Below are positions 1-64,000 of a DNA stretch of 64,000 nt, in pieces. Position 1 is the stretch's first letter; each line of letters starts with the position of its first letter. The DNA is taken from the NCBI GenBank assembly GCA_020249265.1, contig JADCGA010000011.1:62001-126000 (forward strand), given 5' to 3'. The position numbers were made by a program, and so were the translations under genes. This stretch comes from Roseomonas sp. GTDB lineage: Bacteria; Pseudomonadota; Alphaproteobacteria; Acetobacterales; Acetobacteraceae. The notes under the pieces were generated by a model. The model saw nothing but the letters and a program-made list of their open reading frames with translations, was not told the origin of the DNA and searched no databases.

Positions 1-130
1 GCCCCGGCAAGGGCGCCCGCACGGTGCGGCGCGGGCAAGGGTGATGGCGATTGCATGTTTATTGGGCGTAGTTTCGGCTTGGATGGGGGGTATTGCAAGC
101 CAAATAAGGCAGGCTTAAGCGCGCCGCGCC

Positions 131-898
131 TTGTTCCCGCCCTGCCACGATGCGAAACACTCGCCCGTGGAAGCCGCCGAATATGATCTGATGGACGCGG
201 TGGAGGAGCGCATGTGGTGGTACCGCGCGCTGCACCTTCGTGTCCTTGATGCCTTGCACCGCCGCCCCGGCGCGCCGGGGGCGTTGCTTGATGCCGGCTG
301 CGGCACGGGTGGGCTGCTGTGGCGGCTGGTAGGCAAGCCCGGGCGCGCCCTGGTCGGGCTGGATTTCAACCCGGAAGCCGCACGTCGCGCCGGCGCCAAA
401 TCCGGCGCGCTCACCACCGGGGGGGATGCCAATCGCCTGCCCTTCGCCGATGCAAGCTTCGGCGCTTTGGTCAGCCTGGACGTATTGTGCCACCGCGCCG
501 TGGACCCAGGCCTGGCACTGGCCGAGTTTCATCGCGTGCTGAAGCCAGGCGGTGCCCTGGTGCTGAACCTGCCGGCCTTTGATTGGCTGCATTCGGCACA
601 TGATATACGCGTGCATAATGCGCGGCGCTTCACTGGGGATCAGGCCCGCGCGCTGCTTGAACAGGCCGGCTTTGCCGCCATTGAAACCCGCTATTGGAAT
701 GCGCTGCTGCTGCCGCTCATGATCCTGCAACGCAAGATTCTGAAATCCGATGCTGCGGCCAAAAGCGATGTCGCCCCCTTCCCGCCATGGTTGGATGCCA
801 TGCTCTACGCTGTAACGGGTCTGGAGCGGATGCTCGCCCGGATCGGTCTGCGCTACCCGGCAGGCGGTTCGGTGCTGGTGATCGCAACCCGGCCCTGA
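131..898 (+). CDS. class I SAM-dependent methyltransferase
   Basis: This is a soluble Rossmann-fold methyltransferase with an unknown acceptor. The SAM-binding motif I, LLDAGCGTG, lies at residues 52-60. An acidic loop-end (GLDFN) follows, and the post-motif KPGGALVLNLP is typical of the Methyltransf_11/25 group. The TTG at 131 is the first possible start after an in-frame stop at 116-118, but it has no clear ribosome site. GTG at 167 or ATG at 191 are alternatives that still keep the MWWY region seen in glycan-associated relatives. The gene lies 14 bases before a glycosyltransferase, so a role in modifying a lipid-linked sugar or envelope glycan is inferred. The fold is certain; the substrate is not. 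Confidence 0.85.
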   Translation: MFPPCHDAKHSPVEAAEYDLMDAVEERMWWYRALHLRVLDALHRRPGAPGALLDAGCGTGGLLWRLVGKPGRALVGLDFNPEAARRAGAKSGALTTGGDANRLPFADASFGALVSLDVLCHRAVDPGLALAEFHRVLKPGGALVLNLPAFDWLHSAHDIRVHNARRFTGDQARALLEQAGFAAIETRYWNALLLPLMILQRKILKSDAAAKSDVAPFPPWLDAMLYAVTGLERMLARIGLRYPAGGSVLVIATRP

Positions 899-912
899 GA
901 ATGGAGAACCCC

Positions 913-1884
913 ATGTCCCTGATTTCGGCCGGCAAGGAATACCCCGTCGGTCTTTCCATTGTGGTCCCGGTCTATCGCGGTGCGGCCACGGTGGGCGCGC
1001 TGGTGGAAGCACTATCGGCGCTACGCCCCGAAGGCGGGATTGAAATTGTGCTGGTGAATGATGGCAGCCCGGATAATTCCGGCGATGTCTGCCGCGACTT
1101 GCAGCAAAGTGCCACGGTCCCGCTGACCTACATAGAACATGCGCGCAATTTCGGTGAGCATAATGCGGTGATGTCGGGGCTGCGCCATGCGCGCGGCGCT
1201 TACATCATCACCATGGATGATGATTTGCAGAACCCACCGGAAGAAGTGATCCGGTTATATGATCACGCGCGGCTTGGCGATTTTGATGTGGTATACACAC
1301 GCTATGCCGTGAAGGAACATGAAGGCTGGCGCAATCTGGGCAGTTCCTTCGCCAATTGGGTCGCGGATCAATTGATGGATAAGCCTAAGGGGCTTTATCT
1401 GTCTTCCTTCCGCTGCATGTCGGCACTCGCGGTCTCCGAAGTCGTGAAATATCGCGGCCCCTATCCTTATGTGGATGGTCTGCTGATGCAGGTAACGCAG
1501 CGGCTTGATTCGATTGAGGTGAAGCATTTCGCGCGCGCCGAGGGCCGATCCAATTACACCATGCGTCGGCTGATCCGGCTTTGGATGAACCTGGCCACGA
1601 ATTTCTCCGTGCTGCCCTTGCGGCTGGCGATACTCGCCGGCGCGGGCATGGGCGTGCTGGGGCTGCTGGCGGCGCTTTATGTGATCATTGAAGGGTTGAT
1701 GGGACATACGCCTTCCGGCTGGGCGTCACTGATGACCGTGACACTGCTGATTGCGGGCGTGCAGTTCCTGATCCTTGGTGTGCTCGGCGAATATGTCGGG
1801 CGATCCTTCATGTCGGCCAATGGCAAGCCGCAAGGCGTGGTGCGCGAGGTTCTGCCGGCGCGGGATGAGGGGCGCGCGCCATGA
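913..1884 (+). CDS. glycosyltransferase family 2, polyprenol-phosphate type (ArnC/DPM-like)
   Basis: This GT-A glycosyltransferase probably transfers a sugar from a nucleotide donor to undecaprenyl phosphate at the cytoplasmic face of the membrane. LSIVVPVY opens the domain, VNDGS follows near residue 50, and the metal-binding MDDDLQNPP is at about 101-109. Two C-terminal hydrophobic helices and the LGEYVGR motif are typical of ArnC, GtrB and DPM-like enzymes. Start 913 has a GGAGAA site five bases upstream; the ATG at 901 lies in front of that site. The gene overlaps the next, SMR-like membrane gene by 4 bases (ATGA). That pairing resembles ArnC with ArnE/ArnF or GtrB with GtrA, so the product may be a flipped glycolipid. 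The sugar is unknown. Confidence 0.9.
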   Translation: MSLISAGKEYPVGLSIVVPVYRGAATVGALVEALSALRPEGGIEIVLVNDGSPDNSGDVCRDLQQSATVPLTYIEHARNFGEHNAVMSGLRHARGAYIITMDDDLQNPPEEVIRLYDHARLGDFDVVYTRYAVKEHEGWRNLGSSFANWVADQLMDKPKGLYLSSFRCMSALAVSEVVKYRGPYPYVDGLLMQVTQRLDSIEVKHFARAEGRSNYTMRRLIRLWMNLATNFSVLPLRLAILAGAGMGVLGLLAALYVIIEGLMGHTPSGWASLMTVTLLIAGVQFLILGVLGEYVGRSFMSANGKPQGVVREVLPARDEGRAP

Positions 1885-2231
1885 CAATCTATTGGCTGGC
1901 GCTGGTGGCGGCGATCAGCACATCGCTGATCGGACAAATTCTGTTGAAATCAGGCGCGTCCAGTTCAGTGGCGGCTGAGGGTAGTTTTTTCGATCAGTTA
2001 TTCCGCCTGCCGACGATGGTGGGGTTGGTGTGTTATGGCGGTGCGGCGCTGCTTTACATCATTGCGCTGCGGCGCATTCCGATGAGTGTCGCGCTACCCT
2101 GCACCGCGGCATCCTATATCGTCATTGCCATTATCGGCTGGGCGGTTTTTGGTGAGACGCTGGGCTTGCAAAAGATCGCTGCCATTGGCTTGATCGCCGC
2201 GGGCGTAGCGCTGCTGGCGACCACGGCGTGA
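1881..2231 (+). CDS. SMR/EamA-like four-helix membrane protein, putative lipid-linked sugar flippase subunit
   Basis: This is a 116-residue protein with four hydrophobic helices and a central PMSVALPCTAASYI segment. It ends in the helix pair FGETLGLQKIAAIGLIAAG, the usual end of small multidrug resistance and ArnE/ArnF-like proteins. It starts inside the stop of the upstream glycosyltransferase (ATGA overlap), so the two are probably translationally coupled. Family members either export cationic drugs or act as flippase halves for undecaprenyl-phosphate sugars; the context favours the second. The acidic residue that SMR drug pumps place in helix 1 is not evident here, where the helix reads ISTSLIGQILLK, and this also argues against a simple drug pump. 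Confidence 0.82.
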   Translation: MTIYWLALVAAISTSLIGQILLKSGASSSVAAEGSFFDQLFRLPTMVGLVCYGGAALLYIIALRRIPMSVALPCTAASYIVIAIIGWAVFGETLGLQKIAAIGLIAAGVALLATTA

Positions 2232-2629
2232 AGGCGGCGCTTGGCGCTTTACTGTTGCTGGCGGGTTGCGCCACCGCCCCGCCAAGCTGCCCCATCGGCA
2301 CCGCGCCAGCCACCATCGCGGAAGCCTATTTTGGGCGGAATGTGAAAGGCCGCGCGCCGGTGACCGAAGCGGAATGGGCGCGCTTCATGGCGGATATCGT
2401 GACCCCTGCCTTCCCCGATGGCCTGACCGTGCTGGATGGCATGGGGCAATGGCGCAATGCGGCGGGGCAGATCAGCCGGGAAGACAGCAAGGCCTTGCTG
2501 CTGGTCCTGCCGGCGCAGGATCAGGCGGCGGCTTCCGCGCGGCTTGCCCCGGTTGCTGCGGCCTGGAAGGCACGCTTCGCGCAGGAATCGGTGCTGACGG
2601 TATTTCGCACGGGCTGTGCGGGGTTTTGA
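2228..2629 (+). CDS. DUF3574 domain lipoprotein
   Basis: This is a probable lipoprotein of 133 residues with a short N-terminal hydrophobic stretch ending in the lipobox LLAGC. The mature part carries the DUF3574 signature: an EAYFGRNVKG segment, then EAEWARF, TPAFPDGLTVLDG and GQWR. No enzymatic activity is established for the family. The start is a GTG overlapping the stop of the upstream SMR-like gene by 4 bases, which makes it the last member of the glycosyltransferase operon. Its role is unknown. Confidence 0.85.
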   Translation: MKAALGALLLLAGCATAPPSCPIGTAPATIAEAYFGRNVKGRAPVTEAEWARFMADIVTPAFPDGLTVLDGMGQWRNAAGQISREDSKALLLVLPAQDQAAASARLAPVAAAWKARFAQESVLTVFRTGCAGF

Positions 2630-2793
2630 TTTGAGCCGCACATGTTCGGATATGGTAACATATTGCACTGCCACGCGGATGGGGCGTGACGCTTGGCGGT
2701 CAAGTTTCCCTATTCAACCTTGCATGGTCCTTGCCCCCCTTCCGCCCTCTTGCCGCTCGGTGCACTCTTCCACGCAGGAGGAACGACCCCACC

Positions 2794-3630
2794 ATGCAAG
2801 ACAATACCCGCCTGACCGGCAAGGTTGCCATCGTCACTGGCGCTGGCTCACGAAATCCCGGTGCGGGCGCCACCACTATCGGCAATGGTCGTGCCATTTC
2901 GGTGCTGATGGCCGCGCGTGGCGCCAAAGTGCTTCTGCTGGATGTGGACCGCGCCGCTTTGGAAGAAACCGCACGCCTTATCGCTGAAGAAGGTGGCGTT
3001 TCTGCGCTCAAGGAAGCCGATGTCTCAAAAGCCGATGATTGCGCGGCGGCTGTCGCGGAAGCCGTCAGGCTTTGGGGGCGTGTGGATATTCTGGTGAATA
3101 ATGTCGGCATCAGCGGCCCCGCTGGCGATGCGGAGGGCGTTGATCCTGAAGCCTGGGATTACGCCATGCAGGTGAATGTGAAATCCGTGATGCTGATGGC
3201 GAAAGATGCCGTGCCGGAAATGCGCAAATCAGGCGGCGGCGCCATTGTGAATCTGTCATCGGTGGCTGGGCTGCGCGCGGGGCATCCAGGCTTACTTTAC
3301 GCCACAAGCAAGGGGGCGATCGTGCAAATGACACGCGCCATGGCCGGGCATCACGGGGCGAACAATATTCGTGTGAATGCGGTGGCGCCTGGCTATGTCT
3401 ATACGCCAATGGTCGCATCGCGCGGCATGACGGAAGAACTGCGCCAGCAGCGCGCGCAATCGGGCATGTTGAAGTTTGAAGGCAGCGCCTGGGATGTTGC
3501 GGAAGCGGCGTGCTTTCTGGCCTCACCTGCCGCGCGCTGGATCACGGGCCAGACCCTGCCGGTGGATGCCGGACGTTCGGCGGGCAATGCCGCGGGCGCA
3601 TCGCCCAAGCCGCGCGGTGATTTGCGGTAG
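2794..3630 (+). CDS. short-chain dehydrogenase/reductase (SDR), NAD(P)-dependent
   Basis: This is a classical SDR oxidoreductase of about 278 residues, cytoplasmic, with unknown substrate. The glycine-rich cofactor motif starts TGAGS at residues 15-19 but is split by an insertion before IGNGRA. NNVGIS follows, then the catalytic serine region NLSS and the YATSK dyad (Tyr169, Lys173). The C-terminus reads ARWITGQTLPVDAG, the usual SDR end. The start was chosen because AGGAGGAAC lies 8 bases upstream of 2794; an in-frame extension to 2686 has no such support. It converges with the methyltransferase at 3633 and appears to be a single-gene transcript. Confidence 0.93.
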   Translation: MQDNTRLTGKVAIVTGAGSRNPGAGATTIGNGRAISVLMAARGAKVLLLDVDRAALEETARLIAEEGGVSALKEADVSKADDCAAAVAEAVRLWGRVDILVNNVGISGPAGDAEGVDPEAWDYAMQVNVKSVMLMAKDAVPEMRKSGGGAIVNLSSVAGLRAGHPGLLYATSKGAIVQMTRAMAGHHGANNIRVNAVAPGYVYTPMVASRGMTEELRQQRAQSGMLKFEGSAWDVAEAACFLASPAARWITGQTLPVDAGRSAGNAAGASPKPRGDLR

Positions 3631-3632
3631 AA

Positions 3633-4616
3633 TCAGCCTGCCTTCTGGAAGATGAAGTTATTCGAAAGCGCATCAGGCTCACTCGATACAACCCAAGTAT
3701 CTTCGCGCAGATCAAGAAGCTGCATGCCGAGCGAGTGAGCCAAATCGAAGATTGCGCGCTGTGGCACGCAATGCATTTCCATATCGCTCCCAAGATCCGA
3801 AGCCAGGTATTTCTCAGTCGAGAAGCTGTAACCGATATGATATACGGGCACTTGAAACATCGCGACACCGCCTTTTCGCAGGCGAATGAATGCCTGTCTC
3901 AAGATTTCCATGGTTACCGGTGGCGGATTATGCTGCAAGACAATGCGCGAAAACCAGAAATCAAACCCCATGGCCGGCATCAATTCCATCGCGGATGCTT
4001 GCAGGAAGGAGACATTCTTCAAGCCAAGCTGCCCACAATATCTTCGAGCCAGATCAAGATGCGGTGCGGAGATATCAACGCCCATGACTTGCGGGAACAT
4101 CCCGGCAAGACGCAGCGTCAAGCGGCCAACACCACAGCCAAATTCGGCACAAGACTGAAAATCAGCCGGCTTCATCCCAACCCTAGCGAGGCCGCTCAGG
4201 ATGATCCCCTGGTCCACGCGAGAACTGCCAAAAAACGCTTGCTGGCGCGATTGAAGATTTTCCGGCAGGAATTCCCTTGCGGTCAAGACTGACCAATGCG
4301 GTGCCTTTCGCCCGATGGAATCCCAATAATGGGCCGTTTTTGTCACCATTTGCGCCAGCATCGGCGGGCTTGCTTCGATTTCTATCTGCAAGGGGGTCGC
4401 GGTAATTGGCAGGCCCATGCGCCATCGCCGGAATTCCTGTGAATTGAGAAAGGTGGTTCTCAACGAAACAAGGTCACCGGTGAGCAGATTATGCCCTATT
4501 GCCTCTTCGCTTTCAGGTTCACGGCCAAGAATGAGATGATAGGCGGCAATCACATCCTGCCGATCAATAGGTCGGTTGAAATTCTTCGACGAAGGAGGTT
4601 CAGGCGGCGAAGACAT
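3633..4616 (-). CDS. methyltransferase with N-terminal DUF4214-like segment
   Basis: This protein of about 327 residues has two parts. Residues ~20-65 look like a DUF4214-type helical module (YHLILGREPESEEAIGHNL, then NSQEFRRW), usually found in glycan or surface-protein genes. The C-terminal half is a class I methyltransferase with FGCGVGRLTLRLA, GVDIS and FSRIVLQHNPPP. ATG 4616 is preferred because AAGGA lies seven bases upstream; in-frame ATGs at 4649 and 4700 lack a well-placed site. Base composition is visibly less GC-rich than the neighbours, near 50% in the 3' part, which suggests transfer. It converges with the SDR and has no operon partner. The acceptor is unknown. Confidence 0.82.
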   Translation of the reverse strand: MSSPPEPPSSKNFNRPIDRQDVIAAYHLILGREPESEEAIGHNLLTGDLVSLRTTFLNSQEFRRWRMGLPITATPLQIEIEASPPMLAQMVTKTAHYWDSIGRKAPHWSVLTAREFLPENLQSRQQAFFGSSRVDQGIILSGLARVGMKPADFQSCAEFGCGVGRLTLRLAGMFPQVMGVDISAPHLDLARRYCGQLGLKNVSFLQASAMELMPAMGFDFWFSRIVLQHNPPPVTMEILRQAFIRLRKGGVAMFQVPVYHIGYSFSTEKYLASDLGSDMEMHCVPQRAIFDLAHSLGMQLLDLREDTWVVSSEPDALSNNFIFQKAG

Positions 4617-4745
4617 CAATCCGTCCTTATTGGTACCGATCACAGACATGGGCGACCAAACTAGCCCTCCGCCGGCAACGGGATCAACCTTGTCAGGCAT
4701 TTTGTGCTCAGTTTGGATGGCGGCTGAGCCAGCTGGGGTGCTCCA

Positions 4746-5438
4746 TCAAGGCGCAGGAATAACCAAGGCGGGCACCGCCAACCCACCGGCGCGGCCAAGA
4801 ATTCCCTTGCTCTGCACAGCGATAATCGCAAAGCGGCCATCTGCGCCGCGCAGCAATAACGGCCCGCCGGAAGACCCCGTGGTGCCGGCGCAATCATGCG
4901 CGAGCATCACACCTTCCCCTTCAACCCGGCGCAGGCCCAGATAGCGACAAGCCGGGTCCACCAGCAGCGCGCCCGGCGCATCACGCTGAAAGCCAGGCAG
5001 GGCAAGGATACTGCGCTCCGGCGGCGTTTCGCGGAGCAAGGGCAAGACACGGCCAGCGCCAATCGGCGCGCTCAGCGACACCAGCGCCCAATCCGAAGCC
5101 CAGGGCGCTTCGCGCACCGGATCAAAACCGGCACCGACACGCAGCGCCACGCCGCGTGCATCTGCACCGCCGATGGAAACACGAATCCGCTCGGGCGGCA
5201 GTAGCGCCGTGCCAGGTTCATCCCTAAGGCAATGCGCGGCCGTCAGCACCACCGCAGGCGCCACCATCGTCCCGGTGCAAAGCCCGGCCCCTTCCGCTTC
5301 AATCAAGGCCACCGCATGCCATGGCGGATGCGCTGCCGGCGCGGGCAGGCGCGGATCGGGACCGGAGTTCATTCCCGCGACCTGGGCCAAAGCCGGTCCC
5401 GCCAGACACAGCACGAACAACGCCAGGATCAACCGCAT
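4746..5438 (-). CDS. secreted trypsin-like serine protease (S1 family)
   Basis: This is an exported serine endopeptidase of 230 residues. A Sec signal peptide runs to ALAQ at residue 19. The triad is complete: His69 in TAAHC, Asp116 in SDWALV, Ser190 in GSSGGP. The short length, with no PDZ domain, separates it from DegP/HtrA. Cysteine pairs (Cys54 with Cys70, Cys164 with Cys183) could form the usual chymotrypsin-fold disulfides. The gene overlaps the 3' end of the upstream sirtuin gene by 10 bases and is probably cotranscribed with it. The biological target is unknown. Confidence 0.9.
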   Translation of the reverse strand: MRLILALFVLCLAGPALAQVAGMNSGPDPRLPAPAAHPPWHAVALIEAEGAGLCTGTMVAPAVVLTAAHCLRDEPGTALLPPERIRVSIGGADARGVALRVGAGFDPVREAPWASDWALVSLSAPIGAGRVLPLLRETPPERSILALPGFQRDAPGALLVDPACRYLGLRRVEGEGVMLAHDCAGTTGSSGGPLLLRGADGRFAIIAVQSKGILGRAGGLAVPALVIPAP

Positions 5439-6136
5439 GAGCCGAGCATATGCTCCACAAAGGCCGGCACGATCTGCGTGGCGGGGCCGTGCTGCGCCTC
5501 ATGAAACAGCGCCGTGCCTTCGGTTTCTTCCAGATTCAATTCCATGCAGCGCGCCTGTCGGCGCACCGCCTGCACAAAGCCTGCCGCCGGATAGACCTGG
5601 CCCGAGGTGCCGATGGCAACAAAGACACCGCATTCATGCAAAGCGGCTTCGATGCGTTCCATTTCCAACGGGATTTCGCCAAACCAGACAACATGCGGGC
5701 GGAGCCGCCCTGCTACAGCACAAGCCGGGCATGCGGCATGCGCGGTGATGTCATCCCCCCAAACGCTAACGGCGCCGCAGGCAAGGCAGCGCGCCTTTCG
5801 CAATTCTCCATGCATGGCAATCACATTGCGTGACCCCGCGCGCGCATGCAGGCCATCAATGTTTTGCGTCACCAGTGTCACGGGCGCGGGCCAGGCGGCT
5901 TCCAGCCGCGCCAGGGCAAGATGTGCCGCGTTTGGCTGAATGGTGGGATCACGCAACTGCGCGCGACGCGCATTATAGAAGCCCTGCACCAAATCCGGAT
6001 TGCGCGCGAAGGCTTCAGGCGTTGCCACATCCTCAATCCTGTGGCGCGCCCAAATGCCATCGGCATCGCGAAAGGTGGCGAGCCCTGATTCGCGCGAAAT
6101 CCCCGCCCCGGTGAGAATGACGATGGGCGGCGCCAT
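5429..6136 (-). CDS. cobB: NAD-dependent protein deacylase, class III sirtuin
   Basis: This Sir2-family enzyme removes acyl groups from lysines using NAD. GAGISRESGLATFRD forms the NAD-binding start, TQNIDGLH and the catalytic His109 (MHGE) follow, and four cysteines (117, 120, 136, 139) would bind zinc. Tyr54 and Arg57 form the YxxR signature of class III sirtuins, which prefer succinyl- or malonyl-lysine. The 235-residue length is normal for bacterial CobB. Its ATG overlaps the TGA of the small upstream gene (TGATG), so translation is probably coupled. The downstream protease gene overlaps it by 10 bases. Confidence 0.93.
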   Translation of the reverse strand: MAPPIVILTGAGISRESGLATFRDADGIWARHRIEDVATPEAFARNPDLVQGFYNARRAQLRDPTIQPNAAHLALARLEAAWPAPVTLVTQNIDGLHARAGSRNVIAMHGELRKARCLACGAVSVWGDDITAHAACPACAVAGRLRPHVVWFGEIPLEMERIEAALHECGVFVAIGTSGQVYPAAGFVQAVRRQARCMELNLEETEGTALFHEAQHGPATQIVPAFVEHMLGSCG

Positions 6137-6294
6137 CAGCTTGTGGGCGGCGCGGGCGGGTTGCAGCTTTGCGGCGGGCGCGGAAAGGGCTGGTCCGGGC
6201 GCGGCGGCGCCGGGGTTTCGCTTTGCTGTGGCGCGGGCATCACCGGCGCATCAAGGCAGGGACCAAGAGTGAGCAGGGCAAGCATGATCAGCAT
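6136..6294 (-). CDS. small proline-rich secreted or membrane-anchored peptide, 52 residues
   Basis: This short gene is supported by its translation signals, not by a known family. An AGGAGG site stands five bases before ATG 6294, and its TGA overlaps the start of the sirtuin gene by one base (TGATG). The product begins with a hydrophobic run, MLIMLALLTLG, and continues as a proline-rich tail with PAPPRPDQPFPRPPQ and two cysteines. That fits a very short signal peptide or membrane anchor with a disordered tail. A longer in-frame reading to 6366 lacks a ribosome site. It may mainly deliver ribosomes to the sirtuin gene. Confidence 0.55.
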   Translation of the reverse strand: MLIMLALLTLGPCLDAPVMPAPQQSETPAPPRPDQPFPRPPQSCNPPAPPTS

Positions 6295-6407
6295 GGTGGC
6301 CTCCTGCATCAAGATCAGCATAAACCAGCGCATATCCGCAATGGCGGGGCTTGCGGCGCGGCGCATCCTCAGGAAGGCTGTCAGGCAACACCAAGGGGAA
6401 ACAGCGC

Positions 6408-7631
6408 GTGGCCGGAAGCGATCAGGGCAGTATCGAAACGCGCTATTCCTGGCTGGTCGCCACCACGGCGGTGATCATGCTTTCGCTGGCCGCCGGTGGC
6501 CCCATCACGGTTGTGGTGGGGCTGGTGCAAATCGCCGAGGATTTCGGTTCTGGCCGTTCCCTGCCATCGCTTGCCAATTCGCTGGCGTATTTCGGCACCG
6601 CCATTGGCGGCATGGTCTGCGGCGTGATGGTGGCGCGCTTTGGCCAAAGGCTGGTCGCGATGGCGGGCGGCATCGCGGTGGCGCTGGGGCTAATGCTCGC
6701 TTCCTTTGGCGAAAGCTGGTCGCTGCTGGTCGGGCTTGGGCTGGGTGTTGGCCTTTTCGGCAATGGCGCGCTGTTTCCACCGATGCTCGCTTATGTCTCG
6801 CTTTGGTTTGATAGGCGCCGAGGCACGGCGTTGGCGCTGGTCGCTTCCGGGCAATATGTCGCGGGGTTTCTGTGGCCGCCGATATTTGAACGCGCCATCG
6901 CGGCTTATGGCTGGCAGCGCACCATGTTTGGGTATGGCATTTTGGTGGCGGCCATTGCCGTGCCGCTGGCCGCTTTGGTGCTGCGCCCGCCGCCCGCACA
7001 GCCAACCACCGGCAGCTTTGCCGAGAAGATGCAGCCAGGCGCGCGCGTGCTTGGCATGAATGGCAATCTGGCATTCTTCCTGCTCGCTTTCTGTTCCTTC
7101 CTGTGTTGCATTCCTATGGCCATGCCGGCGGCACATCTTATCGCGTTTTGTGGTGATCTGGGCATCACCGCATCCCGCGGCGCGCTCATGCTTTCAGTGC
7201 TGACCTTGGCGGCCTTCATGGCACGACAATTCTGGGGCTGGCTTTCGGACAAGATCGGCGGGCTTTGGACGATTGTTCTTGGATCACTCGCGCAGATCCT
7301 AGGCATGCTGGGCTTTCTGGCCACGCAGGATGAGGCCGGGTTGTTCTTCGTGGCCGCTGCCTATGGGCTTGGCTTCAGCGGCATTATTCCCGCCTATGTG
7401 CTGACCTTGCGCGCGCTGTTCCCGGCTGCTGAGGCGCATTGGCGTGTGCCGACGCTATTGTTTCTGAGCCTTTCCGGCATGGCGGCGGGCGCCTGGTTGG
7501 CGGGCTATATCCATGATTGGCTGGGCTTTTACGCCGCCGCCTGGTGGGCCGGTATTGGCTTCAACCTGGTGCAATTCGCGCTGATCCTGTTCCTGCTGCA
7601 GCGCTGGCGGCGTGGCTTGGCGGCGGCCTGA
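6408..7631 (+). CDS. MFS transporter
   Basis: This is a major facilitator superfamily carrier of about 407 residues with twelve predicted hydrophobic helices. The loop 2-3 signature appears as GVMVARFGQR. The N-terminal half resembles the oxalate/formate or monocarboxylate carrier group (GNGALFPPMLAYVSLWFDRRRG). GTG 6408 is preferred over the upstream TTG at 6351 because AAGGGGAA lies just before it. The substrate is unknown, and organic anions would fit the surrounding organism. The stop codon is in the same frame as, and only two codons before, a TRAP permease remnant, so a deletion joined the two genes or removed what lay between them. Confidence 0.88.
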   Translation: MAGSDQGSIETRYSWLVATTAVIMLSLAAGGPITVVVGLVQIAEDFGSGRSLPSLANSLAYFGTAIGGMVCGVMVARFGQRLVAMAGGIAVALGLMLASFGESWSLLVGLGLGVGLFGNGALFPPMLAYVSLWFDRRRGTALALVASGQYVAGFLWPPIFERAIAAYGWQRTMFGYGILVAAIAVPLAALVLRPPPAQPTTGSFAEKMQPGARVLGMNGNLAFFLLAFCSFLCCIPMAMPAAHLIAFCGDLGITASRGALMLSVLTLAAFMARQFWGWLSDKIGGLWTIVLGSLAQILGMLGFLATQDEAGLFFVAAAYGLGFSGIIPAYVLTLRALFPAAEAHWRVPTLLFLSLSGMAAGAWLAGYIHDWLGFYAAAWWAGIGFNLVQFALILFLLQRWRRGLAAA

Positions 7632-7637
7632 TCGCGC

Positions 7638-8132
7638 TTGGTTTACGCCATTGCCGCACCGGCGGTGCAACAGCTTGGCGTGCCGCCTTTGGCGGCGCAT
7701 TTTTTCATCCTCTACTACGGTATTCTCGCGGATCTGACGCCACCTGTTTGTGTCGCGGCCTATGCGGCGGCGGGGATTGCGGGGTCGAAACCTTTCCGCA
7801 CCGGGATTACGGCCTTTCGCCTTGGTTTGGCGAAGGCCACGGTGCCCTTTGTTTTTGCCTATTCGCCCGCCATGCTGATCATGGTGGATGGCTTCACTTG
7901 GGGTGATTTCCTTTTCACCACCATCAGCTGTGCCATTGGGGTATTGGTGTTGGGGATTGGCATGACCGGCTATGCCTTCACCCATATGGGGCTTGCCAGC
8001 CAAACCATATTGGTGATTTCAGCACTTTTGATGATTTCACCCAATGTGCCGATGACATTGGCGGGCGTGGTGCTGGCGCTGCCGGTCTTGGCGCTGAATT
8101 GGCGCGCTTCCAAGCGCGCTGCGCCAAGCTGA
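7638..8132 (+). pseudogene. C-terminal remnant of a TRAP transporter large permease (DctM-type, fused 4TM/12TM)
   Basis: The reading frame encodes only the last ~165 residues of a TRAP permease. Recognisable family segments are QLGVPPLAAHFFILYYGILADLTPP, quoted here as QLGVPPLAAHFF and ILADLTPP, followed by VCVAAYAAAGIAGS and FVFAYSPAMLIM. Full-length fused permeases have over 600 residues, so about three quarters is missing. The remnant starts at TTG 7638 without a ribosome site. No TRAP substrate receptor (DctP or TAXI) lies nearby. It is read as a truncated pseudogene whose 5' part was deleted at the MFS gene junction. It abuts the convergent hydrolase gene by 4 bases. Confidence 0.8.
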
Positions 8133-8136
8133 TTCC

Positions 8137-9729
8137 TTACCCCGCTTCCAGCGCTGCGCGCAGCTTATGCAGCAGGGCTTCGCGCGCGGAATCATCCCTG
8201 GCGTTTTCAGTGGCACTTTCAATCGCCAGCATCAAGGCAGCGCGCTGATTATGCCAATCCGGCCTGCCGCTGCGCGCGGGGTCAGCGCGGCGGGCCTGGC
8301 TTTCCAGCCGCTTCGGCCGCGCGCCTTTGGGCAATGACCAACGCTCATCCAAAACAGGCATGATCACCTGATCGGGCGCGGTGATCTTGCCATCCTTCAG
8401 CCGTTGCGCGAGGGCTTCCATCGCCTCTGCCTCTCCATGCACCAGGAACACGCCCCCCGGCACAGGCCCGCGCGCGGCCAACCATCGCGCCAATTCGGTC
8501 GCATCCGCATGGCCAGAGAAATCGCGGACTTCCGTGATCTTCGCTGCCACGCTGATCGTCTCACCCTGGATGCGCACTTCTGGCTTGCCTTCCTGCAATA
8601 GCCGCCCGAGCGTGCCTTCCGCCTGATAGCCGGTCAGCATCACGGTCGCCGCCGGGCTCCAGAGCCAGCGCTTCAAATGATGCCGGATGCGCCCAGCATC
8701 GCACATGCCAGACCCTGCGATGATGATGTGAAAGCCTTCGGCTTCCGCGATGCGGCGGCTGGCTTCCCCGCTTTCCGTCGGGCGGATCAGGGGTGAACGC
8801 AGCGCGCGGCTGATGGCCGAACCATTTTCCAGCGCCTGCGCATGTTCCAGGAATACCTCTGTGGCTCGGATCGCGAGCGGGCTATCCATGAAAATCGGCG
8901 CTTCCGGTATGGTGCCGGCCTGCATCAGCGTCACCAAATCCCAGCAGATTTCCTGGGTGCGTTCCACGGCGAAGGCCGGGATCAACAGCACACCATCGGG
9001 CTTCGCCGCTTCCCGCACAATGGCGGCCAATTTTTCCCTCCGCGCGGCATGGTCCACACAGGGCTTATCCTCATCGCCATAGGTGCTTTCCATGAAAACA
9101 TGATCCACCGCACCTGGCGCTTCGGATTCATGATGAAACACCGAACAATCCGGCCCCAGATCGCCCGAGACCAGAATGCGCAAGGGCGCATCCTTGCCAT
9201 TGGCGCATTCAATTTCGATGGAAGCTGAACCCAGCATATGCCCCGCATTCCACCAACGCGCCCGCACCCCCGGGACAGGTTCCATCCAGCGCCCGAAGGG
9301 TACCGCGCGAAACGCCGCAATCGCCGCCGCGCCATCTTCCGCCGTGTAAATTGGCCGCACCGGTGCCCTGCCCCGATGGCGATTGCGGCGATTGAGCTGC
9401 GCGACTTCCATTTCCTGCACATGGCCTGAATCCGGCAGCATAACCGCACAAAGATCAGCGGTTGCCGCCGTGGCATGAATGGTGCCGCGAAAACCGGCGG
9501 CCCTCAGCTTTGGCAGAAGCCCGGAATGATCAATATGCGCATGGGTCAGCAAAACGGCGTCAATATCGCGCGGGTTGAAGGGGAAATCCTCCCAATTCAG
9601 GGATTTCAGCGTCTTTGGCCCCTGGAACATGCCACAATCCACCAGAAAGCGGACCTTTGCGGTCTCAAAAACCAGGCAATAGCCCGTGACGGTGCGCGCC
9701 GCGCCGCAAACCCTGACAGAAACACTCAT
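8137..9729 (-). CDS. beta-CASP metallo-beta-lactamase-fold hydrolase, RNA-processing type
   Basis: This is a predicted RNA nuclease or related hydrolase of about 530 residues. The metallo-beta-lactamase motif THAHIDHSG binds the two metals. The beta-CASP insert follows with GSASIEIE, MESTYGDE, GSGMCDAGRIRHHL and an RMM-like region with FSGHAD. It resembles the archaeal/bacterial CPSF-like group and carries an extra C-terminal tail of about 70 residues. The start at 9729 follows an AAGGGGGG site, whereas the frame could open at 9753 without one. It diverges from the FNR-type regulator gene and converges with the TRAP remnant. RNA substrates are inferred from the family. Confidence 0.9.
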   Translation of the reverse strand: MSVSVRVCGAARTVTGYCLVFETAKVRFLVDCGMFQGPKTLKSLNWEDFPFNPRDIDAVLLTHAHIDHSGLLPKLRAAGFRGTIHATAATADLCAVMLPDSGHVQEMEVAQLNRRNRHRGRAPVRPIYTAEDGAAAIAAFRAVPFGRWMEPVPGVRARWWNAGHMLGSASIEIECANGKDAPLRILVSGDLGPDCSVFHHESEAPGAVDHVFMESTYGDEDKPCVDHAARREKLAAIVREAAKPDGVLLIPAFAVERTQEICWDLVTLMQAGTIPEAPIFMDSPLAIRATEVFLEHAQALENGSAISRALRSPLIRPTESGEASRRIAEAEGFHIIIAGSGMCDAGRIRHHLKRWLWSPAATVMLTGYQAEGTLGRLLQEGKPEVRIQGETISVAAKITEVRDFSGHADATELARWLAARGPVPGGVFLVHGEAEAMEALAQRLKDGKITAPDQVIMPVLDERWSLPKGARPKRLESQARRADPARSGRPDWHNQRAALMLAIESATENARDDSAREALLHKLRAALEAG

Positions 9730-9798
9730 CAACCCCCCTTTGGCCGGGCGCACCGTGCCAGGCTGGTTCCATTACCATTCAATCTACGCCGATTTGTC

Positions 9799-9812
9799 TT
9801 GATAAAGCGCAA
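9799..9812 (+). promoter_or_regulatory. FixK/FNR-type box
   Basis: TTGATAAAGCGCAA fits the CRP/FNR-family half-site pattern TTGA-N6-GCAA used by FixK and FNR proteins. It lies 82 bases before the start of the FNR-type regulator gene, where it could mediate autoregulation under low oxygen. It could also serve the divergent hydrolase gene. No experiment supports it. Confidence 0.5.
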
Positions 9813-9894
9813 TTTCGGTAAGATAGTATCAACCCCGGCGCGAAGGCCAAGAGAAGCCAAGCGCCCTGAAGGCAAAGCGAACCGGCAGGTGAAA

Positions 9895-10647
9895 ATGAAC
9901 CCGCTAGATGTCACGCGTTCAATGATGGACGGCCTGGGCGCCGAAGGTGACGTCTGCATGAAATGCGGATCACGTTCGCTTGGGCTTTGTGCGCCTTTGG
10001 ATGCAGCGGCGCTGGATGATGTGGCAGCCGATAGCGAAAGGGTAACGCTTGAAGCGCGCAGCCCCATTTTCCATCAGGGTGATGATGCGAAATACGTCTA
10101 TACTCTAACGGAAGGCATGGCGCGGCTGATGCGCGTACTGCCAGATGGCCGGCAAGCCGCCATTGGTTTCCGCTTTGCGGGCGATATTCTGGGCTTTACG
10201 CCAATGCAGGAACACGCCTTCGGCGCCGAAATGCTGACCAGCGGCAGGGTCTGCCGCATGGAACGGCGCCGGCTTGAGCAATTATTCCGCCGCTACCCGC
10301 TGCTGGAACGCCGCTTTCTTGATCTTTGCGCGCGGGAATTGGCGCAAAGCCAGGAACATATCCTGGCGCTTGGTCGTTTCACCGCAGAAGAACGCGTGGC
10401 GGCCTTTCTGCTTTCACTGGTGGATGCTCAGCGCCGCCGTAACCATCGCGGACCGGTTTTTGACTTGCCGGCAACGCGCGCCGATATCGGCGAATTCCTG
10501 GGCCTGACCTTGGAAACCGTGAGTCGCGCCATTTCCAACTTCCGCCGCCGCAATCTGATACGTTTGCATGGGCAAAGCGGCATTGAAATCCTGAATGAGG
10601 CCGCTCTGACCGCTCTCGGCACGGGCGAGGGTGAGGACGCGGCCTGA
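9895..10647 (+). CDS. CRP/FNR family transcriptional regulator with FNR-type cysteines
   Basis: This is a predicted oxygen-responsive activator of about 250 residues. Cys21, Cys24 and Cys32 stand at the N-terminus and Cys120 in the effector domain (GRVC), the arrangement that holds a 4Fe-4S cluster in FNR. A cyclic-nucleotide-type beta-roll follows (residues ~40-150), then a dimer helix and a Crp-type helix-turn-helix with the recognition segment ETVSRAISNFRR. The start 9895 is preceded by AGGTGA; the frame extends upstream to 9475 without support. A FixK-like box lies upstream. Likely targets are microaerobic respiration genes, which cannot be identified from this window. Confidence 0.92.
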   Translation: MNPLDVTRSMMDGLGAEGDVCMKCGSRSLGLCAPLDAAALDDVAADSERVTLEARSPIFHQGDDAKYVYTLTEGMARLMRVLPDGRQAAIGFRFAGDILGFTPMQEHAFGAEMLTSGRVCRMERRRLEQLFRRYPLLERRFLDLCARELAQSQEHILALGRFTAEERVAAFLLSLVDAQRRRNHRGPVFDLPATRADIGEFLGLTLETVSRAISNFRRRNLIRLHGQSGIEILNEAALTALGTGEGEDAA

Positions 10648-10711
10648 ACCCAAAAGCATTCACGGCCACATGCTGCTGCGATAGACTTCGCGCAGCATAA
10701 GGAAACTGCCC

Positions 10712-11671
10712 ATGTTCGATTTGCCGCGCCAGGTGGATATCGCCGAAGAAGGCCCGCGTGAGGGTTTTCAGATCGAAAAGAAACCTCTTGCCAGCGCTGA
10801 CAAGATCGCGCTGATTGATGCGCTTTCGGCAACCGGCCTCAAGCATATTCAGGTGGCGTCCTTTGTCTCACCCAAGCTGGTGCCGGGCTGGGCCGATGCG
10901 GAAGCGGTGGTGGCGGGCTTCACGCCAAAGGACGGCGTTCACTACACCGCGCTCTGGTTCAACGCGGCGGGGCTGGATCGCGCGCTGGCCTTCAGGGATC
11001 GGCTGCATCTTTTCGGTTCCATCAGCCTTGCCGCGTCTGAGGCATTTTCGCTCAAGAATCTGAACCGCGATCGTGCCGGGCAGATTGAGGCCATGCGCAA
11101 GCAAACCGCCGCGCATATAGCCGCAGGTGTGCCGGTTACGCGCATCGGGCTGCAAGCGGCCTTTGGCTGCAATTACGCCGGCGATGTCGCGCCCGCGCAG
11201 GTGATGGCCGCGATTGCCGATGGCTTGGACATCGCGGCGGAGGCCGGTGTGACCATTCGCGATTTGACGCTGGCCGATACCATGGGCTGGGCCAATCCGC
11301 GCCAGATTGAAGCTGTGGTGGGCGAAGTGCGCAACCGCTGGCCGGAACTGCGCCTGGCGCTGCATCTGCACGACACACGCGGGCTTGGCATTGCCAATGC
11401 CATGGCGGGTTTGCGGATTGGTGTGGCGCGCTTCGATGCCGCAGTGGGTGGGCTTGGCGGTTGCCCCTTTGCCGGCCAGCCAGGCGCGCCCGGCAATATC
11501 GCGACCGAGGAATTGGCGCTGCTTTGCGCCGAGCTTGGCATTGCAACCGGCATTGATCTGGAAGCGCTGGTGGAAGCCGGCAGGCTTGCGGAACGCATTC
11601 TGGATCGGCGCCTGCCAAGCGCTGTGTTGCGCGGCGGGACGCTGGCGCGGTTTCGCGCGCGCGCGGCGTAA
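10712..11671 (+). CDS. hydroxymethylglutaryl-CoA lyase family protein
   Basis: This TIM-barrel lyase of the HMGL/DRE family has about 319 residues. HMG-CoA lyase cleaves HMG-CoA to acetoacetate and acetyl-CoA at the end of leucine breakdown. Seen here are EGPREGFQ (variant of the GPRDGLQ start), RIGLQAAFGC, the metal-binding LHLHDTRG and the cysteine loop GGCPFAGQPGAPGN. The changes in the first motif mean a related lyase or aldolase cannot be excluded. AAGGAAA precedes the ATG. The next gene starts four bases after its stop, so a two-gene transcript is likely. Confidence 0.85.
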   Translation: MFDLPRQVDIAEEGPREGFQIEKKPLASADKIALIDALSATGLKHIQVASFVSPKLVPGWADAEAVVAGFTPKDGVHYTALWFNAAGLDRALAFRDRLHLFGSISLAASEAFSLKNLNRDRAGQIEAMRKQTAAHIAAGVPVTRIGLQAAFGCNYAGDVAPAQVMAAIADGLDIAAEAGVTIRDLTLADTMGWANPRQIEAVVGEVRNRWPELRLALHLHDTRGLGIANAMAGLRIGVARFDAAVGGLGGCPFAGQPGAPGNIATEELALLCAELGIATGIDLEALVEAGRLAERILDRRLPSAVLRGGTLARFRARAA

Positions 11672-11675
11672 GTTG

Positions 11676-12284
11676 ATGTCAGCAGATGCGCGGCGCTTTG
11701 CGCCTGCCGTTGCGCGCAATAAGACTGCCATCACCGAAGTTTTGGCGCGCCATTTGCCGGCATCGGGCCTGATACTGGAAGTCGCGAGCGGTTCCGGCGA
11801 ACACGCGCTGCATTTCGCGGCGCATTTTCCAGCGCTGCGCTTTCAACCGACCGACCCCGATGCTGCTGCCCTTGCCAGCATCGCGGCGTGGCGAGAGGAA
11901 GCGCCGCTTGCCAATCTACTGCCGCCCCTGATGCTGGACGTGATGGCCGATGCCTGGCCGGTACAGAAGGCTGATGCGCTGCTATGCATCAACATGATTC
12001 ATATCGCGCCCTGGGAAGCGACAGCAGCGCTGATGCGGGGCGCCGCGCGCATTTTGCCGCCGGATGTAATGCTGTTCCTCTATGGCCCCTTCAAGCAGGA
12101 TGGTGCGCATACCGCCCCCAGCAATGCGGAATTTGATGCAAGCCTGCGCGCCCAGGATGCGCGTTGGGGTGTGCGTGATCTGGAAGCGGTGGCGCGCATC
12201 GCCAGCGCAGCGGGTTTCGCCGCGCCGGTGGTGGAAGTGATGCCCGCGAATAATCTGTCAGTTATCTTTCACCGATTGCCGTGA
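11676..12284 (+). CDS. DUF938 domain, methyltransferase-like protein
   Basis: This is a 202-residue protein of the DUF938 family, distantly related to SAM-dependent methyltransferases. The start RRFAPAVARNKTAI, the cofactor-type motif LEVASGSGEHALHFA, the FQPTDPD acidic loop and the CINMIHIAPW segment are characteristic. The ATG at 11676 lies four bases after the lyase gene, with no strong ribosome site, so translation may depend on the upstream gene. No reaction has been assigned to the family. Confidence 0.87.
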   Translation: MSADARRFAPAVARNKTAITEVLARHLPASGLILEVASGSGEHALHFAAHFPALRFQPTDPDAAALASIAAWREEAPLANLLPPLMLDVMADAWPVQKADALLCINMIHIAPWEATAALMRGAARILPPDVMLFLYGPFKQDGAHTAPSNAEFDASLRAQDARWGVRDLEAVARIASAAGFAAPVVEVMPANNLSVIFHRLP

Positions 12285-12347
12285 CGCCCCATTTGTGGAC
12301 TCAAAAAAGCCATCGCTCCACATGACGTCATCCACATTCAAAAACAC

Positions 12348-14333
12348 TCACCCGCCCCGTTGCAGCAGCGCCACCACGGCGCGCTGCCACGCTTCAAAGG
12401 CACGGCTGGATGCGGCGCCTTTGGCTTCCGCGTCCCGGCTGGCGGAATTCAGCCGCTGACGTGCCGCCTGCTGTTCCCCGCCGGTGCGATCTTCCACCGC
12501 TTGGCGGGCGCGGGTCAGCGCTTGGTCGGCTGAGCGCGCTTCCCGCGCCGCAAGCCGCGCGGTATCGAGCAAGGTGCGCAATTCCTGAAGTGCTGTGATG
12601 GTATTGGCCAGCACGTCGCGCCCCGGCACATCGGCGCCTGTGCGCGCCAGGATGTCCTGCAATCTTTCAACCGAACCCGGCCCGCCGGGAAGGCGCCGGA
12701 GCGAGGCTTCCAGATCGAACTGCGCCGGTTGCAGCAAAAGCGGATCGCCAAGGCCCTGATCCCAAAGCGGCAAATCCTGGCGCTGATCGCGTTCAAAACC
12801 AAGTCCAATGGTTTTGGGCACGGCTTCCAGCTGCGTCTCATGACGTAAGCCGAATTCACCTTCCGCCGCCACCGGGAAACGCGGTGTGGCGCCCGGGCGG
12901 CGCGGCAGGTCAATCACCATCACCCCACGCGCGTCGCGCGGATCAATCGCCAGCGCGGTTTCTTCGATGCGTTTTGACTCAACCGTGACGAAGCCACGCC
13001 GAAGGCTGATGCGCGTAATGTCATCCCGGTTGCTGCTTTGGCTTGAAATACGCAGATCACGATCACGCGCAAAGGCGATCAGGCGTTGATCGCCGGGCGA
13101 TAGCGCGCGCAATTCCGCATCGCCGAGGAAACTTGGCGCATCAGGCCCGCCAAAAACCGTGACCAACCCATCCGGTAGCACATGGCTGGACGTGTTGCGG
13201 AAGCGGAGTGCCTGCAAGGCGCGCGTCGCCGCCAGATCCTGCACCCACCACAGCCTTTCGGCAGGCAGGTTGAGATCAAGGAAGGGCAGGTTCGCGGTCT
13301 CTCCGCTGCGGATGGTGACGGGTTGTTCCAGGGTGAAGGCGACGCGCCCGGCAGCGGCTTCCGCCGCGACATTCACGGCGAGCGGCGCTGGCGCTGGGGC
13401 CGCTTCCGGGCGCATGGCGGCGCGCGGTGCAGGGGCGGGTGGCGGTGCCATCATTGGTGCTGTCGCCGCGACCATGGGCTGAGGGCCCGTATCGGGTGTC
13501 ACGCGAATAGCTTCCGCGATGCGGACCGGCAATTCAGGGCGCGGCACCGTGATGGGTTCAAATATCGGCTGATGGAAAGCGGCGGCTTCATCCGACACCA
13601 GCGAAATCCGAACACCTTCCCAATCACTGCCCGAGGCATTTTCCACCACGGCCCAGCCCATCAGCCGCGCCTGAGCGCCCGTTGCGCCCAACGCGGGCGC
13701 CATCAGCCGATAGGAAGGCTTCCAGAGCGGCGCGCCGGCAATATAGATCACCGCCACTTGCCGCGCGCGATCTGACCTCAGGCGGATTTCGATGCGCCTT
13801 TCATCATCGCTGCGCGCCGCCGCCAACGCTTCCGCCGCGCGCGCCACACGGGCGGCAAGCGCGGGGTCGGTCAGCGCGACTTCATCGCCTGGCTTCAGCA
13901 GGACAGAGAGCAGACCGCGCGGCCCAATAAGCGAGAGATGCAGCCCGGCTTCAGTCTCCGCAGCCGTGGCAATGCGCCCGCGCGCCCCGGCGGCTTCCGC
14001 TTCCTGACCGCGGAGCGCATTCAACAGGCTCGCGCGGTTTTCAAAATCCGCAGGGCGGAGCGGCAGGCCGCGAAAGGCCTCATTCAGCAAATCTCGCCCC
14101 GGCAGGCTGAGGCCTTCAACACGCCCGGTGGGATCAAAGATCATCAGCGATCGCAACAGATCATCCACATCACCAAGCGGGGCGCGAAACACGACCGGCG
14201 CATTTGCTGCGACTTCGCCAGCGCGTTCAATCTGCGCAATGCCGGCGGAAGAAAGCGTCACGCCACGGATCGGCATTTCCGCCGCGAGCGCAGCGGGGGC
14301 AAGCAGCGTAAGGGCAAGGCTGGCGCGACGCAT
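12348..14333 (-). CDS. exported DUF4139 domain protein
   Basis: This large exported protein (661 residues) has a signal peptide ending at ALAA. A mucoidy-inhibitor-A-like organisation follows: an N-terminal DUF4140-like region, an alanine-rich middle (~160-190), then the DUF4139 beta-rich body with YIAGAPLWKPSYRL and WAVVENASGSDWEGVRISLVS (quoted as WAVVENASGSDWEG). A proline/alanine-rich linker lies near residues 285-320. The C-terminal ~130 residues look helical and coiled-coil-like. The function is unknown; relatives are periplasmic. It stands alone on its strand. Confidence 0.85.
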   Translation of the reverse strand: MRRASLALTLLAPAALAAEMPIRGVTLSSAGIAQIERAGEVAANAPVVFRAPLGDVDDLLRSLMIFDPTGRVEGLSLPGRDLLNEAFRGLPLRPADFENRASLLNALRGQEAEAAGARGRIATAAETEAGLHLSLIGPRGLLSVLLKPGDEVALTDPALAARVARAAEALAAARSDDERRIEIRLRSDRARQVAVIYIAGAPLWKPSYRLMAPALGATGAQARLMGWAVVENASGSDWEGVRISLVSDEAAAFHQPIFEPITVPRPELPVRIAEAIRVTPDTGPQPMVAATAPMMAPPPAPAPRAAMRPEAAPAPAPLAVNVAAEAAAGRVAFTLEQPVTIRSGETANLPFLDLNLPAERLWWVQDLAATRALQALRFRNTSSHVLPDGLVTVFGGPDAPSFLGDAELRALSPGDQRLIAFARDRDLRISSQSSNRDDITRISLRRGFVTVESKRIEETALAIDPRDARGVMVIDLPRRPGATPRFPVAAEGEFGLRHETQLEAVPKTIGLGFERDQRQDLPLWDQGLGDPLLLQPAQFDLEASLRRLPGGPGSVERLQDILARTGADVPGRDVLANTITALQELRTLLDTARLAAREARSADQALTRARQAVEDRTGGEQQAARQRLNSASRDAEAKGAASSRAFEAWQRAVVALLQRGG

Positions 14334-14387
14334 GGAATGGCTCCTTAAGACGTGGCTGTGGATAGTTCCCTTCCTAAAGCGGCGAAT

Positions 14388-14846
14388 TTAGGGCGCCTTC
14401 ACGGGACGATTGGCATGGCTTGATTGCGGCACACCGCGATTGAGCGACATATGCGAATGCACACAAAGCCACGCATCAGGCTTGCCATGGAATATCATGG
14501 TGGCGCGGCCTGGCCTTTCAAAGCGTGTGCCATCCGGGTGAAAGCCCGTGCTGGTCCAGGGTGCGACAACAACCACCATGGATTTGTCATCTGATGCCAG
14601 CACATGGGTTTCCGAAATCGTGAAACGGAAATCTTCCGTCTTCGGCCAGACATTATCCCATTGCGTCGCCTGCCAGGCGGCAAGCCCTGGGATCACATCG
14701 CGATGCGTGCCAAAGGCCAGGACATCGGCGTGGAAAAGCGGGCGCGCGGAAGCGTAATCAACCTCACGCACAAAACCGGCGAAGCGATCCAGCCAGGCAT
14801 CAAACCAGGTGCGCGTTGCGGCATCGGCTTTTGGTAGATCGGTCAT
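14388..14846 (-). CDS. SnoaL/NTF2-like protein
   Basis: This is a 152-residue cone-fold protein of the SnoaL/DUF4440 type. It shows WFDAWLDRFAGFVREVDYA, then LFHADVLAFGT, then the beta-strand segment FTISETHVLASDD, ending in the typical HSHMSLNRG. Such proteins are often small enzymes or ligand-binding proteins, and the active site cannot be assigned here. An AAAGGGAA site precedes the ATG. It diverges from the Bug-type receptor gene across a 139-base intergenic stretch that presumably holds both promoters; no clear promoter elements were recognised in it. Confidence 0.82.
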   Translation of the reverse strand: MTDLPKADAATRTWFDAWLDRFAGFVREVDYASARPLFHADVLAFGTHRDVIPGLAAWQATQWDNVWPKTEDFRFTISETHVLASDDKSMVVVVAPWTSTGFHPDGTRFERPGRATMIFHGKPDAWLCVHSHMSLNRGVPQSSHANRPVKAP

Positions 14847-14985
14847 GGCGCATTCCCTTTCGGCTTCAGTACTTACAGCCTGATCCGAAGCGGCGGCGCT
14901 TTCAAGCCTTTCGGCCTGAGGCTTGCCGAGCGGGTCCGGGCGGGCTTAGCCTTCAGGCAAGAAACAAGATGGAGGAGACAAGGCC

Positions 14986-15963
14986 ATGACGGGCATTCAT
15001 CGCCGCGGCGCTTTGCTGGCCGCGCCAGCGCTTATCGGCGTATTGTCGGGCCGTGCGCATGCGCAAGCCTGGCCTGCACGCCAGGTGCGCATTGTGGTGG
15101 GCTTCGCTGCAGGTGGCGCCAATGACATCATGGCAAGGCTGCTTGCTGCGAAGCTTGGTGAGCGTATTCCAGGCAGCACTTTCGTCGTTGAAAACCGCCC
15201 CGGCGCGGGCACTTTGCTGGCGGCAGAACATGTCGCGCGTCAGCCGGCGGATGGCTATACTTATCTTTTCGCGTCTTCTTCCACGCTGATTACGCTTTTG
15301 GTGAACCGCGCTGCGGGGCTTGATCCGACGCAGGCATTTTCCGCGGTTTCCATGGCGCAATCCTCGCCTTTGCTGCTCGTCTCACGCAGCGATTTCCCAG
15401 CGCGTACCCTGCCGCAGGTGATTGAACTGGCGAAGCAGCGCCAAGGCAGGCTGACCATATCGCACCCGGGCAGTGGCGGCGTGAATCACTTGTCTCTGGT
15501 GATGCTGATGCAGCAAGTGGGCATAGAACTGACCATGGTGCCCTATAATGGCAACCACCCTTCCCTCACGGCGCTGGTGCGCGGCGATGTGGAATTGGCG
15601 AGTGATTCGCTATTCGCGACGCGCGCGTTGATTGAAGCCGGCACCATTCGCCCGATTGCGATCACCAGCGCGGAACGTTCACCGACCTACCCGGATGTGC
15701 CGACCTTTGCCGAAACCGTGCCGGGTTATGACGTGACCTTCTGGGGCGGCATCATGGCGCCGCGCGGCGTGCCTGAACCCATTCTGGACCGGCTTTCGCA
15801 AGAACTGGACGCCATTCTGCGCCAACCCGATGTCGCGGAACGTGTGCGGAGCTTTGGCGCCACGCCGGTTGGCGGGACGCGCGAACATTATGCCAAAGTG
15901 ATCCAGGAAGATTGGGTACGCTGGGGCGAAGTTGTGCGCGCCAGCGGCATCAAGCCAGATTGA
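14986..15963 (+). CDS. Bug-family tripartite tricarboxylate transporter substrate receptor
   Basis: This is an exported solute receptor (325 residues) of the TctC/Bug family, which binds carboxylates in the periplasm. The signal peptide carries the twin-arginine-like HRRGALLAAPALIG and ends at AHAQ. The family block WPARQVRIVVGFAAGGANDIMAR (quoted as VRIVVGFAAGG) and the FVVENRPGAGTLLAAE segment are present. GGAGGAGAC precedes the ATG. No TctA or TctB membrane genes accompany it. It lies 13 bases before a malate/lactate dehydrogenase-family gene, suggesting the ligand is the same hydroxy- or oxo-acid. Confidence 0.93.
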   Translation: MTGIHRRGALLAAPALIGVLSGRAHAQAWPARQVRIVVGFAAGGANDIMARLLAAKLGERIPGSTFVVENRPGAGTLLAAEHVARQPADGYTYLFASSSTLITLLVNRAAGLDPTQAFSAVSMAQSSPLLLVSRSDFPARTLPQVIELAKQRQGRLTISHPGSGGVNHLSLVMLMQQVGIELTMVPYNGNHPSLTALVRGDVELASDSLFATRALIEAGTIRPIAITSAERSPTYPDVPTFAETVPGYDVTFWGGIMAPRGVPEPILDRLSQELDAILRQPDVAERVRSFGATPVGGTREHYAKVIQEDWVRWGEVVRASGIKPD

Positions 15964-15976
15964 AAAGGGGGATACC

Positions 15977-17026
15977 ATGCCGAAACTCAGTGCCGATCGC
16001 GTCAAGGAAATTGGCCGCACACTTCTGATTGCTGCGGGCGCGCCAGCGGATGAGGCGGAAACCGTCGCGCGGCATTGCACCAGTGCCAATCTCGTGGGCC
16101 ATGATTCGCATGGAATCATTATGATTCCCGGCTATATCGAAAGGATCAAGGTTGGGCATATCGTCCCCGGTGCGCCATGGAAGATTGTGCAGGAATCAGC
16201 GACAACATCGGTGATTGATGGCCATTGGGGCTTTGGTTACGTCGCCAATGAAAAGGCCATGCGCTACACCATCGAAAAAGCACAAACATCCAATGTCGCG
16301 GCTGCCACCGTGTTTCGCCAGGGGCATATTGGCAGGCTAGCAAGCTATCCGCTGATGGCCGCTGAAGCCGGCATGATTGGTATTTGCACGGCGGATTCCG
16401 GGCGGTCCCCCAAGGCGGTGGCGCCTTTCGGTGGGCGAGAAGCGCGGCTTGGCACCAACCCGATTTCCATTGCAGTGCCTTCGGATTTGGCCGGGCCTTT
16501 TGTGCTGGATATGGCAACCTCGGCCGCCGCAGCCGGCAAGGTGTTTCTGGCGCAAGCGCGCGGGCAGGAAGTGCCGGATGGTTGGGTGATTGGCGCGGAT
16601 GGCAAGCCCACGCGCGATCCTTCGCAATTGAAGAAAGGCGGCGCTTTGCTGCCGCTCGGTGGTACCGAAGGCTATAAGGGCTTTGGCCTGGCGGCGATGG
16701 TAGAAATTCTTTGCGGCCTGCTGACGGGGCTTGGCTTTGGCGTGGAGCCCACGGGTCGGCATAATGACGGCTGCTTCATGGCGGTGTTCAAGGTGGATGC
16801 CTTCCGCCCACTCGCGCAGTTCAAACAAGAAGTCGCGGATTTCGCGCGCTATCTGAAGGATACGCCGCCCGCCGAAGGCAGCCAGGGCGTTTTCTACCCC
16901 GGTGAGCTTGAAGCAATGCGTGAGGCTGATCGCCGCGCCAATGGCATCGAGATTGAAGATAAGACGATTGAGGTATTGACCAAGCTTGCCGGCGAATTGG
17001 GTGTGGCCGGCAGGCTAGATCTTTAG
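15977..17026 (+). CDS. Ldh family oxidoreductase (malate/L-lactate dehydrogenase type)
   Basis: This NAD(P)-dependent dehydrogenase of about 349 residues belongs to the YlbC/ComC/Ldh_2 family, which is unrelated to classical lactate dehydrogenase. The catalytic region HDSHGI occurs near residue 45, GTNPISIAVP lies in the middle, and EGYKGFGLAAMVEIL in the C-terminal half. Substrates in the family include malate, sulfolactate, ureidoglycolate and cyclic imino acids. AAGGGGG lies before ATG 15977. Its position directly behind a Bug receptor and opposite a hydratase/hydroxyacid dehydrogenase pair suggests carboxylate catabolism. Confidence 0.9.
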   Translation: MPKLSADRVKEIGRTLLIAAGAPADEAETVARHCTSANLVGHDSHGIIMIPGYIERIKVGHIVPGAPWKIVQESATTSVIDGHWGFGYVANEKAMRYTIEKAQTSNVAAATVFRQGHIGRLASYPLMAAEAGMIGICTADSGRSPKAVAPFGGREARLGTNPISIAVPSDLAGPFVLDMATSAAAAGKVFLAQARGQEVPDGWVIGADGKPTRDPSQLKKGGALLPLGGTEGYKGFGLAAMVEILCGLLTGLGFGVEPTGRHNDGCFMAVFKVDAFRPLAQFKQEVADFARYLKDTPPAEGSQGVFYPGELEAMREADRRANGIEIEDKTIEVLTKLAGELGVAGRLDL

Positions 17027-17032
17027 ATTCGA

Positions 17033-17788
17033 TCAGCTAAGATCGAAAGTAATCTCACCAAATCCCGCAAACCCGGCCTGCACGCGCTGGCCGGGCGGGA
17101 CAAAGATACAGCCCGTATAGGTGCCGGTCGTCACTACCTGACCCGCGCGCAAATGCTCGCCAAGACCATGCAGATGATTGGCGAGCCAGACCAAAGGCAG
17201 CACGGGATCGCCGGAGGGATTGCCTCCCTGCTGTTCCACCTGCACCGCGCCGGCATAGGATTGCCGCACGGCAAGATTGGGCAGATCGCAGCGTCGCCAA
17301 CCCGCGACATCGGCGCCCACCACATAGCCAAGATGCGCGATATTATCAGCCATGCCTTCAGCGGGTGATACTATCTTGTGATTCGTATAGCGCGATTGCA
17401 CCAATTCCAGCAGCGGGAAGGCCGCGTCTATCGCGTCCAGCACTTCATCGCGGCTATAGGCATTGCCGCGCGGTGGCAGATCACGCTTCAGGCGGAAGGC
17501 AACTTCGGTCTCAAGGCCGATGGGGCGGGTATTCGCAATGCCCCAACGCCCGCCAGATTGGCGCGCGCCACTGGCGGCCATGATGCCGAAATTGGTCGGC
17601 TTGCCAGGCGGGGTCGCGCATTTCCAGCCGCCAATAGCGCCACCCAGCGCCTTCAGCACACCGCGTTGAATGGCGAAGATCTCGGCCTCATTACCCGGTG
17701 CGGCATCGCCAAGATTGGCGATGGGCGCGCCGCCCTTATGCACCGCGACCAGTTTTTCAATCGCGCGCGCAATGGTTTCTGATGACAT
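17033..17788 (-). CDS. 2-keto-4-pentenoate hydratase / fumarylacetoacetase-fold protein
   Basis: This is a 251-residue protein of the hydratase branch of the FAH superfamily, which adds water to 2-hydroxypentadienoate-like compounds in meta-cleavage pathways. GGWKCATPPG, the metal-binding ETEVAFRL and the end GTYTGCIFVPPG are recognisable. ATG 17788 is preferred because AGGAAA lies eight bases upstream and it avoids overlap with the preceding gene. It follows the D-2-hydroxyacid dehydrogenase gene with an 11-base gap, forming a two-gene operon that converges with the Ldh-family gene. The substrate is inferred from family only. Confidence 0.88.
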   Translation of the reverse strand: MSSETIARAIEKLVAVHKGGAPIANLGDAAPGNEAEIFAIQRGVLKALGGAIGGWKCATPPGKPTNFGIMAASGARQSGGRWGIANTRPIGLETEVAFRLKRDLPPRGNAYSRDEVLDAIDAAFPLLELVQSRYTNHKIVSPAEGMADNIAHLGYVVGADVAGWRRCDLPNLAVRQSYAGAVQVEQQGGNPSGDPVLPLVWLANHLHGLGEHLRAGQVVTTGTYTGCIFVPPGQRVQAGFAGFGEITFDLS

Positions 17789-17799
17789 GATCGGCTTTC

Positions 17800-18765
17800 C
17801 TATTCGTTCAATTCCGGAATGACCCAAAGCGGCGCCTCGCCCCGCGCGACACGCTGCACATTGTCAAACGCGTTGCGCAGGCGTGCAATGTTGCTGTCTT
17901 GCGTGGGGCCGGCCAAATGCGCGGTCAGCACTACATTATCCAGGTTGAATAGCGGATTATCCGGCGGCGGTGGTTCCTGATCAAACACATCAAGCCCAGC
18001 ACCGGCGATTTGGCCGGAAGACAGCGCGCGATAAAGTGCTGCTTCATCAACCACCGGCCCACGGCTGGTATTGATCAAAAAGGCAGTCGGCTTCATCAGC
18101 GCCAATTCAGCCTCACCCAATAGCCCCTTGGTGCTGGCATTGAGCGGCACATGGAGCGAGACGATATCAGAATTCCGCAACAATTCACGATAAAGCCGGA
18201 AGCGCACATTCAGCGCATCTTCGGTTTCTTCGCGCAGCCGCGCAGTATCATAGTAATGCACATTCATGCCGAAAGCCTGCGCAAGCCGCGCGGTTTTCTT
18301 GCCGATGGTGCCAAGCCCCACAATGCCAAGCGTGCGTCCGCGCAATTCATAAAGCTTCGGTGTCTGGTTGCCGCGCCAGCGACCGGCAGCGACATTGGCG
18401 TGCTGGCGGATCAATTGCCGCGATACCGCCAACATCAGCAGCACCGCATGTTCGGAAACTGCGGTGGAATTTGCGCCACCATTATTGGCAAAGGGCACAC
18501 CGCCACGTCGGGCTGCCGCGATATCCGCACGGTCATATCCCGCGCTCAATACCTGGATCAGCTTCAACTTGGGGGCGATAGCGTAAAGCTCATCCTTCAC
18601 CAGCATATCCACGAAGCCGACCAGATATTCGGCCCCACCCATGGCTTCCTTCCAATCCGCGCCGCCGGGCTTGGCGATGCGCAAATCAAAACCATCGGGC
18701 GCCATTTCCTGGATCACCGCTTCATCCACCATGGATTGCGTGACAACAACAATACGCGGCTTCAT
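17800..18765 (-). CDS. D-2-hydroxyacid dehydrogenase (NAD-dependent)
   Basis: This is a member of the phosphoglycerate/formate dehydrogenase-like family, about 321 residues. The cofactor motif GIVGLGTIGKKTA lies in the middle, the catalytic arginine in NTSRGPVVDE, the glutamate after DVFDQEP, and the histidine in LTAHLAG. It interconverts D-2-hydroxyacids and 2-oxoacids. ATG 18765 has GGAGGAAAC just upstream. It is the first gene of a pair with the hydratase and diverges from the MFS carrier gene, whose product may import the same acid. Confidence 0.92.
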   Translation of the reverse strand: MKPRIVVVTQSMVDEAVIQEMAPDGFDLRIAKPGGADWKEAMGGAEYLVGFVDMLVKDELYAIAPKLKLIQVLSAGYDRADIAAARRGGVPFANNGGANSTAVSEHAVLLMLAVSRQLIRQHANVAAGRWRGNQTPKLYELRGRTLGIVGLGTIGKKTARLAQAFGMNVHYYDTARLREETEDALNVRFRLYRELLRNSDIVSLHVPLNASTKGLLGEAELALMKPTAFLINTSRGPVVDEAALYRALSSGQIAGAGLDVFDQEPPPPDNPLFNLDNVVLTAHLAGPTQDSNIARLRNAFDNVQRVARGEAPLWVIPELNE

Positions 18766-18935
18766 GTTTCCTCCGAATTCGCTTTCGGGCGCAGCATGAA
18801 CCGGCACGCCCTGGCCGCCAAGGGGCGGGATTGCGGCGGGGCTTGGCTGGCGTCATGCTGCCTTGTGGAAAGCGATGGAAGCAGGGGCGATTTCAAGGTG
18901 AAGCGGCATTGCGCGCCAGCAGGGGCGGGTCAGGC

Positions 18936-20141
18936 ATGAAGGAAGCCCCTTCGCGGCGCGCCTGGTTTATCTTGGCGGGGGGCTTTCTTGCCTTCACCAT
19001 CAGCGCCGGGCTGATGCACGCCTATAGTGTTTTTCTGCTGGCCTTCATTGCCGAGTTTCGCTGGACCCGAGCGGAAAGTTCCATCGCCTATTCGGTCGGG
19101 CAGGTGGTGGGCGGTGTTTCATCGCCGCTTGTGGGCGGCATGGTGGATCGGTTGGGCGCGCGGCGCATGGTGCTGCTGGGGGGCTGCCTGTTGGCAATTG
19201 GGCTTTTTGGCAGCGCCTTCGCAACAACACTTTGGCAAGTTGTGCTGCTTTACGGCGTGGTGATGACGCTGGGCGCCAATTGCATCAGCATGGTGGTTTT
19301 TGCGCCGCTGATATCGCGGCTATTCGTTGCTCGGCGCGGCATGGCCATGTCCATGCTGCAATCCGCCAATGGTTTTGGTCGTGCCATTTCGGCTCCCATT
19401 GCGCAGCTTATCGTCAGTGAAGTGGGTTGGCGCAGCGCCTATCTGCTGCAAGCGGGCGTGATGGCAGCGCTGATCCTGCCATTGGCGGCGCTGTTTCGGG
19501 GTGCCGAACAAACGCCCATCGCCAAGCCTGTTGCTGAAACCGCGCCGCAGCGTGATTGGTCCGTTGCGCAGGCGATGCGCACGCGGCATTTCTGGCTGTT
19601 GTTCATTGTCTATGGCCTTACCAGTATCGGCAGTTTTCTGGTGTCGCTCCATCAATTGGCCTTTGCCGTGGATCGCGGTTTTGATCCGCTTTATGCCGCT
19701 TTCGTGATTGGGCTTGGCAGCTTACTGGCGCTACCTGGCGTGATCCTGACCGGGACGATCTCGGATTACATCGGACGCGAAGGTGCGGCGATACTGGCTT
19801 ATGCGATTTCCATCATTGGTGTCGCTGCGGCGCTGCTGATTGATAACGCGGATCAACACCTACTGTTCTGGATACATGCTTGTTTCTTTGGCATTACCTG
19901 GGGCGCGCGCGGGCCGGCCGTTACGGCGAAAACGGCTGATCTTTTCGGCGGCCCCAGGCTTGGCACCATTCTTGGCATGATCACCATCGGTTCCGGTCTT
20001 GGCGCCGGGCTTGGTGCCTGGGGCGCGGGGTTCCTGTTTGATCTGACAGGCAGCTACCAGCTTGGCTTCATGCTTTCCATCGCCGCTTATGCAACTGGCG
20101 CCTGCGTGTTTTGGGCGCTGCGCAAGCCGGTGCGGACGTGA
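18936..20141 (+). CDS. MFS transporter, monocarboxylate/OFA-like
   Basis: This is a twelve-helix major facilitator of about 401 residues. The helix 1 segment FTISAGLMHAYSVFLLAF (quoted as GLMHAYSVFL), the loop GGMVDRLGARRMV and the later GTISDYIGREG are typical of the oxalate/formate antiporter and monocarboxylate group. The start 18936 has only a weak AGG upstream; the frame opens earlier at 18831 without support. It diverges from the hydroxyacid dehydrogenase gene across 170 bases, so shared regulation is plausible. The substrate is inferred to be a small organic acid. Confidence 0.88.
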   Translation: MKEAPSRRAWFILAGGFLAFTISAGLMHAYSVFLLAFIAEFRWTRAESSIAYSVGQVVGGVSSPLVGGMVDRLGARRMVLLGGCLLAIGLFGSAFATTLWQVVLLYGVVMTLGANCISMVVFAPLISRLFVARRGMAMSMLQSANGFGRAISAPIAQLIVSEVGWRSAYLLQAGVMAALILPLAALFRGAEQTPIAKPVAETAPQRDWSVAQAMRTRHFWLLFIVYGLTSIGSFLVSLHQLAFAVDRGFDPLYAAFVIGLGSLLALPGVILTGTISDYIGREGAAILAYAISIIGVAAALLIDNADQHLLFWIHACFFGITWGARGPAVTAKTADLFGGPRLGTILGMITIGSGLGAGLGAWGAGFLFDLTGSYQLGFMLSIAAYATGACVFWALRKPVRT

Positions 20142-20177
20142 AACAGGCACTTGCTGCCAATTGGCAGGAAAGGCGCT

Positions 20178-21161
20178 TCAGCCTTGCAGCCTGATCCCTG
20201 AATCCCTGATCACGCGCGCCCATTTGGCGATGTCATCAGCAATCCTGGCACGCATCTGTTCGCTATCGCCATCCACAATATCAAGGCCAAGCCCTGTAAA
20301 GCGCTGGCGCATGGCGGGGTCCGCCAGAACGGCCCGCGATGTCGCCTGTACGCGATTCAGGATTGGTTGCGGCGTACCGGCCGGCGCCATGGTGCCGAAC
20401 CAGGAACTCGCTTCAAAGCCGGGGAAGCCTTGCTCCACCAGCGTTGGTATCTCCGGCGCATTGGCCGAACGTGCCAAGGTGGTGATGCCAAGCTCGCGCA
20501 ATTGGCCATCGCGCACCATGGGAAGCACGGCGCCGATATTCTGGATGCCAAGCTGGACACTGCCATTCAGCACATCGGCCATATTCGCGCCGCGATAGGG
20601 AATGTGTTCCATCTTGATGCCGGCCTGGCTGCAGAACATCTCACCAGCAGCATGCTGCGGCGTACCGACGCCCGGCGTGCCATAGGATATCTTGCCGGGA
20701 TTGGCGCGGGCGTAAGCGACCAATTCCTGGATCGTGCGCGGCGGAAAATCCCTGTTCGACACGAAAAGCGATGGCATGGCGAAGGCAAGGTGGATGGGTG
20801 CCAGATCCTTCACGGGATCAAAAGGCAGGCGCTGCAGGTTTGGCAGAAGGGTCAGCGCAGCGCTTGCCGCCCACATCAGCGTATAGCCATCCGGCGCTGA
20901 TTTCGCGACACGATCAACGCCAATGGCGCCAGAATTGCCGGCGACATTCTCAACAACGACCGGCTGGCCCCAGGCTTCAGAAAATCTTTGCGCGAAAATA
21001 CGCCCCGTCACATCCGTGGCGCTGCCGGCGGTGAAACCAACAATCAGCCGCACCGGGCGATCCGGCCAATTGGTTTGCGCCAAGGCGCCAGCCGAAGCGC
21101 TGACGCCAGCAAGTCCGATGCCACCCAGAAATACCCGGCGCCGCAAAAGCGATGCTGTCAT
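20178..21161 (-). CDS. Bug-family tripartite tricarboxylate transporter substrate receptor
   Basis: This is the second TctC/Bug-type receptor, about 327 residues. It has a signal peptide containing RRRVFLGGIG and ending at GALAQ, then WPDRPVRLIVGFTAGSATD, and VVENVAGNSGAIG. The C-terminus carries GTMAPAGTPQPILNR, the conserved domain 2 segment. GGGAGAGGG precedes ATG 21161. No TctA or TctB gene is near, as is common for orphan Bug proteins. It converges with the MFS gene. The ligand is unknown. Confidence 0.92.
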   Translation of the reverse strand: MTASLLRRRVFLGGIGLAGVSASAGALAQTNWPDRPVRLIVGFTAGSATDVTGRIFAQRFSEAWGQPVVVENVAGNSGAIGVDRVAKSAPDGYTLMWAASAALTLLPNLQRLPFDPVKDLAPIHLAFAMPSLFVSNRDFPPRTIQELVAYARANPGKISYGTPGVGTPQHAAGEMFCSQAGIKMEHIPYRGANMADVLNGSVQLGIQNIGAVLPMVRDGQLRELGITTLARSANAPEIPTLVEQGFPGFEASSWFGTMAPAGTPQPILNRVQATSRAVLADPAMRQRFTGLGLDIVDGDSEQMRARIADDIAKWARVIRDSGIRLQG

Positions 21162-21281
21162 GAAACCCTCTCCCGTTGGTTTTGGTTGTGCCGGCAATCA
21201 AACCGCCAGCACTTCAACGGAAGAATACCGCAGGGGCAGCGCCGCCGTCCATGCGTATATGAAGGCCAGCGCCCGAGTGTT

Positions 21282-21893
21282 TCAGGCCGATACCTGCCGC
21301 ACCAGATCCCGCTTGGCGAGCGCTGCCCCCGCCGCCCAGGCCGGCACCAGCGGGCGTGATTTTTCAAACCAAAGGCAGGTTTCCTCGATACCGCGTGCGG
21401 GGCACCAGATGCGCCCTTCCCCAAGCGGCCCGAATCCCAGCAGGCGAACAACCGCGAGCGAGGCTACATTATCCGGCTGCACCGCCGCCCGCAGGCAATC
21501 AATATCCATATGCTTGAAGGCGAGTTCGACCGCGACCGGCCCCGCTTCACGCATCAGCCCCTGGCCCTGGTGTTTTTCGCCAAGCCAATAAGTGGTCAGC
21601 GCTACCCGTTCATCACCCGGCGGGCAGACCAGACTGACCCAGCCGCAAATCGCACCATCAGATTTCCGTTCCAGTGCCAGCGGCAGGGACCGCCTTTGGG
21701 CCGCGGCGCCGCGGGCCGCCACGATTTTCTCTTCCGCCATTGGCGAAGAGAATGGCACAGGCCAGGAGGCCAATCGCTTGCTGATCGCTTCCGTCATCAT
21801 CTCCGCAATGGCCGGGGCATCGCGACCTTCGACGCAGCGCAACCGAAGGCGAGGCGTTTCTGCTACGAGAGCAGATGGGAGAAAAACAACCAT
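21282..21893 (-). CDS. GNAT family N-acetyltransferase (RimJ/RimL-like)
   Basis: This acetyl-CoA-dependent N-acetyltransferase has 203 residues. It begins with ETPRLRLRCVEGRD, the standard RimJ-type opening, and has the core YWLGEKHQGQGLMREA, whose QGQG/A-like loop binds the acetyl-CoA pyrophosphate. NVASLAVVRLLGF is the expected NxxS helix. Targets could be protein N-termini, antibiotics or small amines. It lies 24 bases after the aldehyde dehydrogenase on the same strand, across a short AT-rich gap, so it may be read through from the carotenoid operon without being part of that pathway. Confidence 0.85.
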   Translation of the reverse strand: MVVFLPSALVAETPRLRLRCVEGRDAPAIAEMMTEAISKRLASWPVPFSSPMAEEKIVAARGAAAQRRSLPLALERKSDGAICGWVSLVCPPGDERVALTTYWLGEKHQGQGLMREAGPVAVELAFKHMDIDCLRAAVQPDNVASLAVVRLLGFGPLGEGRIWCPARGIEETCLWFEKSRPLVPAWAAGAALAKRDLVRQVSA

Positions 21894-21917
21894 AAGATGT
21901 ATATAGACTGTGGAAAT

Positions 21918-23258
21918 CTATTTGGCTAGAAAATTTTTTAACCTTTCCGCAGCTTTTCCGCGAGGTTGATCAAATATCCTCGACAGGGAAAACTTCCCAT
22001 GATGCACGCGGGCGCGGCGGTGGGAGAATTCCAGAAAGCCGGCCAGCCCATTGCGTCGCCCGAAGCCAGAATCACCAGATCCACCAAAACCCAAAGCCTG
22101 GAAGCCCGCGAATTCCACGGTGCGCCCAGCGATGATGGCGCTGCCCTTGGCGATCCGTGCAACCTGATTTTCTTCCTCAGACGTCGCACCAAAAAGGTAG
22201 ATGGCCAGGGGTGATGGACGGTCTACAACCCAGGCGAGTGCCATCCGAAGCGAATCTTCTTCACGCATAAGTAGTATCGGGCCGAAGATTTCCTTATGGC
22301 AGATTGCCGCTTCGGGCGGGGCTTCCGCCAGCATCAGCGCCATGTGTCGCCCCGGACCGTTCTCAGCCAGCAGGGTCAGGTTGGCGCCGGCCATCAGGCG
22401 TTGAAGCCGGGCAAGCTGGGCGGCATTGATCACGGCGGTCTCAGGCAGGCCGATGCCGCTTTCGCGGCAGGCTTCGATGAAGGCCTGCTTGCTATGCCCG
22501 ACCAGCAGCACGGTATCCGGCGCCACGCAGGTCTGCCCGGCATTGAACGCCTTGCCCGCAAGAATATCCCGCGCAGCGCGCTTCAAATCCGCCCCCGGCA
22601 GCACCAGCACTGGGCATTTCCCGCCCAATTCCAGCGTCAGTGGCGTCAGATTCGGCGCCGCAGCGGCCATGATCTTGCGCCCCGTCGCGGTACTGCCGGT
22701 AAAGACCAGATGATCCCAGGGTTGCGCCGCGAAATCCGCACCCACTTCAGCGCCACCTTGCACGCAAAGCGCGATGTTATCGCCCCAGGCATCGCGCAAA
22801 ATATCGGCAATCAGCGCGGCGGTGCGCGGCAGCGCTTCCGATGGTTTCACACAAACCCGGTTACCGGCAGCAATGGCATCAATCGCGGGCAGCAGCGCCA
22901 ATTGCACCGGGTAATTCCAGGGCGCCATGATGCCAATCACGCCCTTGGGGACGAATTCTTCCCGCGCGCGCGCCGGCCAGAAGGGATAGGGCACAGTGAC
23001 GCGTCGCGCGCGCATCCAATGCCACAGATTGCGCCGCGCATAACGCGCTGCATCCGCGACCAGCAACACATCCGCAAGCAGCGTTTCTATCGGCGCGCGG
23101 CCTTCATATTCGGCATCCAGCACCGCCATAATCTCATGCGACCGCGCCATCACGGCGCGTGCGAGGCCCGCCAGCAGCGCGCGGCGTCGCTTCAAGTTGG
23201 GGATACCATCACGTGCTTCGGCGGCGCGCAGCGCAGCAAGGGCTTCGGCAGGGGTCAT
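21918..23258 (-). CDS. aldehyde dehydrogenase, probable C30 carotenoid aldehyde oxidase
   Basis: This NAD(P)-dependent aldehyde dehydrogenase of 446 residues is like the coniferyl-aldehyde/fatty-aldehyde group. Visible are the cofactor-region PWNYPVQLALLPA, CVKPSEA, the glutamate in LELGGKCP and the catalytic cysteine in GQTCVAPD. In C30 carotenoid clusters such an enzyme turns the 4,4'-diapo aldehyde ends into carboxylates. Here the gene overlaps hpnE by 4 bases and closes the seven-gene operon, which is the basis for that assignment. A long C-terminal tail with a hydrophobic patch may help membrane contact. The general family is certain; the carotenoid role is inferred. Confidence 0.88.
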   Translation of the reverse strand: MTPAEALAALRAAEARDGIPNLKRRRALLAGLARAVMARSHEIMAVLDAEYEGRAPIETLLADVLLVADAARYARRNLWHWMRARRVTVPYPFWPARAREEFVPKGVIGIMAPWNYPVQLALLPAIDAIAAGNRVCVKPSEALPRTAALIADILRDAWGDNIALCVQGGAEVGADFAAQPWDHLVFTGSTATGRKIMAAAAPNLTPLTLELGGKCPVLVLPGADLKRAARDILAGKAFNAGQTCVAPDTVLLVGHSKQAFIEACRESGIGLPETAVINAAQLARLQRLMAGANLTLLAENGPGRHMALMLAEAPPEAAICHKEIFGPILLMREEDSLRMALAWVVDRPSPLAIYLFGATSEEENQVARIAKGSAIIAGRTVEFAGFQALGFGGSGDSGFGRRNGLAGFLEFSHRRARVHHGKFSLSRIFDQPRGKAAERLKNFLAK

Positions 23259-24481
23259 CGCAGTAAATCCTTTACCGCAGCCTCACCAGAAAGCACGGCG
23301 GCTTCAATGGTGGCGGGCAGGCGCGGCCAGGTCCAATCCCCGGCCAGCACAAGATTCCGATAAATCTGCCGCGGCGGTTGCGGCGGCATGCCCACCGCAT
23401 GGCGCGGCGTAGCGCGGCGTTCCTTCACCGCGCGCATGGCGGGCGGCGCTTCTGGCCATTCTCCCGGTAGGCTGAAAGCCTTGGCAGCAGCACGAATTTC
23501 CGCCCAAGCACGCGGCGCAAGATCAGGCGCCTGTTCTTCGACTTCCGCATCTGCCGCGCTGACCGTGACACTCACCCCACCTGGCCGCACCAGCACCCAT
23601 TGCGTGAGGCCGCCCAACACCCCGATGAAGCGCACCGGCCCCGCCGTTTCATGCGCGAAATGCAGATTGAGGATAGGCGCATGGCGTTCCGGCACGCGGA
23701 GTTTTGGGATCAGCCGCGCCACTTCCCAAGGCGGCAGCGCCAGCACAATGGCATCACGCGCTTCAAGCGCAAGGCTGTCATCACCAAAATGCAGCGCGAT
23801 GATGCGCCCTTCCGCTTCTGTCATGGCGCGGAGCCTGGCTCCGAAACGAATAGTCGCGCCCGCCTGTTCCAAAGCGCGCAAGGCGGGCGCAATCAAATCC
23901 GGCCCCAGTCCCTCCCGCGCCACAAGCAGCGCACCTGCGCCAGGCCGCCCAAGCCGCCGCAGCACCACGCCAAGCCGCGCGGAAGAAGCCTCCTGCCCCG
24001 GTGTATTCAGCGCTGCCACGGTGAGCGGTTCGATCAGCGCACGATACAGCACGGGATGCGCCGCCATGGCTTCCGCGACAGGCCGATCCCCAATCGGCAG
24101 AGCAAGGCGCAGCAGCGCGGCGATGGCGCCCGCACTCAAGCCCGGCGGGCGTTTGTCAGGGTCGCGCCAGGCGAGCGGGCTGGCGGCGATGCGCCTCGCG
24201 CTGCCATCAGCCAAATCGAAAACCGGCAGGCCTTCCGGTTCGGCTTCCACCCAGCCCTCACGCGCGCCGATATCTGCCAGAAAGCGCAAGGCGGCACGAT
24301 TGGCGCCCATCAGCGCATGGGTGCCGTTATCCGTGCCATCCGGTAGCGCGCGGCAGCGCCCGCCGGCCACAGGCGTTGCTTCATGCAGCGTCACCCGGCG
24401 CCCGGATTGTGCCAGACGCAGCGCAGCCACGAGCCCCGCAACCCCGGCGCCAATCACATGCCAGGTAGCGTTCTGGTTCAC
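23255..24481 (-). CDS. hpnE: hydroxysqualene dehydroxylase HpnE
   Basis: This FAD-dependent enzyme of 408 residues reduces hydroxysqualene to squalene, the last HpnCDE step. The dinucleotide motif HVIGAGVAGLVAALRLAQSGR (quoted as VIGAGVAGLVAAL) opens the protein, GGRCRALPDG and the NGTHALMGAN segment follow, and the C-terminal FAD segment NLVLAGDWTWPRLPATIEAA is quoted as LAGDWTWPRLPATIE. The start is GTG, overlapping the hpnCD stop by 4 bases (GTGA). It sits directly after the fused synthase gene, as expected for the pathway. Confidence 0.92.
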   Translation of the reverse strand: MNQNATWHVIGAGVAGLVAALRLAQSGRRVTLHEATPVAGGRCRALPDGTDNGTHALMGANRAALRFLADIGAREGWVEAEPEGLPVFDLADGSARRIAASPLAWRDPDKRPPGLSAGAIAALLRLALPIGDRPVAEAMAAHPVLYRALIEPLTVAALNTPGQEASSARLGVVLRRLGRPGAGALLVAREGLGPDLIAPALRALEQAGATIRFGARLRAMTEAEGRIIALHFGDDSLALEARDAIVLALPPWEVARLIPKLRVPERHAPILNLHFAHETAGPVRFIGVLGGLTQWVLVRPGGVSVTVSAADAEVEEQAPDLAPRAWAEIRAAAKAFSLPGEWPEAPPAMRAVKERRATPRHAVGMPPQPPRQIYRNLVLAGDWTWPRLPATIEAAVLSGEAAVKDLLR

Positions 24482-26139
24482 GCGCGGCTGGGGCTTGCTT
24501 GCGGCATGGGCATGATCCCCATGGCATAGGCCGCCATGCGGAGCTTTTCGCCGCGCGTCAGGCGCGGGCGTGGCCGAGGTAGGCCGAAGCCGCGCGCCAT
24601 CAGGCGTTCAAACAGGCGCTGATAGCCCCACATCATGATACGCGCCGGCAAAAGGGCGCGTTGATCCAGATGCCGCAGTTCCGCCGCCGCTTGTGCAAAG
24701 CCTGCCTCTGCCTGCTGCGCCAAATGCGCCGCGGCGCGGGCAAAGCCTGGGCTAGAAATCAGCGTTGTGGCCGGTGCGTCAGCCACACCTTCAGCGGCCA
24801 GCAGATCAAGCGGCAGATAGACGCGGTCGCGCAGTGCATCCTCATCCAGATCGCGCAGAATATTCACCAATTGCAGCGTGCGCCCCAAGCCAAGACCGAA
24901 ATCAGCCGCTTCCGGCGCGCCAAAAATCCGCACCGCCATGGCGCCGACGCTACCTGCGACCCGGCGGCAATAAAGGTTCAGCGCTTCGGTATCGGGAATG
25001 CGCAAGCTTGGCGTGGAATCGGTTTCCATCCCCGCGATCATCGCTTCGCATTCTTCGATTGGGAGGGCGAAGTTCGCGCGCGCCAGCGCCAATTCGCGTG
25101 ACAGAGCACAATTGGGCACGCGCAGCTTGCCACGCCAATCAGCCAGGAAGCGGCGCTTTTCGGCTTCCGGCATTGCGCCATCGGCAATGTCATCCACCGC
25201 GCGGCAGAAGGCGTATACGGCCCAAAGCGCGCGACGCCTTTCGCCCTTCAGCGCCGACATGCCGCGCGCGAAGGAAGACCCCGCGCGCCCAACCCGCGCA
25301 CTGACCAAAGCCGCATCGCTTGGCCCGGTGCCGAGTGCCGCGCGAAAGCCATGCAGGAAATCGAGGCGCGATAGGGCAACCCGCCCCAACACAGGATCCG
25401 CCGCGCGCAGCCGCGCCAGCAGTCGGCGCGCGAGTGCAATCGTCACCGCGCTTTCGCGCGCAAGGCGCTTGGCCGAGAGCAACCGCGGCAGTGCAGCGGA
25501 GGCATCCAGCCTTTCTTCCACCTGATCAAGCGCGGCATCCAGCACTGCGCGCCGCGCCTCGGTATTGGCCGGGTCGAAGAAACCTGCCTCACCACCCGCC
25601 AATGCCATCCAGGATTCCGGCAAATAAACGCGGCCGATATCACGCCGATCCGGCACCAGATCCTGCATATGATTGAGAATTTGCAGCGCGGTGCAGAGAC
25701 CATCCGCCGCCGCCAGGGCTTCGGGCTTTGTTTCATCATGCAGGCGCAGCAACATGCGCCCAACAGGATTGGCTGACCGAGCGCAGTAATCTTCCAAAGC
25801 AGCCCAATCCGCATACCGCGCCTGCGTTGCATCCTGCCGAAAGGCGGAGAGCATTAGCCGCGCTTCTGCCGTGCCACTGCCCGCACGATGCAATGCCGTG
25901 GCGGCAGGTTCATCGGTGGCGGGATCATCAAGGGCCGCTTCAAGCACAGCCAAGCGGCGCAGTTTCTCTTCGCTGCTCAGCACCGGATCATCGGCGATAT
26001 CATCCGCAGTGCGCACAAAGCGATAAAACCCCAGCACCTTCGGGCGAATCTCCGGCGCCAGCAGCCGGGACGCGACAGGAAAATTCTCAGACCCTGCGTC
26101 TCGCGTTGGCGCGCGGGAGGCGGCGCCCTGATCCGTCAT
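24478..26139 (-). CDS. hpnCD: fused HpnC-HpnD: hydroxysqualene synthase plus presqualene diphosphate synthase
   Basis: One 553-residue protein holds two trans-isoprenyl diphosphate synthase domains. Residues ~1-270 match HpnC, which turns presqualene diphosphate into hydroxysqualene (SENFPVAS; ADDIADD at 45-51; QDLVPDRRD at 159-167). Residues ~285-553 match HpnD, which condenses two farnesyl diphosphates (SSFARGMSALKG; VDDIAD at 315-320; ILRDLDEDA at 427-435). All four aspartate-rich motifs are intact, so both sites should be active. These are normally separate ~280-residue proteins. ATG 26139 overlaps the glycosyltransferase stop by 4 bases; the frame's upstream extension lies inside that gene. 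HpnE follows directly. Confidence 0.9.
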   Translation of the reverse strand: MTDQGAASRAPTRDAGSENFPVASRLLAPEIRPKVLGFYRFVRTADDIADDPVLSSEEKLRRLAVLEAALDDPATDEPAATALHRAGSGTAEARLMLSAFRQDATQARYADWAALEDYCARSANPVGRMLLRLHDETKPEALAAADGLCTALQILNHMQDLVPDRRDIGRVYLPESWMALAGGEAGFFDPANTEARRAVLDAALDQVEERLDASAALPRLLSAKRLARESAVTIALARRLLARLRAADPVLGRVALSRLDFLHGFRAALGTGPSDAALVSARVGRAGSSFARGMSALKGERRRALWAVYAFCRAVDDIADGAMPEAEKRRFLADWRGKLRVPNCALSRELALARANFALPIEECEAMIAGMETDSTPSLRIPDTEALNLYCRRVAGSVGAMAVRIFGAPEAADFGLGLGRTLQLVNILRDLDEDALRDRVYLPLDLLAAEGVADAPATTLISSPGFARAAAHLAQQAEAGFAQAAAELRHLDQRALLPARIMMWGYQRLFERLMARGFGLPRPRPRLTRGEKLRMAAYAMGIMPMPQASPSRA

Positions 26140-27239
26140 GCCGCGCCGCTGGCGGAATAGGCGCGACCCTTCCAACCGGCAGGGCGGCCGATCAGCACGC
26201 GCACCAAAGCGGTCCATTGAATGGCGAGACCCACTAGCACGGCCAAGGGATGCAGCGGCACTGTCCACCAGGCTTCACGCGTACTGAAGGTAATGACGGC
26301 GCGCAACCCGAACACAAGCAGGATGGCAAGCGCCGCCTGCCATTCCGGCAGCAGAAAGAAGGGCCAGATATGCGCACCGGCCAGAAGCGTGGTCCAAATG
26401 GGCAGGCCAACTGGCGTCGCCATGCCTTCATGCGCATTCTTGATGAAGCCGTTCCAACTGGTGCGAAAGCCATTATACATGCGGCATTCCGCGAGCGTCA
26501 CACCTTCCACCATTTCGGTGCGAAAACCAGCGCCGCGTAGCTTGCGCGCCAGCTGCAAGCCATCATGAAGCGAGCCGCGAATTGCTCCATGCCCGCCAAG
26601 GGCTTCGTAGGCAGCACGCTCGAAAAGGATCAACTGCCCGCAAGCGGCGCCAAGCTCCGCGCGTTCAGTCTCGGCCCGCCCGCCGCCGGGCAGATAGCCG
26701 ATCAACAGCAGATTAATCATGGGCACTGTCAGCGCCTCACCCAGTGAGCCAATGATCTGGCGCGGTACGCCTGTCACCATGGCCAGCTTCTGCCGCGCAG
26801 CATGGCCGCACATCGCCGAAGCGGCATCACGCGCCAGCCGTACATCGGCATCAATGAACAGGAAATGCGTCCCCCGCGCCGCTTCCGCCAACCGCGCACA
26901 GGCATGCACCTTGCCGGTCCAGCCTTGCGGTAGCGGCGGGCAGGCCAGCAAACGCACCCGCGCATCCCGCGCGGCATAGGCATTCACAATCGCTGCCGTG
27001 CGATCGGTGGAACCATCATCCATCACCAGCACTTCAATCGCGACACCTTGTTGGGCCAGCGCAGCATCAAGGCAGGCGGCGATATGCGCTTCCTCATTCC
27101 GCGCTGGAATCAGAATGGAAACCAGCGCATCCTTGGGCGCGGGCCCGCGCGCCTTGGCCATGCGGCGGAGATTATCAATTGCGAAACCCACAGGAAACAG
27201 CGCCAAAGCAAGCGCAATCCAGGGCAGGAATTCTGTCAT
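26136..27239 (-). CDS. membrane glycosyltransferase family 2, CrtQ/HpnB-like
   Basis: This is a 367-residue GT-A glycosyltransferase with one N-terminal helix and two or three C-terminal helices. VSILIPARNEE, VMDDGSTDRT, the LPQGWTGKVHAC segment, the metal motif FIDADVRL and a late GSLHDGLQLARKLRGAG are present. The GWTGK-type motif is shared by CrtQ, which glucosylates diaponeurosporenoate, and by the hopene-associated HpnB group. Lying inside a C30 carotenoid operon with 4-base overlaps on both sides, it most likely attaches a sugar to the carotenoid carboxylate. Which sugar cannot be told from sequence. Confidence 0.85.
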   Translation of the reverse strand: MTEFLPWIALALALFPVGFAIDNLRRMAKARGPAPKDALVSILIPARNEEAHIAACLDAALAQQGVAIEVLVMDDGSTDRTAAIVNAYAARDARVRLLACPPLPQGWTGKVHACARLAEAARGTHFLFIDADVRLARDAASAMCGHAARQKLAMVTGVPRQIIGSLGEALTVPMINLLLIGYLPGGGRAETERAELGAACGQLILFERAAYEALGGHGAIRGSLHDGLQLARKLRGAGFRTEMVEGVTLAECRMYNGFRTSWNGFIKNAHEGMATPVGLPIWTTLLAGAHIWPFFLLPEWQAALAILLVFGLRAVITFSTREAWWTVPLHPLAVLVGLAIQWTALVRVLIGRPAGWKGRAYSASGAA

Positions 27240-28054
27240 GGCGCAGTCTCCGCGCGTTGTTCATGTCGGGGGTCGAATCGTTCGCCGCGCAGCAGCGCCT
27301 TGGCGCGGCGCCAGGCTTGATAAATGCCGCCCATGCCTTCGCGCCCCTGCACCAGGGTTTGAAACGCCGCCGGATCACGCGCAATGGCATCGGCGCTGAG
27401 CTTATCCATGACGCTTGCCAGGGCACCTGAAAGCAAGGCGCTGCGCGCATCTCGCGGCGCTTCCAGCAGTGTCGCAGCGGGAATAGGCGCGCCGAAAGCA
27501 GCCAGCATTTCCGCCTTGCGCTCACTCCAGAACGGGTAATCCAGCGCGAGTGGCACAAACACCGCATCGGGCGCGATTTCCGGCAGGCGGATCACGCCGG
27601 GCGCAATCGGCACGGGCCTTTCGCGCGCGTCGCTGAATCGCCCCGGCGCATTGATCCAGAGGATATGCGAAGGATTTGCCAAAACCTTTTCCACCACGCG
27701 CAAAAACGCCACAGAACCGCGTGCCGATCCGGTTTCAATGCCAAACACGCCAAGTCGCTTCATGAAGCGATATTTTTCGAGTGCCGCCGCATCCATCGGC
27801 GTGAATAACGGCCGATACGGCAAAAGCCGGCGATAGAGCAGCATGAAGGCCACGCCATCCCACCAGGAAGGGTGATTGGCGAAAATCACCACGGGCTTGC
27901 CTGCCGGCAATTCAGGCAGGCCCCAGCGCGCCACGCGCAGTGCGCGCATATGCTTGGCGAAGAAACGCGTGAACATGAAATCGAAAAAATCCAGATGGCG
28001 CGCGGAACGCAGCGCCACCGGGTCAGGCACTTGTTTTGCCTGGCCTGTCGTCAT
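27236..28054 (-). CDS. lysophospholipid-acyltransferase-like protein, probable carotenoid glycoside acyltransferase
   Basis: This is a 272-residue acyltransferase of the PlsC superfamily. The catalytic motif is FANHPSWWDGVAF (the H-x4-D of block I), followed by LFTPMDAAAL, the block II-like FGIETGSARGS and the changed block III INAPGRFSDAR, where the usual EGTR is replaced. Related proteins in C30 carotenoid clusters esterify the sugar of the carotenoid glycoside with a fatty acid. The gene overlaps both neighbours by 4 bases. An ordinary phospholipid role is possible, but the altered block III and the operon position argue for a specialised acceptor. Confidence 0.82.
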   Translation of the reverse strand: MTTGQAKQVPDPVALRSARHLDFFDFMFTRFFAKHMRALRVARWGLPELPAGKPVVIFANHPSWWDGVAFMLLYRRLLPYRPLFTPMDAAALEKYRFMKRLGVFGIETGSARGSVAFLRVVEKVLANPSHILWINAPGRFSDARERPVPIAPGVIRLPEIAPDAVFVPLALDYPFWSERKAEMLAAFGAPIPAATLLEAPRDARSALLSGALASVMDKLSADAIARDPAAFQTLVQGREGMGGIYQAWRRAKALLRGERFDPRHEQRAETAP

Positions 28055-29634
28055 TCCGCCGCGGCTGGCAAATCGGCCTCTCGCCGGCCGGCCAATTCAG
28101 CTTCGGGCGACATGCCGCGCCCGCCAAGATCACGGTCCAAAGCATCGGCCGCGATCCAGCCGGACATCATCACCATGGGCATGCCAGGGCCGGGATGCGC
28201 CGCACCGCCGGCCAGATAAAGCCCCTTGATCGCCTTGCTGCGATTGCTCGGCTTGAAGGCGCCGGTGAAGGAACCATGCGATGCCAGGCCATAAATCGCG
28301 CCATTCAGCACCTTGTAGCGGTTATGGATATCAACCGGCGTCAATTGGCTTTCGCAGACAATGCGGCTTTCGATGTCTTCCATCCCTGCAGTGCGCTTCA
28401 GCTTATCCAGGATTTTCTGGCGATAGGCCGGGAACATTTTCGACCAATCATGATGTGGGCGCAGATAGGGCGTGTGTACCAGGACATAAAGCGCTTCCCC
28501 ACCTTCCGGCGCGACCGAAGGATCAGTGCACGATGGCGCGGCGAGATACGCAGTCGGGTCCGGCGCCGGTTCGCCCTTGCGATAGATGGCATCGAATTCT
28601 TCTTCCGCATCGCGGGAGAAGACGAAATCATGATGCGCCAAATGTTCGTAACGGCGGTTCAGGCCTAAATAGAGCACCACACCGGAACAGGCGGGTTCAT
28701 ATTTCTTGGCATAGCGCTGAGACGCATTGCCCTTCACCAATTCCGTATAGGTGCGGATCGCATCCATGTTCGAAATCAGCGCATCGCAGGCAATGCGTTC
28801 GCCATTGGTCGTGACACTGCGCACCGCACCATTCACGATTTCAATATCCGTCACTTCGGCATTGGTACGCAAATCAGCGCCCAGCGACGCGGCAAGATTG
28901 GCAAGCCCTTCCGCCGTGGCGCGCGTGCCGCCCACGGGATACCACACCCCTTCGGATGCCTGCATATCGCCAATGCTGCACAGCACCGCCGGCGCCAGAT
29001 AGGGGCTTGATCCGACATATTGAGTGAAGTGATCCAGCATTTGCGCCAATTGCTCATTCGGCACATGGCCGCGAATAACCTTCGCCACCGTCTGGCCCAT
29101 GCGCAGCGCCATGACATCACGCAGCACATCGGGCTTGAAGTTGTCGCCAAGATTCAGCGTATCGCCGATGCCTTCCACGGGCTTCCAGAAGAAGAATTTC
29201 TCGGAAACCTTGTGCAAATGGCGGGCCACGCGCTGGAATCGTTCATACCCCGCGCCATTCGGCCCGCCGGGAGCGAATTCATCCATCAGCCGTGCCATAT
29301 CCTGCACGTTTTCGATCAGATCAATCTGCTTGCTGCCATCAAAAAAGCAGCGCCATTGCGGATCAAGCCGGATCAGCGGCATTTCCTTTTGCTGATCGCG
29401 CCCCGCTTCGGCGAAGATGCGGCGCAGCACGCGCGGCACGGTCAGGATGGTGGGGCCCATATCGAAGCGGAAATTCCCGCGCCCATCCGGCGATGGCATG
29501 CTCAGCACCGCCGCCTTGCCGCCCAGCCAGGAATTACGCTCAAGGACCGTGACCTGATGCCCACGCGCCTGCGCGGTGGCGGCGGCTGCAAGCCCACCCA
29601 AACCGCTGCCAATGACAACTACCTTGGCACCCAT
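28051..29634 (-). CDS. CrtP/CrtNb-like carotenoid oxidase (phytoene desaturase family)
   Basis: This FAD-dependent enzyme of 527 residues belongs to the CrtI/CrtN/CrtP family. The opening GSGLGGLAAAATAQARGH, then LGGKAAVLSMPS and DMGPTILTVPRV, are nearer to the CrtP oxidases (GGK and GPSILT types) than to CrtN, so it is tentatively assigned to oxidation of terminal methyl groups to aldehydes. The C-terminal FAD segment reads GLYLAGGAAHPGPGMPMV. GGAGAGGG precedes the ATG. It is the second gene of the operon, 15 bases after the other family member. The desaturase and oxidase roles of the two could be swapped. Confidence 0.85.
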   Translation of the reverse strand: MGAKVVVIGSGLGGLAAAATAQARGHQVTVLERNSWLGGKAAVLSMPSPDGRGNFRFDMGPTILTVPRVLRRIFAEAGRDQQKEMPLIRLDPQWRCFFDGSKQIDLIENVQDMARLMDEFAPGGPNGAGYERFQRVARHLHKVSEKFFFWKPVEGIGDTLNLGDNFKPDVLRDVMALRMGQTVAKVIRGHVPNEQLAQMLDHFTQYVGSSPYLAPAVLCSIGDMQASEGVWYPVGGTRATAEGLANLAASLGADLRTNAEVTDIEIVNGAVRSVTTNGERIACDALISNMDAIRTYTELVKGNASQRYAKKYEPACSGVVLYLGLNRRYEHLAHHDFVFSRDAEEEFDAIYRKGEPAPDPTAYLAAPSCTDPSVAPEGGEALYVLVHTPYLRPHHDWSKMFPAYRQKILDKLKRTAGMEDIESRIVCESQLTPVDIHNRYKVLNGAIYGLASHGSFTGAFKPSNRSKAIKGLYLAGGAAHPGPGMPMVMMSGWIAADALDRDLGGRGMSPEAELAGRREADLPAAAE

Positions 29635-29649
29635 CGCGCCCTCTCCTTC

Positions 29650-31275
29650 TCAGTCGCCAGCAGACTGTTTGGTCGCATTTTCCGAGCCGCCAAGTGAGTC
29701 CACTTGGCTTGAAAATGCTCCCACATTGGCCCGCATATGGCTTGGGCTGCGTTCGCTGCGCGCCATGCCCAAATCCTGCAACAATAAATCCGCGCTGATC
29801 CGCGCACCTTCATAAATCACCGGCAGCCCACTGCCCGGATGCGTGCCGCCGCCCACCAGATACACGCCCCGCGCCTTACCGAAGCGATTGCGCGGGCGGA
29901 AATGCATCATCTGCCGCACATTATGCGCCAGGTTGAAAGTCGCCCCATAGCCAACCGCATAATCATCCTGCCAACCTTGTGGCGAGAGGATTTTCTCGTA
30001 CCGAATGCGGCTTTCGATATCATGCAGGCCCAGCGCCTTCAGCCTATCCAAAGCAAGTCGCCGATAGCGCGGCGCTTCTGCCGCCCAATCCGCCCCACCC
30101 AAAAGATTCGGCACGGGCACCAGCATATAAAGCGTGGAATGCCCAGGCGGTGCGAGTGAAGGATCCGTGCTGGCGGCGGCCTGCACATAAAGCGAAGGAT
30201 TTTGCGGAATAATCCCTGCTTCGATCTGCGCCAGGTTATTCTCATAATCTTCCGCGAGCAGCACGGTGTGATGCGCCAGATCAAGCGGCCCTTCAATGCC
30301 AAGATAAAGCATGAAGGTGGAACAGGAATACCGCGCCTCGGCGATTTTCTTATCGGGCCATTGCGGGCGCTGTTCTTCTTCCATCAGCCCCGGAATGGCA
30401 TGCGCGAAATCGGCATTCACCACCACCGCATCCGCGGCATGCAACCGTCCGCCCGCTTCAACACCCACCGCGCGCCGGCCTTCAAAGACAATGCGATCAA
30501 CCTTGGTGTTCAGGCGGATATCCACGCCGACACTCTCGGCCACCCGGGCCATGGCTTCCGATATCACGCCGCACCCGCCGCGCGGGTGAAACACGCCATG
30601 TTCATATTCCAGGAAGGACAGGATGGAGAACATGCTCGGGCAACGAAACGGACTCATGCCCAGGTATTTGGACTGGAAGGAAAATGCCAAGCGCGTGCGC
30701 GGATCAGAGAAGTGTCTTTGCAATTCCTGATCCAGCGAAAGCCAGGGCCGCAGATGCTTGAGCCCATTCATCACTTCCGGCGCCAGATAAGTCATCACGC
30801 CATGAAAGGGCCGTTCCAACACGGGGCGGAAGGCTTCCAGCTTCACGCGGTTTTCCGCCATGAAGCTGCGTACCCCCGCGGCATCGGCTGGGTTGATCTT
30901 CGCCACTTCCGCTTCCATGCGCGCCAGATCGGGCGTCGCTTCAATGGAAACAGGATTGGCGCCTTCAAAAATCAGCCGATACTGCGGATCAAGGCGGATC
31001 AAATCCACCTCATCCTCAAGCCGTGCGCCGCAGGCTTCGAAGATTTCCGCCAGGATGCGCGGATACAGGAAGAAGGTCGGCCCAATATCAAAGCGGTAGC
31101 CGCCAGGCGCCGTTACGGTGCGGGTGCGCCCGCCTACCACGGCATCCTTTTCGAATACCGTGACGCGCACGCCTGAGGAGGCCAGCAGCATGGCCGCGGC
31201 CAAGCCTCCGGGGCCGGCGCCGATTACGGCGACATGGGGGCGAGTTTGTGAGAGCGAGGGAGGTGATGCGTTCAT
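29650..31275 (-). CDS. crtN: CrtN-like squalene/diapophytoene desaturase (phytoene desaturase family)
   Basis: This FAD-dependent desaturase of 541 residues heads the carotenoid operon. VIGAGPGGLAAAMLLASSG, VVGGRTRT and FDIGPTFFLYP form the N-terminal FAD region, and VYLVGGGTHPGSGLPVI the C-terminal one. In C30 pathways that start from squalene, CrtN introduces the conjugated double bonds. No CrtM or CrtB gene is nearby, so the substrate is expected to be squalene from HpnCDE. The final ~35 residues (after SADLLLQDLG) are a serine-rich tail. The region upstream to 31360 should hold the operon promoter, but no convincing -35/-10 pair was found. Confidence 0.86.
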   Translation of the reverse strand: MNASPPSLSQTRPHVAVIGAGPGGLAAAMLLASSGVRVTVFEKDAVVGGRTRTVTAPGGYRFDIGPTFFLYPRILAEIFEACGARLEDEVDLIRLDPQYRLIFEGANPVSIEATPDLARMEAEVAKINPADAAGVRSFMAENRVKLEAFRPVLERPFHGVMTYLAPEVMNGLKHLRPWLSLDQELQRHFSDPRTRLAFSFQSKYLGMSPFRCPSMFSILSFLEYEHGVFHPRGGCGVISEAMARVAESVGVDIRLNTKVDRIVFEGRRAVGVEAGGRLHAADAVVVNADFAHAIPGLMEEEQRPQWPDKKIAEARYSCSTFMLYLGIEGPLDLAHHTVLLAEDYENNLAQIEAGIIPQNPSLYVQAAASTDPSLAPPGHSTLYMLVPVPNLLGGADWAAEAPRYRRLALDRLKALGLHDIESRIRYEKILSPQGWQDDYAVGYGATFNLAHNVRQMMHFRPRNRFGKARGVYLVGGGTHPGSGLPVIYEGARISADLLLQDLGMARSERSPSHMRANVGAFSSQVDSLGGSENATKQSAGD

Positions 31276-31360
31276 CCGGCAATCTGTCTTTACGGCCTAT
31301 CGGTACCAAATGTCTAAAAGGAAGTAAAAGCCGGGCCGGCCAAAAGGGGTTGGGTAGCCC

Positions 31361-32977
31361 TCAGGCTGCCATGGCCCCCTCGATTTCCGCGAAGCGCGCC
31401 CCAGCACGCGGGAGGAGCCGCCGCAGATAGAAATCCGCCACCGCCCCATAAGCCGCGCCATCCGCCGCGGCCGCCCGCGCGAGAAGAGCACCCCCCAGCA
31501 CCCAGCCCACAGCATCCAAATAGGCAGTCGCGAGCGATTGGCTAGCCTCTGCATCGCGGCCTTGCACTTCCAGCATGGCTTCCGTGGTCCGGGCCAGCCC
31601 CTCAGCCGCGGCGCGCAGCCTGGCATCGGGCAGGGCGGCGATCTCGCTGATGAGGCTCCGCATCTCCGCCCCGCCATCGCGGGCGAGCTTGCGGGTCAGC
31701 AGGTCAATGGCCTGGATGCCGTTGGTGCCCTCATAAATCGGGGCAATGCGGGCATCGCGCAGCACCTGGGCGGCGCCGGTATCCTCAATAAAGCCCATCC
31801 CGCCATGCACCTGCACGCCGAGGGAGGCGGTTTCCACCCCGCGATCCGTGGCCCAAGCCTTCAGCACCGGGATCAGCAGCGCCAGCCGCGCGCTGGCCGC
31901 TTTATCGCCCAAAAGCTCCGCCCTGTCGGCCGCCACTGCCGCTTCCAGCATGATCAGCCGCGCGGCGAGCGTGCAGGCGCGCATTTCCATCAGCATACGC
32001 GCCACATCCGGGTGTTCCGCAATGCTGCGCCCGCTCTGCACGCGCTGCGCGGCATAGGCTTCCGCGAGCCGTAGTGCCGCCGCGCCATGGGCTACACCTT
32101 GGGTGCCAACGCCAAGCCTGGCATTATTCATCATGGCGAACATGGCTTGCAGGCCGCGATGCGGTTCGCCGACCATCTCGGCCTCCGCCCCTTCATACAG
32201 CATGATGCAGGTAGGGCTGCCATGGATGCCCATTTTGCGTTCGATGCCACCGCAGCGGAAGGCATTGCGCGCGCCTTCGGGCAGGATTTTCGGCGCGGCG
32301 AATAGCGAAATCCCGCGCGAGCCCGGCGGCGCATCCGGCAGGCGCGCCAGCACCAGATGCAGGATATTGCCGGCGCAATCATGCTCACCCCAGGTGATGA
32401 AAATCTTCTGCCCGTGCAAGGCATAACGCCCATTGCCGAGAGGCTCGGCGCGCGTGCGCAGCATGCCCAGATCACTGCCGGCTTGCGGTTCGGTCAGGCA
32501 CATCGCGCCGGTCCATTCGCCCGCAATCATCGGCGGCAGCCAGCGCGCCGCCTGATCCGGCGTGGCGTGATGCCGCAGCAGATCAATCGCCCCCGCCGTC
32601 AGCAGCGGGCCGAGCATGAAGGATGTATCCGCCGCCATGCCCAATTCCGTCATGGCGGTCCAAAGGCTGATCGGCAGACCCTGCCCGCCATGTTCCACCG
32701 GTGCTGCAAGCCCCTGCCAGCCGCCTTCGCGCCATTGATCATAAAGCGCTGGGTAATGCGCCGGCGTGGTCACCGTGCCATTGGCATAGCGCGCGCCTTG
32801 CTTATCGGCTTCCTGCGCCTTGGGTTGCAGCGCTTCGGTGCAGAAGCGGTTCGCCTCGGTCACGATTTGGGCGATGTCATCGGCGGAAAGCGGCGCGCCG
32901 GCGGCATTGGTCAGGCCCGGCAGGTCAACCAGGCGGGTCAGGCCGAAAATCAGGTCATCAGCGGCGGTGGTGGTCAT
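31361..32977 (-). CDS. acyl-CoA dehydrogenase
   Basis: This FAD-dependent acyl-CoA dehydrogenase has 538 residues, with an extended C-terminal domain as in the DmdC/AidB-neighbour type. CLTEPQAGSDLG, KIFITWGEHD, VHGGMGFIEDTGAAQV and the catalytic glutamate in IYEGTNGIQAIDL are all visible. It oxidises acyl-CoA thioesters to enoyl-CoA; relatives act on fatty acyl-CoA or 3-methylmercaptopropionyl-CoA. The gene starts 4 bases inside the end of the upstream flavoprotein gene. It ends 85 bases before the carotenoid operon start, on the same strand. Confidence 0.92.
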   Translation of the reverse strand: MTTTAADDLIFGLTRLVDLPGLTNAAGAPLSADDIAQIVTEANRFCTEALQPKAQEADKQGARYANGTVTTPAHYPALYDQWREGGWQGLAAPVEHGGQGLPISLWTAMTELGMAADTSFMLGPLLTAGAIDLLRHHATPDQAARWLPPMIAGEWTGAMCLTEPQAGSDLGMLRTRAEPLGNGRYALHGQKIFITWGEHDCAGNILHLVLARLPDAPPGSRGISLFAAPKILPEGARNAFRCGGIERKMGIHGSPTCIMLYEGAEAEMVGEPHRGLQAMFAMMNNARLGVGTQGVAHGAAALRLAEAYAAQRVQSGRSIAEHPDVARMLMEMRACTLAARLIMLEAAVAADRAELLGDKAASARLALLIPVLKAWATDRGVETASLGVQVHGGMGFIEDTGAAQVLRDARIAPIYEGTNGIQAIDLLTRKLARDGGAEMRSLISEIAALPDARLRAAAEGLARTTEAMLEVQGRDAEASQSLATAYLDAVGWVLGGALLARAAAADGAAYGAVADFYLRRLLPRAGARFAEIEGAMAA

Positions 32978-34134
32978 GTTGTGCTCTCCAATCCGGCCAG
33001 CAGGCCAGGTGCCGGGGCATCACGCCCGGCGGCCCAGCCCGGTAGTGCGCGGGCGAGCGCAGTATCCTCCGCCGCCGCGGCCAGGGCCAGACCTAAAAGC
33101 GGGGCGAATTTGAAGCCATGGCCGGAAAAGCCGGACATGACAAAGCAGGCGGGGGCGGCGGCTTCCAGGATGAATTCCTCCCGGTCTTCCACATCGTAAT
33201 AGCAGGCCTGGGCGCCCAGCACGCGATAACCAGCCGCATCGATCAGGCGCGGGCGGGCGAGGGCCAGGATTTCCTCGATTTCAGCGGGCGTTGCTTCGCG
33301 CGGGTCGGCCCCGGCATCGCCCTGGCGCGAAAAGCGGTGATCCCCGATCTTGAGTGCGGTGCCCGCCACCGGCGGTACGGCGTAAAACCCCCCATCCTCG
33401 GCCAGATCAAGCAGCATGGGCGCGGCTGCCCAGGCGGCGCGAAATTCGGGCGGGGCTTCAAGACGCACCAGGATTTGCCGGGACGGCACCACGCGGCCAG
33501 TAAGCCGGGTGCCGAGCAGCCTTGGCCCCCAGGGTCCGGCGGCGAGTACCAGCAGATCAGCGCTGCGCGCCACACCGTTGGTGAGCCTCAGCGCCGCACG
33601 ATCCGGCAGCGCAGCGGTGACCTCGGCGGCCTCGAACACCACGCCCTGGGTGGCAAGATGCGCGGCGAGCCCGGCGACGATGCGTTCAGCGAGCAGCGCG
33701 CCACCGCGCGGCAAGGTGAAGGCGGCGGCAATGCCGGTATCTGACAGCATGGGAAAGCGCTTGGTGATCTGATCCGGCGCCAAATCCACGCAAGAAAGCC
33801 CATCGGCCCGCAGCGCAGCACGGCTTCCCGCAAGCCAGCCACCCTGGTGATTGGCCAGCGCGAGCACGCCGGTTTCAACATAATGCCGGGCGCCGAGTGC
33901 GGCCCAGATCATCTCCCAAGCCGCATAGGCAGGGTCAACCATCCGCATATAGCCGGCCTGCGCGCCATAGGCGTGGCGGATCAGTCGGTGCTGATCCACG
34001 GATGCGCCGCGCGGATTGGGGATGGGTGCCTGTTCAATCACGCGCACCTGCCAGCCGGCACGGGTCAGCGCCCAAGCGGTACAAAGCCCCATGATGCCGG
34101 CGCCAAGGACAAGGGCGTTTCGTTGTGCTGCCAT
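32974..34134 (-). CDS. FAD-dependent amine oxidase, sarcosine-oxidase-like
   Basis: This flavoprotein of 386 residues belongs to the DAO family, near monomeric sarcosine oxidase and N-methyltryptophan oxidase. ALVLGAGIMGLCTAWALTRAG (quoted as VLGAGIMGLCTAWAL) binds ADP, and GASVDQHRLIRHAYG is the typical second block. ACYYD contains the cysteine that carries covalent FAD in MSOX. SGFSGHGFKFAPLLG is the usual C-terminal FAD contact. It oxidises a secondary amine or N-methyl amino acid to imine with peroxide release. It overlaps the acyl-CoA dehydrogenase gene by 4 bases. The substrate is not known. Confidence 0.9.
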   Translation of the reverse strand: MAAQRNALVLGAGIMGLCTAWALTRAGWQVRVIEQAPIPNPRGASVDQHRLIRHAYGAQAGYMRMVDPAYAAWEMIWAALGARHYVETGVLALANHQGGWLAGSRAALRADGLSCVDLAPDQITKRFPMLSDTGIAAAFTLPRGGALLAERIVAGLAAHLATQGVVFEAAEVTAALPDRAALRLTNGVARSADLLVLAAGPWGPRLLGTRLTGRVVPSRQILVRLEAPPEFRAAWAAAPMLLDLAEDGGFYAVPPVAGTALKIGDHRFSRQGDAGADPREATPAEIEEILALARPRLIDAAGYRVLGAQACYYDVEDREEFILEAAAPACFVMSGFSGHGFKFAPLLGLALAAAAEDTALARALPGWAAGRDAPAPGLLAGLESTT

Positions 34135-34268
34135 GGGGCAAGCCTATGCCGGTTTGGGCGGGGATTGGAAATGCTTGTTTTATCAAACCGCGAAGGGCAA
34201 ACCTTCTTTGCCTAATCGGTGCAAGGCAAAGCCCCTTCCCGCCAAAGCCAAAAGGAACGCAAACCGCC

Positions 34269-34655
34269 ATGATCATCGCCTTCTGGACCCTGCCTTTGAC
34301 GCTGATTTTCATCTGGCTAAGCTTGCGCGTGATCCGTTATCGGCGGGCTGAGCGGATCCCACTTGGGTCGGGCGGTAATCCCGCGCTGGAACGCGCCATC
34401 CGGGCGCATGCGAATTTCGCGGAATTTGTGCCCTTTGCGGTGCTGCTGCTGATCCTGGCGGAATGGGGCGGTGCCTGGCCATGGCTGCTGCACGCGCTTG
34501 CGGCGCTGCTGGTCACGGCGCGCCTGTCCCATGGCATGGGCATAGCGAAGGACCCCGAAGATTATCGCTTTCGCGTCTTTGGCATGATGGGGACTTTTAG
34601 CGTCATGGGTATCGCAGCACTGGCGGCCTTCCTGGGGGCTGTCCTGCGCGGCTGA
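34269..34655 (+). CDS. MAPEG family membrane protein
   Basis: This is a 128-residue protein with four hydrophobic helices of the MAPEG family (membrane-associated proteins in eicosanoid and glutathione metabolism). Family marks are IPLGSGGNPALERAIRAHANFAEFVPF (quoted as ALERAIRAHANFAEF) and LSHGMGIAKDPEDYRFRVFG (quoted as LSHGMGI). Bacterial members may conjugate glutathione to lipophilic compounds. ATG 34269 has AAAAGGAA upstream; earlier in-frame starts do not fit the membrane topology. It diverges from the flavoprotein gene. Confidence 0.88.
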   Translation: MIIAFWTLPLTLIFIWLSLRVIRYRRAERIPLGSGGNPALERAIRAHANFAEFVPFAVLLLILAEWGGAWPWLLHALAALLVTARLSHGMGIAKDPEDYRFRVFGMMGTFSVMGIAALAAFLGAVLRG

Positions 34656-34716
34656 GGCTTGCGGGATTCGACCGATTGCGCCCGTTCATGCCCCTTCTCA
34701 CGGATAGAATTGATCC

Positions 34717-35148
34717 ATGACCTTGGCCCCCCCGACGCGTCCCGCCGACCTCGTCCCAGAGCTTTCGGTGCGCGACCTTGCGGCGAGCCTTGCCTTCTGG
34801 TGCGGGCCTTGTGGCTTCGCCGTGGTCTTCGACCGTCCGGAGCAAGGCTTCGCCTGCATTCAGCGCGGCACGGCGCGGGTGATGCTGGACCAACTCGGCA
34901 CGGGCCGGGACTGGGTGACGGCGCCGCTCGAACCGCCGCTTGGGCGGGGGATCAACCTTGAGATAGCGGTCGAGGATATCGCGCCAATCCTGGCGGCGCT
35001 GGAGGCGGCGGGCTGGCCGCTTTTCCTCGGCCCCGAGGAGAAGACCTACCGCGTCGGCGAGGGGTCAGTGACGGTGCGGCAATTCCTGGTGCAGGATCCG
35101 GATGGCTACCTGCTGCGCTTTTCCGAGAGGATCGGCCATGGCGCATGA
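34717..35148 (+). CDS. VOC superfamily protein, bleomycin-resistance-like
   Basis: This is a 143-residue vicinal-oxygen-chelate protein. PELSVRDLAASLAFWCGPCGF is the opening half-site (quoted as LSVRDLAASLAFW), and the C-terminal block is RQFLVQDPDGYLLRFSE. Family members bind antibiotics or act as small glyoxalase/dioxygenase-like enzymes; full metal ligands are not obvious, which favours a binding or resistance role. The ribosome site is weak (GGATAG). Its stop codon lies inside the start of a truncated PhzF-like frame, indicating a former operon. Confidence 0.87.
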   Translation: MTLAPPTRPADLVPELSVRDLAASLAFWCGPCGFAVVFDRPEQGFACIQRGTARVMLDQLGTGRDWVTAPLEPPLGRGINLEIAVEDIAPILAALEAAGWPLFLGPEEKTYRVGEGSVTVRQFLVQDPDGYLLRFSERIGHGA

Positions 35149-35242
35149 ATTCAAGACCTTCGAAATCTTTACCGACCAGCGCTTCGGGGCATCATCATGC
35201 GTGGCTGAGAGGTGGTGCGTTACGCGCGCATGCAGCCTATGA
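35138..35242 (+). pseudogene. N-terminal remnant of a PhzF-family isomerase gene
   Basis: A frame of 34 codons starts with ATG 35138 inside the end of the VOC gene, with GAGAGG upstream. Its first 17 residues, HEFKTFEIFTDQRFG, match the start of PhzF-type isomerases, which continue with GNPLAV. Directly after FG the sequence diverges into unrelated residues and stops at 35242. The rest of the gene (about 250 codons) is missing. It is therefore read as the 5' stub left by a deletion that brought the rhodanese gene close. The short match limits certainty. Confidence 0.45.
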
Positions 35243-35270
35243 TGGCGTGTCCAACAGGGAGAGATAATCC

Positions 35271-35651
35271 ATGACCTTAACCGTCCAACAAATGCTCGCC
35301 GCGGCCGAGGCCGTGGTGCCGCGCATCAGCGCAGATGAAGCGAAGGGCCTGCTTGGCCGCGCAGATGTGGTTTTTCTTGATGTGCGCGAACCGGCAGAAG
35401 TCGCGGCCTCCGGCAAGGTGCCGGGCGCGCTGACAATCCCTCGCGGTCTCGTGGAATTCCGCGCTGATCCTGCTTCCGCGCTGCATGATGCGAATTTCGA
35501 TCGCGCCAAGACCATTGTTGCCTATTGCGCATCCGGCGGGCGTTCCGCGCTGGTGCTGAAGACGCTGCGGGATATGGGCTATGCCAATGTCCGCAATCTG
35601 GGCGGCTTCAAGAATTGGGTTGATGGCAACGGCGAGATCGAAAAGGCCTGA
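35271..35651 (+). CDS. single-domain rhodanese-like sulfurtransferase
   Basis: This is a 126-residue rhodanese-domain protein. VVFLDVREPAEVAASGKVPGA is the domain start (quoted as FLDVREPAEV), and the active-site loop YCASGGRSAL carries Cys86, which would hold a persulfide. The C-terminal LGGFKNWVDG is standard. It could transfer sulfane sulfur or detoxify cyanide; a link with the sox genes 4 kb away is possible but not shown. GGGAGAG lies before the ATG. It follows the PhzF stub and ends just before a hairpin. Confidence 0.92.
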   Translation: MTLTVQQMLAAAEAVVPRISADEAKGLLGRADVVFLDVREPAEVAASGKVPGALTIPRGLVEFRADPASALHDANFDRAKTIVAYCASGGRSALVLKTLRDMGYANVRNLGGFKNWVDGNGEIEKA

Positions 35652-35662
35652 CTCGCGTTTAT

Positions 35663-35686
35663 GGGATCGCGCAACTACGCGATCCC
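35663..35686. terminator. 9-bp stem hairpin between convergent genes
   Basis: GGGATCGCG and CGCGATCCC form a perfect 9-bp stem with a six-base loop. It lies between the convergent rhodanese and Bug-receptor genes, where a bidirectional terminator is expected. No strong T tract follows on either strand, so termination efficiency is uncertain. Confidence 0.6.
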
Positions 35687-35702
35687 CAAGTTACGCACGC
35701 CT

Positions 35703-36659
35703 TTATTGTGGCTGAATGCCCGCCGCGCGCGCTGCGTCGCCCCATTTCTTCATCTCCGCTTCCGTAAAGGCGCGCATTTCTTCCGGCGTGTTGGAGATGA
35801 TTTCGGCGCCCAGGGTCTTGTGGCGTTCAACCACGATTGGCGCTTGCAGCGCGGCACGGATATCGGCGTTCAGCTTCGCCAGAATGGGCGCGGGAAGGCC
35901 GGCAGGGCCAATCACCATGCCCCAGGTTGAAGCCTCAAACCCCGGCAGGAAGGCTTCGCCGAGCGTGGGCACATCGGGCAATTGCGGGCTGCGCCGTGCG
36001 CCGGTGGTCGCAAGCGCCTTCAAGGTCCCAGCTTGGATATGCGGCAGCGCTGCCGGCACTGTATCAAACATGATGTTCACGCGATTAGCGATCAGATCCG
36101 GGTGCGCCTGGGTGCTGCCGCGATAGGGCACGTTTTCCAGCTTGATCCCGGTGCGTTCGGCAAAAAGCACAGGCGCCAACCGCACAACACCACCCGTGCC
36201 GGCAAAGGTCACGCCCGGATTGCGCTTGGCGTATTCCACCAACTCAGCGGGCGTATTGGGCGCAAAGGCTTTCGGCGCACACAACACCAAAGGCGTCACG
36301 GTGGTTTGGGTGATGAAGGTAAAGTCGCGCATGGTATCGAAGGGAAGCCGATAGAAGGCCGCGTTCACCGGATGCGCCACCGAAACCAGCGCCAGCGTAT
36401 GCCCATCCGGCGCGCTGCGCGCCACCACTTCCGTACCAATCACGCCATCCGCCCCGGCGCGGTTCTCCACCGGCACCGGCTGGCCCCAAGCGGCGGCCAG
36501 GGGTTCGGCAATCAACCGTGCCGTGATGTCCGAAACGCCACCTGGCGTATAGGGTACAATCATGCGCACCGCGCGATTGGGAAAGCCTGCCTGCGCTTTG
36601 GCGCGGGTAGCGAGCAGGATGGCGGGCGCGGCGAGTGCCACGCGGCGGGTAAGCTTCAT
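35703..36659 (-). CDS. Bug-family tripartite tricarboxylate transporter substrate receptor
   Basis: This is the third TctC/Bug receptor, about 318 residues, with a signal peptide (TRRVALAAPAILLATRAKAQ, quoted as TRRVALAAPAILLA) cleaved after KAQ. FPNRAVRMIVPYTPGGVSD, VENRAGADGVIG and the late MVIGPAGLPAPILAK are family segments. GGGAGAAAC precedes ATG 36659. No transporter membrane genes accompany it. It lies between the rhodanese gene and the two-component operon without operon signals on either side. The ligand is unknown. Confidence 0.92.
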   Translation of the reverse strand: MKLTRRVALAAPAILLATRAKAQAGFPNRAVRMIVPYTPGGVSDITARLIAEPLAAAWGQPVPVENRAGADGVIGTEVVARSAPDGHTLALVSVAHPVNAAFYRLPFDTMRDFTFITQTTVTPLVLCAPKAFAPNTPAELVEYAKRNPGVTFAGTGGVVRLAPVLFAERTGIKLENVPYRGSTQAHPDLIANRVNIMFDTVPAALPHIQAGTLKALATTGARRSPQLPDVPTLGEAFLPGFEASTWGMVIGPAGLPAPILAKLNADIRAALQAPIVVERHKTLGAEIISNTPEEMRAFTEAEMKKWGDAARAAGIQPQ

Positions 36660-36731
36660 GGTGTTTCTCCCTTCGGGTATTTCGGGAAGTCTGCATGATT
36701 GCACGGATTACGCCAGTAGCCTTGATGCCGC

Positions 36732-38087
36732 TCAATCGCGGCGCTGCGGCAGCGTTACCTCCACGCAAAGCCCACCAAGCGCGCTATCGGTCAGATTCAC
36801 CTCCCCACCATAGGCAAGGGCGATATCGCGCGCCACGGCAAGGCCTATGCCCGTGCCGCTCTTGTCGCTATTGAGCTGCACGCCGCGGGTCAATGCCGCG
36901 CGGCGATCCTGGGGTGGAATGCCGGGCCCGTCATCTTCGACCGAAAGCCGGACAACCCCTTGGGCCAGATGCAGGCTGATGCCTATTCTGCCGGCAGCCC
37001 ATTTTGTTGCATTATCAAGCAGAACGCCCAGTAATTCGACAAAATCACCCTCCTCGATTTCTGCCATTGCTTCCGCGGGGATATCCTGGTGCCATGCCAG
37101 CGTTTCACCACTGCTGGTTCGCGCAAAAGCGCGCGTAACACGTTCAATGACCGGGCGCAGCGCAAGCGGTGCCGAATGGGTTTTTGGCCCTTCAATATAG
37201 GCGCGGGCCAATTCGCGGGCCATGCGCTGTTCAATACTGCTTGAAATGGCTTCAAGCGCTTGCGCCATCTCGCCATCGCCACGGTCGCGCAATTCCCTGA
37301 TGCGCGCATTCAACAAGGCCAGCGCGGTGCGCAGTCCATGCGCCAGATCGGCTGTGCGTTCCCGCGCCAGGCGCGCGCCGCGGCGCTGTTCATCCAATAG
37401 CGCATCAAAACGTGTCGCCAATGCCTCCAATTCGCTTGGCAGCGTACCGCCAATCCTCTCCCGCTTGCCTTCAGCCAATTCATGTAGCGCCCGTCCGGCG
37501 CGACCAATCGGCCCCAGCGCAATGCCGCCTTGCAGGGCGAAGGCCACCAGCAACCCAGCACCGATCAGCCCCAGCATGGGCAATAGGTCAAGCAAAAAGC
37601 TGCGATTGGCGGCTTCCAGCAGCTTGCGATCCACGGCCACCGCCACGCGGTAGCTGGCTGTTGTTTCGCTTGGATCTTCAATGCGGCGTTCAAGCACGAT
37701 CAACTTCGTGCCCTCAGGCCCAAAGACAATGTGCCGATGGCGCTCACCAAGTGTCAGAGGATCATTCTCAAGCGGAAAACTTGCGCCGGCCAGGGATGGG
37801 GACCGCAATATCGCCCCGGTGCGGTCATTCCTGACCTGCCAGTAAAGCCCCGAAAGCGGTTCCTGAAAGCGCGGATCTGCCAAGGGCTTTACGCGCAGCG
37901 TCGCAACACCATTATCCACCACAAGGCTGCGCGCCAGAAAACGCAAATCGGCATCCAATTCGGCCAGGACTTCCCGTTCATTATGGCGTTCGAACATGCC
38001 CTGAACCGCCATGCCAATCGCCCAGATGACGATCAGCACCGTGGCCATACCCACAATGGCAAAACGTACGCGAACGGAATTCGTCAC
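36732..38087 (-). CDS. sensor histidine kinase (PhoQ/QseC-like)
   Basis: This is a membrane histidine kinase of 451 residues: helix at ~8-30, periplasmic domain to ~165, second helix ~168-186, HAMP-like linker, then the DHp helix with His250 in the sequence LAHGLRTALALL. The proline that usually follows the H-box LRTP is alanine here. Asn359 of the N box (LLDNATKWA), VEDDGPGIP and GTGIGLAVARDIA form the ATPase domain. It overlaps the response regulator gene by 4 bases and certainly pairs with it. The stimulus is unknown; PhoQ-like relatives sense divalent cations or membrane stress. Confidence 0.92.
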   Translation of the reverse strand: MTNSVRVRFAIVGMATVLIVIWAIGMAVQGMFERHNEREVLAELDADLRFLARSLVVDNGVATLRVKPLADPRFQEPLSGLYWQVRNDRTGAILRSPSLAGASFPLENDPLTLGERHRHIVFGPEGTKLIVLERRIEDPSETTASYRVAVAVDRKLLEAANRSFLLDLLPMLGLIGAGLLVAFALQGGIALGPIGRAGRALHELAEGKRERIGGTLPSELEALATRFDALLDEQRRGARLARERTADLAHGLRTALALLNARIRELRDRGDGEMAQALEAISSSIEQRMARELARAYIEGPKTHSAPLALRPVIERVTRAFARTSSGETLAWHQDIPAEAMAEIEEGDFVELLGVLLDNATKWAAGRIGISLHLAQGVVRLSVEDDGPGIPPQDRRAALTRGVQLNSDKSGTGIGLAVARDIALAYGGEVNLTDSALGGLCVEVTLPQRRD

Positions 38088-38746
38088 GCATCACCACCAA
38101 TCACATAGCCATGGCCGCGCCGGGTGCGAATGGCATCCGGCCCAATCTTGCGCCTGAGCCGTGCCATCAGCGCTTCAATCGCATTGTCGCCGCGATCCGC
38201 CTCCCCGGCATAAATATGGTCCGAAAGCTCGGTCTGATGGATGGCGCGCCCGGCATGATGCATCAAATAGGCAAGCAGGCGGAATTCAAGCAAGGTCAAT
38301 TCAACGGGCACCCCCGCGCGTGACAGGCGCCTTGCGCGCAGATCAAGCAACAAATCCCCAATCGCCAGCATGTTCTGGCTGCGCCCGGCAGCGCGGCGGA
38401 GGATGGCACGCAGGCGCGCGAGAAGTTCCTCCATGGCGAAGGGCTTTATCAGAAAATCATCGGCGCCGGCATCTATCGCTTCCACGCGCGTTGCCCAGGT
38501 GCTGCGCGCCGACAGCACCAGGATCGGAAAAGCCACCCCTTCCGCCCGCCAGCGGCGGATCAGGGAAAGCCCATCCATGCGCGGCAGACCAAGATCAAGC
38601 ACGGCAGCATCAAAAGCTTCAATACCGCCGCGCTGCCACGCGGTATCGCCATCGGCGGCGTGTTCCGCCGCAAAGCCGGCGGATGCCAGCGCGCCCAGCA
38701 CATCCCGCGCGATCCCCGGTTCATCTTCAACGACCAAAATCCGCAT
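38084..38746 (-). CDS. OmpR/PhoP-family response regulator
   Basis: This is a 220-residue response regulator. The receiver domain has the acidic pair in VVEDEPG, phosphoacceptor Asp51 in VLDLGLPRMDG and the lysine in LIKPF. The C-terminal winged helix contains LTLLEFRLLAYLMHHAG and ends with RTRRGHGYVIG. ATG 38746 is the natural start; AGGAG lies rather far upstream (about 11 bases). It is the first gene of an operon with the histidine kinase. Direct repeats of TGTCAGCT 11 bp apart lie 42 bases upstream, consistent with autoregulation. Confidence 0.93.
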   Translation of the reverse strand: MRILVVEDEPGIARDVLGALASAGFAAEHAADGDTAWQRGGIEAFDAAVLDLGLPRMDGLSLIRRWRAEGVAFPILVLSARSTWATRVEAIDAGADDFLIKPFAMEELLARLRAILRRAAGRSQNMLAIGDLLLDLRARRLSRAGVPVELTLLEFRLLAYLMHHAGRAIHQTELSDHIYAGEADRGDNAIEALMARLRRKIGPDAIRTRRGHGYVIGGDA

Positions 38747-38787
38747 CGCGGCGCCATTCTCCTGAAACCCAGGAATTAGCCCCCTGT

Positions 38788-38806
38788 AGCTGACACCAAG
38801 CTGACA
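38788..38806. promoter_or_regulatory. direct repeat with 11-bp period, likely OmpR-family operator
   Basis: AGCTGACA occurs at 38788-38795 and again at 38799-38806, exactly one 11-bp helical turn apart. Tandem half-sites with this period are the standard target of OmpR/PhoB-type dimers. The site sits between the regulator gene and the divergent methyltransferase gene, so either or both may be controlled. Confidence 0.6.
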
Positions 38807-38824
38807 GACCAAGTCAGCCTGCCG

Positions 38825-38855
38825 GAGCCCTGACCAGGCTAACGAGCCCTGACCA
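38825..38855. repeat. 12-bp direct repeat upstream of methyltransferase gene
   Basis: GAGCCCTGACCA is present at 38825-38836 and 38844-38855, a 19-base period, ending just before the AAGGAGG ribosome site of the gene at 38867. It may be a second regulatory site or a short duplication. Its TGACC core resembles the TGACA of the neighbouring 11-bp repeats. Confidence 0.45.
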
Positions 38856-38866
38856 AGGAGGCTTCA

Positions 38867-39895
38867 ATGCAGATTGGGCATCGTTTTTCGGCTGAACCTT
38901 GCGGCTTATGCGACAGCACGGACCGTGAAGTACTGGCAAGGCGTGGCCGGGGGCATCAGCCGCTCACTACAGCCCTTTGCCGCAACTGCGGTCTGGTAAG
39001 CCATCATCCCCTGCCGAGTGCCGCGGAAATCGCCGATTTCTACGCCAAGGAATACCGTTTGGCGTATAAGGGCGGCTTTGAACCCAAGCGCAAGCATTCG
39101 CTGCGCGCCCTGCGGGGCGCCATGTCCCGCGCCAGTCGGCTTATGCCCTTCTTGCAGGGTGGCGCGCGCATTCTGGATATCGGCGCGTCTTCAGGTGAAT
39201 TCGTGTATGTCATGGCGCGCAGCGGCTTCGACGCACGTGGCATAGAACCAAACGAAGCCTATGCGGATTTCGCGCGGCAGAGCTACGGCGTTGCCATGCA
39301 GACCGGCGGCTTCGAACAGGCGGCGCCGGAACAGGCAAGCCTTGATCTGGTGACCATGAACCATGTGCTGGAACATGTGGCGGATCCCTGGCAGGCGCTG
39401 CGGCGCATTCATGCCTGGCTTGCCGAGGATGGCGCGCTGTTTCTTGAAGTGCCGAATCTTTCCGCCACCCGAAAGCAGCTAGGCAATATATTTCACAGGG
39501 CGCATATCTGGAACTTCACCCCGGAGACGCTGTTGCTGCTGGCATGGCAATGCGGCTTTGTGGCGATGGAGGGTGAGGATACGCGCCACACTTCCCTGAT
39601 CCTTCGCAAGCGACGCGACGGCGATATTGCCCCTGTCGGTGCCGGGCCTGAGTTTGCGGAAAGCCTGGCGCGGCAGATGGCAGCCGAGGCGCAGCCGATG
39701 GCCTATTTTGCCTCAGGCAGGCCCTTCACGCGGCGCTGGTCCAGGCTGCGTCGGAATATCGGCGAATTATTGATCTGCCGGCGCTACGCATCGGTCCGGG
39801 ATATGGCGGATGCGTTGCTGCAATCCTCTCCCGCGCCAAGGCTTGGTGTGAAACATCTGGACAAGACCACGCCAGTCGGCAGCCTGGCGGGCTGA
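38867..39895 (+). CDS. class I methyltransferase with N-terminal zinc-binding cysteines
   Basis: This 342-residue protein begins with two CxxC pairs (Cys12/15 and Cys38/41) that probably hold a zinc ion. The methyltransferase domain follows: ILDIGASSGEF, GIEPNEAYADFA and MNHVLEHVADPWQAL. This layout is typical of sugar C-methyltransferase-like or surface-polysaccharide methyltransferases. A C-terminal extension of about 100 residues follows. AAGGAGG is well placed. It is transcribed away from the two-component operon and may be its target, which would suggest envelope modification. Confidence 0.87.
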   Translation: MQIGHRFSAEPCGLCDSTDREVLARRGRGHQPLTTALCRNCGLVSHHPLPSAAEIADFYAKEYRLAYKGGFEPKRKHSLRALRGAMSRASRLMPFLQGGARILDIGASSGEFVYVMARSGFDARGIEPNEAYADFARQSYGVAMQTGGFEQAAPEQASLDLVTMNHVLEHVADPWQALRRIHAWLAEDGALFLEVPNLSATRKQLGNIFHRAHIWNFTPETLLLLAWQCGFVAMEGEDTRHTSLILRKRRDGDIAPVGAGPEFAESLARQMAAEAQPMAYFASGRPFTRRWSRLRRNIGELLICRRYASVRDMADALLQSSPAPRLGVKHLDKTTPVGSLAG

Positions 39896-39907
39896 GGCGT
39901 GGGCGCC

Positions 39908-40675
39908 TTACTCCGGCTTATCCGTACCGGACCCTGAACCAGGTTCCACAAAACGCCGACTGTCCATCGTCACATTTACCGCGCGCCCTTGGCGACAATT
40001 GCTCATACAGGCAGTGTTTTCGGTGTCTGGTCGCCCTTCCAGCACAAAGCCATCGCGATTGGGCATGGCAAGCTTGGCAAGGCTGGCGGCATCCACCTTA
40101 TCCTCTTCGCCGATCAGCTCATTCAGGAACAGAACATAGGCGGTGATGGCGTAGTATTCGTCATTGGTCAGGCTTTGCGGCGCGGCATAGGGCATGGCGC
40201 GGCGGATATAATCAAACACACTTGGTGCATGCTGCCAGAAGGACCCAACCGTGCGCTTCGGCTGGTCAGACCGCAGGCTGCCGCGCCCGCCCATCAGCGC
40301 AGGCCAGCGTTCCAGCCCTTCGCCGAAATCGCCATGGCAGGCAGCGCAATGCGTGACGTAGAGTTCCTCGCCTTCTTTCGCGGTGCCACTGCCGGGCGGC
40401 AGGTTATGGCCATCACCGCGCACGGCGATATCCCAGCCGGCGATCTCGGTACTTGTAACCGCGCGGCCAATGCCGGGGATGGGTGTGGGCAACGCTGCGA
40501 CACCGGCGGGCCAGGCGATATCGGCGCGCGTTCTCTCGCCCGCCGGCGCCGCAAAGGGCCGATAAAGATCAGTAATCGCCGCGGAAGGGCTTGGTGCCTG
40601 TTGCGCCTGCACAAGCCCGGCGATCAGCATGACGGCAGCGGTGCAGCCCGCAACCCTAAGCATCAATCTGGACAT
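39908..40675 (-). CDS. soxD: SoxD-like c-type cytochrome, sulfite/sulfane dehydrogenase subunit
   Basis: This periplasmic cytochrome c of 255 residues has a signal peptide ending near VQAQ. One heme site is clear: CAACH at residues 110-114, with DFGEG after it and a later RRAMPYAAPQSL that may supply the methionine ligand. A second cysteine pair near the C-terminus (CMSNC) lacks the histidine. SoxD of model organisms is longer and carries two hemes, so this is a shortened form. It passes electrons from the molybdenum subunit SoxC to cytochromes. The start overlaps the end of soxC by 20 bases. Confidence 0.88.
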   Translation of the reverse strand: MSRLMLRVAGCTAAVMLIAGLVQAQQAPSPSAAITDLYRPFAAPAGERTRADIAWPAGVAALPTPIPGIGRAVTSTEIAGWDIAVRGDGHNLPPGSGTAKEGEELYVTHCAACHGDFGEGLERWPALMGGRGSLRSDQPKRTVGSFWQHAPSVFDYIRRAMPYAAPQSLTNDEYYAITAYVLFLNELIGEEDKVDAASLAKLAMPNRDGFVLEGRPDTENTACMSNCRQGRAVNVTMDSRRFVEPGSGSGTDKPE

Positions 40676-41930
40676 TCACCACCGTCCCATCGCGATCAAC
40701 CAGCCAGGTATGGATGCTGTTCTTGTGGTAGATGCTCTCCACGCCCCGCGCACGCCTTAATGCCGTGATGGTCGGCTGCACGCGCCCCGTTTCATCCATG
40801 GCGCGGCTTTGCAGATAGGCGGTCTGGCCTTCGGCCCATTCCCAGGGAATGCGAAACCGCGTCAGCGCCTTGGGCAGTACCGGGTCCTGCAAGGTGGCGG
40901 TGCGCCAATTATCGCCGCCATCCACACTGACATCCACGCGCGTGATGCGCCCAGCGCCAGACCAGGCAAGGCCCGAGATTTCCACAAAGCCCGGGCGCCC
41001 GCGCAGCGGTTTTTCCGGGCAGGGGGCGGTGATGACCGAATTCACCTCATTGACGAAGGTGAATTGGCGGGAAAGGCCATCGGGCATCAGATCCGTATAG
41101 GTTCGCGTTTCCCAACGCGTGAACCAAGGCCGATCGCCCACTTCAATGCGGCGCAGCCATTTGATCCACATATTGCCTTCATAGCCCGGCAGCACGAGCC
41201 GCACAGGATAGCCCTGTTGCGGGCGCACCGCTTCCCCATTCTGCCCAAAGGCGATGATGGCATCATCAAGCGCTTTGGAAAGCGGAATGGACCGCGCCAA
41301 ATGCGCCGCGTCCGATGCTTCGGCCAATAACCAGGAAGCGCCCGCACGCAGCCCGGTTTGCGCAAGCAGCACCTTGAGCGGCACGCCAGTCCATTCCGAA
41401 CAGGAAAGCATGCCATGGGTGAATTGCACGCCAGACATTTGCGCGCCGCGCCATTCCATGCCGCCATTGGCCGGGCATTCGATGAAATAAATGCGGGAAA
41501 CGGATGGCAGGCGCTTCAAATCCTCAAGCGTGAAGACCAGTGGGCGTTCCACCATGCCATGGATCATCAGCCGATAATCCACCGGGTCCACATCCGGCAC
41601 GCCACCATGATGGCGTTCGAAATGTAGCCCGGATGGGGTGATGATGCCATGCATATCGGCAAGCGGCGTGAAGGAGACCGAGGAAACCCGATCCGGCGTC
41701 AACCACGGCACATACCGGCGCACCGCGGTTTCATGCCGGCTGCGTGTGCCATAGGTTTCCTCAATCACGCCGGGGCCAAGGCTGCGTGACCATTCGGGCA
41801 GGTTTGGCGGTTGGTTTTCCGCATTGCCGGCCGCTTGCGCGATACCGCCGGCATTCGCCAAGCTTGCAACACCGGCAGCCCGCAGCAAACCGCGCCGAGA
41901 AGAAGATTTCGGGTCTTTTTCAAGACTCAT
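40656..41930 (-). CDS. soxC: SoxC, molybdenum subunit of sulfane dehydrogenase
   Basis: This is a periplasmic molybdopterin enzyme of 424 residues, sulfite-oxidase family. The Tat signal contains SSRRGLLRAAG. Cys152 in YFIECPANGG is the molybdenum ligand, and the C-terminal dimerisation domain starts near GRPGFVEISGLAWSG. With SoxD it oxidises the sulfane sulfur held on SoxY to a sulfonate. ATG 41930 follows GGGAGG; the frame could open five codons earlier without support. A 7-bp stem hairpin (41975-41993) lies in the 86-base gap after the upstream flavoprotein gene, and may partially terminate or protect the transcript. Confidence 0.95.
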   Translation of the reverse strand: MSLEKDPKSSSRRGLLRAAGVASLANAGGIAQAAGNAENQPPNLPEWSRSLGPGVIEETYGTRSRHETAVRRYVPWLTPDRVSSVSFTPLADMHGIITPSGLHFERHHGGVPDVDPVDYRLMIHGMVERPLVFTLEDLKRLPSVSRIYFIECPANGGMEWRGAQMSGVQFTHGMLSCSEWTGVPLKVLLAQTGLRAGASWLLAEASDAAHLARSIPLSKALDDAIIAFGQNGEAVRPQQGYPVRLVLPGYEGNMWIKWLRRIEVGDRPWFTRWETRTYTDLMPDGLSRQFTFVNEVNSVITAPCPEKPLRGRPGFVEISGLAWSGAGRITRVDVSVDGGDNWRTATLQDPVLPKALTRFRIPWEWAEGQTAYLQSRAMDETGRVQPTITALRRARGVESIYHKNSIHTWLVDRDGTVVNVQIDA

Positions 41931-42016
41931 GATGACCTCCCTCAAGGATAGCGCCGCACTGCCTGAAACCTCCCGATCATCGCCTGGATGATCAGGGCTT
42001 CATCCTGAACGATGTG

Positions 42017-43309
42017 TTATCCGAACATCTCATCCGTGATGCTGTCATACCAGCCATCGGCATAAAGCGCTTCAAGCTGGCGATGTTCCTTGCGCCGTTC
42101 CGGCGTCAGCGCCGCATTGCGCGGGCTGACCCCGCCGGAGCCTTCAACCTCAGCAAAACCAGTCGCGCCTGGGCGGAAGACGCCGACAATGGAAATGCCG
42201 TAATCAGGCCCGACATGGCTGTAGCAGGTATTGAAGAAGGTCGCGGCTGGTGGTGCGCGTCCTGCCAGCGAAGCCGCGATGCAGGCCACCGCATGCTTGG
42301 CATGGGATGACGCAATAAAGCCCGATTTCGGCATCGGTGCCGCAATGGTCGCATCGCCCAGCACATGAATGCCTTCCACCTGTGTGCTTTCCAGGGTGGC
42401 GGGCCTTACGGGGCACCAGCCGGATTGATTGGCAAGCCCGGCATCACGCGCGATCTTTGCCGCCATTTGCGGCGGGATGACATTGATCACGGCGCCCTTT
42501 AATTTTTCGCCAAATTCTGTTTCCACTTCCATGGCGGCGGCATTCACCCGCGTCACGCGGCCATCATTTGAAGCGCCGCGCCATTCGATGATGCCGGGGT
42601 AAAGCTCTGCCCATGCGTCCTGAAACAGTGGCTGCTTGGAAAACCCATTCTTCGCATCAAGCGCAATCAGCTTGCTGCGCGGCTTGGCACGCTTCAGGTA
42701 TTCCGCGACCATGCTGATCCGTTCATAAGGACCGGGCGGGCAGCGGAAGGGATTATCCGGGATAACCATAATGAAATTACCGCCATCCGGCATGGCTTCA
42801 AGTTGGCGGCGCAGCAGGGAAATAGGTTGCAAGGATGGCACCCAGCCATGCGGCATACGCTCACTGGCGGCTTCGTCATAGCCTTCAATGGCACCCCAGC
42901 GCAGATCAATGCCAGGCGACATGATCAACCGGTCATAAGGCACCTGCGCCCCATCCGCGAGCCGGACCTGCTTCGCGCCCGCATCCACCGCGACCACGCT
43001 TTGATGGACCACACGCACACCGCGCGCGGCAAGCTTTTCATAGCCGAAGGTGATGCTGTTCATCTCCCGCCGCCCGGCCAGAACCAGATTGCCATAGGGG
43101 CAGGTGGTAAAGGTCCGGCTTCGTTCAATCAGCGTAATGTCAAGGGTGGGGAAATTGTCGCGTGCGAAACGCGCGGCGGAAGCGCCACCAAAGCCCCCAC
43201 CAATGATGACAACGCGGCCCGCCCCGGCTTGGGCACGGGCAAGGCGTGGCGCTGACAGGGTTACGGGAAGCGCGGCGGCGGCAAGGAAGGCGCGGCGGGA
43301 AAGGGCCAT
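42017..43309 (-). CDS. soxF: flavocytochrome c sulfide dehydrogenase flavoprotein (SoxF/FccB)
   Basis: This is a periplasmic FAD protein of 430 residues that oxidises sulfide to sulfur or polysulfide. The Tat-type signal SRRAFLAAAALP precedes VVIIGGGFGGASAARFA. The redox-active cysteines are in TTCPYGNLVLAG and, near the C-terminus, in NTCYSHVGPDYG, which belongs to the FCSD flavin-binding domain. GGAGGAAAC precedes the ATG. The small cytochrome gene directly upstream (17-base gap) encodes its heme partner. It can also reactivate the Sox system, as SoxF does. Confidence 0.93.
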   Translation of the reverse strand: MALSRRAFLAAAALPVTLSAPRLARAQAGAGRVVIIGGGFGGASAARFARDNFPTLDITLIERSRTFTTCPYGNLVLAGRREMNSITFGYEKLAARGVRVVHQSVVAVDAGAKQVRLADGAQVPYDRLIMSPGIDLRWGAIEGYDEAASERMPHGWVPSLQPISLLRRQLEAMPDGGNFIMVIPDNPFRCPPGPYERISMVAEYLKRAKPRSKLIALDAKNGFSKQPLFQDAWAELYPGIIEWRGASNDGRVTRVNAAAMEVETEFGEKLKGAVINVIPPQMAAKIARDAGLANQSGWCPVRPATLESTQVEGIHVLGDATIAAPMPKSGFIASSHAKHAVACIAASLAGRAPPAATFFNTCYSHVGPDYGISIVGVFRPGATGFAEVEGSGGVSPRNAALTPERRKEHRQLEALYADGWYDSITDEMFG

Positions 43310-43326
43310 GATCTGTTTCCTCCGGC

Positions 43327-43620
43327 TTATTGCGGGCGCGCGTAATGCGCCGCCAGAATCGAGATTTGTTCAGCGGTATAGCCGCGGCTGATGCGCCCCA
43401 TCACTGTGGCGGGTTTTTCATTTGCGCTGAAGGAGCGCATCAGGGCGACAAATTCATCCCGGCTATGGGCGCCCTTGATGGAAGGAATGCCATGTCCACC
43501 TTGGCCAGTTACACCATGGCAGCCCTGGCAGCCGCCAATCAGCAGCGGCACATCTGTCGCCTGCGCGAAAGCCGGCCCGCCCGAGAAAAGTAACAAGCAC
43601 AGCGCGAACCTGATCTTCAT
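43327..43620 (-). CDS. soxE: small c-type cytochrome, heme subunit of sulfide dehydrogenase (SoxE/FccA-like)
   Basis: This is a monoheme cytochrome c of 97 residues: signal peptide to AFAQ, heme motif CQGCH at residues 31-35, and Met74 in ATVMGRI as probable sixth ligand. It lies 17 bases upstream of the flavoprotein gene, the standard arrangement for the FccAB or SoxEF pair, and should accept electrons from its FAD. ATG 43620 has GGGGGA upstream; the open frame extends to 43782 but that part overlaps the divergent cytochrome gene. Confidence 0.87.
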   Translation of the reverse strand: MKIRFALCLLLFSGGPAFAQATDVPLLIGGCQGCHGVTGQGGHGIPSIKGAHSRDEFVALMRSFSANEKPATVMGRISRGYTAEQISILAAHYARPQ

Positions 43621-43762
43621 GGTTTTGCGTCCCCCAAAAAAGCCGCTTGCATGCGCGCTCTTCATTGATGATAAGGCGAGCCTAGCCACCGGGTTTTGAG
43701 CGGTCAACACAAAAACCCGCAGCAATCCGGTCGGCCCGAATCCTTTGCCGGGAGAATTGAAA

Positions 43763-44149
43763 ATGAAGTTTCGTATCGCCATGCTGGCCGCACCCTTGCT
43801 GATGGCCCCCAGCTTTGCCTCGGCGGCGGATGCTGAGGCTGGGCAGCGCGTCTTTAACCAATGCCGCGCCTGCCATACGGTGGATCAAGGCGGGCGCAAT
43901 GGTGTCGGCCCCAATCTTTATGGCGTTTTTGATCGTCGCGCGGGCGCTGTGGAAGGCTTCCGCTACTCCGCCCCCATGCGAGCCAAAGCGGAAGAAGGGC
44001 TCACCTGGAATGAAGCCAACCTCCGCGCCTATATCACCAACCCGAAGGCGGTGGTGCCAGCCGGGTCCATGGCCTTTGCCGGGCTGCGCAATGAACAGCA
44101 AATGAATGATCTGATCGCCTATCTGCGCCGCGCCACGGGCGCCAATTGA
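43763..44149 (+). CDS. class I cytochrome c (c2/c550-like)
   Basis: This is a soluble periplasmic cytochrome c of 128 residues. The signal peptide ends at ASAA, the heme site CRACH is at 34-38 (GQRVFNQCRACHTV), GVGPNLYGVFDRRAG follows, and Met103 in PAGSMAFAG is the axial ligand. The size and motifs match mitochondrial-type cytochrome c, a mobile carrier to terminal oxidases. It is the only plus-strand gene within the sulfur cluster and diverges from the soxE-like gene, with a 142-base shared promoter region. It probably drains electrons from SoxD and SoxE. Confidence 0.92.
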   Translation: MKFRIAMLAAPLLMAPSFASAADAEAGQRVFNQCRACHTVDQGGRNGVGPNLYGVFDRRAGAVEGFRYSAPMRAKAEEGLTWNEANLRAYITNPKAVVPAGSMAFAGLRNEQQMNDLIAYLRRATGAN

Positions 44150-44158
44150 CGTGCTGTT

Positions 44159-44197
44159 GCGATATGCCGTTCCGGTAATGCCGGAATGGCATATCGC
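44159..44197. terminator. 17-bp stem hairpin between convergent cytochrome c and soxB genes
   Basis: Bases 44159-44175 pair with 44181-44197 (GCGATATGCCGTTCCGG against its complement, with one G-T pair) around the loop TAATG. The strong symmetric stem lies between two convergent genes and is the natural bidirectional terminator. No T tract follows. Confidence 0.7.
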
Positions 44198-44247
44198 CCC
44201 CGCTGCCTTGAAATTCCGAAAAAGCGATGCGCCGGAAATGGCGCGCC

Positions 44248-45909
44248 TCACAGCCCGCGCAATTCAATGTCCTGGCGCGGTGTTACCTTCAGCGGCCCCT
44301 TGGCCAAATGGCGAAACACCAAATCCCAGATCGGTGGGCCTTCCGCCGCCTGATTGATGCTGGCCCAGCCAGCCACCACGTAGTCACGCGACGCTTCAAT
44401 CGGCTGCCCGCTTCGCTTCAGGCGCAGATTCGAAATGCGCTGTCCGGCGCCTGCCGCGACATCCAGGGTGAAGGTAATGCCTGCGCTGCGCACCATATCC
44501 CCGCCCTGCTGATAGAAGGGATCGGGGTGGAATAGGTTATCGGCAATATCCTCAAGCAAGGCCTTGATCGCCGCCCCCTTCATCACGCTGCGATAGGCCG
44601 CCGGATAGGTGATGGCGGTCTGCGCCCAGACATCCTCGGCGGTGATATCCGTATCGGGCAGCAGCGTAGTGCCCCAGCGAAAGCCAGGCGAAAGCGCAAT
44701 CTCGGCATCGCGCTGTTCCAGGAGCGCATCGCAGATCACATCATCCCAGGTGCCGGCGGTATTGCCGCGCCGCCACAGCAGGCTTTCCGTGCGGCCAACC
44801 ACCCGCGCCAAATCCGCCGCATGGGGTTCGCGCAGGCCGCGCACCAAGGCGGCCATATCGGCATCGGGCGCGATGCTGTTGCTGAAGATCGGGATCAGGG
44901 CGTGGCGGTAATCCGCCACGCGCCCACCCTTTACCTCAAGATCAAGCCGGCTGATGAATTTGCCTGAAGCACCCGTTGCAATCAGCAGCGTGCGCCCAAT
45001 TTGCACGGGCCGCGGCAGCGCATCATGCGTATGGCCGGTCAGGATCACATCAATCCCCGGCACGCGTGCGGCGAGCTTCCGGTCCACCTCAAACCCGTTA
45101 TGGGATAGCAGCACAACCAGGCCAGCGCCCTCTTCACGCGCAGCCTGCACGCGGGCAGCGATTTTTTCTTCCTTGATGCCGAATTCCCAATCCGGAAACA
45201 TCCAGGATGGGTTGGCGATCGGCGTATAGGGAAAGGCCTGGCCAATCACCGCAACCTTGACCCCGCCGCGGTCGAACATGGCATGCGTCGGGAAGACATC
45301 CTCATTCCATTCACGGTCCTGGATATTGCCGGCAAGGAAGGGAAAGCCGAGCCCTTTGGCCAATTCCGTCACACGATCCGCGCCATAGGTGAATTCCCAA
45401 TGGCCGACCATGGCTTCAACGCCCAAAGCCTTTTGCACCGCCACCATATCGGCGGCCTTGGTCTGCAAATTGGTCCAGGCGCCTTGCCAGGTATCGCCGC
45501 CATCCAGCAACAGGCAGCGCCCGGGGCGTTCCGCACGGATCGCCTTGATGATGGTTGCCATGCGATCTGCCCCACCCATGGGGCCGAAGCGCCTGGCGAG
45601 GTCAGCAAAATCAAGATCGGTCAACGCATGGGCCTGCGCCGTCCCGCGCGTGAGGCCGAATTCAGTGAGGAAAGCCTCACCAGTGATATGCGGCACGCGC
45701 CCGCGTGCCTCACCCACGCCGATCTTGGCCGAGGCTTCCCGAAAAAACATCGGCATCAACTGGCCGTGCAAATCCGTGATGTGGATCAGCGTGACTTGGC
45801 CAAGCGGCGCAAAGCGCAACAATTCCGTCTGGGTCGGCGCTTCAGCATGCGCGCGGATCACCGGCGCCAGCGCCGCGGCAGCCACGAGCAAATCGCGCCG
45901 TGTAATCAT
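44248..45909 (-). CDS. soxB: SoxB, thiosulfohydrolase
   Basis: This is a periplasmic dimanganese enzyme of 553 residues, the signature enzyme of Sox thiosulfate oxidation. It hydrolyses the sulfonate from SoxY-bound S-thiosulfonate and releases sulfate. Tat signal (ITRRDLLVAAAALAP), metal motif HITDLHGQLMPMFFRE, LLLDGGDTWQGAW, GHWEFTYG and LLSHNGFEVDRKLA place it in the 5'-nucleotidase-like family and in SoxB specifically. It lies 46 bases after soxZ. The ribosome site is weak. Standard full-length size. Confidence 0.96.
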   Translation of the reverse strand: MITRRDLLVAAAALAPVIRAHAEAPTQTELLRFAPLGQVTLIHITDLHGQLMPMFFREASAKIGVGEARGRVPHITGEAFLTEFGLTRGTAQAHALTDLDFADLARRFGPMGGADRMATIIKAIRAERPGRCLLLDGGDTWQGAWTNLQTKAADMVAVQKALGVEAMVGHWEFTYGADRVTELAKGLGFPFLAGNIQDREWNEDVFPTHAMFDRGGVKVAVIGQAFPYTPIANPSWMFPDWEFGIKEEKIAARVQAAREEGAGLVVLLSHNGFEVDRKLAARVPGIDVILTGHTHDALPRPVQIGRTLLIATGASGKFISRLDLEVKGGRVADYRHALIPIFSNSIAPDADMAALVRGLREPHAADLARVVGRTESLLWRRGNTAGTWDDVICDALLEQRDAEIALSPGFRWGTTLLPDTDITAEDVWAQTAITYPAAYRSVMKGAAIKALLEDIADNLFHPDPFYQQGGDMVRSAGITFTLDVAAGAGQRISNLRLKRSGQPIEASRDYVVAGWASINQAAEGPPIWDLVFRHLAKGPLKVTPRQDIELRGL

Positions 45910-45955
45910 GCGCCGCCGCTAAAAGGCAAAACCGCCCGCATGGCTGCGGCGCCTT

Positions 45956-46288
45956 TCACCCAAGCTTCAATTCGGCGTTTGCGCTGCGTGTTTCCCCGGC
46001 ATCATTCGTCCAGGTCATTTCGAAACGTCCTGCACGCTCCGCCCGGAAGGGGAAGGCGATATAGGGGTTGGCAGCGATGGCCGGCGCCAAATCCATGGCG
46101 AAAACCAATTCCCCGTCAAAGCGTGCTTCGAAGCGACGGATGATATCGCGTGGAATCTCCTGGCCTTCCGGCGTGCGGCGCTGGCCGGTTTCCATGACAT
46201 GGGTGATCAGGGTGCGGATTTCGATGACATCGCCGGCCCGGACCTGGGCGGGAAGACGCAGCCGGGGCTGGCCAATGGCTGAGGACAT
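45956..46288 (-). CDS. soxZ: SoxZ, sulfur-carrier complex subunit
   Basis: This is a 110-residue SoxZ protein with an immunoglobulin-like fold. RLRLPAQVRAGDVIEIRTLITHVMETG is the family opening (quoted as GDVIEIRTLITHVMETG) and PYIAFPFRAERAG the central strand. It has no signal peptide and is exported with SoxY. It forms the heterodimer that presents the SoxY sulfur-carrying arm to SoxB and SoxCD. AAGGAAA precedes the ATG, 19 bases after soxY. Confidence 0.95.
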   Translation of the reverse strand: MSSAIGQPRLRLPAQVRAGDVIEIRTLITHVMETGQRRTPEGQEIPRDIIRRFEARFDGELVFAMDLAPAIAANPYIAFPFRAERAGRFEMTWTNDAGETRSANAELKLG

Positions 46289-46307
46289 GATGCGCTTTCC
46301 TTCCGCT

Positions 46308-46763
46308 TTAGCCGCCGCAGCCGCCGATGGTGACCTTCACCTCGGCGCGCGCCATGAACAATCTGCCATCAGCCATTTCCGCGAAGGCCACCACATCCTG
46401 CGTTTGCCCCAGGCGAATGCGCGTATCCACCGTGGCGCGGCCCATCGCGGGCGTCAGGTGAAAAACTGCAACCTCCGGCGTTGGATTGCCGGTGGCGAAA
46501 ACATGGATCGCCTTCACATGATCAGCCGCGGTCATGGGGCTTTCCACCATGACATTCAGCGGCACGGCATTGCCATTTTCTGCAATCGCCGGCAGGCGTA
46601 GCGTCATACGGCCTTCCTGCGCAGCACGCCCTGCGCGGAGCTTATCAATGGCGGCCTGCACCTTATCCGGCAGGTTCGCGAGGCCTGGGCGCGGCACCAG
46701 CACTACCCCGGCCAGGGCCAGCGCCAATATTGTGCGGCGAGAAGGTTGGTGTTGCAGCTGCAT
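46308..46763 (-). CDS. soxY: SoxY, sulfur carrier protein
   Basis: This is a 151-residue periplasmic carrier. A Tat signal (PSRRTILALALAG) is followed by the beta-sandwich body and the swinging arm that ends the protein in GGCGG. The arm cysteine carries the sulfur intermediates from thiosulfate or sulfide through the cycle. GGAGGAAC precedes ATG 46763; the frame's upstream extension has no such support. It is the first gene of soxYZB and is preceded by 97 bases before the cysteine desulfurase stop. The usual SoxXA partner that loads this cysteine is not encoded nearby. Confidence 0.95.
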   Translation of the reverse strand: MQLQHQPSRRTILALALAGVVLVPRPGLANLPDKVQAAIDKLRAGRAAQEGRMTLRLPAIAENGNAVPLNVMVESPMTAADHVKAIHVFATGNPTPEVAVFHLTPAMGRATVDTRIRLGQTQDVVAFAEMADGRLFMARAEVKVTIGGCGG

Positions 46764-46860
46764 CCTGTTCCTCCATCTTGAGGGTTCAGTAGCATGTCTT
46801 GCTGCTGTGCCGCCAGTATTTGGAAGAAACATCGTCCGGCTTGAATGCCGCCGCGCGCCT

Positions 46861-47943
46861 TCAGCGCGCGCGCAATCTGGATCGCATGCGCTCCCATGCC
46901 TCCAAAAACAACGTTGGCGTATTCGCCCCGGCATTCCAAGGCAGCGAAACACGGATCGCGCAGGCTGCCTCCGCGCCAAACCCCATCGCCGCTAGCACAT
47001 GGGATTGCCGCACCTTGCCGGAGGAACAGGCAGCGCCAGCGGAAACCGCAACCCCTGACAGATCAAGCGCAATCACCTGGGTCTCCGCCGCAACACCTGG
47101 CAGGATCAGGCTGGTGGTATTGGGCAGGCGGGGCGCGCCACTGCTCGCGATGATCACCTCGGGCGCCAGCGCCTTCACCCCTTCGTCAATCGCATCGCGA
47201 AGCGTTGCCAGGCCTTCCGGCATCGGGCAGGAAAGGGCCGCGGCGAAACCGGCAATGGCCGGCAGGGCTTCTGTCCCGCCGCGCCTTCCGGATTCCTGCC
47301 CGCCGCCGGTCAAAAGCGGCGCGGGGTCCAAGCCGGGGCGGAGCAACAGCGCCCCAACGCCCTTGGGGCCGCCAAGCTTATGCGCGGAAAGCGCCAGCGA
47401 ATCGGCAGGACCAAGCGAGAATGGCAAGCGCCCCGGCATTTGCACCGCATCCAGATGCAGCAAAGCGCCGTGCTGCTGGCAAAGTTCTGCAATGGCTTCA
47501 ACGGGATGCAGCACGCCGGTTTCATTATTGGCCGCCATTACGGCAACCAGCGCGGGGCCAGCGGCCTTCAGCGCCGCTTCCAACCCTGCCAGGTTCAAGG
47601 TGCCATCGGAAAGCACGGGGAGCATCTCGGCCTCTGATCCCGCCGCCGCCAGCACGGCGGGGTGTTCCGTCGCCCCCACCAGCACGCGCCGCCCGGCAGA
47701 AAGGCCCCTTATGGCCAAGGCATTCGCCTCTGTCCCGCCCGAGGTGAACACCAAATCCCGCCCGCGCGCCCCGAAGCGCGCCGCAATCGCCTCCCGCGCT
47801 TCTTCCAACACCCGCCGCGCCGCGCGGCCTTCGGCATGGACCGAGGATGGGTTGCCCGGCAAAGCCATCACCTCGGCCATGGCGGCGATGGCTTCCGGGC
47901 GCATGGGCTCGGTCGCGTTGGCGTCCAGGTATAGGCGAGGCAT
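46861..47943 (-). CDS. cysteine desulfurase (NifS/IscS family)
   Basis: This PLP enzyme of 360 residues removes sulfur from cysteine and holds it as a persulfide for Fe-S or thiocofactor synthesis. The N-terminal YLDANATEP and TSGGTEAN, the PLP lysine Lys189 in SAHKLGGPKG and the sulfur-accepting Cys306 in GAACSSGK are visible. It follows an Rrf2-type regulator by 6 bases, as iscR-iscS does, but no iscU, iscA or sufBCD gene follows; soxY does instead. A link to sulfane sulfur use in the sox operon is possible. Confidence 0.93.
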   Translation of the reverse strand: MPRLYLDANATEPMRPEAIAAMAEVMALPGNPSSVHAEGRAARRVLEEAREAIAARFGARGRDLVFTSGGTEANALAIRGLSAGRRVLVGATEHPAVLAAAGSEAEMLPVLSDGTLNLAGLEAALKAAGPALVAVMAANNETGVLHPVEAIAELCQQHGALLHLDAVQMPGRLPFSLGPADSLALSAHKLGGPKGVGALLLRPGLDPAPLLTGGGQESGRRGGTEALPAIAGFAAALSCPMPEGLATLRDAIDEGVKALAPEVIIASSGAPRLPNTTSLILPGVAAETQVIALDLSGVAVSAGAACSSGKVRQSHVLAAMGFGAEAACAIRVSLPWNAGANTPTLFLEAWERMRSRLRAR

Positions 47944-47949
47944 GGGGGG

Positions 47950-48411
47950 TCAGCCGGGGGGCAGGGGGGCGGCGGCGCGGCCCAAAACCTGGCCGGCCAG
48001 CACATCCGCTAGCGTCACGCCCGCCAGGAAAAGCCGGATTTGCCCGCCCAACTCCGCCCAAAGATCATGGGTGTCACAGCGCTGTCCCGCCAGGCAGCCG
48101 GGGTTGCCTTCCTCGCACCTGGTGGCCGAGATCGGTTCTTCCACCGCATCTATGATGGCGGCGATGGTGATGCGGTCCGGCGCCGGCAGCAGCCGATAGC
48201 CCCCCCCTGGCCCGCGCGCCGATTCCACCAGTCCCGCGCGGCGCAGCCGACCAAAAAGCTGTTCCAGATAGGCCGCCGAGAGATGCTGCGCGGCAGCGAT
48301 ATCGGCGATGGAGGCGGGTTTGGCCTCCAAGGGCTCGAATTGCGCTGCCTCCCGCCGCGCCATTTCAGCGAGCGCCATGACGGCATAGCGACCACGGGTT
48401 GAGAGCCTCAT
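47950..48411 (-). CDS. Rrf2/IscR-family transcriptional regulator
   Basis: This is a 153-residue winged-helix regulator. MRLSTRGRYAVMALAEMA and LSAAYLEQLFGRLRRAGLVES are the DNA-binding part. Cys99, Cys106 and Cys112, with His115, match the 2Fe-2S ligands of IscR (C-x6-C-x5-C-x2-H; one residue longer than the E. coli spacing). It should sense Fe-S cluster status and probably controls its own operon with the cysteine desulfurase and perhaps soxYZB. No clear ribosome site precedes the ATG. The upstream sequence holds GTCAGACTGGATTGAC, an imperfect palindrome that could be an operator. Confidence 0.92.
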   Translation of the reverse strand: MRLSTRGRYAVMALAEMARREAAQFEPLEAKPASIADIAAAQHLSAAYLEQLFGRLRRAGLVESARGPGGGYRLLPAPDRITIAAIIDAVEEPISATRCEEGNPGCLAGQRCDTHDLWAELGGQIRLFLAGVTLADVLAGQVLGRAAAPLPPG

Positions 48412-48799
48412 TTGTCAATCCAGTCTGACACCCGCGAGGGGGGGCAAAAAAAAACGCGACTCCCAGCATGAAAACATTAGGAATTTCCAGTCATGACCAT
48501 TATATTACACGTTCCTTGGAGGGACGGGAAACCCCTCTGAGGCATCGGGGTGGCGGCTTTGGCTGCGTCTCGGCGATAGGATACCGCGGCGCTCCCGTGG
48601 CGATGATAGCTAGGTTTGCCGATCTTGGCGGTCAAGATTTCCGCGTTCGGTAAGTGAGTGATGAGGGCGTATCCTGGTCGTGGGTTTTGGTTTCCCAGAA
48701 ATGCGGCGCCGGTGCCGCTGGGTTCTGCATCGCCCATCCCCCATGGGCGATGGATTTTGAACCCCGTGCCGGCCAAAAATGGAATGGATAGAGAAGACC
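48412..48799. other. 388-base gene-free region between divergent genes, possible leader or small RNA
   Basis: No protein-coding frame here looks real. A -10-like TATATT lies at 48501-48506 without a convincing -35. The stretch from about 48515 to 48752 is rich in short complementary segments and ends in a hairpin followed by TTTT, still 40 bases before the hydrolase start. It could be a structured 5' leader with an attenuator or a separate small RNA. It was compared by eye with common riboswitches, 6S, SRP and RNase P RNA, and no match was recognised. Confidence 0.35.
48728..48758 (+). terminator. 10-bp stem hairpin followed by short T run
   Basis: CATCGCCCAT and ATGGGCGATG (48728-48737 and 48743-48752) form a perfect 10-bp stem around CCCCC, followed by GATTTTGA. 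It lies inside the leader of the alpha/beta hydrolase gene, so it may attenuate that transcript or terminate an upstream small RNA. Confidence 0.5.
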
Positions 48800-49468
48800 A
48801 TGCCAGAAGTGATGTTCGCCGGGCCTGATGGCCGGCTTGAAGGACGCTATCACCATTCCAAGCGCCCGAACGCCCCCACGGCGCTGTTGTTGCACCCGCA
48901 CCCGCTTCATGGCGGCACCATGAATAACCGCGTCATTCATGCGCTGTATCAGCGCATGCAGGCGCTGGGCTTTTCGGTGTTGCGCTTCAATATGCGTGGC
49001 GTCGGGCGCAGCCAGGGCCGTTATGATGGCGGCATTGGCGAAATTTCTGATGCCTGCGCGGGGCTGGATTTCCTGCAAACGGTCAATCCCAACGCGTCTT
49101 CGCAATGGGTGCTGGGCTATTCCTTCGGCGCTTATGTCGGCATGCAGGTGCTGATGCGCCGGCCGGAAATGGGCGGCTTTGTTTCCATCAGCGCGCCTGC
49201 TTCGCATTATGATTTTGGCTTCCTGGCCCCCTGCCCATGCGGCGGGCTGATCCTGCATGGCGCCGATGATGAATTGGTGCCGGAAATTTCCGTGAAGAAG
49301 CTCGTGGAAAAGCTGAATACGCAAAAGGGTGTCAGCATTGACTATCGCATCATGGCCGGCGCCGGCCATGTCTTCACGCCGGAACAGACCGAAAAGGTTG
49401 TGGATGCGGCGGAAGATCACGTGATGGGCATTCTGAACCGCAATCGCATGGCGCTGGCGGCTGATTAA
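48800..49468 (+). CDS. alpha/beta hydrolase, YtmA/dienelactone-hydrolase-like
   Basis: This is a 222-residue serine hydrolase-fold protein. LLLHPHPLHGGTMNNRV is the family's typical opening, LRFNMRGVGRSQG follows, then the nucleophile elbow GYSFGAYVG (Ser nucleophile), the acid region HGADDELVP and the histidine in GAGHVF. The natural substrate of this widespread family is unknown. ATG 48800 has AGAGAAG upstream; an ATG seven codons earlier is possible. The gene is monocistronic: a 388-base gap precedes it and a strong terminator follows. Confidence 0.88.
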   Translation: MPEVMFAGPDGRLEGRYHHSKRPNAPTALLLHPHPLHGGTMNNRVIHALYQRMQALGFSVLRFNMRGVGRSQGRYDGGIGEISDACAGLDFLQTVNPNASSQWVLGYSFGAYVGMQVLMRRPEMGGFVSISAPASHYDFGFLAPCPCGGLILHGADDELVPEISVKKLVEKLNTQKGVSIDYRIMAGAGHVFTPEQTEKVVDAAEDHVMGILNRNRMALAAD

Positions 49469-49487
49469 GGCTTGAAGCCATGTTTCG

Positions 49488-49524
49488 AAAAAAGGCCGCG
49501 CGGGTCATTCCGGGCGGCCTTTTT
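49488..49524 (+). terminator. rho-independent terminator
   Basis: A run of A residues and GGCCGC (49494-49499) pair with GCGGCC (49514-49519) followed by TTTTT. The A/T flanks extend the stem to about eleven pairs. It lies 20 bases after the hydrolase stop and separates it from the Bug-receptor gene. Confidence 0.88.
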
Positions 49525-49572
49525 CATGGGCAGCTTTTGTGCTAGGATCGTATCAATAACCGGGAGTTCACC

Positions 49573-50532
49573 ATGAAGCTTTCACGACGCACGCTGATCG
49601 CCAGCGCCCTTGCCACCCCCGCCATTGCCCGCGCGCAAGGCGGCTGGCGGCCGGATAGGCAGATCACCATGATCGTTGCCTTCGCTGCTGGTGGCGGTAC
49701 GGATGTCGCCGCGCGCACCATTGCGCGCTTCATGGAAGCGGATCTCGGCCAGTCTGTAGTCGTGCTGAACCGCCCTGGCGCCGGTGGCGAAATCGGCTTC
49801 ACCGAATTGGCGCGCGCCAGGCCCGATGGCTATACCATCGGCTTCATCAATACGCCGACCATCGTTACAATCCCAATCGAAAGGCGCGCGCGCTTTTCGC
49901 TCGATGATTTTTCGCTGATCGGCAATATTGTGGATGATCCGGGCGGCATGTGGGTGCTGCCTGACAGCCCCTACAAAACGCTTGCTGATCTGCTGGCGGC
50001 GGCGCGGGCCAATCCGGGCACAATCGGGTACGGCACCACGGGCATTGGTTCGGATGATCATCTTGCAATGCTCGCGTTGGAACGCGCTTCCGGTACGAAA
50101 TTCCTGCATATTCCCTTCGCCGGATCATCACTGGTGAAGCAGAATGTGTTTTCGCGTACCATTCCACTCGCGGTGATGAATGTCGCCGAAGGGCTGAATG
50201 ATTGGCGCCAGGGCACACTGCATCCACTGGCGCAAATGGGCGAAACCCGCTGGGATCGTGCGCCCACCATCCCGACCTTGCGCGAATTGGGCTTTGACGT
50301 GGTGGAAGGGTCCATGCGCGGCATGGCAGCCCCCGCAGGCATGCCTGCTGAGATCATCACGCGCTTGGCTGAATCCGTGAAAAAGACGGTGGATAATCCG
50401 GAATTCCAGAAGCTTGCCGATCAGCAATTCCTGCCTTTGCGCTTCCTGGCACCCGATGCCTATCGGGCGGAGCTGATTGGGCTGCGCACACGCTATCAGG
50501 CGCTGTGGAACCAGCATCCCTGGCGGGAATGA
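49573..50532 (+). CDS. Bug-family tripartite tricarboxylate transporter substrate receptor
   Basis: This is the fourth TctC/Bug receptor, 319 residues. Signal peptide with SRRTLIASALATPAIARAQ (quoted as SRRTLIASALATPA), then WRPDRQITMIVAFAAGGGTD, VVLNRPGAGGEIG and the GYGTTGIGSDDH segment. The middle WVLPDSPYKTLADL and late MAAPAGMPAEI are also family-typical. GGGAG precedes the ATG. It stands alone after the hydrolase terminator, with no TctA or TctB partner. The ligand is unknown. Confidence 0.92.
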   Translation: MKLSRRTLIASALATPAIARAQGGWRPDRQITMIVAFAAGGGTDVAARTIARFMEADLGQSVVVLNRPGAGGEIGFTELARARPDGYTIGFINTPTIVTIPIERRARFSLDDFSLIGNIVDDPGGMWVLPDSPYKTLADLLAAARANPGTIGYGTTGIGSDDHLAMLALERASGTKFLHIPFAGSSLVKQNVFSRTIPLAVMNVAEGLNDWRQGTLHPLAQMGETRWDRAPTIPTLRELGFDVVEGSMRGMAAPAGMPAEIITRLAESVKKTVDNPEFQKLADQQFLPLRFLAPDAYRAELIGLRTRYQALWNQHPWRE

Positions 50533-50564
50533 TGGTGGGGGCATGATCCAGAAAGCCTGATCCG

Positions 50565-51188
50565 TCAGGGCTTCCACTTGTCGCAAAACGCGGCGACATC
50601 TTCCTGCTGGAAATCTTCAAGCCTGGCCATGATGACCTCAAAGGGCCAATCCCACCAGGCAATCGCTTGCAGCCCTGCGGCGATATCGCGCGGGAAGCGT
50701 TCCTTGATCATGCGCGCCGGCACGCCGCCCACAATGGTGTAAGGCGCCACATCGCGCGCCACGACCGCACCCGCTGCCAGCACGGCGCCATCACCCACCG
50801 TCACACCGGCCAATACCGTGACGCCATGGCCAATCCAGACATCATTGCCAATCTTTACCAGTGCAGCGCGGCGTTCGGCAAAAAACGCAGCGTCGCGCTG
50901 CCTTGTCCCATCATAGTATTCCGGCACATAGGTGAAGCGATGCTGCGCCGGGCGGCCCATCGGGTGATTGGGCGGGCCGATGCGCACACAAGCCGCAATG
51001 GCGCAAAACTTGCCAATATCCGCATCCGCCACCTGGCAGTCATGGCCAAGATAGGAAGCATCGCCAAGCGTCGAATATGCCACCGAGGATCGTTCCAGAA
51101 TCTCGCAGCGCGCGCCAATCTGCGCTTCGCGCAGCTTCACGCTTGAATGGATGAAGGTCTCGGCGATTTTCGGCCCGGCTGGGGTCAT
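50565..51188 (-). CDS. hexapeptide-repeat acyltransferase (phosphonate-cluster/CAT-like family)
   Basis: This is a left-handed beta-helix acyltransferase of 207 residues. Hexapeptide repeats run from [17 protein letters not shown] onward; [19 protein letters not shown], the [13 protein letters not shown] block and [19 protein letters not shown] (quoted as [15 protein letters not shown]) match the xenobiotic/CAT-like group and the DapH-like protein often found with phosphonate genes (TIGR03308 type). No phn genes are present here. GGGGGGAG precedes ATG 51188; the longer frame to 51524 is not supported. The acceptor is unknown. Confidence 0.87.
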
Positions 51189-51400
51189 GGTGCTACTCCC
51201 CCCTTTCTCGGAGAACAGCAAAACGCCCGAAAGATACGGTTCGGTCAATCGGATGGCCCCGCCACCTATCCATGATGATGGCGTTTTCTTGATCTTCCTC
51301 AATATGCGCGCCCCAGCCCTTGGCATGATGCACGGGCCGCGCTTGAAGTGCGGCGCAAACATATCAGCGGCGCAACACAACCAGGCGCGGCTTTGGGGGC

Positions 51401-52045
51401 ATGATGGCTGAGATTGATCATCTTGTGATTGGCGCCGCGACGCTGGAAGCTGGCGCAGCCTGGCTGGAACGGCATTTGGGCACGCGCCCGGTTCCCGGCG
51501 GGGCGCATCCTGGTGTTGGCACACATAACATGCTGCTCGGCCTTGGGTCGGAACAGTATATTGAAATCATCGCCCCGGATCCCGCCCAGGGCACCCCTGC
51601 CCATCCCCGCCCCTTTGATCTGGATGACCCGGCGCTGAAACTGGCGCTGGAGGCCGAACCGCAGCTGATCGCCTATGTCGCCGCGACGCCGGCGATTGAA
51701 GCTGTTGTTGGACGGCTTGGCGCGTCCCATGGCGGGGAGGTGCGCGCCATGCGCCGCGGCGCGCTTTCCTGGCGCATGGCCTTCCCGCCACAGCGCCAGG
51801 ATATGGGCAATCTGATCCCGCCCTTGATCCAATGGGATGGCGCAAGGGCGGCGGCGCAAATCCCCGATTCCGGTTGGCGCATGACCGGGTTTGAGGCGCA
51901 GCACCCGGATATGGACGCGCTACGCCAAGCCATCGCCGCCCGGGGTCTGGAGGAGGCCGTGAAGCTCCGCCAAAGCCCAAGCGCTAGGCTGATTGCACAT
52001 TTGCGCCATCGGGATGGGCGGGAAGCCGTATTGGCCAGCGCGTGA
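51401..52045 (+). CDS. VOC/glyoxalase-like domain protein
   Basis: This is a 214-residue protein of the Glyoxalase_3-like group. [20 protein letters not shown] starts the first VOC module, [12 protein letters not shown] and YIEIIAPDP complete it. The C-terminal half is a degenerate second module with [12 protein letters not shown]. No enzymatic role is established for these two-module proteins. Start codons at 51401 and 51404 follow the GGGGG site; the second has the better spacing. It diverges from the acyltransferase gene over 212 bases in which no promoter motif was recognised. Confidence 0.85.
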
Positions 52046-52207
52046 GGCGGGCGGGCAGAACCCTTTCAGCGCTCTATCCTTCCGCCTTATTTCGGGACAT
52101 ATTTCCCGCATGGGACGCATTATCCCCACCCCCTTGCGCCACCGCTACGCCCAAGGCCCATCGGCGGTTCCGTTTACCGGGCTCCTTTTCGCCGGAGCAG
52201 CGGCGAC

Positions 52208-53584
52208 ATGACTGCGCGCGTTCTGGTGGTGGATGACAGCCTGCCCAACCGCAAGCTGCTCGAAGCCCGGCTGCAGGATGAGTATTTTGAGGTTCTGGGC
52301 GCAGCCTCGGCGGCGGAGGCCATTACGCTCGCGCAGCGCTGGTCACCGGATATCATCCTTTTGGATGTGCTGATGCCTGTGATGGATGGGTTTGAGGCCT
52401 GCCGGCGCCTGAAGGCCCAGCCGGCCACGGCGCATATCCCCGTGGTGATGGTGACGTCACTCAATGACCAAAGTGAACGGGTGCGCGGCCTTGATGCCGG
52501 GGCGGATGATTTCCTGGTCAAGCCGGTGGATCAGGCAACGCTTTTCGCGCGGCTGCGCGCGCTGTTGCGGGTGAAGCAGGTGCTGGATGCCTGGCGCCTT
52601 CGCGCGGAGACCGTGCGCGATCTGGGCTTTGAACCGCCAAGCGCGCCGCCCGAGGAATTTGAGGGTGCCAAGGTGCTGCTGCTTTCGGATAATGTGGCTG
52701 AGGCTGCGGCACTTTCCGGCGCGCTGGCCGCCGATGGCATGGCGCTTGAGCAATTCCGGGATGAGAAGACGGTTTGGGCCAGGTTGCAGGACCCGAAGGC
52801 GCATTACGATCTTGTGTTGACCTCTCTCCCCATGCCGGAAGGTGATCCGCTGCGCCTTGCGTCACGCTTGCGCGCAGAAGCCGAGACGCGCGATTTGCCG
52901 CTGATGCTGATTGCGGATGATGAACAACGTGATCTGGTGCTGCGCGCCTTTGAATTGGGCGCATCCGATCACGTGCTGCGCCCGATCAATGAGGAGGAGT
53001 TGCGCGCGCGCGTGCGCAATCAGGTGCGCCGCCGGCGTTATCAGCTCAGGCTGCGGGCGGAATTTGATCGCTCACTTGAATTGGCGGTGACCGATGGGCT
53101 GACGGGCCTGCGCAATCGCCGTTATGTCTTTCGCCATCTGGAATCCCTGCTGCGCGCCGGCACCGCGTGTGGTGTGCTGATGATTGATGTGGATCGCTTC
53201 AAGCCGCTCAATGATTATTATGGCCATGCGGCGGGCGATGCTGCCTTGCGCGAAGTGGCGGCGCGGCTGCGTGAGCATGTGCGCGCTTCCGATATTGTCG
53301 CGCGCTATGGCGGAGAGGAATTCCTGGTGGTGATGTCCGGCGCCGGTGCTGAGGAGACCGCTGTTATTGCCGAAAGGCTCCGCGTTGCTATTGGTGACCG
53401 GCCGATTGATCTTGGCCAGGCCAAGCTGCCGGTCACGGTGAGTATCGGCAGTGCCTTGGCCGGCAATATGACGGAAGCCGAAGCGCTGATCGCAGCCGCG
53501 GATGTGGCAATGTATCGTGCGAAAGCGCTGGGCAGAAACCGCGTGGAAGCGGCGACAGCGGCGGATTTGCGCCTGCCGAAATAG
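52208..53584 (+). CDS. pleD: PleD-type response regulator diguanylate cyclase (REC-REC-GGDEF)
   Basis: This 458-residue enzyme makes cyclic di-GMP. The first receiver (1-120) has phosphoacceptor Asp53 and Lys105. The second receiver (~155-280) has lost the acceptor Asp (VLTSLPMP) and probably serves dimerisation. The GGDEF domain (~295-455) has the active site GGEEF at 368-372 and the inhibitory RxxD site at 359-362, so product feedback is expected. In Caulobacter PleD controls the motile-to-sessile change. No partner kinase gene is adjacent. The gene is followed by a palindromic repeat cluster. Confidence 0.95.
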   Translation: MTARVLVVDDSLPNRKLLEARLQDEYFEVLGAASAAEAITLAQRWSPDIILLDVLMPVMDGFEACRRLKAQPATAHIPVVMVTSLNDQSERVRGLDAGADDFLVKPVDQATLFARLRALLRVKQVLDAWRLRAETVRDLGFEPPSAPPEEFEGAKVLLLSDNVAEAAALSGALAADGMALEQFRDEKTVWARLQDPKAHYDLVLTSLPMPEGDPLRLASRLRAEAETRDLPLMLIADDEQRDLVLRAFELGASDHVLRPINEEELRARVRNQVRRRRYQLRLRAEFDRSLELAVTDGLTGLRNRRYVFRHLESLLRAGTACGVLMIDVDRFKPLNDYYGHAAGDAALREVAARLREHVRASDIVARYGGEEFLVVMSGAGAEETAVIAERLRVAIGDRPIDLGQAKLPVTVSIGSALAGNMTEAEALIAAADVAMYRAKALGRNRVEAATAADLRLPK

Positions 53585-53602
53585 GCATGAGAAAAGCAAT
53601 AT

Positions 53603-53750
53603 GCGTTCAGATGGAATCATCTGAACGTGTGAAGATGCTCGAAAAACAACGATGTAGAGCGGGTTGCGTGAACCCATGTGAACGCAACACGCTCTAGCAG
53701 GTCGCGTTCAGATGGCACCATCTGAACGGGTGAAGATGCTCGTGAAACAA
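53603..53750. repeat. composite palindromic intergenic repeat (REP-like)
   Basis: Two 47-bp direct repeats (53603-53649 and 53704-53750) differ at five positions. Each opens with an inverted repeat built on GTTCAGATGG; the second copy is a perfect 11-bp palindrome with a two-base loop. Between them lies a larger palindrome, 53655-53696, whose 15-base arms (TAGAGCGGGTTGCGT) match at 14 positions. The symmetric layout of hairpin, large hairpin, hairpin is typical of dispersed intergenic palindromes. Both ends lie in a 224-base non-coding gap after pleD. Confidence 0.75.
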
Positions 53751-53808
53751 AGGATACCATTCAATTGCGCCCGACGGATCGTTGACGGCGCGGCGTTTTC
53801 GCTTTGCC

Positions 53809-54429
53809 TCAGTAAAGATTGGCCTTCATCCGCGCCGGTGCCGCCAGGTCATAGGCCACCGCATCCACCGCGCCCTTCTTATGGGCGGAAATCATCTGCC
53901 CCATGCTCGGTGCCTCAGCCGGGCGCGGGCGGCCGCCCCATAAGGCTGATCGCATCAGCGCTTTCGGGCATTGCATGAAGATTTCGCTGATTTTGATGAT
54001 CAGCACCGTGGCCGGTTCCTTGCCCTGCGCCAGGCAGCGCGCACGCAATTCCGGATCGGTTGAAATTGTGGCGGTGCCATGCAGCCGCAGCGTTTCATTC
54101 ACGCCGGGGATCAGGAACAGCAGCGATACCCGGTTGTCTTCCAGAATATCGCGCAGCCCATCAAGCCGGTTATTGCCCTTACGATCAGGCAGCATGACGT
54201 GGTGGTCATCCAGCGCCTGGACAAAGCCAGGCGCATCGCCGCGCGGCGTGATGTGGTTCCCCCGCGAACCCTGCGTGCCCAGCAGCACGAAGGGGCAGGC
54301 GGCAATGAAGGCGCGCGTCGGCGCATCAAGCCTATCGGTGGATTTATTCGCGGCGGTTTCCAGCACCTGATCATACAGGGCTTCGAGCGCGGCGATGGTG
54401 GTGATGGCGTGTTGGTCCATGGTGGGCAT
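53809..54429 (-). CDS. pyridoxamine 5'-phosphate oxidase-fold flavoprotein
   Basis: This is a 206-residue split-barrel FMN protein of the PPOX superfamily (MSMEG_1061-like). LDAPTRAFIAACPFVLLGTQG, the phosphate-binding NHITPRGDAPGF, the LPDRKGNNRLDGLRDIL block and VSLLFLIPGVNETLRLHG (quoted as IPGVNETLRLHG) are characteristic. It may bind FMN or F420-like cofactors and reduce small compounds. ATG 54429 is chosen because the upstream sequence contains a separate gene fragment on the other strand; GAGGGG is somewhat distant. ATG 54420 is an alternative. It is a single gene. Confidence 0.88.
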   Translation of the reverse strand: MPTMDQHAITTIAALEALYDQVLETAANKSTDRLDAPTRAFIAACPFVLLGTQGSRGNHITPRGDAPGFVQALDDHHVMLPDRKGNNRLDGLRDILEDNRVSLLFLIPGVNETLRLHGTATISTDPELRARCLAQGKEPATVLIIKISEIFMQCPKALMRSALWGGRPRPAEAPSMGQMISAHKKGAVDAVAYDLAAPARMKANLY

Positions 54430-54468
54430 CGTTGCAGAACCCCTCGCCAGAAGCAAGAAAAGCGGCAC

Positions 54469-54561
54469 ATGCCCTCGGTTGAAACGCTGGAGACCAGAAA
54501 CCGCGACGCGCTCGACTTTCACGATGTCGCCGTCTGGTCAATTCACAACCCACTCGTGGAA
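54469..54561 (+). pseudogene. fragment resembling a DUF6900-type small protein
   Basis: The frame opens at ATG 54469 and reads SVETLETRNRDALDFHDVAV followed by WSI, which resembles the core of the DUF6900 small proteins (ETLETRNSDSLDFHEVAVW type), often found near mobile elements. After WSI the sequence departs from the family and runs on into the 3' end of the LysR gene on the other strand. No ribosome site is evident. It is listed as a decayed remnant. The family match is from memory and short. Confidence 0.35.
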
Positions 54562-54643
54562 GTCCATGCCACAGGACAACGATTTGTCAATTGCCATATC
54601 GATGGTTCCTTCCATTCTATCTATATGAACTCACGAACAAGGT

Positions 54644-55531
54644 TTACCGATAGGGCCGAAACGCAGCGATCTCTTCTTTCAACCACTTGACGAATTGCTC
54701 TGTCTTACGACGACCAGGCCGCGTTACCTTTACGGCATAAAGATAGTTGCTGTGGAGAAATCCGTGAGGCGCGATCAAACGACCGGATGCTACGTCTCCC
54801 GCAACCAGATGCCATGGTACTATTGCGGCACCGAGACCACTCAACGCAGCCTCGATGGTGAGGTGATAGTGGTCAAAAACTCTGATAGCGGGGGCCATGC
54901 CCTGCCCATCCTGGCTCGTGAGGCGCGACCACTCGTGCCAGACGCGAGGGCGTGTTCGCGTTTCCAGTCGAGGTAAATTGGTAGCATCGGCTCGAAGGCG
55001 ATTCAGATCTGCGTTCGAAAGCGACGGCGCAACGATCAGTCCCAACTGCTCCTGAAATAAGACGGAGTCGCTATCCGGGATCGGATCGTCTGGCGACAAA
55101 ACCAATATCTGAACATCGACCTGGGTGCGCGGGGGGCGATCATCTGTTGCGAGACGCACGTCATAGCGCGGATATTTGGTAGCAAAGTTGTGAAGGCGCG
55201 GAATAAGCCAGCGCATGGCAAAAGTGCTTAGGCATGCCACGTCCAGAATGCTGTCGTCACCCTTCGTTACGATGCGGAGCGCCTCTTCGATCTGGTCAAA
55301 CGCGGCGGTCAGCGCGTAGCCAAACACGCGGCCTTCCGCCGTAAGTCTTGGGCGATTTCGAGCACCCTCGAAAAGCTGCGTGCCGATCAAGGCCTCAAGA
55401 TGGCTGACATGGCGACTGACCGCGCCGTGCGTCACGGCGAGTTCCTCGGCAGCTGCGGTAAGCTGGCCATGGCGGGCAGCAGCTTCAAAGGCGCGTAGCG
55501 CCGCGATTGGTATGCTCTTACGATTCTTCAT
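54644..55531 (-). CDS. LysR-family regulator, GcvA-like
   Basis: This is a LysR-type regulator of about 295 residues. The N-terminal helix-turn-helix reads LRAFEAAARHGQLTAAAEELAVTHGAVSRHV, quoted as AAEELAVTHGAVSRHV, then the dimer helix and an effector domain with CLSTFAMRWLIPRL and AALSGLGAAIVPWHL. It should control the divergent tautomerase gene 95 bases away. ATG 55531 is used; a GTG five codons earlier (55546) is also possible, and neither has a clear ribosome site. Codon use and base composition are less GC-rich than the surroundings, suggesting acquisition. Confidence 0.92.
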   Translation of the reverse strand: MKNRKSIPIAALRAFEAAARHGQLTAAAEELAVTHGAVSRHVSHLEALIGTQLFEGARNRPRLTAEGRVFGYALTAAFDQIEEALRIVTKGDDSILDVACLSTFAMRWLIPRLHNFATKYPRYDVRLATDDRPPRTQVDVQILVLSPDDPIPDSDSVLFQEQLGLIVAPSLSNADLNRLRADATNLPRLETRTRPRVWHEWSRLTSQDGQGMAPAIRVFDHYHLTIEAALSGLGAAIVPWHLVAGDVASGRLIAPHGFLHSNYLYAVKVTRPGRRKTEQFVKWLKEEIAAFRPYR

Positions 55532-55579
55532 GTGATCAGAAGTCACAATAAAATGCCCAATATGTCAATATGTTCAGCA

Positions 55580-55594
55580 TTATCATTGTGATAA
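55580..55594. promoter_or_regulatory. LysR-type operator candidate
   Basis: TTATCATTGTGATAA is a perfect six-base palindrome around TTG and fits the T-N11-A rule for LysR-type boxes. It sits between the LysR gene and the divergent tautomerase gene. A second, looser palindrome, GTGATCAGAAGTCAC, overlaps the LysR start at 55532-55546. Confidence 0.6.
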
Positions 55595-55625
55595 ACAGCG
55601 TCAGTGAAAAACAGGAGGTCGAACC

Positions 55626-56033
55626 ATGCCATTTATTAGAACCGCTTTGCCCCACGGAACTGAACCGGCTCGCAAGCAGAATATTGTCCAAGGTATTCAT
55701 GACGCCCTTGTCGAAGGCATCGGGATGCCCAAGGATGAACTGTTCAACCTCGTGACCGAGTATCGGGATGGCGAGTTCTTTTTTGACCGTAGCTTCAACG
55801 GCATTGCTCGTTCGGAGGAACTGATCGTCGTGGAGATCACCATGCGCCGAGGGAGAAGCGATGCAATGAAACGCTCCCTATACGCTGCGATTACCCGGAA
55901 CCTGGCGGCGAATGCAGCAGTGTCTCCCAAGGATGTTTTCATTTTCATGCACGAAAATGATTATTCGGACTGGAGCGTTGGAAACGGCGTATTCGCTATG
56001 GAATTGGCCCAGCAGCGCGGCACAGACGGCTGA
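55626..56033 (+). CDS. tautomerase/MIF superfamily protein
   Basis: This is a 135-residue 4-oxalocrotonate-tautomerase-like protein of the longer Tautomerase_2 type. After removal of Met1, Pro2 would be the catalytic base (MPFIRTALPHGTEPARKQ). The motif VFIFMHENDYSDWSVGNG is shared by plant-pathogen and soil-bacterial members. It probably isomerises an unsaturated oxo-acid. AGGAGG precedes the ATG. It is paired with a divergent LysR regulator, suggesting induction by its substrate. The 220 bases after it, up to the NIPSNAP gene, contain no recognisable gene. Confidence 0.9.
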   Translation: MPFIRTALPHGTEPARKQNIVQGIHDALVEGIGMPKDELFNLVTEYRDGEFFFDRSFNGIARSEELIVVEITMRRGRSDAMKRSLYAAITRNLAANAAVSPKDVFIFMHENDYSDWSVGNGVFAMELAQQRGTDG

Positions 56034-56255
56034 GCCCATCGCGTCTTGGCTGAAGGAAAGGACCATTCTTCCCTACGTAACCCGCCACGATCTCGATGGT
56101 CGGGACAGACATGGCGGCCCGACCGACCGTCATGCGCCTCGCAGGCGAAGATGGACTGGACGTGGTGAAAGAGGACTTCGTTGTGGCGCGAGGAGTGGCG
56201 CCCCGCAGCCTGCTGCGCTTAAGCTTTGGCTTCCAACACGGATAGGAACCCCGCC

Positions 56256-56594
56256 ATGATCATTGACCTCCGCATCTATACCTGCCTGCCGAATAAGGTC
56301 GCGGACTTTGTCGCGCTTTATGAAAAGGAAGGCTGGGACATCCAGAAAAAGCACCTGGGCCGCTGCTATGGCTGGTTCACGACCATCGAGGGTGAGCTCA
56401 ATACCATTGTCCATATGTGGGCCTATGAAGACCAGGCGGATCGTGAACGCCGCCGCGCCGCCATGGCGGCTGATCCCGCCTGGGCGGCCTATCTCAAGAA
56501 GGTCGCTGAGACGGGCGCGCTGGTGCAGATGCAGAACCGTATCGTCAAGCCAACTGCCTTCTTCGAAGCCTTCCAGTCCGCGCAAAAGGGCTGA
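56256..56594 (+). CDS. NIPSNAP family protein
   Basis: This is a 112-residue ferredoxin-like-fold protein of the NIPSNAP/DABB group. IIDLRIYTCLPNKVADFVALYEKEGW (quoted as IDLRIYTCLPNKVADF), the LGRCYGWFTTIEGELN strand and IVHMWAYEDQADRERRRAAM (quoted as VHMWAYEDQADRERRR) are family-typical. Functions are unclear; bacterial members appear next to catabolic genes. AGGAA lies eight bases before ATG 56256. A palindromic repeat cluster begins 27 bases after its stop. Confidence 0.9.
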   Translation: MIIDLRIYTCLPNKVADFVALYEKEGWDIQKKHLGRCYGWFTTIEGELNTIVHMWAYEDQADRERRRAAMAADPAWAAYLKKVAETGALVQMQNRIVKPTAFFEAFQSAQKG

Positions 56595-56620
56595 TGCTTA
56601 TCGCTTCGCGTCAGCGCGTC

Positions 56621-56759
56621 GCCTGATCCGCCTGAACGGATCAGGCGGAGTTTGTTTGAGCGGCTGATTCACCGCTCCGGCCTTGAGCCTCCGCGGATCA
56701 GGCAGCGTATGTTTGAGCGGCTGATTCACCGCTCCGGCCTTGAGCCTCGCGGATCAGGC
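56621..56759. repeat. hairpin plus tandem 57-bp-period palindromic repeat
   Basis: GCCTGATCCG and CGGATCAGGC (56621-56646) form a perfect 10-bp hairpin that can end the NIPSNAP transcript. Two near-identical copies of a ~50-base unit follow (56653-56703 and 56710-56759; the second lacks one C). Each contains the short inverted repeat GAGCGG...CCGCTC and ends in CGGATCAGGC, the same arm as the hairpin. The cluster fills the gap up to the convergent DUF1491 gene. Confidence 0.75.
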
Positions 56760-56760
56760 G

Positions 56761-57093
56761 CTAAACTACCCGCGCCTCAAACGGCGGCTGTAAATCTGGC
56801 GAGTCGAATTCCACCACCCAAAGGTCGGGATCACGCTGCACCTGCCGCGCGACATAGGCATCCGCGGTTTCCTGATCCACCGCGCCCGGGCCTGTCGCGC
56901 GCAGCCAGGCGGGCCGGCCCTCGGCGTCACGGATTTGGGACAGCACCTGCACGCCCCCCCGCCCGCGGAGCACGCATAGGATGCCGCCGCTATCGGGGTC
57001 CCCCTTGCGCAGCACGGCGGCGGCGCGCCCGGCCATATCGGACAGCCGGATCGCCATGGAAACCCAAATGCCGGCCTTTACTTTCGCGTCCAT
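56761..57093 (-). CDS. DUF1491 family protein
   Basis: This is a 110-residue alphaproteobacterial protein of the DUF1491 family. The conserved start KAGIWVSMAIRLSDMAGRAAAVLRKGD (quoted as KAGIWVSMAIR and AVLRKGDPDSGG), the WLRATGP segment and the C-terminal RQVQRDPDLWVVEFDSPD (quoted as RDPDLWVVEFDS) are visible. No function is known, although the gene often lies near peptidoglycan or housekeeping genes. The stop abuts the repeat cluster. It diverges from a small hypothetical gene. Confidence 0.87.
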   Translation of the reverse strand: MDAKVKAGIWVSMAIRLSDMAGRAAAVLRKGDPDSGGILCVLRGRGGVQVLSQIRDAEGRPAWLRATGPGAVDQETADAYVARQVQRDPDLWVVEFDSPDLQPPFEARVV

Positions 57094-57173
57094 GAACCTG
57101 CTTCTGCCACTTCTTGCCCCTTGCCGGAAGCCGCGCGGCGCGCCATTCAGGCGCCGGTAAAGAGGTACTGATC

Positions 57174-57386
57174 ATGGCCGACCAGAAATTGACCGAAGCG
57201 CAACGCGCCTATGAAGCCAAACGCGCCGCCAAGGCAGGCATGAGCCTGGAAAAATGGCTGACGCAGAAGGAAAAGCGCGCCGCCGCCGAAGCCAAGGCCG
57301 TGGCTGAGGCCACCAAGCCGCCTGCTGAACCAAAGAAGCCTGGCTTCCTTGGCCGCTTGCTCGAAAAGGCACAAAAGCCGCTCTGA
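57174..57386 (+). CDS. small hypothetical protein, helical, charged
   Basis: This is a 70-residue basic protein, rich in Lys, Ala and Glu, and probably a long helix: EAQRAYEAKRAAKAGMSLEKWL, quoted as AYEAKRAAKAGMSLEKWL, then an Ala/Pro linker and a final PGFLGRLLEKAQKPL helix. AGAGG lies eight bases before ATG 57174. No known family was recognised; similar short proteins occur in Acetobacteraceae genomes as uncharacterised genes. It is followed by the alpha/beta hydrolase gene on the same strand. Confidence 0.6.
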   Translation: MADQKLTEAQRAYEAKRAAKAGMSLEKWLTQKEKRAAAEAKAVAEATKPPAEPKKPGFLGRLLEKAQKPL

Positions 57387-57457
57387 AAGGGCGGGTGGGG
57401 TTGGACAGCACAGCGCCCGGCCCTAAGCTTCCAGCCGGAACGGTTTCGAACGCACGC

Positions 57458-58327
57458 ATGAGCAAGATCATCTGGCGCGCCGGGGATGGCAGCGCGGAAC
57501 TTCACCCGGCGCTCTCGCCGCTGGCGGCTTCAGCGCGCCTGGCGGAAACGCCGTGTGGGTCCGGTAGCATGGTCTGGCGCGTTTGGGGCGAAGGCGCGCC
57601 GCTGGTCCTGCTGCATGGCGGTTCCGGTTCCTGGCGGCACTGGGCGCGCAATATCGGTCCGCTTGGCGCAGGGCGCATGGTGATCACGCCAGACCTGCCC
57701 GGGCTTGGCGATAGCGCCATGCCGGAAGCTGTCTCAACGCCCGAAGGGGTGGCGGAGATTCTTGCACGCGGGCTGGATCGCATCCTACCTGCCGGCAGCT
57801 TCTATGATCTGGCGGGGTTTTCCTTTGGTGCGCTTTGTTCCGGGCATCTGGCCGCGCTTGATCAGGACCGCGTGACAAGCCTGACCATCATCGGCGCTGG
57901 CGCGCTTGGCTTTCAGCGGAGCCCGACGCAATTGGTGAAGGTGCGCGCGCTGGCCGGTGATGAACGAATCGCTTCGCATCGGCATAATCTGGCTGAATTG
58001 ATGTTCGCTGATGCCAGCAAGATTGATGATGTGGCGCTGGCCATTCAGGAAGCCTCCACACGCGGTGCGCGCTTCAAAAGCCGTGGCTTTGCCAGTACGG
58101 ATTCCCTGAAACAGGCGCTGCTGCGCGGGCGCGGGCAGCTCAATGCCATTTACGGCGAATGGGATGCGATTGTGCGGCCCAATGTGCAATGGCGGCTTGA
58201 TCTGGTGCATGGGCTGCGCCCCGGAGCGCGCGCGCATGCCATTCCCGGTGCCGGACATTGGGTAGCCTATGAAGCCGCCCACGAATTCAACGCCACGCTG
58301 CTGCGTTTTTTGACAGATCAGCAATGA
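57458..58327 (+). CDS. alpha/beta hydrolase
   Basis: This is an alpha/beta hydrolase of about 289 residues. The oxyanion segment LVLLHGGSGSWRHW, the strand-loop PDLPGLGDS, the nucleophile elbow GFSFGALCSG, and the acid and histidine in YGEWDAI and GAGHWVAYE are visible. It acts on an ester, lactone or carbon-carbon bond of unknown nature. ATG 57458 is chosen without a clear ribosome site; GTG 57395 preceded by AAAGGGCG is a real alternative. The gene overlaps the DMT exporter gene by 4 bases. Confidence 0.87.
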   Translation: MSKIIWRAGDGSAELHPALSPLAASARLAETPCGSGSMVWRVWGEGAPLVLLHGGSGSWRHWARNIGPLGAGRMVITPDLPGLGDSAMPEAVSTPEGVAEILARGLDRILPAGSFYDLAGFSFGALCSGHLAALDQDRVTSLTIIGAGALGFQRSPTQLVKVRALAGDERIASHRHNLAELMFADASKIDDVALAIQEASTRGARFKSRGFASTDSLKQALLRGRGQLNAIYGEWDAIVRPNVQWRLDLVHGLRPGARAHAIPGAGHWVAYEAAHEFNATLLRFLTDQQ

Positions 58328-59199
58328 ACCAGGCTTCTGCGGCACCTCGAAAGGCGGTGCTGCGCGGCATGGGGTTCATTGCTGTATCAGGCCTGTTGTT
58401 CACGCTGCTGAATACCATCATGCGGCAGCTTACGCATGAACTTGACCCCTTCCAGGTGCAATTCCTGCGCTACCTGATGGGGCTTGTGGTGATGCTGCCC
58501 TTCATGCTGCGGAGCGGCTTGATGGCCTGGATGCCGCATAATCTGCGCGGGCAGATTTGGCGCGGTTTGGTGCATACGCTAGGCCTCATGCTTTGGTTCA
58601 TTGCCTTACCGAATGTGGCGATGGCCGATATGACCGCCATGGGCTTTACCGGGCCGATATTCATCATGGCGGGGGCAGTGTTGTTCTTGGGTGAGCCGAT
58701 GATTCGCGCGCGCTGGATTGCCGCCGGCATCGGCTTTATCGGCGTGCTGATTGTGGTTGCCCCAGGCCTACGGGGCGATGGCGGCTATTGGAATCTGGTG
58801 ATGCTGGCAAGCACGCCCTTATTCGCCGCATCCTTCCTGATCACCAAGGCGCTGACGCGCCATGACAAGCCAGAGGTGATTGTGGCTTGGCAATCCATCA
58901 TGGTGGCGCTGTTTACGCTGCCCTTTGCACTCGCGGTCTGGGCCTGGCCTACCACCGAGCAATGGGGCTGGTTTGTGCTGACAGGGATTCTCGGCAGTCT
59001 TGGTCATTGGTTTCTGACGGAAGCCTTCCGCATTGCCGATATGTCAGCGATCCAGCCGGTGAAGTTTCTCGATCTGATCTGGGCCAGCCTGATGGGGTGG
59101 TTGATCTTCAGCGAGGAACCGGCGCTGACAACCTATGCCGGCGCGCTGGTCATTTTCCTGGCCACAACCTGGATTGCACGGCGCGAAGCACGGCGCTGA
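58324..59199 (+). CDS. DMT superfamily transporter (EamA, ten-helix)
   Basis: This is a 291-residue inner-membrane protein with ten hydrophobic helices arranged as two EamA repeats. The repeat 1 landmarks are FTLLNTIMRQL and LPNVAMADMTAMGFTGPIF (quoted as MADMTAMGFTGPIF), and repeat 2 ends in AGALVIFLATTWIARREARR (quoted as AGALVIFLATTW). Such proteins export metabolites such as amino acids or nucleosides. It starts inside the hydrolase stop (ATGA overlap), so both may concern the same compound. It converges with the DnaJ-domain gene, whose stop lies one base away. Confidence 0.9.
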   Translation: MNQASAAPRKAVLRGMGFIAVSGLLFTLLNTIMRQLTHELDPFQVQFLRYLMGLVVMLPFMLRSGLMAWMPHNLRGQIWRGLVHTLGLMLWFIALPNVAMADMTAMGFTGPIFIMAGAVLFLGEPMIRARWIAAGIGFIGVLIVVAPGLRGDGGYWNLVMLASTPLFAASFLITKALTRHDKPEVIVAWQSIMVALFTLPFALAVWAWPTTEQWGWFVLTGILGSLGHWFLTEAFRIADMSAIQPVKFLDLIWASLMGWLIFSEEPALTTYAGALVIFLATTWIARREARR

Positions 59200-59200
59200 A

Positions 59201-59887
59201 TCAGCCCAGCAACAAATCCCGCGCCGCATTGATGCGCGCCGCCAACCACGCGCTGCCACCCTGATCGGGATGCGCCGTTTTCATCAGGCGCCGATGCGCA
59301 GCGCGGATCGCATCCTCATCCGCGCCTTCCTTCAAACCAAGGATATCAAGCGCTTCTTCCCGTGTTATCGCAGCGCTGCGCGGTTCGGCGGCGGGCTCAC
59401 TGCGCCAATCAGGATGGGCGCGATCCAGCCAGGCTTCCAGCAGCGCCACGGAATCAATATCCGCGATTTGGCATTCTTCCAGCAGCAATAGAAGCTCCGG
59501 CAGGTTCAGCGCTGCCAGATCGCGCCCGGCGAATTGCCCAGCCTTCACACTGCCCGTCATGCGCCCGCTATCATGGTCAAGCGTCATGTTCAGGAAGGCG
59601 GTTTCAACGCTATTCGCCGCGCCGGTTTGCGGTGCTGGCCCGCCAAAGCGCTTATTGGTGCGCCAGCGCTGCGCCCATTGCAGCAGCAGCGGCAGAAAGA
59701 AGGCCAGCGCGAAAATCGCCTGCTGCCCGCGCGCCGTGAAAAGCCCAAGCAGCAACAGCACAGCGCCAATGGAAGCCAGCATCACCGCGCCGAATTGCCT
59801 GACGCGTGCAACCGGCGCATTGGCGAAAGCGCGCAGCAGCAGGAAAAGCAGAAACAGCGCAATGGCGCCAAGCGCAAGCCAGGTCAT
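59201..59887 (-). CDS. membrane-anchored DnaJ-domain protein
   Basis: This is a 228-residue protein with two N-terminal hydrophobic helices (residues ~2-20 and ~35-70) and a C-terminal J domain of about 60 residues, starting ITREEALDILGL and containing the HPD motif in KTAHPDQGG. This TIM14/DjlA-like layout places a J domain at the cytoplasmic membrane face to stimulate DnaK locally. It overlaps the VWA protein gene by 4 bases and shares an operon with it. The client is unknown. Confidence 0.88.
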   Translation of the reverse strand: MTWLALGAIALFLLFLLLRAFANAPVARVRQFGAVMLASIGAVLLLLGLFTARGQQAIFALAFFLPLLLQWAQRWRTNKRFGGPAPQTGAANSVETAFLNMTLDHDSGRMTGSVKAGQFAGRDLAALNLPELLLLLEECQIADIDSVALLEAWLDRAHPDWRSEPAAEPRSAAITREEALDILGLKEGADEDAIRAAHRRLMKTAHPDQGGSAWLAARINAARDLLLG

Positions 59888-60594
59888 GCGCCGGCCTTGG
59901 GTTTGGGCAATAGCCCCGCCACTTGCCGCGCCGCCGCGCCGGGCAGCCGCGCCAAAGCGCCCTGCCCGCCCGCCGCATAAACCGCAATGGCGCGCAGTAG
60001 ATCGCGCAATTGGCCAATCGCCGCCGAATCAAAGGGCAGATAGGCGCCCCCGGTCAGCCGCGCGATTTGCCGAAACACCGCCCCCGCCACCGGATCAGCG
60101 CCTTCGTGGAAGATGAAGGCCTGTGTGCCGCGCAGGCCAAGCTCCCCTGCCGTGTGGCATAGCGCATCGGCATTTTCTTCCATCGCATCGCCGATGAAAA
60201 TCAGCGCGCGGATGCGGCCTTGTTTCGTTTCCGCCAGCGCATGATCCAGCACTGCCTGGATTTGGGTTTTGCCACCCAGGCAGGAAACGCCAGATAAGCG
60301 CCGCGCCAAATCCTGCGCATCCTGCAAGAAGGGTGTCGCGCGAAATTCGCCAAAGCCACGATAATAGGCAAGCGATAGCGCAAGCCCGCCAATACCCTGC
60401 GCCGCTTGCAGCATTTCGGCGGTGAGGCCCGCTGCTTGGTCCCAGGTACGCTCCCGCGATGCGGTGGCGTCAATGGCAAAAATCAGCCGCGCGATGGTGT
60501 TGGGCGCAGGCCGCAACGCCGGCACGCGGGCCGCCTGTTCCAGAAAGGCGGCCACGGCGGCAGACGGGGCGCGCGGGGCGGGGGGTTTGCTCAT
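59884..60594 (-). CDS. VWA domain protein
   Basis: This is a 236-residue cytoplasmic protein with a von Willebrand A-like fold. The metal site occurs as FAIDATASR, where the usual DxSxS is DxTxS. SLAYYRGFGEF, the GKTQIQAVLDHAL loop and ALIFIGDAMEEN complete the fold. It may act in a protein complex with the adjacent J-domain protein, whose gene overlaps by 4 bases. ATG 60594 lacks a clear ribosome site; an ATG 14 codons upstream is possible. The family is widespread in Rhodospirillales without assigned function. Confidence 0.85.
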   Translation of the reverse strand: MSKPPAPRAPSAAVAAFLEQAARVPALRPAPNTIARLIFAIDATASRERTWDQAAGLTAEMLQAAQGIGGLALSLAYYRGFGEFRATPFLQDAQDLARRLSGVSCLGGKTQIQAVLDHALAETKQGRIRALIFIGDAMEENADALCHTAGELGLRGTQAFIFHEGADPVAGAVFRQIARLTGGAYLPFDSAAIGQLRDLLRAIAVYAAGGQGALARLPGAAARQVAGLLPKPKAGA

Positions 60595-60711
60595 TGGGGG
60601 GATGTGGGGGTGGGGCGGGCCGGTTAAAGGCCACAAGCGTTACCGCGGGCGGCAGCCCAATGCCCAAGCATTTTCAATGCTTGCCAATTGGCTGCTGCTC
60701 AGCCGCGCCGG

Positions 60712-61419
60712 TCAGACAAGAGGGCTCCGCAGCCAGGCTGCGTCTGTCGCCACCGTCACCCGGCGCAACCGCGCCACCACCGCGTCCAGCTCCTCCGGCC
60801 GAGCGGAGCTGCTGACCAAGGTCGCCAATATCGCTACCTGCCCATCCTTGAGCGCATGCTGTTCCCACCCCGCCACCGGGAAGCCGCCCGCCGAGAGCGC
60901 CTGGCTCAGCGCCTCCCGCGCTTCCACCACTGCTGGCTCGGGCACGGTGATGGCCACCTGGTAGCGCGCCTCAGCCGCTTGATCGCGGATCGGCAGGCGG
61001 TCAATCAGTATGCCGAGCGGTCGCAGCGCAGTGTTGCAGACAAGCACGAAGGCCGCGATCGCGATCGCCTGTACCGGTAGGTTAGCCCCTGCCGCCGCGC
61101 CCACAGCCGCCGAGCACCAAACGGTCGCCGCGGTGTTGAGCCCGCGGATCGTCCCGCCTTCCCTCAGGATCAGCCCAGCGCCGAGGAAGCCAACCCCAGT
61201 GACGACATTCGCCAGCACCCGCATCGCGCCATCGCCGCCGGCCATCTGGATGCCCAAATCCACAAAGGCCGCCGCACCAAGCGCGACCAGAACATTAGTG
61301 CGGAGCGAGGCTATACGCTCCCGATACTGGCGTTCTGCACCGATCACCGCACCAAGCAGCAGCGCGAGCGCCAGGCTGCCGGCGGTATCGGCGATACTTG
61401 CAAGGCTTTCGGGGATCAT
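60712..61419 (-). CDS. MgtC/SapB family protein
   Basis: This is a 235-residue membrane protein with five N-terminal helices of the MgtC family (LLLGAVIGAERQYRE, RTNVLVALGAAAFVDLG, VTGVGFLGAGLILREG, GLNTAATVWCSAAVG) and a soluble C-terminal ACT-like domain of about 85 residues. MgtC proteins act in magnesium-limited growth and ATP/membrane potential homeostasis. The ORF ATG at 61419 gives the full first helix. It is a single gene between the VWA and malic-enzyme genes. Confidence 0.92.
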   Translation of the reverse strand: MIPESLASIADTAGSLALALLLGAVIGAERQYRERIASLRTNVLVALGAAAFVDLGIQMAGGDGAMRVLANVVTGVGFLGAGLILREGGTIRGLNTAATVWCSAAVGAAAGANLPVQAIAIAAFVLVCNTALRPLGILIDRLPIRDQAAEARYQVAITVPEPAVVEAREALSQALSAGGFPVAGWEQHALKDGQVAILATLVSSSARPEELDAVVARLRRVTVATDAAWLRSPLV

Positions 61420-61524
61420 GCCGCAGCCAGCGGCGGGCGGCGGGTTTCCATTACCGCCACTGCCTTATCATCCGCAAAGCGCAGCCTGGTTTTCATCCGT
61501 GTTTTTACCTGGCCTGGAATGCTG

Positions 61525-63798
61525 TCACCCTACCTTATTCGCCTCGGCCACCGCCAACGCGGTCAGGTTCAAGATGCCGCGTGCGGTGACACTTGGCACC
61601 AGCACATGCACGGGCTTTTTCATCCCCAGCAGCAGCGGCCCCAATTGCAGCCCATCGGTCGCGGCCTTGGCCAGGTTGAAGGCGATATTCGCGGCATCAA
61701 TGCCGGGCATCACCAGTAAATTCGCCGCGCCAGTCAGCTTGCCATCCGGCACGGCGCGGTCGCGAATGGCCGGCACCAGCGCGGCATCGGCGTGCATTTC
61801 GCCATCCACTTCCAAGGCCGGATCACGCGCCTGGATCAGCGCCAGAGCTTCACGCATGCGCCGGGCTGATGGCGCATGGGATGCGCCAAAGGAAGAATGC
61901 GACAGCAACGCCACTTTCGGCTGCAAGCCAAAGCCGCGCACCTGTTCGGCGGCCAGTAGCGTCATTTCCGCAATCTGCGCGGCAGAGGGTTCCACGCACA
62001 GGTGTGTGTCCACCACAAACATATGTTCGCCATTGCGGGTAATCAGGCCGGATACCGCATAAACGCGCCCGACATCATCGCGCTTGCCGATGATATCCAG
62101 CACGTGATGCCACTGATCCATCCAATCCTGCGTGCCGCCGCACAGCGCGGCATCCACCAGCCCCGCTTCCAGCAATAGTGAAGCCGCAACCGCAGGGCGT
62201 GTGGCCACATGGCGCGCGGCAGCATCCGGCGGTACACCACGGCGCGACACCTTGCTGCGATACAGATCCACCAGCGGGCCGAAGATTTCCGTATCGCGTG
62301 AGGGATCAAGCACTTTCACGCTATCGCCGACCGACATGCGCAAGCCCAACGCCTCACAGCGCGCGGTGATCACATCGGCGCGGCCAATCAGATAAGGTTC
62401 GGCAATGCCTTCATCCAACACGGATTGTACGGCGCGGAGCGTGCGCTCATCCTCACCTTCCGCATAGGCGATGCGGCGCGGGCGCTTGCGCGCGGCTTCG
62501 AACACCGGGCGCATGAGGTTGCCGGAACGAAACACATTGCGTTCCAGCCGGCGGCGATAGGCGCTGAAATCCTCAATCGGGCGTGTGGCAACACCGCTTG
62601 CCATGGCAGCCCGCGCCACCGCCGGCGCCACTTCCAGAATCAAGCGCGGATCAAAGGGTTTCGGGATGATGTAATCCGGCCCGAAAATCGGTGCCTGACC
62701 GCCATAAGCCGCCGCCACAACTTCGGAAGCTTCAACGCGCGCTAAAGCGGCGATGGCATCGACGGCGGCGACCTTCATTTCCTCATTGATGGTCGTGGCG
62801 CCGACATCCAAGGCGCCCCGGAAGATGAAGGGAAAGCACAGAACATTATTGACCTGGTTCGGATAATCCGTGCGCCCCGTCGCCACAATCGCATCCGGGC
62901 GCGCGGCGCGCACCGCTTCGGGCAGGATTTCCGGCTCGGGATTGGCCAGCGCCAAGACCAAGGGGTTGGGTGCCAGCAGCTTCAGCCATTCCGGCTTCAG
63001 CACACGCGGCGCGGAAAGACCAAGGAAGATATCAGCGCCGGGCAGCGCATCCTGCAAACTGCGCGCATTCGTCTCGATCGCCCATTTGGCCTTGTAGGGA
63101 TCAAGATCATCGCGCCCCCTATGCACCACGCCGCCAATATCGCAGATGGTCACGTTTTCGCGCTTCAGGCCCATGGCGACCAGCAGATCAAGGCAAGCAA
63201 GCGCCGCCGCACCCCCGCCGGTATTGACCAGGCGCACATCTTCAAGCCGCTTGCCTTGCAGCAGAAGCGCATTCCGCACCGCAGCCGCCACAATAATCGC
63301 CGTGCCGTGCTGGTCATCATGAAAGACCGGAATGCGCATGCGTTCACGCAGCCGCCGTTCAACCTCAAAGCATTCAGGCGCCTTGATGTCTTCCAGATTG
63401 ATCGCACCGAAGGAGGGTTCCAGCGCGGCAATCACCTCGATCAGCTTGTCGGGGTCGCGTTCGTCAATTTCGATGTCAATCGAATCAATGCCGGCGAATT
63501 TCTGAAACAGAACCGCCTTGCCTTCCATCACGGGCTTCGACGCCAGCGCACCGATGGCGCCAAGGCCCAGCACCGCAGTGCCATTGGTAATTACCGCCAC
63601 CAGATTGCCGCGCGCGGTATAGTCAAAAGCAGCGCGCGGGTCGGCGGCTATCGCCTCACACGCGGCGGCGACACCGGGGGAATAGGCCAGGCCAAGGTCG
63701 CGCTGGGTTTCCATCCGCTTGGTCGGCGTGATGGAAAGCTTCCCGGGGCGGGGTAGCCGGTGGTAATCCAGCGCGGCTCTGCGGAAATCATCATCCAT
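61525..63798 (-). CDS. maeB: NADP-dependent malic enzyme with C-terminal phosphotransacetylase-like domain
   Basis: This is a cytoplasmic enzyme of 757 residues that decarboxylates malate to pyruvate with NADPH formation. The malic domain (1-~425) contains [29 protein letters not shown] (quoted as [12 protein letters not shown]), [13 protein letters not shown] and [15 protein letters not shown]. The C-terminal domain (~435-757) resembles phosphate acetyltransferase ([32 protein letters not shown]) but in MaeB-type enzymes is regulatory, binding acetyl-CoA. ATG 63798 follows AAGGG; starting at 63888 would run into the tRNA gene. It supports gluconeogenesis or NADPH supply. Confidence 0.94.
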
Positions 63799-63838
63799 GA
63801 GGGCACCCTTACCCGGCAACACCCGAAAGAGTGAAATA

Positions 63839-63924
63839 TGGTGCGGCCAAGAAGATTCGAACTTCCACGGGGTTTCCCCCACCAGCACCTCAAGCTGGCG
63901 CGTCTACCATTCCGCCATGGCCGC
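63839..63924 (-). tRNA. tRNA-Leu (anticodon GAG), CCA encoded
   Basis: Read on the minus strand, the gene starts GCGGCCA and ends TGGCCGC-A-CCA, giving a perfect 7-bp acceptor stem. The anticodon stem CCAGC/GCTGG encloses the loop TTGAGGT, so the anticodon is GAG (codons CTC and CTT). A long variable arm follows (GGTGGGGGAAACCCCGT region), as expected for leucine tRNA, and GTTCGAATC gives the T loop. The 86-base length includes the encoded CCA. It lies 41 bases upstream of maeB on the same strand. Confidence 0.95.
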
Positions 63925-64000
63925 AAACCAGGTAGAAGGCGGGCGCTATAGCCGATGAACGCGCTGCCATCAACGCCCGCCCTTGAATGGGAAACCCTGC

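Follow-up and report, generated by a model that had tools for sequence, protein, structure and literature searches.

A seven-gene operon in Roseomonas sp. that probably encodes a squalene-based route to C30 carotenoids

Results

Organisation of the locus

The window, by which we mean the whole stretch of 64,000 nucleotides of Roseomonas sp. DNA that was analysed, contains at 21918-31275 seven genes that all read as open reading frames (ORFs) on the minus strand. Their order, 5' to 3' on that strand, is CrtN, CrtP, acyltransferase (AT), GT2 glycosyltransferase (GT), fused HpnC-HpnD (HpnCD), HpnE and aldehyde dehydrogenase (ALDH), and they are listed here between their neighbours.

31361..34134, minus strand: acyl-CoA dehydrogenase and FAD oxidoreductase; upstream of CrtN by 85 bases, conserved as neighbours
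29650..31275, minus strand: CrtN-type desaturase, 541 aa (crtI_fam); most upstream of the seven
28051..29634, minus strand: CrtP-type oxygenase, 527 aa (crtI_fam; CrtP clade; adjoins AT-GT, as M. extorquens CrtP does)
27236..28054, minus strand: lysophospholipid-type acyltransferase (AT), 272 aa (PF01553; HX4D motif)
26136..27239, minus strand: GT2 glycosyltransferase (GT), 367 aa (PF00535; DAD motif)
24478..26139, minus strand: fused HpnC-HpnD, 553 aa, ATG at 26139 (HpnC and HpnD models each above cut-off in the same frame)
23255..24481, minus strand: HpnE-type hydroxysqualene dehydroxylase, 408 aa (best model TIGR03467; directly 3' of HpnCD)
21918..23258, minus strand: aldehyde dehydrogenase (ALDH), 446 aa (PF00171; catalytic Cys244 and Glu210)
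21282..21893, minus strand: GNAT acetyltransferase (PF13302, 71.9 bits); 24 bases downstream of the seven-gene block

Exactly five 4-base overlaps join the seven genes, with the letters ATGA at CrtP/AT, AT/GT, GT/HpnCD and HpnE/ALDH and GTGA at HpnCD/HpnE, while CrtN and CrtP are separated by a 15-base spacer containing GGAGAGG. This layout, including the number and kind of the overlaps, had been described in the first-pass annotation and is borne out by both the ORFs and the junctions. The mechanically called start of the HpnCD frame lies at 26268, 43 codons before the ATG at 26139, and it is the latter that overlaps the stop of GT. We infer that the seven genes would be expressed as a single transcript. 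A promoter and terminator scan of the locus was no better than shuffled sequences (2 promoter-like signals against a mean of 3.0, 14 terminator-like against 13.8), so the operon limits are not set by the scan. The GNAT gene persists even at a locus devoid of carotenoid genes (L156) and probably lies outside the pathway. The same is probably true of the acyl-CoA dehydrogenase and FAD oxidoreductase, one or both of which are retained beside the locus in other genera and also flank HpnCD-HpnE where CrtN and CrtP are gone or elsewhere (L156, L162).

Family assignments of the seven proteins

The HpnC and HpnD family models match within one ORF at 330.8 bits (cut-off 250.45) and 315.9 bits (cut-off 278.6), in agreement with the HpnC-HpnD fusion named at first pass. 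Both aspartate-rich motifs of each domain are invariant in 19/19 aligned fused proteins, the window included, and the AlphaFold model of the fused protein has a pLDDT of 90.8 and a pTM of 0.88. The earlier HpnE assignment holds with regard to best model (TIGR03467) and position 3' of HpnCD, although the score of 241.7 bits is under the curated cut-off of 283.05. All three squalene-forming functions are hence found in the operon, HpnC and HpnD with their catalytic motifs and HpnE under its cut-off. Fusion of HpnC to HpnD is not in itself a novelty, having been published for subdivision 2 Acidobacteria, some Actinobacteria and Rhodospirillum centenum in a hopanoid gene study (PMC5462960). In those fusions, as here, HpnC precedes HpnD in one gene. 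Our trees require that fusion or fission took place several times.

Among the tailoring enzymes, AT has PF01553 as its sole Pfam support (26.3 bits, cut-off 23) and carries an HX4D motif, NHPSWWD, in which N60, H61, P62, W64 and W65 are invariant in 11/11 aligned proteins (window included) and D66 occurs in 10/11, with E in the other; a PlsC-like acyltransferase, as previously proposed, is thus supported. GT matches PF00535 at 80.2 bits, and its DAD motif, D130-A131-D132, is invariant in 9/9 aligned proteins, again counting the window. Its best-scoring family models are CruG (124.7 bits) and HpnB (107.8 bits), each far under its cut-off; the earlier label was 'CrtQ/HpnB-like'. GT and the lysophospholipid-type AT adjoin CrtP, as in the Methylobacterium-type pathway. 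PF00171 (209.9 bits) and the catalytic Cys244 and Glu210 uphold the proposed aldehyde dehydrogenase. Among its closest relatives of solved structure are steroid, fatty and class 3 aldehyde dehydrogenases.

Conserved order and co-occurrence

A synteny comparison within the Acetobacteraceae, proposed with the first-pass annotation, finds the order CrtN-CrtP-AT-GT-HpnCD-HpnE kept in Pararoseomonas, Roseicella, Roseomonas pecuniae and MAG loci at 55-78% protein identity. The gene arrangement is thus not a chance one. The CrtN-CrtP-AT-GT block also recurs in further families of Alphaproteobacteria as well as in named genera, and in the complete tailoring loci examined AT adjoins GT and the pair adjoins CrtP. 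Fused HpnCD of the window type is present in 64/299 sampled family genomes, 61 of which have a close CrtP, within about 2 kb in 55. Of 35 species in the window's genus, 30 have HpnCD together with CrtP and three have neither (Fisher p 0.0024, kinship ignored). Four of the 35 species are without CrtP, and one of these (G683) keeps HpnCD-HpnE; in the other exception (G686) the contig ends right after GT (L166), so HpnCD is perhaps merely unassembled. Three genomes of another genus (g48) also keep HpnCD without CrtP, and HpnE lies beside HpnCD in G683, G047 and G127. A strict linkage of HpnCDE to the carotenoid genes is ruled out by G683 and g48, and HpnCDE is thus not tied to the pigment alone.

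ALDH goes with the CrtN-CrtP-AT-GT block in two congeners: it is absent in G683, where that block is missing in place, and travels with the block to another site in G262. Its linkage to the operon is not strict, however, as it adjoins HpnCDE rather than CrtN-P in G689, and in Pararoseomonas indoligenes and Roseomonas pecuniae the position behind HpnE is not occupied by it.

Relation to C40 carotenoids

CrtN and CrtP score 511.9 and 396.6 bits with crtI_fam (cut-off 238.1) and, in a tree built of sequences without an experimentally tested reference, fall into separate CrtN (99) and CrtP (97) clades, both apart from the genome's own CrtI and CrtD. Window CrtN clusters with its counterparts at other CrtN-CrtP-AT-GT loci, outside the CrtP clade, and two CrtN/CrtP-type enzymes, as annotated, are therefore well founded. 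The genome does hold a C40-type set, CrtI, CrtD and a CrtB-like protein, on another contig in a photosynthesis cluster with pufL, pufC and bchZ, and one might suppose that the two CrtI-like enzymes of the operon serve this C40 route and that no C30 pigment is made. We consider this very unlikely, given the separate clades, the squalene genes inside the operon and a congener (G706) that keeps the C30 operon and in which a search with CrtP gave no crtI- or crtD-like match. The C40-only reading is rejected on these grounds, and the possibility raised at first pass, that crtB/crtI might be the sole pigment route, is contradicted; with the C40 set located elsewhere, the C30 operon appears as a second pigment route. 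PF00494 matches the genome four times: the two fused HpnCD domains, the CrtB-like gene and C15:6628, which has no NCBIfam match at 1e-30.

Squalene-hopene cyclase

Squalene-hopene cyclase (SHC) has no match in the window's genome with TIGR01507 or PF13249, and none in 35 congener species, G683 among them, with PF13249; 28 of the 35 genomes are ≥90% complete and ≤5% contaminated, and the same model detects SHC over its cut-off in 258/299 family genomes. Squalene in this genus therefore seems to serve the pigment. It could be argued that HpnCD-HpnE mainly supplies hopanoid synthesis and that its carotenoid neighbours are accidental, since 46 of the 64 family genomes with fused HpnCD have an SHC match and g48 retains HpnCD and SHC without CrtP. 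With no cyclase match in the genome or the genus, this is very unlikely for the window's genome, barring a cyclase that escapes recognition. That the operon's products might be hopanoids only, which the first-pass annotation had allowed for, is rejected for this genome. As a hypothesis, hopanoid synthesis in the 46 SHC-positive genomes would draw on the pigment operon, and weaker HpnC or HpnD copies are possible there beyond the matches listed.

Lineage of the squalene enzymes

Trees were made for HpnCD, HpnE, CrtP and CrtN. Window HpnCD falls outside the lineage that other Acetobacteraceae carry (AU p 6e-8), and a single origin of the HpnC-HpnD fusion is rejected (AU p 1e-49), with at least five label changes forced on the tree; the AU tests were chosen after the tree had been seen, and their p values are valid for groups named beforehand. 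The groups used are a taxonomic family and a gene form, respectively. The different lineage of HpnCD suggests transfer of the operon between lineages.

Discussion

We propose that the operon is devoted to making a C30 carotenoid from farnesyl diphosphate, with a probability of about 0.86 based on families and motifs, synteny, co-occurrence and the genetics of relatives. The individual reactions, the sugar, the acyl chain and the modification of one end or of both are presumed from relatives and family knowledge. Presqualene diphosphate would be formed from two molecules of farnesyl diphosphate by the HpnD half and turned into hydroxysqualene by the HpnC half, and HpnE would reduce the latter to squalene. 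CrtN could then desaturate squalene and intermediates towards 4,4'-diapolycopene, CrtP oxidise the end methyl groups to aldehydes and ALDH generate the carboxylic acid or acids. Methylobacterium CrtP mutants are reported to be colourless (PMC10448405), so desaturation and oxidation may take place in either order. Finally, GT may attach a sugar to the acid by an ester bond and AT a fatty acyl chain to the sugar, giving a product of the acyl-glucosyl-diapolycopenedioic acid type. The earlier suggestion that squalene from HpnCDE takes the place of diapophytoene in feeding CrtN, CrtP, ALDH, GT and AT is supported by homology, synteny and the same genetics.

The pathway may instead end in a C30 carotenoid acid other than an acylated sugar ester of the Methylobacterium type, such as a free diacid or diglucosyl ester, with AT acting elsewhere. 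For the aerobic phototroph Roseococcus thiosulfatophilus a C30 carotenedioate and its diglucosyl ester have been reported (PMC12654162), and M. extorquens PA1 has both GT and AT and is nevertheless described with other C30 carotenoids (PMC10448405). Aligned relatives share only 32-64% identity with window AT and 44-69% with window GT, and the tested M. extorquens proteins are not among them; orthology to META1p3663/3664 is inferred from position and family. This ending is nonetheless the less likely one, considering how consistently AT, GT and CrtP adjoin each other in complete tailoring loci and that M. extorquens is reported to yield diapolycopenedioic acid when GT is deleted and the glucoside of this acid when AT is deleted, the AM1 AT mutant stopping at the glucoside (PMC10448405). 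We therefore favour the acylated glycosyl carotenoid. If so, the operon is a compact, portable gene set for such compounds, which in Methylobacterium are reported as strong singlet-oxygen quenchers (PMC9598406). It also offers a plausible genetic basis for the Roseococcus pigments.

More tentatively, and at slightly less than even odds, the whole operon, its own fused squalene synthase included, may have moved as a unit between the Methylobacteriaceae (Microvirga) and the Roseomonas group, replacing the family's ancestral hopanoid HpnCDE. Some descendants would then make hopanoids from pigment-operon squalene, and the window's genus would have lost hopanoids altogether and use squalene solely as pigment precursor. 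The apparent uncoupling of squalene synthesis from hopanoids in this genus bears on the use of hpnCDE as hopanoid markers.

Comparison with known C30 pathways

A near precedent is M. extorquens AM1, which makes acyl-glucosyl-diapolycopenedioic acid via HpnC, HpnD, HpnE, CrtN, CrtP, GT and a lysophospholipid-type AT, with CrtP, AT and GT adjacent in the same relative order (PMC10448405); the product of the Methylobacterium type is 4-[2-O-acyl-glucosyl]-diapolycopenedioic acid. Its genes are spread over separate loci, with hpnCDE beside squalene-hopene cyclase. HpnC and HpnD are not fused there, and the ALDH is not known, two candidates having proved not to be needed. The window, in contrast, has one operon with a fused HpnCD, no SHC match in the genome, and an ALDH that is a candidate for the kind missing in M. 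extorquens. Azospirillum brasilense Sp7 lost its carotenoid when hpnCDE was deleted; deletion of crtNPOQ, whose cluster also holds aldH, had the same effect and led to accumulation of squalene, identifying squalene as the intermediate (PMC13274349). The locus of another A. brasilense strain shares the CrtN-CrtP-AT-GT order with ALDH beside it, and an A. brasilense CrtP is 62% identical to that of the window. It differs in that hpnCDE is at another locus, ALDH is divergent and a DUF2141 gene, not found in the window, follows GT.

A like operon on a Microvirga ossetica megaplasmid (NZ_CP016619.1, known from annotation) shares the order CrtN, CrtP, AT, GT, fused HpnCD (552 aa) and HpnE as well as the 4-base overlaps, at 46-70% protein identity. 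In that cluster, however, ALDH is divergent and lies upstream, a SAM methyltransferase gene separates CrtN from CrtP, and ispH comes last.

The staphyloxanthin pathway of Staphylococcus begins with diapophytoene from CrtM. It shares CrtN, CrtP, ALDH and the principle of decorating a C30 backbone by glycosyl and acyl transfer, whereas the window operon carries HpnCDE for squalene. The acyltransferase is CrtO there and of the PF01553 type here, and CrtO is reported to have no homologue in M. extorquens (PMC10448405). The Firmicutes comparison drawn at first pass was apt in its enzyme logic and missed the nearer precedents. As the squalene route and the CrtN-CrtP-AT-GT enzymes have already been studied in M. 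extorquens and A. brasilense, the route itself is not new and its chemistry is known from these relatives; the modest novelty here lies in the assembly of the entire route, fused squalene enzyme included, into a single unit that seems to have passed from one lineage to another.

Gene content of the operon

We read the open reading frames and junctions of the operon (window 21918-31275, minus strand), and these bear out the seven genes of the first-pass annotation in position and order, namely CrtN, CrtP, an acyltransferase (AT), a GT2 glycosyltransferase (GT), a fused HpnC-HpnD protein (HpnCD), HpnE and an aldehyde dehydrogenase (ALDH), with exactly the five 4-base overlaps that it had counted. 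In profile searches CrtN and CrtP both score above the crtI_fam cut-off, and the HpnC and HpnD domains are both complete and above their cut-offs within a single protein of 553 aa. The best model for the HpnE gene is HpnE, which scores below its cut-off (241.7 vs 283.05); no curated model exceeds its cut-off for the GT2 gene (CruG 124.7 of 600, HpnB 107.8 of 379.25), and the AT is a PF01553 protein (26.3 bits) with an HX4D motif. Cys244 and Glu210 are present in the ALDH and, because steroid, class 3 and fatty aldehyde dehydrogenases are among its closest solved relatives, an apolar substrate would fit the enzyme.

None of the residues of the two aspartate-rich motifs, whether in the HpnC half (D46, D47, D50; N156, D160, D164) or in the HpnD half (D316, D317, D320; N426, D430, D434), varies among the 19 fused proteins aligned, that of the window included; seven rows of a bigger set had been left out over format. 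The AlphaFold model of the fusion is confident (pLDDT 90.8, pTM 0.88) and its Foldseek matches are CrtM-like enzymes, Alicyclobacillus HpnC (4hd1) and human squalene synthase; by sequence search, 4hd1 covers residues 16-259 and a CrtM residues 287-490. Such fusions are already published, one report placing them in Acidobacteria, Actinobacteria and Rhodospirillum centenum (PMC5462960).

Upstream, an acyl-CoA dehydrogenase (ACAD) and an FAD oxidoreductase (FADox) at window 31361-34134, joined by an ATGA overlap, remain in place across genera, even where the carotenoid genes are gone. The window's only tRNA, a tRNA-Leu (gag) at 63839-63924, is also its only match to Rfam at the gathering score.

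Hopanoid and C40 context

The window's own genome (3.96 Mb, 99.87% complete) gave no squalene-hopene cyclase match with two models. Its contig C1 carries pufL, pufC and bchZ, all above cut-off. CrtD (645.9, cut-off 580) and a CrtI-family protein (612.4, cut-off 238.1) also exceed their thresholds there, and the best model of a CrtB-like gene, at 381.4, falls short of its cut-off of 500. This is a photosynthesis gene cluster with a C40-type set of its own, so that the C30 operon would be a second route to pigment; a tree of CrtI-like proteins places CrtN and CrtP of the window in two clades separate from the genome's CrtI and CrtD. A cytochrome P450-like gene (L013:16022-17407) stands at the margin of the photosynthesis cluster, some 0.9 kb away from CrtD.

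Co-occurrence in the genus and family

We searched 35 species of the genus for HpnCD, CrtP and squalene-hopene cyclase. HpnCD was found in 31 and CrtP in 31 (in G680 as two halves), the two occurring together in 30 and neither in three (G679, G292, G687; Fisher p 0.0024, with species treated without regard to kinship); none of the 35 gave a squalene-hopene cyclase match. The four species without CrtP also gave no CrtI-like match as strong as is usual, and G706 keeps the operon with no CrtI/CrtD-like match found. In G686, CrtP stands without detected HpnCD, the only match being CrtB-like at 79 bits; since the contig stops directly after GT (L166), an assembly gap may explain this absence. The converse, HpnCD without CrtP, is seen in G683: its locus (L156:6699-13627) keeps FADox-ACAD-HpnCD-HpnE and the downstream acetyltransferase GNAT, with CrtN, CrtP, AT, GT and ALDH all absent between them. 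Their joint absence links the ALDH with the tailoring genes, and the gene content of G683, whose genome has no squalene-hopene cyclase match, means that HpnCD-HpnE can survive loss of the tailoring genes, leaving squalene without a known use. G689 has a divided block, whose ALDH remains next to HpnCDE.

Across the GTDB family, fused HpnCD of the window type (identity at least 63%) occurs in 64 of 299 genomes, counting G115 and G120 as partial matches, and 61 of these 64 have a close CrtP (in G088 as two pieces). HpnCD and CrtP share a contig in 55 of the 61, 1.8-2.2 kb apart, which is room for AT and GT, and lie on separate contigs in the remaining six; four family genomes have a close CrtP without fused HpnCD. 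By eye tally of PF13249 matches, 46 of the 64 have a squalene-hopene cyclase match and 18 lack one; such a match is absent from 40 of all 299. Named carriers include Roseicella frigidaeris, Roseomonas pecuniae and Pararoseomonas indoligenes, the last two without ALDH at the operon position. Humitalea rosea has HpnCD-HpnE without adjoining Crt genes, and G005 carries CrtN-CrtP-AT-GT on a different contig from HpnCD. Outside the family, among 385 genomes of the class, close CrtP relatives (65-69%) occur in five genomes, each from a different family; CrtN, AT and GT adjoin CrtP at all five loci, and HpnCDE was not found in the stretches read around them.

Descent and possible transfer

In the HpnC+HpnD tree the fused proteins of the Roseomonas group join those of Microvirga puerhi and of another family, f15 (100/99), separate from other Acetobacteraceae HpnC and HpnD (100/99), and forcing the GTDB-family rows, a group chosen after the tree was seen, into one clade was rejected (AU p 6e-8). 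In the HpnE tree M. puerhi again lies beside the Roseomonas group, away from other Acetobacteraceae, with f15 placed elsewhere. Among plasmid records searched, a Microvirga ossetica megaplasmid proved to carry the same operon, in the order ALDH (divergent), CrtN, methyltransferase, CrtP, AT, GT, HpnCD, HpnE, ispH, its proteins being 46-70% identical to those of the window. Its HpnCD groups with that of M. puerhi, adjoining the Roseomonas group (99); its CrtN and CrtP, together with those of G578, likewise adjoin the Roseomonas group (99 each). A parsimonious reading of these trees, which cover HpnC+HpnD, HpnE, CrtN and CrtP, would be transfer of the operon as one unit between the Roseomonas-group and Microvirga lineages, in one or more moves and in either direction. 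A CrtN-CrtP-AT-GT-DUF2141-ALDH version lies on a Gluconobacter thailandicus plasmid of 173 kb typed as conjugative (L192), so the tailoring block can travel.

Several features of related loci deserve mention. The SAM methyltransferase that separates CrtN from CrtP in the M. ossetica operon and the ispH at its end lie at L190:7752-8834 and 15332-16300. A DUF2141 gene stands near a CrtN-CrtP-AT-GT block or a CrtP-like-HpnCD pair at ten loci (L136, L137, L138, L140, L152, L153, L154, L190, L191, L192); neither the window nor the Roseomonas-type stretches searched, many of them short, yielded one. Its product is possibly an accessory to C30 carotenoids. At L136 (G312) and L138 (G444) fused HpnCD-HpnE is immediately preceded by a diverged CrtP-like gene (44-49% identity) and accompanied by a divergent ALDH, which is a further carotenoid-squalene pairing, in family f15. 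A divergent ALDH also adjoins CrtN or a CrtP-like gene at L139, L141 and L154, as at L136 and L138; these ALDHs form a second subfamily, 41-75% identical mutually and 29-41% to the operon type, so that two distinct ALDHs seem linked to C30 loci.

Comparison with known systems

The first-pass reading of a squalene-route C30 carotenoid operon is supported, and is of an already known kind. The squalene route is reportedly covered in Santana-Molina 2022, and Roseococcus thiosulfatophilus is a member of the same broad group as the window's organism. Among the titles listed by a literature search that reached few subscription journals, we found none on the operon in Acetobacteraceae or Roseomonas; a metabolite genome survey of Acetobacteraceae mentions carotenoids twice, in an aryl polyene comparison and in one reference (PMC8776678).

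Several reports describe related systems. The Methylobacterium-type product of M. extorquens AM1 is 4-[2-O-octadecenoyl-glucosyl]-diapolycopenedioic acid; GT deletion gave the free diacid and AT deletion the glucoside, and pigment rose when hpnC and hpnD were overexpressed (PMC10448405). In A. brasilense Sp7 pigment was lost on deletion of hpnCDE or crtNPOQ, the latter also giving squalene (PMC13274349). Methylomonas is described as using squalene synthase together with crtN, crtNb and an enzyme that oxidises aldehydes (PMC10745290), and in R. thiosulfatophilus C30 carotenedioate occurs along with its diglucosyl ester (PMC12654162). The apparently unpublished parts are organisational and evolutionary: the one-locus unit with a fused HpnCD, an operon common to the Roseomonas group and Microvirga, and a genus that has squalene synthesis next to pigment genes and lacks squalene-hopene cyclase.
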